Shown here: positions 1 to 37,398 of the stretch, one piece after another
Layout: every line of letters begins with the position of its first letter
Numbering within the stretch: position 1 is the first letter of the stretch
Virus record (IMG/VR): IMGVR_UViG_3300012008_000021
Coordinates: 1-37,398 of that record
DNA length: 37,398 bases
Strand: one strand, 5' to 3'
Origin: a virus
Made by a program: the position numbers and the translations under genes
The notes under the pieces: generated by a model
Told to the model about the DNA's origin: nothing
Seen by the model: the letters and a program-made list of their open reading frames with translations, nothing else
Databases searched by the model: none

Positions 1-55
1 TTGCCGACCCCCCGCCGGGCCCGCCCCCGCCGCTTGGCGCCCCGCCTCGCCCCAC
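1..55 (-). CDS. Partial gene start, Gly-rich protein
   Basis: A GTG start overlaps the TAG stop of the gene before it (TAGTG), and the reading frame stays open to the window edge. The 18 visible residues begin MGRGGAPSGGGG, which copies the start of the adjacent 139-residue gene (MGRGGVSAGTLGGG). This suggests a tandem relative sharing the Gly-rich leader. The segment is extremely GC-rich. Function cannot be judged from so little sequence, and the similarity could partly reflect low-complexity composition. Confidence 0.4.
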   Translation of the reverse strand, partial: MGRGGAPSGGGGPGGGSA

Positions 56-474
56 TACTTGCCGGTCCCGCCGGTCTGGATTTCCACGCCTCGCTTCACG
101 TCCCAAATCGAGATTTGGTTGCGGGCGACGCCGAGCTTGAAAGCCGCCGCTCGAGACGTGAGACGGGAGCTAACGTCCAGCACAGTACCGCTAGGCTGCG
201 TCCAGCCGCCAAGGTGGGCGCCAGGAGTTTGCAGGGCGCTACGGTTCGACTGGATATAGCGTCCGAGCGCCGCCTTACCGCCAGGACCGGAAAGCTGAAC
301 CGTGCGGGATGAGGTTACGCCGCCGACCATATAGCCGGTCTTAGGCTGTTTGCCCGCCAGCGTGACAGAGAAGCCGTCAGGGTTGGAGACGGCGATGCCG
401 TGCAAACTCGCCAAACTCGCGTTGCCGCCGCTGCCGCCGCCGAGCGTACCCGCGCTCACGCCACCCCTACCCAC
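55..474 (-). CDS. Small phage protein with Gly-rich N-terminus
   Basis: 139 residues from a GTG start that overlaps the end of the DUF4417-like gene by 8 bp. A Gly-rich leader (residues 1-20) is followed by a compact domain. Its C-terminal half has the motifs GAHLGGW, TVLDVSSRL, NQISIWD and ending TGGTGK. From memory, this pattern of LDVS, then NQ-x-AIxD, then TGGTG recurs at the C-termini of minor capsid or effector-like proteins of GC-rich-host phages. The match is a recollection, not a search. No catalytic residues can be named. It is the last complete gene of the leftward late region in this window. Confidence 0.6.
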   Translation of the reverse strand: MGRGGVSAGTLGGGSGGNASLASLHGIAVSNPDGFSVTLAGKQPKTGYMVGGVTSSRTVQLSGPGGKAALGRYIQSNRSALQTPGAHLGGWTQPSGTVLDVSSRLTSRAAAFKLGVARNQISIWDVKRGVEIQTGGTGK

Positions 475-1459
475 GCGGAATCACCGCCGAGTGGCTGAGA
501 ATGTCGATCTCAGCCTCGACCCGGCGCATACGCTCAGGGATAAAGGTCCAGTTGTGTTCGAGGGCCAGTTGATGTACTTTCATACCACCACCATAACACA
601 CGAATAGGATTTCGTCAGTCCTAGCCCGGTCACAGGCGGCGAAGTATTGCCCAACCAGGTCGCCGGAGTGCCGGTTGTAGCCCCGAGTCACATAGGACCG
701 CCAGCCGTGCGGGACCCCGCGCAGCGTGAGGTCGGAGAACTCGGGTTCGACGCACAGGTCTACGATGACATCGTACCCCCAATACTGCCACAGGCGTGAG
801 ATCGTGCGCTTCTGGCATATATCCCAAAGCGCCTGCGCTCGAGGCTGCCCCGGGAAGGTTGAGAAATTGATCTCCCCGATAGAGGTCGGGTTGGAGATCA
901 AGGGTAGCAGGGGATACTTGATGACGTGGTTGAACTTGTAGTCGTGAGTGTAGAAAAGCCAGGTCCCCGGCATCGGTAGGGTTCTAGCCTGTTCGCCCCA
1001 AATCAGCACCGGCTCAACGAGCTTACCTTGCCGCTTGAGGTCGAGCATCGGGACGCCCCACTCGTCAGTCTCGAAGGTGTCGATGACGCCCCGCAGGGAC
1101 TCGCCATAGGCCGGAAGATCGCCGGTCGGGAGGTCGGCGTAGGGCAATTTAGCCATTATGACTGCAAAAGCGTCCTGTTCCGCTGCGCGGTCGCAGCGAT
1201 GATGGAAGTAGAGCTTGCGCCGGTCAGCCTTGCGAGTCTTAGTCTCAGACTTGGGGACGCTGCGACAGACGCCCTTGACGAAATCAACCTCGAAGCCGCC
1301 ACCTTCGCCCGGGGTCACGTCCAGCACGACGCAGCCGCCGGAGTAGGTCGAGGCCGCAACGTGAACGGACGCCCCGCACCTAAGACAGTAGGAGGTTCGT
1401 AGCGGGGTTGGGTTGCCCTCGTAGGCCGTGATGTTGGCGATGTCGGCGGCTACTTCCAC
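467..1459 (-). CDS. DUF4417-like protein with N-terminal Cys cluster
   Basis: 330 residues from a GTG start that overlaps the preceding stop by 10 bp. The C-terminal half (about 155-320) shows the layout of DUF4417, a phage and mobile-element family of unknown function: HDYKF, then INFSTFPGQPRAQALWDICQ, then WQYWGYDVIVDL, then a GVPHG/TRGYN segment. About 120 N-terminal residues carry YCLRCG (Cys 24 and 27), a further Cys and HHRC, a likely metal-binding module not usual for the family. It lies at the end of the tail region with the small unknown genes. Family assignment is fairly sure; function is unknown. Confidence 0.72.
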   Translation of the reverse strand: MEVAADIANITAYEGNPTPLRTSYCLRCGASVHVAASTYSGGCVVLDVTPGEGGGFEVDFVKGVCRSVPKSETKTRKADRRKLYFHHRCDRAAEQDAFAVIMAKLPYADLPTGDLPAYGESLRGVIDTFETDEWGVPMLDLKRQGKLVEPVLIWGEQARTLPMPGTWLFYTHDYKFNHVIKYPLLPLISNPTSIGEINFSTFPGQPRAQALWDICQKRTISRLWQYWGYDVIVDLCVEPEFSDLTLRGVPHGWRSYVTRGYNRHSGDLVGQYFAACDRARTDEILFVCYGGGMKVHQLALEHNWTFIPERMRRVEAEIDILSHSAVIPRG

Positions 1460-1683
1460 TTGAGCCGCCTACGCTTGGTAATCGCGACCTTGGGAATCGT
1501 CAAGGCTCCCATTACGTGCTCTGGCGCCACCGTATGCGCGATGACGATATACGACTTTGTTTCGCGTAGCAGGAAGCCGACCGTCGTACAAGGTGCCGGT
1601 CGAGCGGAGCCAACACCCGCCACCCAGCCATCGCCGTAGGTACAGGAGTCGATCCAGGTGATCTCGACGCGGGGGATACTCAC
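1450..1683 (-). CDS. Conserved small phage protein (EITWIDSC type)
   Basis: About 77 residues if translation starts at the GTG that overlaps the upstream TGA (GTGA). A TTG at 1710 would add nine residues but has its GAGG only 2 nt away, so the coupled GTG is preferred. The protein begins with the pattern VEITWIDSC, followed by GW, then FLLRE, SYIVIAHTV and a basic tail. Many phages encode a small protein of this plan (E-x-T-W-D/S..., GWL, ...IA). No function is known. Between a small membrane protein and the DUF4417-like gene. Confidence 0.7.
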   Translation of the reverse strand: MSIPRVEITWIDSCTYGDGWVAGVGSARPAPCTTVGFLLRETKSYIVIAHTVAPEHVMGALTIPKVAITKRRRLKWK

Positions 1684-1811
1684 CGGATCAGGTTCGAGAG
1701 GAAGTGCCAAACCTCAGAGACGTGCGTGAGTAGCCAGATCACTAAGATGAATTGCACAACGGTGACGAGGCACCCGAATGGGCGAGTGGCAACGGGGGTT
1801 GGTTCGCTCAT
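1680..1811 (-). CDS. Small single-pass membrane protein
   Basis: 43 residues: ATG start with GGGAGGA 8 nt upstream, lying 1 nt beyond the stop of the 199-residue gene and overlapping the next gene by GTGA. Residues 13-38 form one hydrophobic segment (CLVTVVQFILVIWLLTHV), preceded by a short polar N-terminus. Position among small late genes makes a holin or spanin-like lysis accessory conceivable, but nothing in the sequence proves this. The strong ribosome binding site and clean couplings support it being real. Confidence 0.6.
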   Translation of the reverse strand: MSEPTPVATRPFGCLVTVVQFILVIWLLTHVSEVWHFLSNLIR

Positions 1812-1812
1812 C

Positions 1813-2412
1813 TCAGAATCCTCCCGGCGCCTCGAAGTCGTCACGCCAGGTACGAAACGCCGCGAGATAGTTGATAAGGTCGTTTACGGTATCAGCCTGC
1901 CACGGCCCACGCATCCGACTGATTTTTACGTCGATCAGAGCCGCGACCATATTCAGTCTCGCAAACTCTTTGTCAAGGTTCGGGGGGGCGGCGAGAGAAT
2001 CGACGTGATCGCCAAATGGCGTAAACTGATTCTCGAGCGCCCAGGTATCGCCGTACTCGTCGCCGCGCTCGTCACTAACGGACCGAGCCAGGTCGAGGGT
2101 TTCGTTGACGGCCCGGTTGAAGGCCGCTGGCGCAGACCCAAGCATACCGTCAAACAGGTTAGAGTCCTGCGTATCTGACTCGTCAAAGTCGTAGCCAGGC
2201 GGCTCCGGGTCGTCAGGGTGAGCGTCAGCGAAACGGGTCGCCCGACAGTCGGCACAGCCGCCAAAAACCGGGCACGTCTCGATAGTATGGCCCTCATCGA
2301 CACGATCCAGGCCGTCATAAGAATTGAAGATGGCCCGCGTCGCGGAGTCATCGCCTTCCTCGAGATTGTCTTTCATTCGATAGCCTACCCCAAAACCGCT
2401 GAGTGGATTCAC
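1813..2412 (-). CDS. Acidic protein with EYGD / VKISR motifs
   Basis: 199 residues from a GTG that sits 6 nt after a TATACT box and has no Shine-Dalgarno, so probably leaderless. The N-terminal half is acidic and holds CPVFGGCADC (Cys pairs). The C-terminal half has DERGDEYGD, then AALIDVKISRMRG, then TVNDLINYLAAF. This order (R-x-D-x-YG, then VKISR, then D-x-x-NY) recalls a small phage family sometimes linked to nucleotide metabolism or modification (DUF1599/DUF6378-like). The link is tentative. It has its own promoter inside the late region. Confidence 0.65.
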   Translation of the reverse strand: MNPLSGFGVGYRMKDNLEEGDDSATRAIFNSYDGLDRVDEGHTIETCPVFGGCADCRATRFADAHPDDPEPPGYDFDESDTQDSNLFDGMLGSAPAAFNRAVNETLDLARSVSDERGDEYGDTWALENQFTPFGDHVDSLAAPPNLDKEFARLNMVAALIDVKISRMRGPWQADTVNDLINYLAAFRTWRDDFEAPGGF

Positions 2413-2418
2413 AGGGCA

Positions 2419-2424
2419 AGTATA
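2419..2424 (-). promoter_or_regulatory. -10 box for leaderless gene at 2412
   Basis: TATACT on the minus strand, separated by six bases (TGCCCT) from the GTG start at 2412. No Shine-Dalgarno and no convincing -35 are present. It lies in the 33-bp gap after the upstream gene. The same hexamer stands 7 nt before the starts at 23372 and 35959. Confidence 0.55.
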
Positions 2425-2445
2425 CCGCTGGGGGTTCGCGAAGGT

Positions 2446-2862
2446 TTAGGGGTCGAGGTGTGTACGAGCGTCCTCCGCCGCCGTATCCACGGCGTTTTTT
2501 GCGTTCACCGCCGCTTTGTCTACGGCGCTTTTGGCGGCGGCGGCGGCAGCCTTGACTGCATCGGCAGCGGCCCCCGAAGTAATGGTTTTCAGTACGTCGA
2601 TTTGCCCTTCCAACACGGAAATCCGTCCCCGTAGGTCGGTATTCGACGTTTCGCAGTCGGCGTGAAGCTTGCCGATCCGCGTTATCTCGAGCGCGTGTTG
2701 CTGGGCCAATACTTCCAGTCCCGTAATCGCGGTCGAGGCCCCGCCGATCTGCGCCTCATTGCGGGCGCTCTTGCGTTGAGCATGATAGCTAAACAGGCCA
2801 ACCAGCGACGTGAGTAATAGAGCAGCGCCGGTAATGAGGCTACTATCGGGTAGTCCTGTCAC
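2446..2862 (-). CDS. Membrane-anchored coiled-coil protein
   Basis: 138 residues; GTG start overlapping the previous stop (GTGA). Residues 8-26 form one membrane segment (SLITGAALLLTSLVGLF). They are followed by a predominantly charged helix (about 30-90) with heptad-like spacing, and an Ala/Lys-rich C-terminal helix (residues 95-135) made of near-repeats such as AVDKAAVNAKNAVDTAAED. The design, an N-terminal anchor plus long helix, is that of many phage holin-region or spanin i-component proteins. No lipobox is seen. It sits with another tiny membrane protein, supporting a lysis-related guess only. Confidence 0.65.
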   Translation of the reverse strand: MTGLPDSSLITGAALLLTSLVGLFSYHAQRKSARNEAQIGGASTAITGLEVLAQQHALEITRIGKLHADCETSNTDLRGRISVLEGQIDVLKTITSGAAADAVKAAAAAAKSAVDKAAVNAKNAVDTAAEDARTHLDP

Positions 2863-2987
2863 GGCGCTGGGGAGGACGTGAATTGGCTGGGGTAGAACAG
2901 GAAGCCCAAGCCATTATAGACGTAGAATCCAGCCATCGCCATGAGGACCCCGAAATAGCCGGGGTGTGTGCGTCGAACGTCACTCAC
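2859..2987 (-). CDS. Small membrane protein, holin candidate
   Basis: 42 residues from a GTG coupled to the preceding stop (GTGA), and ending in another GTGA overlap with the coiled-coil membrane protein. The central segment YFGVLMAMAGFYVYNGLGFL is hydrophobic, flanked by an Arg-containing N-terminus (SDVRRTHP) and a short polar tail. The double coupling strongly supports translation. One membrane segment and late-operon position fit a class III-type holin or an accessory membrane protein; this is inference. Confidence 0.6.
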   Translation of the reverse strand: MSDVRRTHPGYFGVLMAMAGFYVYNGLGFLFYPSQFTSSPAP

Positions 2988-3334
2988 GCTGGCAGGCACT
3001 CCGGGCACGGCGTCAGGTCAGGGAAGCCTTCTACGACTTCATGCCAGAAATGTACGTACAATGCCGGTTCGATGGCGTCGAGCTTACAGTCCGGGGTAGC
3101 GGTCGCGACCCGATGGACGGTGGCGCCGTCACTGAGATAGCCGCCGAGATGCTCCCGCTTGACGTGTTCCGGCGTGTCGGCGTTGAAGTCCGGCAGTTCC
3201 CGCTCAGGTGCATCCTCCCACCAGGTGAGGTCATGGCCGGACTTCTCCCAGCCCTTGGCAGCAGCCGCCTGCCAGTCGAGGCCGCGCTGGTCGACGTGGG
3301 GGTGATCAGCGAGGGTCTTCGCTTTCGTTGCCAT
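2984..3334 (-). CDS. Hypothetical protein, Trp-rich
   Basis: 116 residues. The ATG at 3334 shares an A with the TAA of the long tail gene (TAATG) and has GGGAGGAG 6 nt upstream, which decides the start over an ATG 15 nt earlier. Features visible are LDWQAAAAKGWEKSG, TWWEDAPE, a His-rich middle, YVHFWHEV and a C-terminal CPEC pair. No family is recognised. Tight coupling to the tail-tip gene suggests a role in tail assembly or adsorption. Confidence 0.65.
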   Translation of the reverse strand: MATKAKTLADHPHVDQRGLDWQAAAAKGWEKSGHDLTWWEDAPERELPDFNADTPEHVKREHLGGYLSDGATVHRVATATPDCKLDAIEPALYVHFWHEVVEGFPDLTPCPECLPA

Positions 3335-5400
3335 TAGAACTCCTCCCATGAGTCAAGAAACAGCGCAGCGCCATACGTGCCGTTACGCGCCTCCAGACCG
3401 AAGATCAGTCGGTCGGGGGTGATGTCGGTGTTGGTTGCGATGCTGTGAAACAGCACCCAGTTGTAACCGTCTGTCGAGAGCCAGATTCGACGGTTGGTTG
3501 AATCGTCGGTCAGCTTGACCCAGTTCCAGACCGAGAACGAGCCGAGCGAGAGATAGTTGCTAGTGAGTCCCCACGGCGAAGTACACAGACTGGCTTCAAT
3601 CGTCAGGCCACCGCCACGCTGATCGAACACGGCGAAGTGGTTATCGCTTGACCTTAGCCAGCCCACCGCGACCCCCGAGTAGTTGACGGCCATAATCGTC
3701 GGCAGCATGTGGATGACCACGCTGTAAGGCTTGACTGGCACCGACTTCGCCCGAAAGTGCCAGCTATCGGCAGATTCCGGCGGACTAGTCAAGAGCAGGG
3801 CAGCGCCTTGAATAGCGACGCTGGCGACCCCCTGATTCAGCCACGACCACGCGAGCCCGGTCGGGTCCACCAAGGGTCGAGTCGTGCCGCTTCCTCCGCC
3901 ACTTGCAGGCGTGACCCAATGCGTGTTGTAGTCGGTGCCGTCGATCTTGACGAGTTCTTGACCCGCCGTGCCGCCAGCAGGCAGGACTCCAGCAGGGGAA
4001 GCCGCCGCCAGCGTCACGGTCTCCGCAGGTGCCGAGCCAGTCAGCGTCTTAGTAATCCCCGCGCCCGCCGTGATCTTATCGAACAGGTATCCAGGCGAAT
4101 CCCCAACCTCTGCCGCTACCCGTCCCGACCCCGCCGCCGGTGCGCTACCGCCCGGGGATGAGGTGGTCGAGCTTGACGAACCACCCGATAGCCCACTCGC
4201 CTTTTGCCCGATCCGAATGAGGGCTTCGAGGTAGACGGAGTTGAAGTCGCCGGTAACGGTATAGTCGCCGCCGTCAAGCTGGTCGATAGTCACCGATACC
4301 AGCCGCAACGCGGCTAGGTCGTAGGCTCCGGGCACGTCTACGAGCGTGTAGTCGCCAACGTCGTAGTCAACGAACGGCTCATAGTCGCCCGCTCCAACGC
4401 TACTGAGGCCATGCGTAACGGTCATCGACAGCGGTTGAGCGTCCATCGCCATCTGTTGCATGAGCGCGAGGCCAGCGTCGTTGAGAGCTTGCGTATCGCC
4501 ACTGGACGTGTAGTTTAGGTAGCCTTCCCGCCGTCCGACAGCGGTATCGCCTTCTATCGGCCCGTCGATAACCTCTTGTATGTTGCCCCCCGAGCCTTCC
4601 ACCAGGAGCCGAGAACGGACGGCGCTATTATGCTCGTCAACCGATAACGCCTTTTCGCCAACGTGCTTGCCTTGCCGGAACACGACGGCTGGCGCACCAC
4701 TGGCCCCGGTACGGTCGATGCTAAGATTTTGGTAGGCGTGTAGGCCAAGGTCGGGGTCCATATAGAAGTCGGTCCCCAGCGCCGATAGTTGCCGTAGGAG
4801 GTCGAAAAGGTTGAGGCCGATATGTAAGGTGAGGGTGTTCGTGTCGGTCCACGGATTGCCGATGGAGTCGGTCGTAGCCGTGAAGTCGTAGGTCATCGCG
4901 CCTAAGCCCCCACGGGCTTTTGCTTGGTCGATCTGATCCTTGAGGATAGCGCCCCGCGTGACGCTGGTATAGGTCACGTCGGGAAGCTTCGTGGTAGGCC
5001 AGCCGGTCGGATAGACTATCGCCCGCTCCATATAGGCCATCGCGCCACGGCCCTTGACTTCGTTATCTTCTGACCCGTCGCCGCCCGGGTCGGCGTAGTC
5101 CTTGACGGTTTCCTCCATAAAGAAGGCGCCGCGATATACTCCATCGATCTTGACTTTACAGAGGTTGCCTTTTTGGAGGTTGGCACTCGTCGCCTTGGCG
5201 TCGTGCCGGTTGATCTTGAAGCTCCCCGCCCCGGCTTGGTTGAGTTGTTTTTGGTAGCTCAGGTTACGGGCGCCCTCAAGCGTCACCAGCATCTCCGCGT
5301 AGTTGGCGGCATCATACACGTCGATCTCGATGCCGGTCGCCACGGCCACCGCCGGTTGCAGGATTTGGAGGTAGATTCCGGCGCTATCGCGGGTCGCCAT
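3334..5400 (-). CDS. Tail-tip protein: Gp37-like hub plus LamG-like fibre
   Basis: 688 residues; TAATG start coupled to the upstream gene with GAGGAAA before it. Residues 20-395 resemble the siphovirus ReqiPepy6 Gp37-like family of tail hub or minor tail proteins: an N-terminal beta domain with the phrase AGSFKINRHDAK, then long beta-rich sections. A Ser/Gly/Thr linker (about 398-430) leads to phage-fibre style repeats (ITAGAGITKTLTG, LVKIDGTDYNTHWVTP). The last 180 residues look like a jelly-roll, LamG-type domain (SDNHFAVFDQRGGG, RRIWLSTDGYNWVLFHS). It probably joins tail-tip structure with receptor or polysaccharide binding. Confidence 0.75.
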   Translation of the reverse strand: MATRDSAGIYLQILQPAVAVATGIEIDVYDAANYAEMLVTLEGARNLSYQKQLNQAGAGSFKINRHDAKATSANLQKGNLCKVKIDGVYRGAFFMEETVKDYADPGGDGSEDNEVKGRGAMAYMERAIVYPTGWPTTKLPDVTYTSVTRGAILKDQIDQAKARGGLGAMTYDFTATTDSIGNPWTDTNTLTLHIGLNLFDLLRQLSALGTDFYMDPDLGLHAYQNLSIDRTGASGAPAVVFRQGKHVGEKALSVDEHNSAVRSRLLVEGSGGNIQEVIDGPIEGDTAVGRREGYLNYTSSGDTQALNDAGLALMQQMAMDAQPLSMTVTHGLSSVGAGDYEPFVDYDVGDYTLVDVPGAYDLAALRLVSVTIDQLDGGDYTVTGDFNSVYLEALIRIGQKASGLSGGSSSSTTSSPGGSAPAAGSGRVAAEVGDSPGYLFDKITAGAGITKTLTGSAPAETVTLAAASPAGVLPAGGTAGQELVKIDGTDYNTHWVTPASGGGSGTTRPLVDPTGLAWSWLNQGVASVAIQGAALLLTSPPESADSWHFRAKSVPVKPYSVVIHMLPTIMAVNYSGVAVGWLRSSDNHFAVFDQRGGGLTIEASLCTSPWGLTSNYLSLGSFSVWNWVKLTDDSTNRRIWLSTDGYNWVLFHSIATNTDITPDRLIFGLEARNGTYGAALFLDSWEEF

Positions 5401-5969
5401 TAGGTAGTTTCCTCAACCTTGACAAGCCCGCTCACGGCGTCACTAGGGACTGTGACCACAAGCGCGGGAGAAAAGACGTTAGGCGAAACCCCGTTACAGG
5501 GCCACAGGCCCGGAGAGCGCGTCTGCCAACTGACCACACCCATGTGCTCAAGGATAGAGCCGAGCAGGACGCTCGAGGTCCAGGCGGCAGCACTGGCGCC
5601 GAAGCCGTCGCCCACTAAGCTCACTTGCCCGTTTTGGTATTGCTGTGTCGGTGAGATGGAGAATAGCCACGGGAACACCGGGTCGTTCGTATAAGACTCG
5701 AGGTTCGTAAGCGCCCGGTAGAGGCCCGCGACGAGCGCCTGTATACCGCGATCTTCCAGCAGCGTCAGCGCGCGATAGGTGATCGCCGGAAGCGCTTGAA
5801 GTCCTCGGTTCTCCACCACCGTCAGCGCCCGATATGTAATTGCCGAGGGCGCCTGTACGCCGCGATTTGCCAGCAGTATGAGAGCGCGATAGGTCGACTG
5901 ACTGATAGTGCCGAAGTCGGCGCCGTTCGCGTAGGGGACTGACGCATACGATGCGTCCCCGTAGCTCAT
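5400..5969 (-). CDS. Tail protein with 19-residue repeats and IPT-like domain
   Basis: 189 residues. After a short leader come four tandem copies of about 19 residues with consensus TYRALTLLENRGIQALPAI (residues 26-92; the last copy is truncated). The C-terminal 95 residues (FSISPTQQYQNGQVSLVGDG ... VVTVPSDAVSGLVKVEE) have the beta-strand layout of an IPT/TIG immunoglobulin-like domain. The gene sits between two tail-tip genes and is coupled downstream by TAATG. The repeats are probably helical and could act as a spacer presenting the Ig domain. The repeat family is not one I recognise. Confidence 0.65.
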   Translation of the reverse strand: MSYGDASYASVPYANGADFGTISQSTYRALILLANRGVQAPSAITYRALTVVENRGLQALPAITYRALTLLEDRGIQALVAGLYRALTNLESYTNDPVFPWLFSISPTQQYQNGQVSLVGDGFGASAAAWTSSVLLGSILEHMGVVSWQTRSPGLWPCNGVSPNVFSPALVVTVPSDAVSGLVKVEETT

Positions 5970-5971
5970 CG

Positions 5972-6568
5972 CTAGTAGTAGGTGCCAGCCGCGAGGGTTG
6001 CATTAGTCACAGTCAGCCTGACGTACCAGGCTGCGGGAACGAGCAGCGTGACGGCAGTCACCGAGGCGTTGACTCCAGGCGCCAGCGTTACGAGCGTCGA
6101 GTACGTGGTGTTGTCTGGCGAGATCTCGACCTTGCATGTCCCGGCCGCCGTGGTGAGGGTGACCGGCACCGTCAAGAACACGTCCTTGGTGGTACTGACC
6201 TGCGCCCCCGTCCCAGACGTGAAGGTGATCGTAGGTAGGGCTCCAGCGGTAGCGGCGTTGGACCACGGGCGGAAGTCCTGTACCGTCGGACCGTGATCCC
6301 AGGTCGCACTGACGCCGTGCGCCGCAGCCGGGTGAAGTGTCGCGTCCTCCGCGCCCCGCGTAATGGTCCCGGTGGTAGCACCCGACGTATACGCCGTCAG
6401 ATAGGCGATCTCCATCGTGGCAGTGTTGGGGTCTAATGTCAGCGGGATATAGTCGGGCGCGACGATGGTGGCGAAGTTGGGGGCCACCGCGAAGGTGATC
6501 CCGGTCTGGCTGTTAGTCATCGCCGCCGCGCTGATCTGCCCGCGCTGGCTGTTATAGCGAAGCCTCAT
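5972..6568 (-). CDS. Tail structural protein with Ig-like domain
   Basis: 198 residues. The N-terminal half has the phrase IAYLTAYTSGATTGTITRG followed by ATLHPAAAHGVSATWDHGPT, a module widespread at the start of phage tail fibre and baseplate proteins. The C-terminal half (about 105-198) is a beta-sandwich-like segment rich in Thr and Val (FLTVPVTLTTAAGTCKVEIS, WYVRLTVTNATLAAG). It probably attaches to the tail tip and contributes to adsorption. No clear ribosome binding site; it starts 6 nt after the upstream stop. Confidence 0.7.
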   Translation of the reverse strand: MRLRYNSQRGQISAAAMTNSQTGITFAVAPNFATIVAPDYIPLTLDPNTATMEIAYLTAYTSGATTGTITRGAEDATLHPAAAHGVSATWDHGPTVQDFRPWSNAATAGALPTITFTSGTGAQVSTTKDVFLTVPVTLTTAAGTCKVEISPDNTTYSTLVTLAPGVNASVTAVTLLVPAAWYVRLTVTNATLAAGTYY

Positions 6569-6574
6569 GACGGT

Positions 6575-7390
6575 TTAGGTATAGCTCCCGACCGCTGCGC
6601 TCAGACGGACCATACGCGGGCCGAGGGCCGCACCAGGCGCAGGGGTCGTGTTACGGATATACAGCGTCGCACTACTCACGCCAGCCCCGAGCGTGGCGAT
6701 AGTGAAGGTGGTGACGTAGGTCACGCCGTCCGTCGAGATGGCGAAGTCGGTGTCATTGCAGGTCACGACGGTGTTGTTCGCCGTCTTGGTCGCACTGGTG
6801 TTCTTGATCTTGAACTGCTTGACCACCGTGGTGCCCAGCGGGCGGTCCCCGAAGTCCTTGTCGACGGTGTACTCGGCGAAGCTGGTGTCGCCGTCTAGGA
6901 AGATGACGTCATCAGGCGTCTGGCCGCTGGCCTTGACGCCGTAGAAGTGCAGACCGTTTATGTACCAGTTGCCGTTGTAGTAGGCCCGTAAAACCGTCTT
7001 GCTGCCGGTGAAGGTCATCGGCAGAACTCCGTAGCGCCAGGTGGTGTTTCCGGTCCGCACGGTCACGGTGCCGCTCGGAGTTGATGCTGTTTCAAAGGTG
7101 CCGTCGAGGCCATTTGTGGTGTCGTTCGATCCCTGCCAGGTCATCGACCCCGGGTTCTGGTTATCGTCGAAGAACAGGAAGCCGAGCAGGGTTCTTGACT
7201 CCGGCCAGAAGAAGACGAGAGAAGCGGCGGCTGGTGCCGTACCGCCTGCTTGCGGGTCTTGCGCGTTGAGGTTGACCAGGCCCCCGGTGATGTACGAACT
7301 CACCGCCGAGAATCGGTTGGCCATCACTCCGACCACCGTGCCGTCCGCGTCGTAGGGGATGAACCGGCTGGGCATCGCGCTGTAAGTCAT
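6575..7390 (-). CDS. Tail-tip structural protein
   Basis: 271 residues; GAGG 6 nt before the ATG. The N-terminal 180 residues look like a galactose-binding-like or jelly-roll fold (VFFWPESRTLLGFLFF, GSMTWQGSNDTTNG, WRYGVLPMTFTGSKTVLRAY). The C-terminal 90 residues resemble an Ig-like domain with the start YTVDKDFGDRPLGTTVVKQF and the end SATLYIRNTTPAPGAALG. Located directly after the distal tail protein, so most likely a tail-tip or baseplate component. No enzyme motif seen. Confidence 0.65.
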   Translation of the reverse strand: MTYSAMPSRFIPYDADGTVVGVMANRFSAVSSYITGGLVNLNAQDPQAGGTAPAAASLVFFWPESRTLLGFLFFDDNQNPGSMTWQGSNDTTNGLDGTFETASTPSGTVTVRTGNTTWRYGVLPMTFTGSKTVLRAYYNGNWYINGLHFYGVKASGQTPDDVIFLDGDTSFAEYTVDKDFGDRPLGTTVVKQFKIKNTSATKTANNTVVTCNDTDFAISTDGVTYVTTFTIATLGAGVSSATLYIRNTTPAPGAALGPRMVRLSAAVGSYT

Positions 7391-7401
7391 CTAAAACCTC
7401 A

Positions 7402-8223
7402 CTATATGAATGGCGGCTTGAACGTGGTGGTTAGGCGACTAGCCGCCGATAGGCCGGTAGCGGTCCAGGTCAGACTATTCGATCCCGGCTCGAAGTACAT
7501 GAACGGGTACGCGCCGCTGTGCCGAATCGACCCGATAGCCTGTACGCCGTCGTTGAGCGCGGTCCAGGCGTCGCAGTCGATAATCAGATGCTTGGTCGCG
7601 GCGACGGTCACCAGGCACTGCACTGACACGCCGTTGGCGGCGTTGACAATCTCCGGGTTGGCGGCTGGCCCGAGAATATCGAACACAACCCGGTTACCCC
7701 GGACGGTACCGGGGTGCGTGATAGGGAAAACCGTAGGCGAAACCGAAACGTCTCGAGAGGCATCTACCACGTCGGCGGCGTAGAACCAAGGGTCGGATAG
7801 CTGGAAGTCAGCCACAATCGTCGCGTACTCGCGGCCAGCCTGCCAGATCGTACTATTGAAAATGACACACTCGGCCAGCGCCGTGCGCTGCGTTGTATCG
7901 GGCATCACTTGAACTAGATTCTGGCGCACACGGCGAACGGCCAAAACTGTCTGTAGCGTCTCGAGGTTCGTTTGCGCCTGCGTCGGGGTCCCGGTCGTCG
8001 CGCCCGCCGCGTCGGTGTTCGTAATCCCCAACGTCAGAGTAATACGCCGAGCGCCGTAAAGCTTGACGTTGAAGCGTTCGCCGTCAAACGACGCCATCGG
8101 TACGTCGGCGCCCCGCAACGGCGGAAGCTCCCCGGGTCCAGCCGATAGTTCCGTGACCGTGGCGAACGTCGAGAGGTCCACGCCGCCAAATAGCCAGCGT
8201 TCGGGAAGGGTGAAGGTTGTCAT
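7402..8223 (-). CDS. Distal tail protein (Dit)
   Basis: 273 residues. Placement immediately after the tape measure gene and the N-terminal pattern (WLFGGVDLSTFATVTELSAG, then RRITLTLGITNTD) match siphovirus Dit/phage tail proteins, which form a hexamer connecting tail tube and tip. The middle has the Dit phrase ATIVADFQLSDPWFY. The C-terminal half (NPEIVNAANGVSVQC, HLIIDCDAW, YFEPGSNSLTWTATG) is the usual galectin-like or carbohydrate-binding-like domain. Normal length for the family. Confidence 0.85.
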   Translation of the reverse strand: MTTFTLPERWLFGGVDLSTFATVTELSAGPGELPPLRGADVPMASFDGERFNVKLYGARRITLTLGITNTDAAGATTGTPTQAQTNLETLQTVLAVRRVRQNLVQVMPDTTQRTALAECVIFNSTIWQAGREYATIVADFQLSDPWFYAADVVDASRDVSVSPTVFPITHPGTVRGNRVVFDILGPAANPEIVNAANGVSVQCLVTVAATKHLIIDCDAWTALNDGVQAIGSIRHSGAYPFMYFEPGSNSLTWTATGLSAASRLTTTFKPPFI

Positions 8224-8235
8224 AATGATGACACT

Positions 8236-10266
8236 TTATGACGCCTGCCCAAGATAGGCAAGCTTCCGCAACTCGCGCCCGGTGCTAGTTGAGGCCGGTT
8301 CCGGCGTCGGGTTGTAGACGTTGATTTCTCCGACGTTGAAACCGCCCTTCCCCTGTTCCTTTTGCTGTGCCGGGGTTTGAATACGCTCCCCGCCGTGGAC
8401 TACCGCCAACTGAGCCGCGCCCGTCATGCCGGGGACTACACCGCCCTCAGAGAAGCCGAGTAGGTGTTGGATCGAGGCGCCGATCACGGGTAGGTGTCCC
8501 GCCGCGTCTGCGATACCCTTGGCGAAAGCGTGTAGAATGTCCCCGCCAATCTGCGCCATGCGCCCCGGGATCGTCAAGAAAAAGCCGATGATCTTACCGA
8601 CCAAGCCGCCAAAGAACTGGAGGGCTTCAAACTCGAGCTTCGGGAAAAAGAGCAGCACGTCGAGGATCGCCTTGCCGACCTTGGGCGCAAACTCCAAGAA
8701 CACGGCGATAATCTTGCTAACCACGCCTACGACGAAATCGCGTATCTGACTAAAGTGCGTGACCACCAGGAGAACCAGTAACCCGATAGCCAGGCCGATA
8801 AGAATGAACGGCAACAGGGGCAAGAGGAAGGCGGCAGCCACACCGATAGCTGTAGCGATAGAAGTCGCCAGCATGATCGCGTGTGAACCGATCCAGATAG
8901 CCAGCCGGATACCGGCTTGAGCAAGCTGTAGGGCTGTGTGAGCTATCCAACGCCCCGCGCTTAGGGCGAACTCACCAGCTTCGATAGCCGCTTTTTTGGC
9001 GCCACTAGCGACGTAGAGCGCGGTTTCCTTGACTAAGGTTGCCGATTCCATAACGAGCCGCTTGGCGGCACTCGCGGTCCAGATCGCAAGCTCCCCGGCA
9101 CTAGCCGCCAGTTGGCGCACATGGTCGGCCACGAAAAGCGCCGCCATCTTGACGCCGTGCGCTACCGCCAGGGCAGCGCGTTTGGCGAATGACGCTTGCT
9201 CTTTGCCAACCAAATCCTCGCCCGCAGCCGCAACCACGCCAACGTCTTTCTCGACTGCCTTTCCGAATTTGGCGTGCTCCTTGATCCAGCCACCTACGCC
9301 CGCCTGTAGTAACGGACTAAAGGCCGTTGTGACCACGCCCATCGCCGTCAGGGGACCCGCTGCCTGCGCCCCAACGCTGGCGCCGAAGTTTTCAACCTTC
9401 GCCTTGATACTATCCCAAACGCCCGACGTAGTTTTTGCCTTATCGAGATCGCCGTTGTAATGAGCGGCCCAATCGGTCATCGCCTTGTCGCCGTTCTTTG
9501 TGGCGCCTGCGGCTGCCGTAGTAGCGGTAGCAAGGTTCTGAGTGGTCGTAGTGACTTTCGCCTGAGCGTCAGCTACAGCTTTATGTGCGTCGCGAAGGGC
9601 AAACTGTTGCGGAAGGCTGAGATGCTTGATCTTCGCATCTTCCGCCATAAGGTCGTTGAGGTGTTGCGTCGGCTTGGCTAGTGCATCTACGGCGGTTTGA
9701 TGCAGCTTTTCCGCAATCGTCAGCGCATGAACGGCAGCCGCCGAATCCCTGAGTCCGGGGATGATTTTCTGCAATCCCTTGAACATACCGTTGTGAGCGT
9801 TGGCTACGTCCCCCGCCGCCGTTTTCAAATCCTCATTCTTGGCGGTCGCTATCTTAGTGGTAACGGATAGCATTTCCATCGCCTTGATGGGGTCCTTGTA
9901 GGCTAGGGTCAAAATAGCCAAGGCGTCATCGACTTCGTTCGACTTGTACCCGAACTTCGTCATCGCATCTTGGGCGCCTTCGATCTTCGGCTTGAGGGTT
10001 TCAAAGTTGCCACCGACAGACTCAATCGCGCCCTTGAGTCGCGCTTCTGATTCCTCGAGGTCTTTACCGAGTCCTTGTAGGATACCGGCGATGCCGGTCG
10101 AGGCTATCCCGGCAAGACCGACCTTTACCGCCACTCCCATCTTCGAGGCGAAATTCGCCCCCACGTTTACGCCAGCCTGACCCCCATACTGAGGCAGGTA
10201 GTCGAAGCCCTTATTGACTTCGGTGAAGTCACCCAGGAACTTGACGAACGCGGTAGCGACTTGCAT
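8236..10266 (-). CDS. Tape measure protein
   Basis: 676 residues; ATG follows the tail-chaperone stop directly (TAAATG). The N-terminal segment has the phage minor-tail pattern ASKMGVAVKVGLAGIAS. Long Ala/Lys-rich helices follow (about 60-460), then a strongly hydrophobic stretch at about 500-560 (AFLLPLLPFILIGLAIGLL) that could cross a membrane during DNA ejection. The C-terminal region has the LGFSEGGVVPGMTGAAQL phrase common near tape measure C-termini. With about 0.15 nm per residue, a tail near 100 nm is predicted. Confidence 0.93.
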   Translation of the reverse strand: MQVATAFVKFLGDFTEVNKGFDYLPQYGGQAGVNVGANFASKMGVAVKVGLAGIASTGIAGILQGLGKDLEESEARLKGAIESVGGNFETLKPKIEGAQDAMTKFGYKSNEVDDALAILTLAYKDPIKAMEMLSVTTKIATAKNEDLKTAAGDVANAHNGMFKGLQKIIPGLRDSAAAVHALTIAEKLHQTAVDALAKPTQHLNDLMAEDAKIKHLSLPQQFALRDAHKAVADAQAKVTTTTQNLATATTAAAGATKNGDKAMTDWAAHYNGDLDKAKTTSGVWDSIKAKVENFGASVGAQAAGPLTAMGVVTTAFSPLLQAGVGGWIKEHAKFGKAVEKDVGVVAAAGEDLVGKEQASFAKRAALAVAHGVKMAALFVADHVRQLAASAGELAIWTASAAKRLVMESATLVKETALYVASGAKKAAIEAGEFALSAGRWIAHTALQLAQAGIRLAIWIGSHAIMLATSIATAIGVAAAFLLPLLPFILIGLAIGLLVLLVVTHFSQIRDFVVGVVSKIIAVFLEFAPKVGKAILDVLLFFPKLEFEALQFFGGLVGKIIGFFLTIPGRMAQIGGDILHAFAKGIADAAGHLPVIGASIQHLLGFSEGGVVPGMTGAAQLAVVHGGERIQTPAQQKEQGKGGFNVGEINVYNPTPEPASTSTGRELRKLAYLGQAS

Positions 10267-10524
10267 TTAGTTCACGCGCTCCGGGTACTGGAAGGCAAAG
10301 CGATCCACGGCGGCTTCGAGGTCCTTACCGACCAAGCCACCGCCGAGTTTTGGCTGTGCCTCGGGCCGAGCATACCAAGGAAGTTGAGTGCTTTTGCCCT
10401 GTTCGGCCAAAGCGATCTCATAACCCGCGTCGCGAGAGGCAAAGAAAATCTCTGCCAAGCGTCCTTTAGTTTCGCGTTCGGTACGGGTTTGCGCCGCGCT
10501 CCAATACAATGCCAACTGAGACAT
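10267..10524 (-). CDS. Tail assembly chaperone, T domain (-1 frame)
   Basis: From the ATG at 10524 this frame gives 85 residues. It is open further upstream to about 10668 and continues there with convincing protein (GLYEWAFAHWGTGPQKLEAE). It is therefore probably made mainly as the C-terminal part of a -1 frameshift fusion with the gene before it, like lambda gpGT: about 238 residues in total if the ribosome slips at CCCTTTC (10656-10662). A GGAG 6 nt before the ATG could also allow separate initiation. Position just before the tape measure gene fits a tape-measure-binding chaperone. Confidence 0.75.
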   Translation of the reverse strand: MSQLALYWSAAQTRTERETKGRLAEIFFASRDAGYEIALAEQGKSTQLPWYARPEAQPKLGGGLVGKDLEAAVDRFAFQYPERVN

Positions 10525-10526
10525 TG

Positions 10527-10982
10527 TTAGCTCCGCTTCGAGCTTTTGCGGGCCGGTGCCCCAATGGGCGAAAGCCCATTCGTAGAGGCCAGCGGTACTG
10601 ATCCCGCCGGGTTGATCTTCTGTACCTGTGAATAGGCCGTCATCGCGTCCTGAACGAAAGGGAAGGCGGCATCAAGCATCACCCGAAACGCACGATAGAC
10701 TTCGGTTTCGGTGGCGACTTTCTCGACGGCATCCTTGCCCCCGAGAACCGATGCCTTGTCATACAAGACAACCAGGTCAAGAATCGCACCGCTGCCAAGG
10801 TCCATCAACTGTCCAAGCTCACTCGAGCTATTGGGGTCGAGGTTGCCTAGCCCTTCGATGGCCGACGTAAACGCGCCTTTCCACTCGCGAAGCTCCACGA
10901 TAGGAAGCTCACGGAGGGAAAAAGGCTCCCCTCCGATCACAACCGTCAAGACGCCCGCGAGGATATCACCCTCGGAGCGCAT
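10527..10982 (-). CDS. Tail assembly chaperone, G-type
   Basis: 151 residues, starting 1 nt after the stop of the major tail protein. The sequence is mainly helical and acidic (SLRELPIVELREWKGAFTSA, MLDAAFPFVQDAMTAYSQ) and ends in a basic low-complexity tail (APARKSSKRS) that is the less conserved part once the frame of the fused product leaves. Its place between major tail protein and tape measure is diagnostic for the first tail-assembly chaperone. Codons TTC-CCT-TTC at residues 107-109 hold the slippery heptamer. Confidence 0.85.
   Translation of the reverse strand: MRSEGDILAGVLTVVIGGEPFSLRELPIVELREWKGAFTSAIEGLGNLDPNSSSELGQLMDLGSGAILDLVVLYDKASVLGGKDAVEKVATETEVYRAFRVMLDAAFPFVQDAMTAYSQVQKINPAGSVPLASTNGLSPIGAPARKSSKRS
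10656..10662 (-). promoter_or_regulatory. Candidate -1 ribosomal frameshift site CCCTTTC
   Basis: Minus-strand C CCT TTC is a perfect X XXY YYZ heptamer in the zero frame of the chaperone gene. After a -1 slip the tRNAs re-pair with CCC and TTT. The -1 frame opens just upstream of this point (its last stop is about four codons before) and runs to 10267. About 90 nt downstream a 7-bp hairpin (AATGGGC TTTC GCCCATT) is present, rather far to act as stimulator. Confidence 0.6.
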
Positions 10983-10983
10983 A

Positions 10984-12000
10984 CTAGACGCCAGGAACGC
11001 GAGTAATCATCCAGGGGCTAACGGTCGGGGCCGCCGGGTCCCACCTCGACTGCAATTTCAGGCGGGGCGCCAACGTCCCGTCATCCTTTGCCTCGAAGCT
11101 GGCGGAGTCGATCATGATGGCGTCGCTGAGACGGAATCGGATCGAGCGCCCGTCCAGGCCGGGAACTACAAGCTCCCACTTGTGATAGACGCTCGAGGGC
11201 AGCCGACGAGTCACGCCGCTGTTAGACGCGAAGGTCGAGCCACCCGCGTCAACCTGCACGATCACCGCATCGCCCGAACGATGGCCGAAGGCTAGGGGCA
11301 TCGTAAACGAAACGCCCGTTCCGCCCGCGCCGGTCGTACCGACAAAGGTAAGCTCACGAACCTCCGCCTCGTTGGGATACCCGAACCGAACCTCCGAACC
11401 AATCACCATTCCGGCGACCGACGCCACCTTGACGTTGACGGCTCCGACCGGCGAATCAGCCGACAGGGTTGTTGAAGCAATCGAGATAATCGCGTCGCCG
11501 CTGGCGTGTGCGTAAGACAGAGGCGCGTTTAGCGTCAGGCCAGTACCGGCAGCACCGACAGTACCAATCGGAGTGAGGACGGTACGAAACTCACGGGCGC
11601 CAATGGCGCCGATCTGCACCACGTCACCGACGTTGACGGTCGTAATGGACGTAACCTTGACGTTCGTGTCACCCACCACCGAAGGCGCTGCCAGGGTCGT
11701 GTTATACGTCCCGAGCGTAGTGCCCGCCGCGTCACTCGCGATAGCAACAGAACCAGGAACGGCGTAAGCCAGGTTAGCCAGGTTGAGTTCTGGAATCGTC
11801 ACTTCCAACTCGGCCTGTTCCTCTTTGACGTAATCCAGGCCCTTGATAAAGCCGGGGATGCCGTTGAGCTTCGGCGTAAAGTAGGAGCGTTGAACGCGGA
11901 AAAGGTTATTCGCTTCGGTCGCGCCAACGGCGGCACCGTCCACGAACACGTCTCCGGCGCCGATAAACATATCGGAGCTAGTGGTTGCGGTCACTGACAT
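10984..12000 (-). CDS. Major tail protein with two inserted repeat domains
   Basis: 338 residues; AGGAGA about 9 nt before the ATG. N-terminal (1-100) and C-terminal (260-338) parts form a typical tail-tube protein (FIGAGDVFVDGAAVGATE, YVKEEQAELEVTIPELNLA, and YHKWELVVPGLDGRSIRFRL near the end). Between them lie two related modules of about 63 residues (about 113-175 and 190-252). Each begins NVKV and ends in PLSYAHASGDAI or PLAFGHRSGDAV. They probably decorate the tube surface. The flanking position before the tail chaperones supports the call. Confidence 0.88.
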   Translation of the reverse strand: MSVTATTSSDMFIGAGDVFVDGAAVGATEANNLFRVQRSYFTPKLNGIPGFIKGLDYVKEEQAELEVTIPELNLANLAYAVPGSVAIASDAAGTTLGTYNTTLAAPSVVGDTNVKVTSITTVNVGDVVQIGAIGAREFRTVLTPIGTVGAAGTGLTLNAPLSYAHASGDAIISIASTTLSADSPVGAVNVKVASVAGMVIGSEVRFGYPNEAEVRELTFVGTTGAGGTGVSFTMPLAFGHRSGDAVIVQVDAGGSTFASNSGVTRRLPSSVYHKWELVVPGLDGRSIRFRLSDAIMIDSASFEAKDDGTLAPRLKLQSRWDPAAPTVSPWMITRVPGV

Positions 12001-12091
12001 TATAGGTTATCTCCTGTATGACTACAGCCGACGTATCGACTATCGCCTATTTTTTGAACGCGGCAGCGGGCGCCACCACGCGAGACTTGAG
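12001..12091 (-). other. Short leader before major tail protein
   Basis: A 91-bp gap, large for this operon. It holds the AGGAGA ribosome binding site and an A-rich stretch on the minus strand (TTCAAAAAATAGGC). No open frame is seen. It may set higher expression of the major tail protein, through a local promoter or RNA processing, but no confident promoter boxes are visible. Confidence 0.3.
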
Positions 12092-12505
12092 CTAGGGTAG
12101 CGGGATACTGGCAGCCTGTAGAACGTAAATCGCCGTGGACGACGGCCAGCCGGTTTGGGGGTCGGTCATCGGCTGCCCTCCGGCTTCCTCATGACTCCGA
12201 TAAATTGCCGTACCGCCTGCGGTATGACGTGGCCCCTTATCGTGCAGGGCATTAGACACGGCGACGTAGAGCGCCGCCGCGAGTCGTGGCGTCAGGCCCA
12301 CGGCCATGATCGACACACGGGAGTTTTGTAACGGCTCCCTACTGTGAGGCACGTTCACTAAATTGTGAACCAGGATAAACGGACGGGGATCGGCGTCGAT
12401 ATTGTCGGGGATTTCCTGCCCCCAAACCTTCGTGCCGACAATTGCGGCCACGGCGGTATCGGCGCGTAGCTCGAGGATGATTTTGCCTACGGCGTCGATA
12501 GTCAT
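12092..12505 (-). CDS. Tail terminator / tail completion protein
   Basis: 137 residues, overlapping the preceding gene by 4 bp (ATGA). The layout (MTIDAVGKIILELRADTAVA, then a VWGQEIPDNI segment, then DPRPFILVHNL) matches small tail-completion proteins of the gpU/DUF3168 type. There, a short N-terminal helix is followed by a strand with P-x-x-x-V. Position immediately before the major tail protein agrees. It would cap the tail tube and join it to the head. Confidence 0.72.
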   Translation of the reverse strand: MTIDAVGKIILELRADTAVAAIVGTKVWGQEIPDNIDADPRPFILVHNLVNVPHSREPLQNSRVSIMAVGLTPRLAAALYVAVSNALHDKGPRHTAGGTAIYRSHEEAGGQPMTDPQTGWPSSTAIYVLQAASIPLP

Positions 12506-12999
12506 TGTTTGAAGGCCGACGGTACGCCAGCGGCGATTATGCTATCGCTGCGTCCCGCGACAGCCGCCGCCGCCGGGTTGATAAAGGGTTGCGGGCGCGA
12601 TCCGGGGTGGTGAACGGACGCACGGAACGCGCCGTCCTTGAGATGTAAGGCTGTAGCCTTTGGCTTGTGCGAAGCCCAATACTTGGCCGAGTGCTTCGTG
12701 GTGTTGACGCCGATAGTATGCGCCGGAGTACCAAGCTCCTTGAAGGCCGACGGGAAACCAAAGACGGCGAACGCTTCGACCGCGTTGATGGACTGCGGAA
12801 CACCCTTGGGGACTTCGCCGCTTCCGCCGATTTTCTTGCCACGGTACATCGTCACGGCCCAGGACTTAGCGCCCTTCGGCTTGCCAGCCTCGGCCTCGAG
12901 TACGACTTGTTCGGCCATCCTGTGAACGCCAGTACCAAGCCCCTCAAATAGCGCCCCGAGCGCACTCTGATTGACTACCACACGCATTGTCTCGGCCAT
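12502..12999 (-). CDS. HK97 gp10-like neck protein
   Basis: 165 residues, starting in an overlap with the stop of the previous gene (12999). Visible family features are VLEAEAGKPKG near the N-terminus, the FKELGTPAHTI phrase and the C-terminal VHHPGSRPQPFINPAAAAV, corresponding to the E-x-GT and HPG-x-x-x-x-PF-x-x-A motifs of HK97 gp10 tail-component proteins. Role: head-tail joining or neck assembly, near the tail terminator. Confidence 0.8.
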   Translation of the reverse strand: MAETMRVVVNQSALGALFEGLGTGVHRMAEQVVLEAEAGKPKGAKSWAVTMYRGKKIGGSGEVPKGVPQSINAVEAFAVFGFPSAFKELGTPAHTIGVNTTKHSAKYWASHKPKATALHLKDGAFRASVHHPGSRPQPFINPAAAAVAGRSDSIIAAGVPSAFKQ

Positions 13000-13343
13000 T
13001 ATCCCTGCACTTCCTTGAGGTCGATAATTTGATGGTGTAGCCGACCCTCGGCCAAGTGGGGATGATTACTGATTTCGTAGCGCCGCCCGTCGTCAGTAGT
13101 CCAGCGAATCAAATCGTTTTTCGTGGCCGCTAACGCAGCGGGCGCCTTGAGGAAGTGCGACCCAATAGTCACACCGGCGGCGTTCGCCTGTTGGATTTTG
13201 ACGGCTGAGTTTTCGACTAGCCGCCCGACGAACGGAGTCTCTACCACGGCGCCTTCGGTCGGCTGGTTGTAATCGTCGGGAGTCCCGGTCGTAGTCCGAT
13301 GTATGAGCGTCAGCTTATGGGTCCAGGCATAGCCACCACTCAT
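12999..13343 (-). CDS. Head closure / head-tail connector protein
   Basis: 114 residues from the ATG at 13343. Longer forms from TTG 13385 or GTG 13424 are possible, none with a clear ribosome binding site. The shorter start is chosen because connector proteins of the SPP1 gp16 type begin a few residues before the pattern H-x-L-x-L-x-R ... D-x-Y-x-QP, here HKLTLIHRTTTGTPDDYNQP. The middle VGRLVENSAVK and the ending YEISNHPHLAEGRLHHQIID fit the same fold. It closes the portal channel after packaging. Confidence 0.7.
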   Translation of the reverse strand: MSGGYAWTHKLTLIHRTTTGTPDDYNQPTEGAVVETPFVGRLVENSAVKIQQANAAGVTIGSHFLKAPAALAATKNDLIRWTTDDGRRYEISNHPHLAEGRLHHQIIDLKEVQG

Positions 13344-13386
13344 CAACCCGACTGGCGCAGTCAAGCCGCCCACGAAAGTCGCCAAC

Positions 13387-13776
13387 CTAAACGGCCACTC
13401 CGATATGCGACAAAAGCCCCGCACTCACTAGGATTTCGCGTGAGCGACGGCATAACGCCGGTAGGCGCCCGGGTAGGCGTTGAATCTGTAATCCGGCGTC
13501 AGTAGAGTTGATCATGTGGGCGAACTCAAACTGCCCAACCTCGTCGTTCGTCACCATCCAGTATTCAACCTGAGCCGTGGTAGCGTCCTGTAGTGCCGCG
13601 ATAATGCTAAGGTCAGTAGGTAGCGAATTGTTATCCACGGCGTAGACCGCCCCATTTAGGGCATAGTCCACCTCGTCCGAAGCGCGTTGCAGCTTTACGT
13701 CAGGATCAACTGGAAGCGCCACGGACGCCCCCAGCCAATCCTGTAGCTGTGCCTGCGTCGCGTACTGTCGCGACAC
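13387..13776 (-). CDS. Head-tail adaptor (gp6/gp15-like)
   Basis: 129 residues from a GTG. The N-terminal helix-turn pattern YATQAQLQDWLGASVAL, followed by LQRASDEVDYAL and DATTAQVEYW, is characteristic of the helical connector ring proteins of the HK97 gp6/SPP1 gp15 type that bind beneath the portal. The C-terminus (RSREILVSAGLLSHIG) is the usual terminal helix. Order decoration, adaptor, head closure, gp10 and tail terminator is standard. Confidence 0.8.
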   Translation of the reverse strand: MSRQYATQAQLQDWLGASVALPVDPDVKLQRASDEVDYALNGAVYAVDNNSLPTDLSIIAALQDATTAQVEYWMVTNDEVGQFEFAHMINSTDAGLQIQRLPGRLPALCRRSREILVSAGLLSHIGVAV

Positions 13777-13784
13777 CCTACAAC

Positions 13785-14153
13785 CTAGATCGCGTTAGAC
13801 GGCTCATCGAGTTCGTAAGCCCAAACCGTCCCGGCGGCAAGAGCCGCAAGATCGATGTTGATGGCCCCGGCTGCCTGTCCGAACCGGGCGCTCGAGAACG
13901 GTCCGATTATGGTGCGAACACTAATGGACGGGGTGACAACCAGGTCCCCGCGACCGACTTCGGCCTGCGGTCCAGAACCGGCCTTGACGGTCACGGTCTT
14001 GGCGGCTGTGGTCTCGGCCACAACGAGAATGGTGCGGTCGGGATTCTCGGCGGTAAAGACGTGCCCGTTGGTCGGGTCAAGTGCAGTCCCGGCAGTCTCA
14101 TTGACACCGGCGTCCTGCGTAAACGCTACGACTGGAATGTTTGTGCGGGCCAT
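13785..14153 (-). CDS. Small head decoration-like protein
   Basis: 122 residues. Pattern: leader, TAGTALDPTNGHVFTAENPD, a strand pair RTILVVAETTAAKTVTVKAG, a RGDLVV segment and a final VWAYELDEP strand. Many siphophages carry a beta-rich protein of this size and plan next to the major capsid protein, with the repeated phrase KTVTVKAG and an ending in AYEL or similar. These act as head decoration or minor head proteins. No SD needed to choose the start, because the ATG directly follows the upstream stop. Confidence 0.65.
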   Translation of the reverse strand: MARTNIPVVAFTQDAGVNETAGTALDPTNGHVFTAENPDRTILVVAETTAAKTVTVKAGSGPQAEVGRGDLVVTPSISVRTIIGPFSSARFGQAAGAINIDLAALAAGTVWAYELDEPSNAI

Positions 14154-14705
14154 TTATTTCTCCTGATCTTCAACGAGCTTGATGCGGTCGAGGGGGGTTA
14201 GGTAGACTTTGACATCGGCAACCTCGACATCGCCAGGATTGACGGCGTTGACATCAAGGGGTGAGTCCGGGCCGCGTGGCGCCGGGGGGGAGTTGGGGGC
14301 GATAGCTGCGTTAGCAGCCGCAGTATCGGCGGCGTTAGCAGCGTCGAGAGAGGGGGCATTGACGGCTGTAGCAGCCTTGGCAGTCTCAGCCGCGTCAAGT
14401 TGCAGGACGGGAGCGGGAGCGTCGGCTGGGACGTTAGGAGCTATCGCAGCGTCAGCAGCGGCACCGTCGGCAGCAGCCGCCGCATCAGCAGCAGCGGCGT
14501 TCGCGGCAACGGCAGCGTCGGCAGTAGCGGCAGCGTCGGCGTTAGCAGCGGTAGCGGCAGCATCGGCGTTAGTAACGTCGGCAGCCGGAGAACCGACGGC
14601 AGCTTCGTCAGCGGCGTCGGCAGCATTAGCCGCCTCGACCGCTGCGTCAGCGGCGTCAGGAGCGGCGTCAGGAGCGGCGTCAAAGGCTGCGAACGATTCA
14701 GACAC
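14154..14705 (-). CDS. Ala/Asp-rich low-complexity head protein
   Basis: 183 residues from the GTG at 14705 (GGAG 8 nt upstream). A longer in-frame start at 14741 lacks a ribosome site. About 130 residues are almost only Ala and Asp with some Asn, Glu, Thr and Pro (units such as DAAPDAAPDAADAA and NADAAATA). Then follows a short conserved-looking end, GDVEVADVKVYLTPLDRIKL. It lies between major capsid and decoration-like genes. Such a chain would be highly acidic and disordered or helical; a head-associated linker or fibre is plausible. No family recognised. Confidence 0.6.
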   Translation of the reverse strand: MSESFAAFDAAPDAAPDAADAAVEAANAADAADEAAVGSPAADVTNADAAATAANADAAATADAAVAANAAAADAAAAADGAAADAAIAPNVPADAPAPVLQLDAAETAKAATAVNAPSLDAANAADTAAANAAIAPNSPPAPRGPDSPLDVNAVNPGDVEVADVKVYLTPLDRIKLVEDQEK

Positions 14706-14781
14706 AGAGTTTTCTCCAAGGTGGAAGGTCGCCGCCAGCACCAGCCGACGGCGACGATCCAGGGGTTAGATGGCGGTAGGC

Positions 14782-15651
14782 TTAGACCTGCGACGCCTTG
14801 AGGACGGCGATGGAATCGGGACGGGTCAGCTTGGCGCCATAGAGGTGCAGTCCACGGACCGCATCGGCAACGGTTGTCTGCAACCGAAGCGCCTCGACTT
14901 CACTCAACTGATCCGCGAAGGTAATAGCCGACGGCACTCCGGCGATCACGCAGGACACGTTGGCGTTACCGGCCACGAAAGTTGAAACTGCGGCAGACGA
15001 CGCGCTATTGGGGGTGTTGTTAGACTCGTACACGTCCATACCGAGAATGGTACGAATGTACCCGGTCGTCTGAGCGGCAGGCTGGCCCGCAGCAAAGGCG
15101 TTCGTGAACAAGGCGTTCGAGAACAACAGGGCAAGATACCACGGGGGGAGAACCACGACGCGCCCTTCCTTGGCGACGTTCGCCTCGTCAAGCTTCTGGT
15201 TCAACGAAACCAGGCCAGTGTAGGCCAAGTCGCCCGTAGTGATCGAAGTTTGCGCGATGACGTTGGCGGTATTAGTGTCAACGCACGCCTGAGCGATCAA
15301 CTGATCGGACAGGTCAGCAAGGCGGTAGGCCGACCGCGCCATCGCCTGAACTATGACGTTACCGGCGGCCTGTCGCTTGTCGATGTCATCGACGGCGAAA
15401 GCAAACAGTTTCGACTGGTCGATAACGAGGGTACGGTCAACGGTATCCAGGCCCTCATAGGTCACGGTGTCGCCCTTGGCGTAGGTCTTGATGGTCGGGT
15501 CCGACACCGAGTTGATATGCACGGTGTCTCCGGCGCCAGCGATTTCGCCCTCATAGTCACGGTTCGAAAGTGCCTGATAAACCAGGCTCTTACGCAAGGC
15601 GACTAGAAGCTCTGCGCTCCACACCTCGGGGATAAATGTTGCGATTGACAT
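14782..15651 (-). CDS. Major capsid protein (HK97 fold)
   Basis: 289 residues. The start ATFIPEVWSAELLVALRKSL and the phrase GDTVHINSVSDPTI are standard for the P22-coat-like/HK97-fold capsid family of siphophages. A-domain elements include VVLPPWYLALLFSN (the VVPPW motif), followed by GYIRTILGMDVYESN and a C-terminal RGLHLYGAKLTRPD. Length is normal. The scaffold gene lies directly upstream in the transcript, as expected. Confidence 0.92.
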   Translation of the reverse strand: MSIATFIPEVWSAELLVALRKSLVYQALSNRDYEGEIAGAGDTVHINSVSDPTIKTYAKGDTVTYEGLDTVDRTLVIDQSKLFAFAVDDIDKRQAAGNVIVQAMARSAYRLADLSDQLIAQACVDTNTANVIAQTSITTGDLAYTGLVSLNQKLDEANVAKEGRVVVLPPWYLALLFSNALFTNAFAAGQPAAQTTGYIRTILGMDVYESNNTPNSASSAAVSTFVAGNANVSCVIAGVPSAITFADQLSEVEALRLQTTVADAVRGLHLYGAKLTRPDSIAVLKASQV

Positions 15652-15695
15652 TTAGTTGTTAGCTCCTGTTTTTGGGGTGGCGGCCCGGGACCGTC

Positions 15696-16400
15696 CTACT
15701 TTTTGTCGCCAGGAATCCCCATAATCATGCCCGCACGTCGCAGGTCCACGATAGCTTCGGGGGATAGCTTAGAAAAGTCGGTTGCCTTCGGGTCGATAGG
15801 GGTTGATTCGCCACCGCTTCCCGCTGGGATTTCGGCAGTATTGGGACCGAGCGGAGCCTTGCCCGTCAGTTTCAATGATGGATTCTTTTCGAGGGTTCCT
15901 TTGACCAGGGCCGTTAGGGATTTCTCAAACCCTTCGGCAGATGGATCGAGGTCAGTAAGGACCCCGGAGCCGCGTAGGTAAACGGGCAGTAATTCGGGAT
16001 TACCGCCTTGTGCGATGACGGCCTTACTAACGGCGCCGTCGAGTCGGAGGGAACGATTTTCAGCTAGGGCCGTAAGCGTTTCCGCCTGAGATGCAGCCAA
16101 CGCCTTTTCAAAGTCGCTGGGGTCCAAGGGGGACGGCTTACCCGAGATGGCCGCAGCCATCCGGTCGGGGTCGATACCGAACTTGCGAAGCCCAGCCGCG
16201 TATTCTGTTTTCTCAGCACGGGCCGCCTTCGCGTCAGCGCGGGCAGCGTCGAGCGCAGCCTTGGCTCGAGCAGCGTCGAACTCGCCCTCCCAGCCAGTAG
16301 TCGCCGGAGCGGGGGTAGCGGCTGGCGCCGGAGTCGTAGTCGTTTCAGCCGCCGGTGCGGGGTTGGCTACGGCGGTTTCGGTGGTATTCGGTTCGGTCAT
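15696..16400 (-). CDS. Capsid scaffold protein
   Basis: 234 residues; GGGAG before the ATG. Pro/Ala/Thr-rich N-terminus (about 1-40), an Ala/Lys/Arg helix (ARAKAALDAARADAKAAR), the phrase KFGIDPDRMAAAI, a central helix and a C-terminal KATDFSKLSPEAIVDLRRAG with basic end. Composition and position directly before the major capsid gene identify a scaffold that is removed during head maturation. No separate prohead protease gene is seen. Confidence 0.85.
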   Translation of the reverse strand: MTEPNTTETAVANPAPAAETTTTPAPAATPAPATTGWEGEFDAARAKAALDAARADAKAARAEKTEYAAGLRKFGIDPDRMAAAISGKPSPLDPSDFEKALAASQAETLTALAENRSLRLDGAVSKAVIAQGGNPELLPVYLRGSGVLTDLDPSAEGFEKSLTALVKGTLEKNPSLKLTGKAPLGPNTAEIPAGSGGESTPIDPKATDFSKLSPEAIVDLRRAGMIMGIPGDKK

Positions 16401-16448
16401 TTCTTTTCTCCCTTAGAGATTGAATGGCGCCTATCTCTAGGCGTTGAT

Positions 16449-16676
16449 TTACACACGGACTTCTGGCACACGGGTCCAAGTGCCCTTGGGATACTGAGCC
16501 GTCGCCCCAATCGCGTTCCAGATAAACACACTGGAATCTTCTCTGACGACGAAATTGGAATCGTAGTAATAGACAAAGCCGTCACCAGCCTTGACGACTA
16601 CCAAGTAGAACGAGCCGTGATCCGCGAAGGCGGGTAGGCCGTATGGTTGTGCGGCGAGAATCGCAACTAATGGCAT
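16449..16676 (-). CDS. Hypothetical small protein
   Basis: 75 residues between the repeat fibre and the scaffold, starting 3 nt after the fibre stop. Beta-rich with aromatic pairs (SFYLVVVKAGDGFVYYYDSN) and an end KGTWTRVPEVRV. It may be an accessory of the fibre encoded before it, such as a chaperone or tip domain. No family is recognised, and there is no strong ribosome site, although spacing suggests coupling. Confidence 0.55.
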   Translation of the reverse strand: MPLVAILAAQPYGLPAFADHGSFYLVVVKAGDGFVYYYDSNFVVREDSSVFIWNAIGATAQYPKGTWTRVPEVRV

Positions 16677-16679
16677 GAG

Positions 16680-18002
16680 CTACTCGAACAGGTCGAAGAT
16701 TTTGTTGATGATCGTGGTTCCGCCGCTACCGCTGGGCACTTTGTTGAATGGGATTTGGAGCAGTCCTTTCACAGTCGTGACGGAAGTGACGGCTAAGGTT
16801 CGCGCCGCGATAATCCGTTTCGCAAAGCCCATCGCAGTTACGGACGTAAGCGACAAAATCTTGCTCGTAGCCCGGACCATAAAGGCCGTACCAACGCTCG
16901 TCACCGCGAGTAACTTGCCGGTCAGTCGAGTCTGCGTCACGGTGGTGGCAGAAGTGACGCCGCCCACCCGAGCGGGGGACAGGCCGATCTGTCGAGTCTG
17001 CGTAACGGTGCCAGGGCTAGTGATCCCGAACGCATGGAATACCACCTTGTAGAACAGTACGCCCACGGTCGAGGTTATGACGAGTTCGAGCTTGCCCACG
17101 GCCCGCTGTAGGAAGGTGGTAGTGGGAGAGGTAACGGTCAAGAGCTTACCGGAACGCCGAGTCAAGGCCGTGGTGGTGACGCTAGTGACGGCCAAGGGTA
17201 GGACAGGCGTGATCTTTTTAGCTACCGCCGTGGTCGTTCCGCTCGTCACCGCCCCTACGGACGCCGCTGCCTTTGAAGTCTTACGGACGGCCAGCACGGT
17301 TGTGACGCTAGTGACGGCCTCCAGCTTGCCGGGTTTCTTGACGATGCTGGTAGTGGTTGCGCTAGTGACGCTACCAAAGTCGTAGGTGAGGCGCACCATT
17401 CCCGGTGTGCCGTTAGAACCTACGGCCAAGCTTGAGGCCCCACCGCCACCACTACCGGGTTGATTGCCGGAGGTTGCTACCGCGATCCCGTTAGCGCCAG
17501 TACCACCCGTTCCGCCGTCAGGAGTACCACCAGCACCACCTGTAATGTTCGGCCCTCCTGTGCCACCAGCACCAGCAGACCCAGCGCCACCGCCGCCACC
17601 TGCGCCGCTGGCTACGCCAGCACCACTCTGGATTCCACCTGTACCGCCATGGAAGGTGCCCGTACCGCCTGCACCGCCTGCACCGGGACCAAGGGCGGAG
17701 CCGTTAGCTCCCGCCAGTCCGGGGTTGGCCGTGACTGCATTGACCCCACTGGTGTAGCTAGAAGCGTTGCCGTTGGTAGCGACTGCACCACGAGCGCCTA
17801 CTACTACGGTCGCAGCGCCGGTTACGGGGGTAGCAAAGGTTGAGGTCTGATATGCGCCGCCACCGCCGCCACCGCCGCCATCTACGGTGGCAGTACCACC
17901 ACCACCACCACCACCCCAGCACTCAACCTTGAGGTTAGCGGTTCCAACGGGGATGTTTACCGCGTAGGTTCCGGCAGTCCTATAGGTGGTTGTGATGGAC
18001 AT
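16680..18002 (-). CDS. Glycine-rich head fibre with about 11 VTS repeats
   Basis: 440 residues. N-terminal 1-30 (MSITTTYRTAGTYAVNIPVG) and the following Gly-rich block (31-205, many GGAGG runs) match the phage glycine-rich fibre domain that forms polyglycine-II-like bundles. Residues 207-425 hold about eleven repeats of about 19 residues with core AVTSVTT-x6-R-x4-KLL (for example VTSVTTTALTRRSGKLL, VTSVGTAFMVRATSKIL). Located between portal and scaffold, so more likely a head-attached or tail fibre than an enzyme. The C-terminus is polar (GSGGTTIINKIFDLFE). Confidence 0.75.
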   Translation of the reverse strand: MSITTTYRTAGTYAVNIPVGTANLKVECWGGGGGGGTATVDGGGGGGGGAYQTSTFATPVTGAATVVVGARGAVATNGNASSYTSGVNAVTANPGLAGANGSALGPGAGGAGGTGTFHGGTGGIQSGAGVASGAGGGGGAGSAGAGGTGGPNITGGAGGTPDGGTGGTGANGIAVATSGNQPGSGGGGASSLAVGSNGTPGMVRLTYDFGSVTSATTTSIVKKPGKLEAVTSVTTVLAVRKTSKAAASVGAVTSGTTTAVAKKITPVLPLAVTSVTTTALTRRSGKLLTVTSPTTTFLQRAVGKLELVITSTVGVLFYKVVFHAFGITSPGTVTQTRQIGLSPARVGGVTSATTVTQTRLTGKLLAVTSVGTAFMVRATSKILSLTSVTAMGFAKRIIAARTLAVTSVTTVKGLLQIPFNKVPSGSGGTTIINKIFDLFE

Positions 18003-18016
18003 TTAGCCCCCTCGGG

Positions 18017-18388
18017 CTATGCGAAGGTAAGTTTGAAGGTGTAAGCGATGGAGTCGTTGATTAGGAGGGGTATCCCGGCGTGATCGCCCTTGACGAACAG
18101 GTTACCCACGGTCGCGGCGTCGAACACGCCCGCGTTAGTAATCGTCTTAGTGCCGTTGGCAACAAGCGTGTAGACCATCTGGAAGGTGTCGTTGGCGACG
18201 TTTACAAGTTGCTGCGTAAGCGTCGCAGTAACCCGAGCCTCGGACGCTTCGGTAAATAGCGTAGTGTCAGTGACCGCCGCCGTACCCGCGCCAGTACCCC
18301 AGGCACCCTGATTATTGGTCGTGGTAACGCCACCCGTCAGGCGTCCGGTGTTCTGTCCCTTACCAACGGTCGTAAATACATTAGCCAC
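18017..18388 (-). CDS. Beta-rich structural protein
   Basis: 123 residues from a GTG (GGGGAG 7 nt upstream) that overlaps the zinc-ribbon gene by 8 bp. A longer start is rejected because it would overlap by 47 bp. Pattern VFTTVGKGQNTGRLTGG, AVTDTTLFTEASEARVT, then a VYTLVANGTKTITNAG strand pair and a final TFKLTFA. This plan (T-x-x-LFTE-x-x-E-R, then TITNAGVFDA) recurs in small virion proteins of siphophages. Probably part of the fibre/head decoration set. Confidence 0.68.
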   Translation of the reverse strand: MANVFTTVGKGQNTGRLTGGVTTTNNQGAWGTGAGTAAVTDTTLFTEASEARVTATLTQQLVNVANDTFQMVYTLVANGTKTITNAGVFDAATVGNLFVKGDHAGIPLLINDSIAYTFKLTFA

Positions 18389-18656
18389 CGATAATCTCCC
18401 CGACTGGCGCCACACCTTGAGGTTCACTCACGGCGTCCTGTTTTGTCTTTGGGGCCAACGGAGGACTAATCTGGCCGACCGTCACAAGGTTGACCGCTCC
18501 GCAATACCCACACTCAAGTTGATGAATCCCAGCAGGACCGTTTAGGTGGATTTCCTCCTGACAGTTACCGCAGTCGTAGAACGCCACCTCGGACGGTGCG
18601 CCAGTCGCGGGGTGGGGAACGAACGGGGACGTACTATCGTCGCTGGCGTCAGGCAT
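18381..18656 (-). CDS. Zinc-ribbon protein
   Basis: 91 residues; AAGGAG 6 nt before the ATG. Core YDCGNCQEEIHLN followed 15 residues later by LECGYCGAVN: two CxxC pairs, a canonical rubredoxin-like zinc ribbon. Flanks are polar and Pro-rich, probably disordered. It overlaps its neighbours on both sides by 8 bp. Position among structural genes, not regulators, is unusual. Role unknown. Confidence 0.65.
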   Translation of the reverse strand: MPDASDDSTSPFVPHPATGAPSEVAFYDCGNCQEEIHLNGPAGIHQLECGYCGAVNLVTVGQISPPLAPKTKQDAVSEPQGVAPVGEIIGG

Positions 18657-18810
18657 CAATATCTCCTTCGGCTATCACGCCGAGTTCTTCGATTCTTGGG
18701 TTCGGACATTTATGGTCCGGTTCATAAGTCTTTAGCCCGCAGCCGCAGCGAATTACGGTGGCGCTGAGTTCTAGATGTCCGATGCTCGTAACCGCTTGTT
18801 CCTGTTGCAT
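18649..18810 (-). CDS. 53-residue Cys/His protein
   Basis: ATG directly after the stop of the fibre-like gene, with GGAGG 5 nt upstream. The core RCGCGLKTYEPDHKCPNP gives C-x-C and H-x-C ligands that could bind one zinc ion. It precedes the zinc-ribbon gene with an 8-bp overlap, so two small metal-binding proteins are produced in tandem. No family recognised. Confidence 0.6.
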   Translation of the reverse strand: MQQEQAVTSIGHLELSATVIRCGCGLKTYEPDHKCPNPRIEELGVIAEGDIDA

Positions 18811-19536
18811 CTAAACCTCCAAGTAACGCAGGGTTGCATAGACGGTCGCCGCCGCCGACAGATTGACAATTAGGTTATCGCTCACGGCACCAGCGACAAA
18901 AGCAGGACCGCCGCCATACTCAGCGCCGATGTTAGCGGCCACAACTTGCGCCGGGGACATCGACTGTAAATCGACCTTGGCGCTTGTAGTCGGGGCGATA
19001 GTACCGATACGGGTAGCGGCCAAAACTATCGGGCCGTTGTTTCCATCGGCGGAAAGCTTGAGGCAGTAAATCTGCAACGTCTTACCGGCAGTTGTAGCGT
19101 GAGCAACGGTGTCGCCACTAGCGGTAATCGTTACGGTGTCGGTCGAGAGTTGCTTAGGTGTTAGGCTCGTCGGCTGCGTCGCCTGCCAGAAGGTACCCGA
19201 CACCGGCTGAGTGGCTTGCCAAAAGCTGCCAGTAACAGCCACCGACCCCAGCGCCGTGACGATATCCGCCAGCGTCTTACCAGATTTGATAAGGTCTGCC
19301 AGGGACGTGAGTGTAATGTCGAGGTTGGTCGCGTTGACAAGCTGGTCGGTGGGGAAGGCGGGGAAGTTATTGATCCCGATTTTACCCGTACCGTCGATGA
19401 CGATGACGTTCCCAGCCTGATCGCACAACCACACCGGCTCGAGGTCGCCCGTGTTGCCGTCGATAGTGACGGTGCCAAGTAGTAACGGTTCGCCGCCCGC
19501 GACATCGGGGGCGACGTGGTAGAGCTTGGTCGTCAC
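18811..19536 (-). CDS. Fibre-like virion protein after portal
   Basis: 241 residues, ATG next to the portal stop. Contains twin copies of FWQATQPVSG (about 104-125), the phrase SG-x-FWQATQPVSG that recurs in many siphophage virion proteins. Then comes a C-terminal beta domain (TVTITASGDTVAHATTAGKT, YCLKLSADGNNG, AATVYATLRYLEV) typical of head fibre or adhesin tips. Its position between portal and scaffold is common for head-associated fibres. Confidence 0.7.
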   Translation of the reverse strand: MTTKLYHVAPDVAGGEPLLLGTVTIDGNTGDLEPVWLCDQAGNVIVIDGTGKIGINNFPAFPTDQLVNATNLDITLTSLADLIKSGKTLADIVTALGSVAVTGSFWQATQPVSGTFWQATQPTSLTPKQLSTDTVTITASGDTVAHATTAGKTLQIYCLKLSADGNNGPIVLAATRIGTIAPTTSAKVDLQSMSPAQVVAANIGAEYGGGPAFVAGAVSDNLIVNLSAAATVYATLRYLEV

Positions 19537-21231
19537 CTAGAAGTTCGGCCCGTCAGGGGCAGGACCGTCGTTGCCCGAAGCCCCCGGCGTATTGGGGTTA
19601 TTCGATGGAGCAGCGGGGGTCCCGGGGTCCTGAGTATCCGTCGGCGCCGCTAGCGTTGGCTCAGGGAGCGTCGGTGCTACCACAACTGGGGTGGGCTTAC
19701 TGGCGGCGTCAGCAGCCAAAATAAGCTTGACTTCCTCGTCAACCGCCTCGGGGGTCCAGTCGGGATTGACGAGCATGACTTTCGTTTTCGTACTAACGGC
19801 ATGAGCCGCCGCCAGCAACGAAACAAACGTCGCCGTCACGGTCGGTTCGGCGGGTACGCCGTCGGGGAAAATCACCTTCGGACGATGGCCACCGGCGACG
19901 CCACCGAAAACATTTGCGTCTATCTGTAGCATGACTTCTAAAATGTCAGCCAAAGGACGCGCCCAATAGGTCAGTTTTTTGTTACGAGTTGTCAGCGAAC
20001 GATGCTCACGGCTGGCGATTTCGGTCGCCGTCGCGGGGAAAACCTTTTGGTCGCTCTTAGCTTGAAAGGTTGCGTAACTGTAGCCAGCCGTCGAGACGAT
20101 CCGGTTTACGAAATCATCGGCCATCGCCGCGTGTTCGGCGCATCGAATCGCAAATTGACTGTTCGTAATCGACCCTTCGGTCGCGGGCATCCCGTCCAGG
20201 GTCGTGAAAATCTCTTGGTCGCTATCGAACTCCGCGCCCTTACCAACGCCGTTCGAGCGGAGCCAGTCGGCGGGCACAATCAAACGGGCACGGCCTAGTC
20301 GTAGGTCACGCATCCATGACGAGTAAATCTCGTCTAAGGCATCCATAAACCCTTCGGTTCCCTGAAAGTCGCTACGGCCCAAGTCAGTCGAGCGGAACGA
20401 ACGGTTGGGCCGTATATTCGGAACGTAAACGGCGGTAAGCATATCAACGCCAGTCTCGAGCGAATTGCCATCGACAAAATCGTTGATCGCTAATGGAGCC
20501 GTCGCCGGTTGATCTGTCAGGGGTCGAAGCTCCCCGAGATTATTGCGCCCGCCCTCATAAAGACCGTGGAGGATTTTACCTTTTTCGTGGCGCTCGAGGT
20601 GCCGCCAAACGATGTCGCCGTCATCGGAGACGACGCGCCAAAACGTAACCGCCTCAAGAACGCCCCAACGAAACTCGGGGATCGCGGAGTCAGACTCGAC
20701 CGCCGTAATAAAGGGATGATCGGCAAAGTCCGGGTCGTAACTCACACGCAGGTAGACGCCGCCAAGCGCAGCCGCCTTTTCAGCCGCCTCGTTGAGAAAC
20801 GAATCGAAAGACATAGACTCGAGTAGCTCATCGAGCGCATCTTGCGCCGCCAGGCCACCCACGCGACCCTTCGCCCCTTTCGCTAAGTGAGCATCTTCGA
20901 TACGGAACTCGGGGGGTTTGGCGAATAATAGGTCAGCCGAGATCGTAGCCATATCGGACGCGATAGGGACGTGGAGCCGTGTGCGCTGGAACGGGATCGT
21001 AGTCGAGCGCCGCGCCCAAAACTTCCACTTCTGGCGGAGCAACGATCCTTGACGGTCCTGAGACGAAATCGTCGGGACCCCAAGGTACTGGTCCATAAGC
21101 ACAGCGCCGCCGTAGACGCTCGAGAGCGCCGCCGGGTCCCCGCTATACCAAGCCGCGTGTTCCTTGAATTGGTTGTAGACGGGTAGGAACGGCTCCGGCG
21201 GCCACTTACCGCCGCCTGTTGGGAGGGGCAC
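19537..21231 (-). CDS. Portal protein
   Basis: 564 residues. Features: early YNQFKEHAAWYSGDP, WKFWARRSTTIPFQRTRLHV, AADLLFAKPPEFRIED-like segment, a central EFRWGVLEAVTFWRVV strand pair, then YSSWMRDLRLGRARLIVP and the C-terminal FPDGVPAEP before a Pro/Thr/Asp tail (510-564). These match the SPP1 gp6-like portal family. GTG start 25 nt after the terminase nuclease stop. The portal forms the dodecameric channel and docks the terminase. Placement after terL supports the call. Confidence 0.9.
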   Translation of the reverse strand: MPLPTGGGKWPPEPFLPVYNQFKEHAAWYSGDPAALSSVYGGAVLMDQYLGVPTISSQDRQGSLLRQKWKFWARRSTTIPFQRTRLHVPIASDMATISADLLFAKPPEFRIEDAHLAKGAKGRVGGLAAQDALDELLESMSFDSFLNEAAEKAAALGGVYLRVSYDPDFADHPFITAVESDSAIPEFRWGVLEAVTFWRVVSDDGDIVWRHLERHEKGKILHGLYEGGRNNLGELRPLTDQPATAPLAINDFVDGNSLETGVDMLTAVYVPNIRPNRSFRSTDLGRSDFQGTEGFMDALDEIYSSWMRDLRLGRARLIVPADWLRSNGVGKGAEFDSDQEIFTTLDGMPATEGSITNSQFAIRCAEHAAMADDFVNRIVSTAGYSYATFQAKSDQKVFPATATEIASREHRSLTTRNKKLTYWARPLADILEVMLQIDANVFGGVAGGHRPKVIFPDGVPAEPTVTATFVSLLAAAHAVSTKTKVMLVNPDWTPEAVDEEVKLILAADAASKPTPVVVAPTLPEPTLAAPTDTQDPGTPAAPSNNPNTPGASGNDGPAPDGPNF

Positions 21232-21256
21232 TACTAACAGGTACCTTCGCGGGCGC

Positions 21257-21925
21257 TCATATCATCGTTTCCTTAGGTGGGCCGAATTCCGGCGGGGTTG
21301 TAGTGCCAAACAATGCGGGGTCAGTCCCGGTATGTCGAAGCCAAACGGCCAGCATGAGGGCGCTCACGATATCATCGTGGTCCTTTTGCTTGGCCGCCTC
21401 GAACGACGTTGATCCACTAGCCCGAGTCTTAGCCTCGTAGGTCCTAAGTTCCTGCATTAGTTCGGGCGCCAAGGGTAGGTTGGCGTCGAGCCGTAGGCGA
21501 CGCTCCTGAATGAGCGCCTGTAGGTTCGTAAAGAGAGCTTGCTTAGGCACGGAGCGTCGCTTTGGTTCGACCTGCCCCGAGATCACGATAGGTCGAGGGC
21601 TAAAGTCGCCCAGGCGCCCAGCCCGCCACGCATTGAGAAATCGAGCGTAGATCGGGCCGCCCACGCCGCCGATGCCGGTGGCGTCAATGACGAGTAGAGC
21701 TTCGCTGAGCGGCCCCTTAGCCATGAGTTCGCTCAGGCGGTCAACGATGAGATGCCAAGGCGTGTGCAGGTCCCATCGGATTATTCTTTCGATCCGGTAG
21801 AAGTCTGTCACTGTCTCGCGGGTCGGAAAGGGCACTTCTAAAACTTGCTGGCGCCGTTCAACCACTACGGCGGCTGAGTGGTCAACCACCTGCCCCAAGT
21901 CGAGGCCGATAACGTGGTTAGCCAT
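21257..21925 (-). CDS. terL: Terminase large subunit, nuclease domain
   Basis: 222 residues from ATG 21925 (MANHVIGLDLGQ). It encodes the RNase H-like nuclease half only: catalytic Asp 9 in GLDLG, Asp 81 in LLVIDATGIGG and Asp 184/185 in KDHDDIVSA. A 5-nt gap separates it from the ATPase gene. An upstream in-frame start (21946) would overlap. Cuts concatemers at packaging start and end. The gene is separate from the ATPase, so the large subunit is split and both chains must associate. Confidence 0.85.
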   Translation of the reverse strand: MANHVIGLDLGQVVDHSAAVVVERRQQVLEVPFPTRETVTDFYRIERIIRWDLHTPWHLIVDRLSELMAKGPLSEALLVIDATGIGGVGGPIYARFLNAWRAGRLGDFSPRPIVISGQVEPKRRSVPKQALFTNLQALIQERRLRLDANLPLAPELMQELRTYEAKTRASGSTSFEAAKQKDHDDIVSALMLAVWLRHTGTDPALFGTTTPPEFGPPKETMI

Positions 21926-21930
21926 GCTCG

Positions 21931-22686
21931 TTAGCCATTCGACCAATCCGGGCCGACGCCGCCGGTCATGCCTTGAATGTCATCTTCCCGAAACACTTGC
22001 TCCCGTGCCTCAGTAAAGACGCCCATATATTCCTGTCGGTACAGCCACTCACCCATATCCCGGCGTTCCTCGGCCAAGAACTCCGGGCTAATTCGCGGGC
22101 AATCGTCGGCTGTGATTTGAACACGCTTCCAGTCGCCAGAACCGGACCACGCATCCCACCACCAGCCGCGTTTTCCGGCGGGGGTTGAGAGGGCAATAAT
22201 GCCACCGCCCGAGACTGCAAGCATAGGCCGGATCGCGGTCATAAGCTCATCATCAACTCGGGATGCTTCGTCCACGATCAGTAGACGAACGCCTGAGTAC
22301 CCTCGGACGGTGGATTCTGAGCCGGGTAAACACACCAGGCGACTACCATTCTCGAGGGTCAGGGTCAGGGCAGATTCAGCTTCGGCCTTGACCGGCTTAC
22401 CGAGTCCACGGTAGACGGCCTTGCACTTGCGAAACAACTCACCACTCTGCCGGAGCGACGGGGACAGGAGCAGCACTACCGACCCCGGCTGGTACACGGC
22501 GACGTGTACGGCGCGAAGGCTGGCGGTCGTGGACTTACCCGACTGGCGGCAGCAGTTGAGCAGGATACGAGGATGATCGCTACGCAGGACATCGTTCTGC
22601 CAGGGGTCCGGGTCCATTCCGATCTGACCCGCCAGCGCCGCCGGGTTGAGCGCCCGCTTGAGGTCGCCGCGTAGCGCCGAAGTCAC
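21931..22686 (-). CDS. terL: Terminase large subunit, ATPase domain
   Basis: 251 residues; GTG start coupled to the small-subunit stop (GTGA). Walker A CCRQSGKST (45-53), Walker B LLIVDEAS (135-142) and coupling motif ALSTPAGKRG (165-174) are all intact. An arginine-rich C-terminal region (EYMGVFTEAREQVFRED) precedes the stop, where in single-chain terminases the nuclease domain would begin. It drives DNA translocation into the prohead. Confidence 0.9.
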   Translation of the reverse strand: MTSALRGDLKRALNPAALAGQIGMDPDPWQNDVLRSDHPRILLNCCRQSGKSTTASLRAVHVAVYQPGSVVLLLSPSLRQSGELFRKCKAVYRGLGKPVKAEAESALTLTLENGSRLVCLPGSESTVRGYSGVRLLIVDEASRVDDELMTAIRPMLAVSGGGIIALSTPAGKRGWWWDAWSGSGDWKRVQITADDCPRISPEFLAEERRDMGEWLYRQEYMGVFTEAREQVFREDDIQGMTGGVGPDWSNG

Positions 22687-23153
22687 AGCGCGTCGGCAAG
22701 CTTGAGCCTACATTCAGGACAGATGGTGTCCACAATGACGCCTCGAATCTCAAGCCACTCGGGAGAGTTAGTCAGGTTGATGACGGTCGTAGGCCGGTCG
22801 TCTAGCTCCCCGGTGATCCGGGCGATAAGCTCGAGGGTGGCTCTCATTTCGCGCATCGCCGCCAATCCCTGCCCGGGTATCCGTCTCTGTTTGGCGATGC
22901 GTAGGAATAGGCGAGTGTCAGCGAGTTGAGCTTCCAGGCGTTCCAGCAACGGCGCCTCGGGGGATATCTCCGGGGAATCGGGCACGGCGACTACGCCAGG
23001 ACTGAGGTGGTTGACTTTATGCCGGGAGATCGCCTTAGAACTCATGCCGTATTGAGCCGCGATCTTTTGGTACGGGACACCACCGACAACCTTCCGGTCG
23101 ATCTCGGCTGCCTGTTCGTGTAGACAAATCGAGCAAGTTCCAGGTCCCGGCAT
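22683..23153 (-). CDS. terS: Small terminase subunit with Cys-pair HTH
   Basis: 156 residues with a strong AAGGGGAG ribosome site. An N-terminal CSIC pair leads into a helix-turn-helix (EIDRKVVGGVPYQKIAAQYG then SSKAISRHKVNH). A central helical part (LERLEAQLADTRLFLRIAKQ) for oligomerisation follows, and a C-terminal SPEWLEIRGVI segment with another CPEC. This layout is typical of small terminases of actinophage-like siphoviruses, which recognise the packaging site. First gene of the late operon. Confidence 0.75.
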   Translation of the reverse strand: MPGPGTCSICLHEQAAEIDRKVVGGVPYQKIAAQYGMSSKAISRHKVNHLSPGVVAVPDSPEISPEAPLLERLEAQLADTRLFLRIAKQRRIPGQGLAAMREMRATLELIARITGELDDRPTTVINLTNSPEWLEIRGVIVDTICPECRLKLADAL

Positions 23154-23200
23154 CGTCGGCTCCCCTTCCGGTATCTCTACCGACTAGAGCGCCGACTAAC

Positions 23201-23372
23201 TTATCGACGCAGGGCTACTATCCTGAGAAGCTCCCGAACGTCAGGAGCGTCCATAAACCACTCGCCAATACTGCGCGACGAGTTGAAAGTACGGCGTACC
23301 GACCGCGATGGCGGCGTCGATAGCATCTCGGTCGAGATGACGGCAAACGAGACAGGTTCCAGGTCCCGGCAC
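23201..23372 (-). pseudogene. Decayed copy of the small terminase gene
   Basis: A GTG-started frame gives PGPGTCLVCRH, then AIAVGTPYFQLVAQY, closely matching the first 40 residues of the small terminase (PGPGTCSICLH, GGVPYQKIAAQY). The 16-bp DNA GTTCCAGGTCCCGGCA is identical in both. After QYW the frame breaks, and a shift by one base gives GEWFMDAPDVRELLRIV, resembling the terminase C-terminal SPEWLEIRGVI part. The middle (about 90 residues) is missing. An extended -10 box stands 7 nt upstream, so it may still be transcribed as the leader of the terminase operon. Confidence 0.6.
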
Positions 23373-23379
23373 AAGATCC

Positions 23380-23388
23380 AGTATAGCA
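23380..23388 (-). promoter_or_regulatory. Extended -10 promoter TGCTATACT, late operon
   Basis: Minus-strand TGC-TATACT, an extended -10, is followed by 7 nt and the GTG at 23372. No -35 match. It is the best leftward promoter candidate ahead of the terminase and structural operon. Two TTATGCAT boxes lie just upstream, where an activator or repressor could act. Confidence 0.55.
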
Positions 23389-23405
23389 CCGCCCCATCTC
23401 GGGCT

Positions 23406-23424
23406 ATGCATAACGGATGCATAA
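23406..23424. repeat. Phased TTATGCAT box pair
   Basis: Two direct copies of an 8-bp box (ATGCATAA on plus, TTATGCAT on minus) at 23406-23413 and 23417-23424, 11 bp apart, one helical turn. Each contains palindromic ATGCAT. They lie at about -33 to -51 relative to the predicted leftward start, where a regulator would overlap the -35 region. Confidence 0.5.
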
Positions 23425-23872
23425 GAAACCGGGAACTCGTATTTTCCCGACCGGACGGTTTGATAAAAGGGCGCTAGAGAAGCCGACCGCCCCACTACAG
23501 GGGGTACCCGGTGAAGGTAGGCACGCTATATCTTGTGGTTTGCATCTCAGCGGGCAAGATCAGCGAGGTTGATTAGTAATGTATATTATGCACTACCAAT
23601 CACGTTGCTCTACTCGCCACCAGCATGATGATGCTCATGGTGCCTTGCTTGAGTGACCACGACAGGAGAGCCGCTACATACAGTCACTACCACAGGCCAG
23701 ATATAGCCCCCCGGTCGCCACTTGAAAGAAACCTATGGACCACGCCACTAGTAGGTGTGACTGGCGCCTAATCCATGCGCGGGTGGCGGCGATCACCTAC
23801 CCCCACCCGACCCCACCCGGGGAATGGTTGGGGATCTAAACAGGACCGTACTCCTATACACCACCCCAATAG
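23425..23872. other. Intergenic control region, no genes seen
   Basis: About 450 bp between divergent transcription units without a convincing reading frame on either strand. It contains an AT-richer stretch (GATTAGTAATGTATATTATG, 23571-23590), a small inverted repeat AGCAT-GATG-ATGCT (23622-23635), repeated GACCACG and CACTACC words, and the G-rich motif near 23800. It is next to the terminase genes, so it may also hold the packaging recognition site. No diagnostic cos or pac element can be shown from one sequence. Confidence 0.4.
23800..23818 (-). other. G-quadruplex motif
   Basis: The minus strand reads GGGTGGGGTCGGGTGGGGG: four runs of at least three G with loops of 1, 2 and 1 nt, the pattern of a very stable parallel quadruplex. 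On the template side of rightward genes and on the RNA of any leftward transcript. It lies midway between the two divergent promoters. Confidence 0.6.
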
Positions 23873-23901
23873 TTGACATATGCCCCATACCGTAGTATGG
23901 T
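23873..23901 (+). promoter_or_regulatory. Strong rightward promoter
   Basis: Perfect -35 TTGACA (23873-23878), a 17-bp spacer and -10 TATGGT (23896-23901). The ATG of the first rightward gene lies 7 nt further, so transcription would start at or next to the start codon. The same layout recurs at 36411-36448. Confidence 0.8.
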
Positions 23902-23908
23902 AGGTGAC

Positions 23909-24133
23909 ATGAACACACACACACCACCCTACCACTACTCAGCCGATGAGCCAGAGGGCAGCAGCCTAATGCCCTCACCTGTGCATGATGCACAGCGGGC
24001 AGCCGCTATCGTCTACACGATGTTTGGCTCACACGTCCCCATGCAGCCACTACACGCCATGCGGGAAGCCGACAAGATCGAGCGTCAAATCCTTGACGCC
24101 CTCAACCACTTCTATCAGACAGGAGACGCCTAA
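23909..24133 (+). CDS. Hypothetical early protein, probably leaderless
   Basis: 74 residues from ATG 23909. An upstream in-frame TTG is the -35 box itself and is rejected. Polar N-terminus (NTHTPPYHYSADEPEG) and a C-terminal helix pair (DAQRAAAIVYTMFG, EADKIERQILDALNHFYQ). First of three genes on a strong promoter pointing away from all neighbours, a position typical of immediate-early host-takeover proteins. No family recognised. Confidence 0.65.
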   Translation: MNTHTPPYHYSADEPEGSSLMPSPVHDAQRAAAIVYTMFGSHVPMQPLHAMREADKIERQILDALNHFYQTGDA

Positions 24134-24321
24134 TGGCACTTACTTTTGAACAATGGTTCGACAGCGCCGACCACATATGCCAGCTTCGTAGTGGGCTTCG
24201 GCTAGACGACTTGCCTGACGGCCCATCATGGGACGCTTGGGACAATGACATCTCGCCAGCTAACTACGTCTACGATCAACTTCGCGAAGCTGGTTACTAC
24301 CAGGGAGGTGAATTCGCGTGA
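24133..24321 (+). CDS. Small acidic early protein
   Basis: 62 residues; TAATG start. Sequence FEQWFDSADHICQLRSG, then LRLDDLPDGPSWDAWDNDIS and ANYVYDQLREAGYY. It resembles small phage proteins with the pattern GLS-x-x-DLPD-x-x-W-x-D ... SP-x-x-A (DUF5419-like, recalled not searched). Net acidic. Function unknown; membership in the early trio suggests host interaction. Confidence 0.65.
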   Translation: MALTFEQWFDSADHICQLRSGLRLDDLPDGPSWDAWDNDISPANYVYDQLREAGYYQGGEFA

Positions 24322-24443
24322 AAACAGACTTCGCCATCACCGCCGTTGTCAGCATCGTCCTGTGCGGAGCGGTCGCGCTGGCCCTAGACCACTTCGGGAT
24401 TATCCCGTTGTGGGTTTGGCTACCAGGCGGTCACGGATACTAA
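24318..24443 (+). CDS. Small membrane protein of early trio
   Basis: 41 residues, GTG coupled to the previous stop (GTGA). Residues 6-24 are hydrophobic (AITAVVSIVLCGAVALAL), followed by a second short hydrophobic segment (FGIIPLWVWLPGG). Ends with TAA, overlapping by 4 bp the end of the convergent leftward gene, so no room exists for a separate terminator. Membrane association is the only property that can be stated. Confidence 0.6.
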   Translation: MKTDFAITAVVSIVLCGAVALALDHFGIIPLWVWLPGGHGY

Positions 24444-24862
24444 GGCGTAGGCGCAGCCACGATATGCGAATCGTCGTATGAGTGGTCGCGCCAGCGCCTT
24501 TCGCCCCACGCGACGTAGGACTTGAATCCAGGCTCGTCGTAATCGCGAGTAAAAGCTTCCATCTGAGCCGCGACCGAAACAACCGTCGCCTCGGTGCGAG
24601 ACTTACCAGCTTCCTCGAGTTGCCTACGCGCTTCGCAGGCCAGCGCAAGCTGAACTTTGAGCGACGGAGCCGCAGGCTTCGGTCCAGGCGCAGCCTCGAG
24701 CTTCAACACGCACCGTGGACAGGTCGCGGTTCGTAGTTGCCGCATCGGACCCGCAAAACTCATCGAAATCTGCTCTTTCACGTCGATCAAGTATTGATCC
24801 GTCGTATAGGCAGCATTACAAGCTTCGCACCACACCGATGATCCGATCCGAGCGTCAGCCAT
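24440..24862 (-). CDS. Zinc-ribbon protein
   Basis: 140 residues. N-terminal VWCEACNAAY and later ATCPRCVLKLE form two CxxC pairs 35 residues apart. A Pro/Ala linker and a helical C-terminal half (LALACEARRQLEEAGKSR, EAFTRDYDEPGFKS) follow. Last gene of the leftward early region, convergent with the rightward trio. Could bind DNA or protein; no family recognised. Confidence 0.62.
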   Translation of the reverse strand: MADARIGSSVWCEACNAAYTTDQYLIDVKEQISMSFAGPMRQLRTATCPRCVLKLEAAPGPKPAAPSLKVQLALACEARRQLEEAGKSRTEATVVSVAAQMEAFTRDYDEPGFKSYVAWGERRWRDHSYDDSHIVAAPTP

Positions 24863-25050
24863 TAGTTAGCGTTGAAGCGGAATGGGCGAACGACAGGAAT
24901 CGCAAGCTGGGCAGCCGAAGCCAAAATCTCTTTCGCCACGGGACACTCGAAGCTACAAACAGTGACGTGCAGAACCTTCAAGTTTTCCTCGGTCGTAATC
25001 GGCGTCAGGGTGCAGCCACAAGGGTAAGACTTAGCGACTATCAACGTCAC
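24862..25050 (-). CDS. Small Cys-containing protein
   Basis: 62 residues; GTG start overlapping the previous gene by 20 bp, and directly abutting the following ATG. Core SYPCGCTLTPIT and VTVCSFECPVAKE provide four Cys as C-x-C and C-x3-C, likely a small zinc site. The C-terminus ends RPFRFNAN. Unrecognised. Confidence 0.5.
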   Translation of the reverse strand: MTLIVAKSYPCGCTLTPITTEENLKVLHVTVCSFECPVAKEILASAAQLAIPVVRPFRFNAN

Positions 25051-25285
25051 CTCGGCGCGACCGACGGCTGTAGGCGGATTTCAAAACTCCGGCGCCGCGT
25101 CCGTAGAGGTCAGAAAACAACGTAGTTTGGAAAAAGCTGTTTTCCCGCACTTGGCGAGATTTCATTTGCCGATTTGTCAGGACGGGATACTTTGACTCGA
25201 CCACGGCGTCACGCTCACGATCAGCGGTTCGTGCCTGCGCCATAAACTCAGCGACAGCCCTTTCGTGTTGCGCGAACGTAGTCAT
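25031..25285 (-). CDS. Hypothetical basic protein
   Basis: 84 residues, start after AAGG at short spacing. Mainly helical N-terminus (FAQHERAVAEFMAQARTADR) and basic C-terminus (SAYSRRSRRGDVDSR). No Cys cluster or membrane segment. Its C-terminal frame overlaps the next gene by 20 bp. Function unknown. Confidence 0.5.
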   Translation of the reverse strand: MTTFAQHERAVAEFMAQARTADRERDAVVESKYPVLTNRQMKSRQVRENSFFQTTLFSDLYGRGAGVLKSAYSRRSRRGDVDSR

Positions 25286-25313
25286 TACCTTGCATGAATC
25301 CTCAGATTACCGC

Positions 25314-25514
25314 TTACTTGTGAGCTACGCGCAAGTGAACCGGCAACGGAACGCCGATCCAGCCCTTTTTACCTACGCCTGCACTCGACCGCGCCGCACA
25401 GAGGATGCAGTACCAACGGTAAGTGCTACCAGGCTTGTTCCGGGTCGCATCGTTGCCGGATTTTCCATTCGGGCGACGGGGCATATTCGGCGGGAGCGGC
25501 TTAGAGTTCTTCAC
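25314..25514 (-). CDS. C2H2-like small zinc finger protein
   Basis: 66 residues from a GTG lying 6 nt after a TATAAT box. Basic N-terminus (PPNMPRRPNGKSGND), then YRWYCILCAARSS, a basic loop and PLPVHLRVAHK: C-x2-C and H-x3-H spaced as a C2H2-type finger at the extreme C-terminus. Probably nucleic-acid binding. Confidence 0.55.
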   Translation of the reverse strand: MKNSKPLPPNMPRRPNGKSGNDATRNKPGSTYRWYCILCAARSSAGVGKKGWIGVPLPVHLRVAHK

Positions 25515-25520
25515 GCCTCA

Positions 25521-25526
25521 ATTATA
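25521..25526 (-). promoter_or_regulatory. Perfect -10 TATAAT before gene 25514
   Basis: Minus-strand TATAAT overlaps the TAA stop of the upstream sigma-like gene and is followed by six bases and the GTG at 25514. No -35 match. It fits the leaderless pattern seen elsewhere, although chance overlap with a stop codon cannot be excluded. Confidence 0.45.
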
Positions 25527-26127
25527 CGCCAATCTCCCCGGGCAACTCCCGAAGCTTCAAGTGGCCGTCTGAGACGTAGACGCGAACCGTTGAGGGGTGC
25601 AGGCCCATAAAAAGAGCGATGTCATTGTCGGTCGCGCCTTGCAGGTGCATATAGTAAGCCTCACGCTGCCTCGGCGTTAGCTCCGCCGCCACTAACACCG
25701 CCTCGACGCCCACGTCGAAAATCTCATGCAGGAACGGGAAGTCGGCCAGGAACGCCGTCAGCCGTTGACTCATCTCCGGCTCAGTCTCGACCATCGCCAA
25801 CTTTAGGACGCTGATATTCGCGCCCAAGAGGACATCGACCAGTCGCGCCGCCAACTGTTCCTCTTTCGTGAGCAGCGACACAACACCGTCAGGCACACGT
25901 CCTGCGTTAGGATCGCCACCCGGGATCGCCTTTTGATGAGGAATAACCTGCCAGATACGTTCTAAGGGCCGCAAGCGGTCAGCGTGATAGTTATACCGCC
26001 TTAGTATGCGCTGGCGCCTACGCGAAGGCTCAACCCTACTAGCAAGCCAACGGGCGATGGCGCCTTCCTGATCCTTGTAAGCCGCCGCTTCCATCCTTGT
26101 GACGTAGGGTGGCTGCGACGGCGGCAT
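25522..26127 (-). CDS. Sigma-like / HTH transcription regulator
   Basis: 201 residues; TGATG start. The C-terminal 50 residues (LTPRQREAYYMHLQGATDND, then IALFMGLHPSTVRVYVSDGH) have the sigma-70 region 4 pattern: Q-R-E, then a helix-turn-helix with S-T-V-R-V-Y. The N-terminal part (basic RRRQRILRRYNYHADRLRPL) and a helical middle are not clearly sigma region 2. It may be a phage late-transcription activator or partial sigma. A candidate to read the special promoters of this genome. Confidence 0.65.
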   Translation of the reverse strand: MPPSQPPYVTRMEAAAYKDQEGAIARWLASRVEPSRRRQRILRRYNYHADRLRPLERIWQVIPHQKAIPGGDPNAGRVPDGVVSLLTKEEQLAARLVDVLLGANISVLKLAMVETEPEMSQRLTAFLADFPFLHEIFDVGVEAVLVAAELTPRQREAYYMHLQGATDNDIALFMGLHPSTVRVYVSDGHLKLRELPGEIGV

Positions 26128-26408
26128 CAGGGCGCGACCACCTCGTCATCGACGGCGCCTGATCCCCAAGTGTACACGTCGCCGTTATCCGTGATCTTCC
26201 GTCGCTCGTAAGGCACAGCGACGCGCCGGTAGAACTCGAGCTTGGCGCCTTCGAGCGCCCCGAGAATATCGTTGATCGCTTGGTAGGTGGTGCCCTTCGT
26301 TTCCAAGTAGTCGATCAACGCTTCCGTGATTTTGTAGTTGAGTTCGCCAGCGTTTGTCGGCCCAATTTCAAGAGCAGGCTTGCGAAGGTGGTTTTGAATG
26401 TAAGGCAA
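26127..26408 (-). CDS. DUF6899-like conserved phage protein
   Basis: 93 residues with the signature of a small family common in phages and some bacteria: MPYIQNHLRKPALEIG, AGELNYKITEALIDYL, then YQAINDILGALEGAKLEFYR, ending with YERRKITDNGDVY. All positions expected for the family are present. Function is unknown. Start decided by the ATG right behind the upstream gene. Confidence 0.85.
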   Translation of the reverse strand: MPYIQNHLRKPALEIGPTNAGELNYKITEALIDYLETKGTTYQAINDILGALEGAKLEFYRRVAVPYERRKITDNGDVYTWGSGAVDDEVVAP

Positions 26409-26822
26409 TTAGGCCACAATCTCACGATCCCGCAACGCCGGAGCCGTCCTAAGACACCGCTTCCACGTCTCGTAGAACTCGATCCCGGGCAGGTAGTGGA
26501 ACACATGCTGGCGAAACCCGACGATGATGATGCGCTTGCCGGTGCCCAAGGCGTACCCAAACTCGGTATGCTGGCCGCCACGCGACGTTGACGGCTCCCG
26601 CGCCTCGTCAGGGAATTGAATGAGACAGTCGGCAGCGTCGATGTCGGAGATGTCATCGACGGCGAACCGTCGAGCCTTTTTCGGCGCGTACACTTCGCTC
26701 AGGTGGTGGTCGCCACCGAGCCAACGACTTGTGACCGTATGGCCGAGAGCTTCGAGGTCGGTTTTGTAGTCGTTCAATTCACTGATCCGGCTATATCTAC
26801 TTGCTAGGTAAATCTTCAACAC
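26409..26822 (-). CDS. Nucleoside 2-deoxyribosyltransferase-like protein
   Basis: 137 residues from TTG 26822 (GGGAG upstream, start MKIYLASRYSR). A longer open frame upstream is a shadow of the RuvC-like gene. Motifs: KIYLASRYSR, VDDISDIDAADCLIQF and GGQHTEFGYALGTGKRIIIV. The Glu in HTEFGYA corresponds to the catalytic Glu of nucleoside 2-deoxyribosyltransferases, which swap bases on deoxynucleosides or hydrolyse nucleotides. Could serve nucleotide salvage or supply of a modified base. Confidence 0.75.
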   Translation of the reverse strand: MLKIYLASRYSRISELNDYKTDLEALGHTVTSRWLGGDHHLSEVYAPKKARRFAVDDISDIDAADCLIQFPDEAREPSTSRGGQHTEFGYALGTGKRIIIVGFRQHVFHYLPGIEFYETWKRCLRTAPALRDREIVA

Positions 26823-27372
26823 GATCTCCCTTGCGTACCTTACGCTTTTGTTTCGCCAACGGCGGAACGTACAGGCCGTGAATACGCTGCCACACGGCGA
26901 ACGCGACGGCCCAGGCTTCGAGCGAATCGAGGCTATCAGGGTGCGTCCCGTCAAGCTGTAGCGGCCACAGGCGGGATAGCTCAGGGCCAATCGCCGCCTT
27001 ATGGAACTTATGATCGAGGCCCTCGAGCCGATGATGCCAGCCCGGGCCGAGTAACTGGCGCCGCCACGCCGACGGCGGTAAAACAACGACGGGGATATGC
27101 AGTCCCCACAAGAGCGCCCGTAAGACGCCGCCAAGCTCCCCGAGCGTTTCGCGCTGGTAGCTCGAGCCGAAGCTGTAGCCCTCCATAGCCACGATCCCGT
27201 CTGCGCCCAGCGACCCCGCCACCGCGTTAGAGACACCTTGACCTAGCCACCATAACCGATCACCGCCTCGACGTTCGCCCGGGCGCAAGGTAGTACCCCA
27301 CGTCCAGTTACCGTCGTCGATAAGCGCCAGGCCCGTAGCCGTGAGGCTAGGGTCGATTCCGAGTATTCTCAC
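26797..27372 (-). CDS. RuvC-like Holliday junction resolvase
   Basis: 191 residues. RNase H-fold motifs of RuvC: Asp 7 in ILGIDPSLTATGLA, Glu 64 in VAMEGYSFG and the pair Asp 147/Asp 150 in HPDSLDSLEAWAVAFA, with the same 3-residue spacing as bacterial RuvC. A basic C-terminus (KQKRKVRKGDRVED) may bind DNA. It resolves branched replication or recombination intermediates before packaging. Overlaps neighbours on both sides. Confidence 0.85.
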   Translation of the reverse strand: MRILGIDPSLTATGLALIDDGNWTWGTTLRPGERRGGDRLWWLGQGVSNAVAGSLGADGIVAMEGYSFGSSYQRETLGELGGVLRALLWGLHIPVVVLPPSAWRRQLLGPGWHHRLEGLDHKFHKAAIGPELSRLWPLQLDGTHPDSLDSLEAWAVAFAVWQRIHGLYVPPLAKQKRKVRKGDRVEDLPSK

Positions 27373-27854
27373 TTCCCGAGGTGAGCGCCGAGGCAGTCAC
27401 CAGGATGCTCGTAGGCGTCCGATAGCCCCAGGACAAAACTACTGCCGCAGCGCCCGCAAACAGGCACCGGGCCATCGGTCGTAGGTCGCCGGGTATGGCT
27501 CCCAGGCGTACACCGCGACACGCAATAGGAACACGTTACAAACCCGGCAGCATCCCAGCCGCAACACTGACAAACGGACGAGGACGAGCTTGGTCGAGGC
27601 TTGTGGAGGTATTCCGCCGACCGTGGCGGCTCATGTATAACCGTGGAACAGTGAGCCAGGCAGTAAGCACACTTTGGACGACCCGAATCACACCCGCAAC
27701 AGGGGCAAAGAAATGACTGCCGGGATATCTCAAGCGCCGCGACCCGGCGATCCAGGTCCCGGTACTGTTTAGCTTGAACGGCGGAGCCGCTACGCTGCGC
27801 TGCCAGGCTATCGACATGCCGCTCAAGCCAAGTGACCCGTTCCCTAAGTCTCAC
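27369..27854 (-). CDS. Coiled-coil protein with duplicated Cys-rich modules
   Basis: 161 residues; GTG after TAG of the previous gene. Residues 1-45 form an amphipathic helix (LRERVTWLERHVDSLAAQ). Then come two related modules: CPCCGCDSGRPKCAYC-x3-C...H (about 50-75) and CQCCGWDAAGFVTCSYC-x3-C...H (about 95-121). A third Cys group follows (CGRCGSSF ... HPGDC). Spacing C-x-C-C-G-x-D ... C-x-Y-C-x3-C-x(4-5)-H suggests two similar zinc-binding units. Not a family I recognise. Confidence 0.65.
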   Translation of the reverse strand: MRLRERVTWLERHVDSLAAQRSGSAVQAKQYRDLDRRVAALEISRQSFLCPCCGCDSGRPKCAYCLAHCSTVIHEPPRSAEYLHKPRPSSSSSVCQCCGWDAAGFVTCSYCVSRCTPGSHTRRPTTDGPVPVCGRCGSSFVLGLSDAYEHPGDCLGAHLGK

Positions 27855-28307
27855 CTACCAGCCCTCCGGTTCGTCGCTGGGGCCGTTGAGAAGCACAGAG
27901 GCCTTATAGACGCCAGGGATAACGACGGCGATGTATGGCGTCTCGTCGCCGTGGAAGTCGCTAAACGGGATCGGCCCTAGCACCTCGGCGCCCTTGACGG
28001 CATCGTAAAGGACCCGCGACCAGTACGCAGGGATCGCGTCGTCAGCTAAGAGACTGGCAAGCTCAGACCGTAAGGTTGCGATCTTCGCCCGGGCCGGTGC
28101 GACGGCGCCATCCTCGGCGCCAGCGGCCACAGCCGCCGCGACGCGACCTTCGCCAACGGCGATACGCTCCCGTAGTGCCTCGATCTTTTCGGTAGCACTA
28201 TGGAAGCGTACGCCGCGCTCGTATCGCTGCGCCTCTTGTTCGGCTTGGTTGAGGTCAACAGGCGTCGCCGGGAGCTTGAAAACCTCCCGCACGTCAGCGA
28301 CAGTCAT
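27855..28307 (-). CDS. Hypothetical coiled-coil protein
   Basis: 150 residues; GAGGAAGG upstream. Central charged helix (EKIEALRERIAVGEGRVAAA, then RAKIATLRSELASLLAD) and a folded-looking C-terminal part (YWSRVLYDAVKGAEVLGPIP, TPYIAVVIPGVYKAS). No membrane segment or catalytic motif. Unrecognised; between two other unknown early genes. Confidence 0.58.
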   Translation of the reverse strand: MTVADVREVFKLPATPVDLNQAEQEAQRYERGVRFHSATEKIEALRERIAVGEGRVAAAVAAGAEDGAVAPARAKIATLRSELASLLADDAIPAYWSRVLYDAVKGAEVLGPIPFSDFHGDETPYIAVVIPGVYKASVLLNGPSDEPEGW

Positions 28308-28308
28308 C

Positions 28309-28647
28309 TTATCGGTCGCCTTCCTCGACCAACTCGCCCGCGAGGATCGCCGCCTTCTGGCCCTCAGTCAAGGCGGTCACGTTCTTGGCGAACGCCTCTT
28401 TGACGGAACGCTTCACCGCCGTGGTGATGGTCCCGGCGAGAATCTTCGCCTCATCGTCGCCCACGGTCGCACGGGCAGCGGCAACGCTAGCCCACACCGC
28501 CAAATAGATGACTTCGACCAGGGAGTCAGGTCCCGTCACGAATGGACGTTCCTGAAAACCGAAAAGCGCGTCAGCCGCCAAGCGTGAATGGTCCGAGATG
28601 GCGTCGGAACTTAGTGGCGCCACTGTTGGAATGTTCAACCCGCTCAT
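28309..28647 (-). CDS. Hypothetical helical protein
   Basis: 112 residues overlapping the upstream stop (ATGA). Almost wholly helical: ISDHSRLAADALFGFQER, SLVEVIYLAVWASVAAARAT, KRSVKEAFAKNVTALTEGQK. No known motif. A pair with the similarly sized 111-residue gene upstream, which also ends in a helical Ala-rich segment. Confidence 0.55.
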   Translation of the reverse strand: MSGLNIPTVAPLSSDAISDHSRLAADALFGFQERPFVTGPDSLVEVIYLAVWASVAAARATVGDDEAKILAGTITTAVKRSVKEAFAKNVTALTEGQKAAILAGELVEEGDR

Positions 28648-28979
28648 GCGCCGGTAGCCAGATTGAGGGCACGGTCGGCGGTATCGTGAATCTCACGGGC
28701 GAAACGGAGAGCCGCCGTCGCGCCTTCGCGACCGCCAACCTCCCGGTACAGAGAAACCATCACAAAGGCGATGGCGTCGATGGCGTCGCACACTTGCCCG
28801 CCGTTGGCGTTCGTTGCGAGGATCAGGTTGTAGGCCGCTTGCTTGGCCGGGGTCAGGTCGTCAAAGGTCGGGACACCGGCAGATGCCAGGGCACTAGCGA
28901 TGGCGGGGAGGTCGGAGATGTCGGAGGTCGCGACGGGGGTATCGGTTGGAGTGGTGGTAGGTGACTGCGTACTTTTCAT
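28644..28979 (-). CDS. Hypothetical helical protein
   Basis: 111 residues. Thr/Pro-rich N-terminus (TQSPTTTPTDTPVATSD) then helices (LPAIASALASAGVPTFDDLT, CDAIDAIAFVMVSLYREVGG). No ribosome site; the ATG lies 7 nt after an extended -10 box (TGCTAGAAT) and also overlaps the upstream stop (ATGA). Either leaderless or coupled translation is possible. Unrecognised. Confidence 0.58.
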   Translation of the reverse strand: MKSTQSPTTTPTDTPVATSDISDLPAIASALASAGVPTFDDLTPAKQAAYNLILATNANGGQVCDAIDAIAFVMVSLYREVGGREGATAALRFAREIHDTADRALNLATGA

Positions 28980-29260
28980 GGGGATGATTCTAGCACAGTA
29001 CCCCGCGCGAACACCGGGCGAAGTTTTCTCTTAGGCGGTAGCGGCTTGACTTCGTAGAGCCGACAGAGGCCAGCGTCGTAGCGGGTCCGGGGTGGCAGGG
29101 GGTGGCATCGACCACAGACGATACCGCCGCCGTTATAGGCGGGACGTTCGACCCAGGCGACGGACTTACAGGCCCAGCATTTCTCCCGCGTGTATATCTC
29201 CGTTCCGTCGTTCCGTTCGTCGCCCCGCCGCCCTTTTCTCAAACCCTGCGTTCCTTTCAC
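28976..29260 (-). CDS. Small zinc-binding protein
   Basis: 94 residues from a GTG. Basic N-terminus, then EKCWACKSVAWV and GGGIVCGRCHPLPP give two CxxC pairs 19 residues apart. The basic C-terminal part (YEVKPLPPKRKLRPVFARG) follows. The DNA of the first 25 codons is rich in CGGAACG words shared with the gap upstream. Probably nucleic-acid binding. Confidence 0.6.
   Translation of the reverse strand: MKGTQGLRKGRRGDERNDGTEIYTREKCWACKSVAWVERPAYNGGGIVCGRCHPLPPRTRYDAGLCRLYEVKPLPPKRKLRPVFARGTVLESSP
28987..28995 (-). promoter_or_regulatory. Extended -10 TGCTAGAAT before gene 28979
   Basis: Minus-strand TGC-TAGAAT (5 of 6 match to TATAAT) followed by exactly 7 nt and ATG. It lies inside the C-terminal codons of the upstream gene. 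No -35 match; the extended -10 would compensate. Confidence 0.5.
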
Positions 29261-29350
29261 TCTAGATCACTAAAGATATGGGCTAAGATCAACGGAACGC
29301 GGAACGCGACATAGACAAATCATGCAAAATCCTCATGTTCAAACGGAACG
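29201..29350. repeat. Cluster of CGGAACG heptamers
   Basis: CGTTCCG at 29201-29207 and 29209-29215, and its complement CGGAACG at 29293-29299, 29300-29306 and 29344-29350: five perfect copies in 150 bp, inverted across an AT-richer centre (29261-29292). They flank the 60-bp gap after the GIY-YIG gene. Confidence 0.5.
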
Positions 29351-29730
29351 CACCGATTTAGAAATTGGATATTATAACGAGGATTCTCGGTTCGGATCGC
29401 CTTCTTTTCAGCCGTCTCTGCCGCTTCCCGGTTGTCAAAATGTTCTAGACGAATCACGGCTATAGCCACCCACCACGGCTTGTCTTGCCGGTGTCCGTGC
29501 CACCGGGCAAAGGGGTGATAGGAGATGCCGACGTATAACAGGTTGGCGCCTGAGTCAAAAAAACGATATAGGGCAGTAGGGTGGTGACGTTTCTTCACCT
29601 TTTTATCCCGTCGGCGCTCCGAGATAATGTGTCGTACCTCGGGAGACAAGCCAATCACACCAAACTGCGCGGGGTCGATTTGTCTTATGCCAAATTGACT
29701 GTCGGCCCGCTCACTTAGGGGACGTGTCAT
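29320..29730 (-). CDS. GIY-YIG endonuclease
   Basis: 136 residues; ATGA coupling to the primase-helicase. The domain starts at about residue 52 with ALYRFFDSGANLLYVGIS (LYR in place of GIY, YVG for YIG). FARWHGH (catalytic Arg 76) follows, then the C-terminal ETAEKKAIRTENPRYN. The N-terminal 50 residues are basic (SERRRDKKVKKRHH) and may bind DNA. Could be a homing-type or branched-DNA nuclease; intact motifs suggest activity. Confidence 0.8.
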   Translation of the reverse strand: MTRPLSERADSQFGIRQIDPAQFGVIGLSPEVRHIISERRRDKKVKKRHHPTALYRFFDSGANLLYVGISYHPFARWHGHRQDKPWWVAIAVIRLEHFDNREAAETAEKKAIRTENPRYNIQFLNRCVPFEHEDFA

Positions 29731-31574
29731 TGTAGCCTGTCAACTAGAATATAGGTGCCTCGACCTGTGCGGGTGATGTCGCCGTCATGCAGCATCCGGT
29801 ACATCATTTGCTTCGCGGCATCATAGTCGATATCCAGCACGTCGCTCAACATCTTGACCGTCATACGCCCGCCCGCCCGCCGGAACGCCTCAAGCACTTG
29901 GGTACGCTTCTCGGTCGTTTTCACGTCCACGCCTCGGGCATCCGTCGCCGTCCATAAGACATTCTCAAACGTCAGGTTGATCGTCTGATCCTCGATATCT
30001 CGACCCAGGACTGTCATCGCGCCCTCAGATGATAGCCGCTTGCGCTTGACGATGATCGTCGTATCCGCCGAGCCGGTCAGCCCATAGGACCCGTTTATCT
30101 CGGCCATGATGTCATCGGCCCCCGCCTTCCGCGTGTGGTGGATAATCAGCATCGCCACGCCGTAGCCGATAGAGAGCCGCTGTAGGCCAGAGATGGCGTC
30201 GTAATCTTCCTCATATACGCTACGGCCCTTAGATGGCGGCCTAAACCGCTTGAGAGTGTCGATGATGACCATACGCGGCTTGTGAGTCCGTTGTAGCCAC
30301 GTCTCAATCTGTGCTAGGCCGCCTTCGGGCGCTATCGGCCATTCGGTCGCATACGCGACGCCAGGGGCGCCAGCGCCGTCTCCAAGTAGCTGCCGTGTCC
30401 GGTGGAACATACGCACGTCGCCATCCTCAAGCGCCAAGTACAGCACCGGACCGGGTTCGACCGGGTAGCGTTGGAACACCTTACCACCCTTACCGACCGC
30501 CAGCGCCATCTGTAGCGCCGCATAGCTCTTACCCGTCTTGGGCGCTCCGGCGAAGATGGTGGCGCCGACAGGCAACCAGTCAGGGATAATGAGTTTGATA
30601 GGCTTCACGTCAGACGCCAAGAGATTATCGAGGTCCCGCACAGAGGCGATACCCACGGGCCGCGCTTGTGGCTCAGGCTCATCGGCTGGCGCCGTCCGAT
30701 TGATAACCGGCACCGACGGCGAGTGAAGCTCTGTGACGCCTTCTAAGGCCCGATCTATCTCGCGTTGGCCCAGGCGCTCCCATTTATCCGCCCAGCTCGC
30801 ATACAGCGCCGACGCCCGAAAGAGCCGGTCAAGTTGTGTCGGGTCCCGCGTATAAAATGCCATAAACCAAATGAACGCGGCGACGGCTTCGCTGTAAGAG
30901 TCATAGCCTGCGAGGTTGCCTCGGTAAAGCTGCCGGATCGTCTCGCCGTTACTGGCCTGAAATGCCCGGTCAAGGATAATACCGTCGCCTTCTGTTTCTG
31001 CCGCCCGCACCGCCGGGGTGTCGTCAATCTTGCCAGTTGGTTGCCGGTTAGTTGCCGGGAACGTCTGCGCGTACCACGGCGTTAGGTCGGCCTGTCGATC
31101 ATTGATAGTATCGGAGTTCGACGTTTGGCAAACCAGCCGGTCGCCGGTAATACTAAAGAAACGGTCGCGGTCGTATACCTCGACGTTGCCCTTCCGGTGG
31201 CGTGTGCCCTCGATCCGCCCCTTGATCCAAATATGGACGCCCTTACCCGATGGCGTGACTTCGGTGTAGGAGTAGAAGTGATCGATGATCGCTTGGGCTT
31301 CGGGCCGTACGGTTCCGTCCGGTAGGATACAGTCGTCCAGGTCGATCCCGCAGAATGGATCGTCGGCGGTAAAGACGAAACCGAGCCGTGTGCCACGGCG
31401 CTTGGCCGCTTCCGCTACTGCCCACGTCGCCCAGGTCGCCGGGTCGGTCGCGCTGGCGTTACCTTGGCCGTCGAGCCGCAGCGGGACCTTCGTAGGCTTG
31501 CCGTCCCGGGTAATGTAGTCCCAGGCCACCCATTGATCGTATTTCTTGAGTTCCTCGAGCGCGGGCGACTTCAA
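29727..31574 (-). CDS. Primase-helicase fusion
   Basis: 615 residues; TTG start overlapping the preceding stop. N-terminal 1-160 resemble NrS-1/primase-polymerase-like domains (YDQWVAWDYITRDGKPTKVP, catalytic GIDLDD at 76-81, HIWIKG at 114-119, FFSITGDRL at 139-147). Residues 325-530 are a RecA-fold helicase: Walker A GAPKTGKS (343-350), Walker B MVIIDTLKRF (from 435) and IIHHTRKAGADD. The last 80 residues look like a winged helix. The protein would prime and unwind DNA; no polymerase gene is nearby. Confidence 0.85.
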   Translation of the reverse strand: MKSPALEELKKYDQWVAWDYITRDGKPTKVPLRLDGQGNASATDPATWATWAVAEAAKRRGTRLGFVFTADDPFCGIDLDDCILPDGTVRPEAQAIIDHFYSYTEVTPSGKGVHIWIKGRIEGTRHRKGNVEVYDRDRFFSITGDRLVCQTSNSDTINDRQADLTPWYAQTFPATNRQPTGKIDDTPAVRAAETEGDGIILDRAFQASNGETIRQLYRGNLAGYDSYSEAVAAFIWFMAFYTRDPTQLDRLFRASALYASWADKWERLGQREIDRALEGVTELHSPSVPVINRTAPADEPEPQARPVGIASVRDLDNLLASDVKPIKLIIPDWLPVGATIFAGAPKTGKSYAALQMALAVGKGGKVFQRYPVEPGPVLYLALEDGDVRMFHRTRQLLGDGAGAPGVAYATEWPIAPEGGLAQIETWLQRTHKPRMVIIDTLKRFRPPSKGRSVYEEDYDAISGLQRLSIGYGVAMLIIHHTRKAGADDIMAEINGSYGLTGSADTTIIVKRKRLSSEGAMTVLGRDIEDQTINLTFENVLWTATDARGVDVKTTEKRTQVLEAFRRAGGRMTVKMLSDVLDIDYDAAKQMMYRMLHDGDITRTGRGTYILVDRLQ

Positions 31575-31666
31575 TGAGTGTATCTATCGACTAGCCAGGC
31601 AACGGCCATAACGAGGCCCATTGACGCGCCAGCAATACCGACTAAGATGAGAACGAGGGCGATCAT
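31571..31666 (-). CDS. 31-residue membrane peptide
   Basis: ATG overlaps the upstream stop (ATGA) and its own stop overlaps the TTG of the primase-helicase (TTGA). Almost wholly hydrophobic, beginning MIALVLILVGIAGASM and ending with a charged DRYTH tail. Double coupling and composition support translation as a single-pass membrane peptide. Role unknown. Confidence 0.5.
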   Translation of the reverse strand: MIALVLILVGIAGASMGLVMAVAWLVDRYTH

Positions 31667-31905
31667 AGCGCCCCTGGGGGGGATGAGGGGGAGGCTGGAA
31701 TCGAGTCAAAACGATGCTTGTCTTGATGTCCTAGCGGCAGAATGCAAACCCTCAGCGGCGTCAGGCTGGGCGGGGAAATGGCCCCGCAAAATGTCGGTAG
31801 GGCCGCCCATGCATGAAAACCGCCGTGGCCGAGCTTCCAGCCGCAAGCAAGGAACTCGCCGCTTGGCCCGCTTGCGCTAACAACCCCGCAGATGCGATCA
31901 GCCAT
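31663..31905 (-). CDS. Twin CG...C...GH...H motif protein
   Basis: 80 residues; GAGGAG upstream of ATG 31905. Two related units: ICGVVSASG ... LACGWKLGHGGFHAW and FCGAISPPS ... VCILPLGHQDKHRF. The shared pattern C-G-x(10)-C-x3-x-GH-x2-H occurs in small actinophage-like proteins and probably binds two zinc ions. The DNA carries a G8 run in its flanks (CCCCCCC GAGGAG). Confidence 0.58.
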   Translation of the reverse strand: MADRICGVVSASGPSGEFLACGWKLGHGGFHAWAALPTFCGAISPPSLTPLRVCILPLGHQDKHRFDSIPASPSSPPGAL

Positions 31906-32140
31906 CATTTCTCCTCGGGGGGGATGAGGGGGCGGTATATAGCTTACTGTTGAAGTGCGACCAGCCAACCGCCGCCTCAAGCTGGACGGCTATGATCAAT
32001 TCGTGAAAGTCGAGCGCGTGGAGGTTGGCGTCAGGGTCGGGGATAGGGCAGAACGGCGCTGAGAACGCGATAGCGGCGTTTCTCGGCGGTAGTGGGTGTG
32101 GGGGCCAGTAATAGGCGTTAGGACGCGTAGATCGGCTCAT
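31898..32140 (-). CDS. Hypothetical protein, probably leaderless
   Basis: 80 residues; ATG is 6 nt after a TAGAAT box that overlaps the metallophosphoesterase stop. Pro-rich N-terminal half (YYWPPHPLPPRN, APFCPIPDPD), then helix (LHALDFHELIIAVQLEAAVG). No family recognised. The C-terminal codons overlap the next gene by 8 bp. Confidence 0.5.
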   Translation of the reverse strand: MSRSTRPNAYYWPPHPLPPRNAAIAFSAPFCPIPDPDANLHALDFHELIIAVQLEAAVGWSHFNSKLYTAPSSPPRRNDG

Positions 32141-32146
32141 ACGCCG

Positions 32147-32152
32147 ATTCTA
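32147..32152 (-). promoter_or_regulatory. -10 box TAGAAT before gene 32140
   Basis: TAGAAT on the minus strand, sharing the TAG stop of the upstream gene, six bases before ATG 32140. No Shine-Dalgarno at normal distance. Fits the leaderless layout but could be fortuitous. Confidence 0.4.
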
Positions 32153-32989
32153 CCTTAGTAGGTCGAGTGCTTCCACGTTGACCGCCTCAATTACCTTCGA
32201 CCGGGGATGGATTAGGATTGAGGTCCCGCCTAGCTCGTTCGGCGGATACGCCTTCCGCTCCGAATACGTCGTCTCATGTTCGGCGTAGCCCTTGAGGTAG
32301 GAGCCGGTTAGGACGATAACCCGGTGGTGGGCTTGGAGCTTGCGGGCGCCCCAGCCGAAGCCGACGTGATGCAGGGTCCCGCGTCGGTGGACGTGGCCTT
32401 TCAGGAGGATGTCGGCGTCCCACTGGTTGAGCCGCGCCGCCAGGCTATTGATAGCGTTGCCCGGGGTCCCGCCGCCAGTAGCGCCGTGTTCCGCAAAGAT
32501 GACGGGCGAGAACGTGTGCTTGCCGCCGTCGTCAACGATGAGCTTGATGAGCGCCGTCTGTCCCAGGTACGGGACGTTGTGCTTGGTCGCTAGGCGCCGC
32601 GTCAGGTTAGTGAAGTAGTGCCGCTCCAAAACCTGTTCATGGTTGCCTTCGAGTAGGCCCAGGCACTTGCCCCAAATGGGACCGAAGAACTCGTCGGTAA
32701 GGTTGATGATCTCTTGGGCTAGGTCGCCAACGTCGGGCTTGCCTTTATCGTCGCGCCCGATGCGCTGCCAGTCGATCCCGCGCATGGTCCAGCGGGGGTC
32801 GGACGGTAAGATGCAGTCAGCGTAATCGCCCATGCCGAGCCATCTGGCGTTCGGGTCCTTAGCGATGATCTCGACGGTACGCTGTGCCTTTTTGTAGTCA
32901 CAGGCCGTTGCGCCAAGGTGGATGTCCCCAAAGGGAAAGAGCTTGAGGGGGCCGTTACGAACGGTTATCCGGCTGAGAGAGAGTTCGAT
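32150..32989 (-). CDS. Metallophosphoesterase with probable ATC start
   Basis: 279 residues if started at ATC 32989, which stands 6 nt after a perfect GGAGG. No ATG, GTG or TTG occurs in frame between the upstream stop and the first catalytic motif. Motifs of the calcineurin-like family are complete: Asp 22/His 24 in FGDIHLG, GMGDYAD, GNHE, AEHG and KGHVHRRG. Such phage enzymes act as nucleases or phosphodiesterases (SbcD-like) beside recombination genes; here the exonuclease gene is directly upstream. A frameshift from that gene is the alternative. Confidence 0.8.
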   Translation of the reverse strand: MELSLSRITVRNGPLKLFPFGDIHLGATACDYKKAQRTVEIIAKDPNARWLGMGDYADCILPSDPRWTMRGIDWQRIGRDDKGKPDVGDLAQEIINLTDEFFGPIWGKCLGLLEGNHEQVLERHYFTNLTRRLATKHNVPYLGQTALIKLIVDDGGKHTFSPVIFAEHGATGGGTPGNAINSLAARLNQWDADILLKGHVHRRGTLHHVGFGWGARKLQAHHRVIVLTGSYLKGYAEHETTYSERKAYPPNELGGTSILIHPRSKVIEAVNVEALDLLR

Positions 32990-32999
32990 GAGAAACCTC

Positions 33000-33704
33000 C
33001 TACTTGTTTTTGTAGGCTGCCTTCGCCTCGTACAGTCTAAGCGCAGCCTCGAATACTTCCCAGGCGGCATAGGCCCCGGGACCGTCCATGCGGTACTCCT
33101 GAGGCTGGCCGCCGTCACGCGGGACTTGAAGTATGCGTATGCCCTTGACGGGATAGCCCGCCTCGAGCAACAGTCGCCAGTAGGCCGCCACTTGGAATCG
33201 ATGCTCGTCGTAGATGCCGCTCGAAGTCTTGAAGTCGAGTAGCGTCGGTACGCCGTCGAGGTCCCCGTAGAAGTCGATGGTCCCGCCATAGTGGAACGCC
33301 TCGCTTACGAGTTGCTTTTCGAGGAACTTCGGTTTGAGGTCGTAGTCTTTCAGCCACACATTGAACGAGCCGTAAGCTAACGATGCAGTCTCAACCTGTG
33401 CCGGGGTGAAGTCTTTGAGGTCGGGTTCGGCCTTCGACAGTTGAGACTCGATCATGTAGTGGGTGAGGGTCCCGATCTCCGCCGTCTCTTGCGTGTACTT
33501 CCGCTTGTCGATCTGCGTCTCGCGCCCGAGCTTGAACGCCCAATTGACGAGGGCAGGCTTGTCCATCACGCTTAGGACCGTCGTAACACCCGGGACCTTC
33601 GTACCGTCCTTGAGGTAGTAGCTTTGATGGCTCTTGACCTTCGCGCCCAGGTCGGTGCGCGGCGTCGCCGGGGGTCCGGGTTTGGGTTTGGCTATTCTCG
33701 TCAT
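33000..33704 (-). CDS. PD-(D/E)XK exonuclease (RecB/Cas4-like)
   Basis: 234 residues from ATG 33704 (overlaps the previous stop as ATGA; a TAGCGT -10-like box lies 7 nt upstream). Motifs: His 72 in GTLTHYMIE, Asp 144 in GGTIDFYG, the Asp 157-x-Lys 159 of LLDFKTSSG and Gln 171-x3-Tyr 175 in FQVAAYW. All are features of RecB-type nucleases. Probably produces single strands for recombination with the SSB-like protein and RuvC-like resolvase. Confidence 0.85.
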   Translation of the reverse strand: MTRIAKPKPGPPATPRTDLGAKVKSHQSYYLKDGTKVPGVTTVLSVMDKPALVNWAFKLGRETQIDKRKYTQETAEIGTLTHYMIESQLSKAEPDLKDFTPAQVETASLAYGSFNVWLKDYDLKPKFLEKQLVSEAFHYGGTIDFYGDLDGVPTLLDFKTSSGIYDEHRFQVAAYWRLLLEAGYPVKGIRILQVPRDGGQPQEYRMDGPGAYAAWEVFEAALRLYEAKAAYKNK

Positions 33705-33874
33705 GCGTTCAACGCTATCAGACACGCACGACAAACCACGCGGAAGATACCGCCTCCGGCGGGCGCCGTCGGCGGGCAGTACGCTCGAGGCTTATTCCTG
33801 TCGTCCATGAGCCGCAGGCAAGTCGGACACGGCCTGCCCCACCACTTGACGACGTAGCCGCCGCAGAGCGTCAT
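33701..33874 (-). CDS. 57-residue zinc-binding protein
   Basis: ATG coupled to the upstream stop (ATGA) and its stop coupled to the exonuclease start. CGGYVVKWWGRPCPTCLR and VVCRACLIALN supply CPTC and CRAC pairs, giving a zinc-ribbon-like module with a long basic loop. No family recognised. Confidence 0.58.
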   Translation of the reverse strand: MTLCGGYVVKWWGRPCPTCLRLMDDRNKPRAYCPPTAPAGGGIFRVVCRACLIALNA

Positions 33875-34041
33875 TTCCGCAGCCCCGCCTGCACCCGCCG
33901 TATGTCGATCAACTGACAGGTCCGTGAACAGAAGGTCCCGCCCCGGTCATCAGGGATCGGGGTGGCGCATATCGGGCAGCCGCGACGAGCGCCTGTGCGT
34001 ACCTCCCGCTTGACGATCTTGCGGTTAGATGCCCTACCCAC
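33871..34041 (-). CDS. 56-residue Cys-rich protein
   Basis: GTG overlapping the HNH stop, about 10 nt after GGAG. Basic N-terminus (GRASNRKIVKREVRTGARR), then GCPICATPIPDDRGGTFCSR and TCQL: pairs C-x2-C and C-x3-C as in zinc fingers of the C2C2 type with a helical end. Probably nucleic-acid binding. Confidence 0.58.
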   Translation of the reverse strand: MGRASNRKIVKREVRTGARRGCPICATPIPDDRGGTFCSRTCQLIDIRRVQAGLRK

Positions 34042-34597
34042 GGTAGGTGATCTCCGCCAGGCGCACTAGGAACGGTTCGGGGTTATGGCCTTCGCGCCAC
34101 TCTCGTAGGTTGAGTAGTAAGAATAAACCCGGTTCGTGGTCGAACATAGCGTGATGGATGGCGCAGAGGGGTATGCGACTGTCCGTATCGGCGGGTCCCC
34201 CGTCGGCAACAGCATGAATGTGAGCCGCCTCAATCCTTGCGTGTACGTAGGGGCAACCGGAGACTTGGCATACGCCTTTATAGTGTCGCTTGACGGCATT
34301 ACCGAGCCTCGTATGCCTTGGGTCGCGTAGTGATACTTGGCGCCCGTTGATAGGTGGTAGAGCGCCGAGATGTTCGGGGGTAAAGAGGAACGTAGTCACA
34401 TAAGGCTTAGTGTAGGTGGCGCGGCTGGCAGCGTCGGCGGCCTTTCGCTCTGGGGTCATAGCGGCCCGTCTGTCTCGTAGTTGTCGTGCCTTTCGTGCCA
34501 AAAATGCCATCTTTTGCTCCGGGGTCATAGCGGCCACAGCGTCTCGTTGTCGTTGTGCCTGTCGTGCCCCAAATGCCATCTTTTGCTCCGGGGTCAT
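34034..34597 (-). CDS. HNH endonuclease with tandem N-terminal repeats
   Basis: 187 residues from ATG 34597 (ATGA coupling; GTG 34606 also possible). Residues 1-60 hold three copies of a 23-residue unit, core MTPEQKMAFLARKARQLRD; two copies share 36 identical base pairs 69 bp apart. The C-terminal domain is HNH: CQVSGCP, IEAAHIHAVADGG, then PLCAIHHAMFD. The repeats look like basic helices and could grip DNA. HNH nucleases of this type are often mobile or assist packaging. Confidence 0.78.
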   Translation of the reverse strand: MTPEQKMAFGARQAQRQRDAVAAMTPEQKMAFLARKARQLRDRRAAMTPERKAADAASRATYTKPYVTTFLFTPEHLGALPPINGRQVSLRDPRHTRLGNAVKRHYKGVCQVSGCPYVHARIEAAHIHAVADGGPADTDSRIPLCAIHHAMFDHEPGLFLLLNLREWREGHNPEPFLVRLAEITYRG

Positions 34598-34606
34598 AGC
34601 GGCCAC
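34502..34606. repeat. 36-bp perfect direct repeat
   Basis: The same 36 bp occurs at 34502-34537 and 34571-34606, a period of 69 bp (23 codons), encoding the repeated MTPEQKMAF units of the HNH protein. Near identity at DNA level points to recent expansion. A third, diverged copy follows at about 34433-34467. Confidence 0.8.
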
Positions 34607-34704
34607 CCACGGTAGGCCACGGCGAACACGGCTAGAAGTGCCGCTAGGAGAATCGACATACGGCGCGTCTTACGATTGGCGCGTCGGCGCTCATCTTCAA
34701 GCAC
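34594..34704 (-). CDS. 36-residue membrane peptide
   Basis: GTG start, overlapping the previous gene by 8 bp; the stop overlaps the HNH start (ATGA). Basic N-terminus (LEDERRRANRKTRR), then hydrophobic MSILLAALLAVFAVAY. No ribosome binding site, so this is less certain than its neighbours. Confidence 0.42.
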   Translation of the reverse strand: MLEDERRRANRKTRRMSILLAALLAVFAVAYRGWPL

Positions 34705-34795
34705 TACGTTTTAGAAGTGCCGTCACCACGATGACGGCACTAACCCCGAAAAAGGTACCGATCCCAAGGCCCAGGAGATAGGCGGCAGCGATCAC
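34697..34795 (-). CDS. 32-residue membrane peptide
   Basis: GTG coupled to the upstream stop (GTGA). IAAAYLLGLGIGTFFGVSA followed by VIVVTALLKRSA: one membrane helix, with basic residues at the C-terminus. Third of a run of overlapping tiny genes. Function unknown. Confidence 0.48.
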   Translation of the reverse strand: MIAAAYLLGLGIGTFFGVSAVIVVTALLKRSA

Positions 34796-34962
34796 GGTCG
34801 CGTCTCCGGGTCGGTCCACCACCTACCGCCCAGCCGTTCCAGGTTAGGGCAGGCGCGACTGTGCCCGTGATGGCTGGCGCCGCATATCAAACAGACGAAA
34901 GGGCCGTAGGTGCCATGCGGCTCGAAAGCCTCTTGCGCTGCCGGTTGGTCAGTCGTGGTCAT
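34792..34962 (-). CDS. 56-residue Cys/His protein
   Basis: ATG with GGGGAG 7 nt upstream and a TTGACA promoter about 20 nt before that. Core FVCLICGASHHGHSRACPN: C-x2-C, H, H-x-H and C, a compact zinc knuckle-like motif. First gene of this promoter; similar cores occur in many small actinophage proteins. Confidence 0.58.
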   Translation of the reverse strand: MTTTDQPAAQEAFEPHGTYGPFVCLICGASHHGHSRACPNLERLGGRWWTDPETRP

Positions 34963-34988
34963 TGATTCACTCCCCGGGTATGAATTAC

Positions 34989-35017
34989 CCGATACATAAT
35001 TCTACCACGCCTGTCAA
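34989..35017 (-). promoter_or_regulatory. Leftward promoter TTGACA-N17-TATCGG
   Basis: Minus-strand TTGACA (35017-35012), 17-bp spacer, weak -10 TATCGG (34994-34989) preceded by TG. It would start transcription about 20 nt before the Shine-Dalgarno-led gene at 34962. Confidence 0.5.
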
Positions 35018-35261
35018 GTTGATCTTGGGGTCGGCCCCGGGAAAACCTCGTCCCAGGGCCACCCTTACGGCCACTCGTCATTCGCCACGTTCGCGAGGCG
35101 AGAGCCAAGCGACGGTCGCCCGGACGAACTTGAACGATACCCTGACGACACGTCGCCGTGCTTTATGCCTATACAAAGGTATACCCGGATATAACAGAAG
35201 GACCCGGCACCGCCACGACTCGGGCCGAGTCCTTTCTGCGTAGAGGGAAAAGGTAGATAGG
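35018..35261 (-). other. Non-coding region with branched hairpin after SSB-like gene
   Basis: About 244 bp without a convincing gene. Near the SSB-like stop the minus strand can form a long stem AGAAAGGACTCGGC / GCCGGGTCCTTCT. It competes with an inner perfect stem ACTCGG-C-CCGAGT, so two alternative folds are possible. No U-run follows, so it is not a plain terminator. Further along lie AT-richer words (TATACCTTTGTATAGG). Confidence 0.4.
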
Positions 35262-35756
35262 CTAGAAGTCGGTATCGACGGCACCAGCCGCCGCCGGGAC
35301 CGGCGTAACGCTGGCGTCCGGGGTAGCCGCTGGGCGCCGCCCGCGCCTTGGAGCCGCCGCCGCGCCGCTCCGCCGCAACGTCGAAACCTTGAGGTATTGG
35401 CTATCCTCGCTGGGGTACTGGCCGATCACGACGAGTTCCTTGTCGAGCAAGTCCTTTTCGGGGTCGATGGCGTAAAGTTCCTCGAGGCTAAGTTGATGGT
35501 CGAAGCAAGCCTGCGCCAGGGGAACGAGCTTCGACTTTTCGTGCCAAGAGACGCCAGCGTAATACCAAATCCGGGCATCGGCAAGCTCCGGGTCGGTGGG
35601 GACTAGGACGATCTCAAACTGATCCTTGATCGTGCCGTCCTTGGCGGGAAACTTCGTGTTAGGCACACGCCTGATACTGTCGATGGTGACAGTAATCGGC
35701 TCAAGCTCCGGTAGGGTTGGGAAGTCGGAATCGGTGGGTGGGGCAATCAGGGGCAA
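35262..35756 (-). CDS. Single-stranded DNA-binding-like protein
   Basis: 164 residues from TTG 35756 (GGAGG 7 nt upstream), overlapping the previous gene by 10 bp. Beta-rich core (ITVTIDSIRRVP, KDQFEIVLVPTD, WYYAGVSWHEKSKLVPLAQA) with the SKL helix pattern of phage OB-fold DNA-binding proteins. A Pro/Ala/Arg linker and the acidic tip DTDF typical of SSB C-termini follow. Role: protects single strands in replication and recombination. Confidence 0.7.
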   Translation of the reverse strand: MPLIAPPTDSDFPTLPELEPITVTIDSIRRVPNTKFPAKDGTIKDQFEIVLVPTDPELADARIWYYAGVSWHEKSKLVPLAQACFDHQLSLEELYAIDPEKDLLDKELVVIGQYPSEDSQYLKVSTLRRSGAAAAPRRGRRPAATPDASVTPVPAAAGAVDTDF

Positions 35757-35959
35757 GGGGTTTCCTCCATTGTGTATGATCCAATAGGGCCATTGTTCCA
35801 CTCCCAGGCGCCCAGGACGAAGCGTAACCGCTCGTTGCCAGCTTCCTCATAGGTGCAGTCGAGAACTTCCCCTTCGGTGGTTTCGTAATCGTCGGGGAGC
35901 GCGTCGAGGGTTGCAACGCAGCACCGCATTAGACCGCCTTGGCGAATGTAGTAGGCCAT
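35747..35959 (-). CDS. Hypothetical protein, leaderless early gene
   Basis: 70 residues from ATG 35959, which lies 7 nt after a TATACT box without Shine-Dalgarno. A start 27 nt earlier would contain the -10 box and is rejected. Sequence MAYYIRQGGLMRCCVATLDA, DDYETTEGEVLDCTYEEAGN, WEWNNGPIGSYT: beta-rich and acidic. First gene of the leftward early operon. No family recognised. Confidence 0.62.
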   Translation of the reverse strand: MAYYIRQGGLMRCCVATLDALPDDYETTEGEVLDCTYEEAGNERLRFVLGAWEWNNGPIGSYTMEETPCP

Positions 35960-35966
35960 GTCCGAA

Positions 35967-35972
35967 AGTATA
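35967..35972 (-). promoter_or_regulatory. -10 box TATACT of early leftward operon
   Basis: Minus-strand TATACT followed by 7 nt (TTCGGAC) and ATG 35959. No clear -35. Same hexamer and spacing as the late promoter at 23380. It follows directly after the ncRNA terminator, as an independent unit. Confidence 0.6.
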
Positions 35973-36001
35973 CTACCCGCTTGCACCTTAGCCCGGGGAA
36001 C

Positions 36002-36034
36002 AAAAAAACCCCCGCCACCTAAGTGACGGGGGTT
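36002..36034 (-). terminator. Strong intrinsic terminator
   Basis: Minus-strand stem AACCCCCGTCAC with loop TTAG and GTGGCGGGGGTT (12 bp, one G-U pair), followed by a run of T: a textbook rho-independent terminator. It ends the structured transcript starting near 36333 and insulates it from the early operon. Confidence 0.9.
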
Positions 36035-36333
36035 CCTTCTGTCCTGCCGGAGTGCTGAATCCCCGGGCTTATGGACTTCTCAGAGCGAGTACCGCGACGA
36101 GTATGTATTCCTTTCCGGTCCCTCACCAGCAAGCCCCGCGTGTTGCCACGGCGGGTACTGGTTCGGCTGTAGGACGGTGCCTTGTTACCGGGCCACGGAT
36201 TCAAACTGCTCTTGAGCTTGTGAGGGTCCCGTATCGCAGGTTCATAACCTTCGCCGTACTACGGGACCCTCGGTTTATCGTCCGATCCAACCGGCTCCGC
36301 GATCCTCTCGCCCTGTCGGTCTTTTCTTCTGTA
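36002..36333 (-). ncRNA. Candidate structured non-coding RNA (about 330 nt)
   Basis: Bounded by a TTGACA/TAGATT promoter and the strong terminator, with no plausible gene inside. Foldable elements include a 12-bp perfect stem GAGGGTCCCGTA/TACGGGACCCTC (36274-36225) capped by an inner AGGTT-ATG-AACCT hairpin. There is also a stem ACCAG/CTGGT enclosing CCCG(C)CGTG-GCAA-CACGCGGG with a GNRA tetraloop (about 36164-36127), and a CGGTT/AACCG hairpin. It is not a tRNA and does not match any RNA family I can name. Confidence 0.65.
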
Positions 36334-36339
36334 GGTACT

Positions 36340-36368
36340 AATCTACACCCGCCCAGGGCGCTTGTCAA
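36340..36368 (-). promoter_or_regulatory. Leftward promoter of the ncRNA
   Basis: Minus-strand TTGACA (36368-36363), 17-bp spacer and TAGATT (36345-36340) preceded by GGTG. The predicted start is near 36333. It stands back-to-back, 42 bp away, with the rightward promoter at 36411. Perfect -35 in both. Confidence 0.7.
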
Positions 36369-36410
36369 GTGAATAGTGTTAGACATTACGACTAGACAGT
36401 AGCGTGTAGG

Positions 36411-36440
36411 TTGACAGGGGCGCTGCCGGGGGTGTAAGGT
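36411..36440 (+). promoter_or_regulatory. Rightward promoter TTGACA-N18-TAAGGT
   Basis: -35 TTGACA (36411-36416), 18-bp spacer, -10 TAAGGT (36435-36440) preceded by GGTG, then 7 nt and ATG 36448. Same arrangement as the 23873 promoter, predicting a leaderless message. Two TAGACA words lie upstream at 36380 and 36393. Confidence 0.72.
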
Positions 36441-36447
36441 TCGAGGT

Positions 36448-36702
36448 ATGAATGAATTGAACGTAACCCCCGAGTCCCTCCGAGTCTTTCTCGCCTACGC
36501 GGAAGATGCCGGTAATTGGTCGGGTACTCCGCTGGTCGGCGGCAACGTCGGCGGCTCCCCCCAGGAGCGCGGCAACCTGACTCAACTCAAGCAAGCCGGT
36601 CTAATCCTCACGAACGCCGAGGAAGGTAACACTTGGATTTACTTCACCGAAGCGGGCATCGCGCTTGCTGCGGCCCACGGTATCGAGTTGTACTCCCTGT
36701 GA
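36448..36702 (+). CDS. Small winged-helix-like protein
   Basis: 84 residues, starting 7 nt behind a -10 box. Pattern VFLAYAEDAGNWSGTPLVGG, then ERGNLTQLKQAGLILT and WIYFTEAGIALAAAHGI. This is a conserved small phage protein plan (NWSGTPLV, RGNLT-x-LK-x-x-GL), resembling a winged helix with a beta wing. Probably a DNA-binding regulator; the family function is not established. First gene of a rightward pair next to the ncRNA. Confidence 0.78.
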   Translation: MNELNVTPESLRVFLAYAEDAGNWSGTPLVGGNVGGSPQERGNLTQLKQAGLILTNAEEGNTWIYFTEAGIALAAAHGIELYSL

Positions 36703-36708
36703 GCGCCC

Positions 36709-37044
36709 GTGAGTGACGAAAAACGCTTCTACCGCCGCCTCGCCTGCGCCGTCATCGGTCAGGCGGCTCAGGACTACCTAACGCCGGAATCCCCGGAGCA
36801 ACGGGCAGAGGCCGGAGCGTTCCTACGCTCCGATAGTGGCTGGTTTGATCTTGTCGGGTTTCACCCGACGGATCAAGCCATCGCTACGCTCGTCCCCGCC
36901 GCCGTCAAGCAGTTGAGGTCCACGCAAAGCCTTGACGACTACCGGACGGCGGAACGCGCCCGCTACGCGGCTAATCCTGAGGCACAACGCGCCAGGGTTC
37001 GAGCGCGATACTACCGCCTCAAAGGACGGGTCGATCAGGGCTAG
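36709..37044 (+). CDS. Hypothetical phage protein
   Basis: 111 residues from GTG 36709, 6 nt after the previous stop. N-terminal helical domain (CAVIGQAAQDYLTPESPEQR, EAGAFLRSDSGWFDLVGF) with the A-x-x-FL-x-SD pattern of a small phage family of unknown function. A basic C-terminal helix (ARVRARYYRLKGRVDQG) follows. The end overlaps by 4 bp the end of the convergent leftward gene. Confidence 0.65.
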   Translation: MSDEKRFYRRLACAVIGQAAQDYLTPESPEQRAEAGAFLRSDSGWFDLVGFHPTDQAIATLVPAAVKQLRSTQSLDDYRTAERARYAANPEAQRARVRARYYRLKGRVDQG

Positions 37045-37292
37045 GGGGTTCGCCCGCCGTTGGGTTCCTCGCCGGTGCCTCGTTGCATCTGGCCTAAATC
37101 TTCCTCGAAGACGCCCAGCCGTTCCTGTAGCCGGTGAAAGCGCCGCTGCCAAAACTCGCCCCAGCCTAAGATAAGGTCGAGGTCGGGATAGAGTACGCCT
37201 GTCTTGACAACGGCGCCGTCGGGGTGGAGTTCCTTGATCCGTGCCGCGACGTGGTTAACGTCCAGGGCTAACTAGTATTCGTCGTCAGGCAT
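37041..37292 (-). pseudogene. Small gene with in-frame amber at codon 7
   Basis: ATG 37292 gives MPDDEY, then TAG (37274-37272), then an open frame of 76 codons in the same phase: LALDVNHVAARIKELHPDGA ... DLDLILGWGEFWQRRFHRLQ ... TP. The downstream part has the look of a true protein (amphipathic helices, aromatic clusters). Either a nonsense mutation, reading from a rare start after the amber, or suppression. TAG is used as normal stop elsewhere here. Confidence 0.5.
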
Positions 37293-37293
37293 T

Positions 37294-37398
37294 TTAGTTG
37301 GGTCCCGCCGCTTTTGCAGCATCGTAGAGTTTGTCGATAGCGACCTTGAGCGGCAGGTCGTCATCGACACACACCTCACTCCACTCCTGCCCCCGTGC
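37294..37398 (-). CDS. Partial gene, C-terminal end
   Basis: Open from the window edge; visible 34 residues contain QEWSEVCVDDDLPLKVAIDK and LYDAAKAAGPN before TAA. Followed after one base by the ATG of the interrupted gene. Too short to identify. It would be one of the first leftward genes of the region to the right. Confidence 0.5.
   Translation of the reverse strand, partial: ARGQEWSEVCVDDDLPLKVAIDKLYDAAKAAGPN

Follow-up and report, generated by a model that had tools for sequence, protein, structure and literature searches.

The minus strand of the IMG/VR virus record IMGVR_UViG_3300012008_000021 carries a well-supported noncoding unit that runs from a promoter to a terminator (36368–36002; the window, i.e., the whole stretch of DNA that was analysed, covers positions 1–37,398 of this record, 37,398 bases). 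This unit is probably (at about 55%) a stand-alone small RNA gene, the product of which would be an early phage ncRNA of ~331 nt that ends at a strong terminator (predicted transcript at 36002–36332, as delimited by the promoter and the terminator and by the lack of coding signal). The promoter, the lack of coding signal, the terminator and the gene context are established from the sequence and from statistics on it; we infer an RNA that would be made, stable and abundant and that, by analogy with the Pleft-derived ncRNA of cluster A mycobacteriophages, would act in trans on functions of the host or of the phage.

The window belongs to a tailed phage, as it includes portal, major head, tail and terminase genes together with a primase/helicase gene. 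Nearly all its genes are carried by the minus strand, including an early/replication block at 26–36 kb, and the RNA segment is located directly upstream of this block. An HNH-endonuclease-like protein, whose N-terminal part contains three repeats of the type AAMTPEQKMAFLARKA, is encoded at 34034–34606 on the same strand. The portal and head proteins share ~43% identity with those of the nearest phages of the collection (Streptomyces phages); the IMG/VR relatives of the head protein show at most 53% identity and the portal/capsid relatives mostly 40–50%. Besides portal and capsid, only an 84-aa gene has relatives among the neighbouring genes, and no close relative of the primase, of the exonuclease or of the second gene downstream of the RNA was found in IMG/VR. 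Another record (L026) derives from the same virus (100% identity over 9540–27603) and stops short of the RNA. On these sequence comparisons, the phage represents an orphan lineage. The packaging-related role that had been considered for the RNA in the earlier note is unsupported, the unit adjoining the early/replication genes and lying ~13 kb from the terminase. A long stretch without any clear minus-strand gene (23154–24439), located upstream of the terminase genes, contains a promoter-like site, TTGACA-N17-TATGGT, at 23873 on the plus strand. This stretch is a possible packaging-site region, like that of AGM2 (cos beside terminase), in which case the contig ends would be a permuted cut.

The promoter of the unit, TTGACA-N17-TAGATT, is of the sigma-70 type and is found where the earlier note had read it, on the minus strand at 36368–36340 (TTGACA at 36368–36363, TAGATT at 36345–36340, spacer of 17 nt). 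It matches the consensus at 10 of 12 positions, a grade that is reached by two sites in the 37.4 kb window versus 0.24 expected in shuffled sequences. From this consensus promoter alone, transcription is predicted to start at ~36332. The promoter is divergent from another promoter-like site, TTGACA-N18-TAAGGT (36411–36440, plus strand), which precedes the 84-aa gene (36448–36702, plus strand). This gene has a coding signal and 24 relatives, and its product is a predicted winged-helix DNA-binding protein (AlphaFold pLDDT of 82). Its modelled fold resembles those of MarR/ArsR-type regulators (Foldseek E about 0.01–0.1), which is suggestive, and not proof, of a MarR/ArsR-like winged-helix regulator. 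The two divergent sites also share, beyond the -35 box, a GCGC/CTG/GGGTGTA-like spacer that leads into the -10 box, as if both might be recognised by the same factor.

At the other end of the unit, folding and a window-wide scan for hairpins identified an intrinsic terminator at 36039–36002 on the minus strand, whose 12-bp GC-rich core is lengthened by A-U pairs and followed by T7 (AACCCCCGUCAC-UUAG-GUGGCGGGGGUU + U7 in the RNA). The stem of 12 bp and the T-run had been recognised previously; in addition, this is the sole hairpin of at least 8 bp ahead of a run of at least six T on either strand of the 37.4 kb, with 0.05 expected in shuffles. A standard terminator scan overlooked it because the stem continues into the T-run. 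The promoter, of the best grade, and the only strong terminator thus lie on one strand with 330 nt between them, which speaks for a stand-alone unit.

The RNA between these two signals is predicted to fold into a multibranched structure. The base-pair probabilities indicate a long-range closing helix P1 between CAGGGCGAG (36315–36307) and CUCGCUCUG (36089–36081), next to which AUCGCG (36303–36298) would pair with CGCGGU (36096–36091). The long-range helices P1 and P2 reach pair probabilities of 0.99 and 0.97, and values of 0.97–0.99 obtained from a single sequence express the confidence of the model and not conservation. Folding also delimits a multibranch core (36115–36294) closed by CCGGUU (36294–36289) and GACCGG (36120–36115), which served as the basis of the covariance model R1. 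Two local elements that had been noticed from the letters are indeed present. One is a 12-bp perfect stem with an inner AGGUU/AACCU hairpin (36222–36271, arms at 36271–36260 and 36233–36222); it is the sole perfect inverted repeat of at least 12 bp with a loop of at most 40 nt in the window, where 0.18 would be expected. The other is a hairpin (36125–36162) that ends in a GCAA tetraloop of the GNRA type (36146–36143), the loop being closed by GUG/CAC within CCCGC/GCGGG and ACCAGUA/UGCUGGU.

With its terminator, the full unit has a minimum free energy (MFE) of -145.8 kcal/mol (z -5.3). Without the terminator, the z-score is -3.6 for the minus strand versus -1.0 for the plus strand, and it is -1.1 once both the terminator and the 12-bp hairpin are removed. 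The excess of folding is thus specific to the minus strand and mainly due to the 12-bp hairpin, the remainder behaving like shuffled sequence. A 230-nt stretch of the RNA region ranks sixth of 326 stretches of this length from the window, five others scoring higher. The local parts are far from chance, and energy alone does not establish an elaborate selected global fold. The comparison with 'large ornate' RNAs was overstated in this respect, as the RNA has 331 nt and owes its excess stability mostly to one hairpin and the terminator. Elsewhere on the minus strand, a second non-coding stretch folds well (34970–35250, MFE z -4.4); it separates a small ORF, whose start is at 34962, from the gene that ends at 35262, and displays a strong hairpin after the stop codon and a TTGACA at 35017.

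Homologues of the RNA were sought in several ways. None was found by blastn in the phage and plasmid collections, an absence that applies down to roughly 65–70% identity, or by degenerate scans of IMG/VR and GTDB genomes in which translations of the RNA took the place of a protein query and which by our estimate reach only relatives of roughly 85–90% identity or more. Likewise, two sets of related IMG/VR records (21 and 49) did not reveal any homologue by blastn: the short matches, with a best per-genome E of 0.008, are what chance would give for 49 records, and the ones that were checked fall within long open frames. The single-sequence model R1 did not detect any homologue in more than 100 related contigs. 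The intergenic gaps of phiSASD1 were considered as a comparable locus and rejected, nothing similar being found there. Several of these gaps (near 18.5–19.05, 33.9–34.4 and 35.5–36.2 kb) carry a recurring GGGGAC-N-TCCTCCCCGGTCAG-like element.

The main alternative, possible but somewhat doubtful, is that the segment serves the leftward early operon as its 5' leader, its terminator being a conditional attenuator overcome by an antitermination factor or signal and the RNA having no function of its own. Regulated-terminator leaders (attenuators, riboswitches, HK022 put-type elements) consist of a structured RNA that extends from an early promoter to a terminator ahead of an operon, and the present RNA has the same placement. 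The early genes begin on the same strand 42 nt past the T-run, with a 70-aa gene (35747–35959, weak coding signal) and a 164-aa gene (35262–35756, supported by codon log-likelihood), relatives of which were not found. No full promoter with a -35 box is visible from the terminator to the first ATG, so the unit could act as the leader of these genes. This interval only contains a -10-like TATACT (35972–35967), but this motif, 7 nt ahead of the ATG, could also start a leaderless mRNA. A read-through RNA is predicted to acquire a 10-bp helix surrounding the terminator hairpin, formed by the inverted repeat AGCCCGGGGA (36069–36060) and UCCCCGGGCU (35998–35989). However, the pairing of the upstream RNA with the 5' arm of the terminator is at chance level (39% of shuffles are equally good), the pairing analysis indicates that the terminator hairpin prevails once transcribed, and the Rfam leaders and riboswitches all score below the cut-off. 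The lack of an antiterminator partner better than chance favours a terminated stand-alone unit; it speaks against an attenuation based on pairing, and has no bearing on antitermination by a protein. A complementarity of 36042–36031 to 35205–35194 (11/12) was discarded, since by our estimate ~26 such matches are expected by chance. Alternatively, the segment could be a regulatory or origin region acting at the DNA level between two divergent units, with a short-lived transcript and a terminator that only insulates the early operon. Its position between divergent promoters and beside the predicted winged-helix regulator would fit this proposal, as would the unexceptional fold outside the 12-bp inverted repeat, a repeat that could be a protein site. 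Such a region is nevertheless unlikely, as the fold excess is confined to the transcribed strand, operators do not usually consist of a 12-bp repeat whose arms are 26 nt apart, and the promoter and terminator delimit exactly the non-coding stretch.

That the segment encodes a small protein is very improbable. A 106-aa frame is open on the plus strand (36052–36372) and minus-strand frames can be envisaged, but the codon log-likelihood is negative for the open frames tested across the segment, whereas it is positive for the accepted neighbouring genes, and the degenerate scans of IMG/VR and GTDB did not find any protein-level relative of the translations. The ~330 nt without credible gene of the earlier note are borne out, over 331 nt. 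The layout also recalls that of type III toxin-antitoxin (ToxI-like) systems, in which a promoter, an RNA and a terminator are followed by a small gene. Unlike these, the present RNA is devoid of tandem direct repeats, no direct-repeat array being found within it, which argues against a type III antitoxin RNA, and the neighbouring 70-aa protein does not resemble any toxin family in PHROGs and Pfam. Finally, a phage location and a multibranched predicted fold are what a diverged member of GOLLD, ROOL or a known sRNA class would display, the former two being elaborately folded ncRNAs found in phages and prophages. GOLLD RNAs often exceed 800 nt, and both GOLLD and ROOL are often located near tRNA islands (PMC12286853). 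Many GOLLD RNAs are more than twice as long as the present RNA, and the search for tRNA or tmRNA found none, so that the tRNA neighbourhood of these families is absent. No Rfam family matches it at gathering score, and only terminator-covering fragments and short pieces appear at E up to 10. Membership in these classes is thus extremely unlikely, in agreement with the lack of likeness to GOLLD and ROOL that the earlier note had stated.

Coming back to the stand-alone RNA gene, its expression can be viewed as follows. The strong promoter, of the host-sigma type and divergent from the winged-helix gene, would fire early in infection and produce the ~331-nt ncRNA, which would be the first product of this early promoter. 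The body of the RNA would be multibranched, with the 12-bp hairpin and the GNRA-capped arm. Transcription would then stop at the strong intrinsic terminator ahead of the leftward early/replication genes, and partial read-through may supply the early operon.

This model is reminiscent of the cluster A mycobacteriophages L5, D29 and StarStuff, in which the early promoter Pleft yields a very abundant and stable ncRNA of ~500 nt, with ~90% of transcripts ending before the early genes (PMC5712189). This ncRNA, evidenced by RNA-seq and Northern blot, is processed to smaller species, no canonical terminator was reported for it, and the Pleft region is toxic when cloned (PMC5712189). In both systems, a strong early promoter of the TTGACA type is followed by an ORF-free stretch of several hundred nt, by termination and then by leftward early genes. 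The Pleft RNA is the first early transcript, a place that the present RNA would hold by its layout, and the two differ in size (~500 nt versus 331 nt predicted), the present RNA being known from sequence only. A direct comparison with the Pleft region of D29, by blastn with a word size of 7 and by R1 with filters off, gave only chance-level matches. The present RNA may therefore be said to work like the Pleft RNA, not to be a member of its family. The right end of D29 (47,243–48,538 of the record) also carries repeated sites of the type TTGACAGCCACCG, several of which are followed by TAGAGT-like -10 boxes.

A bolder and rather speculative view is that the RNA would be the first representative to be seen of a novel class of structured early RNAs of phages (~330 nt, multibranched, with a GNRA-capped arm). 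Such RNAs would be produced ahead of the early proteins and would act in trans, either diverting a host process or blocking a defence. The present RNA is better viewed as a candidate with well-defined bounds, from a phage of an orphan lineage, than as a demonstrated new RNA class. Abundant early phage ncRNAs, such as that of cluster A Pleft, are documented, although what they do is still to be explained, and a compact unit with clean limits at its promoter and terminator would make their function easier to test.
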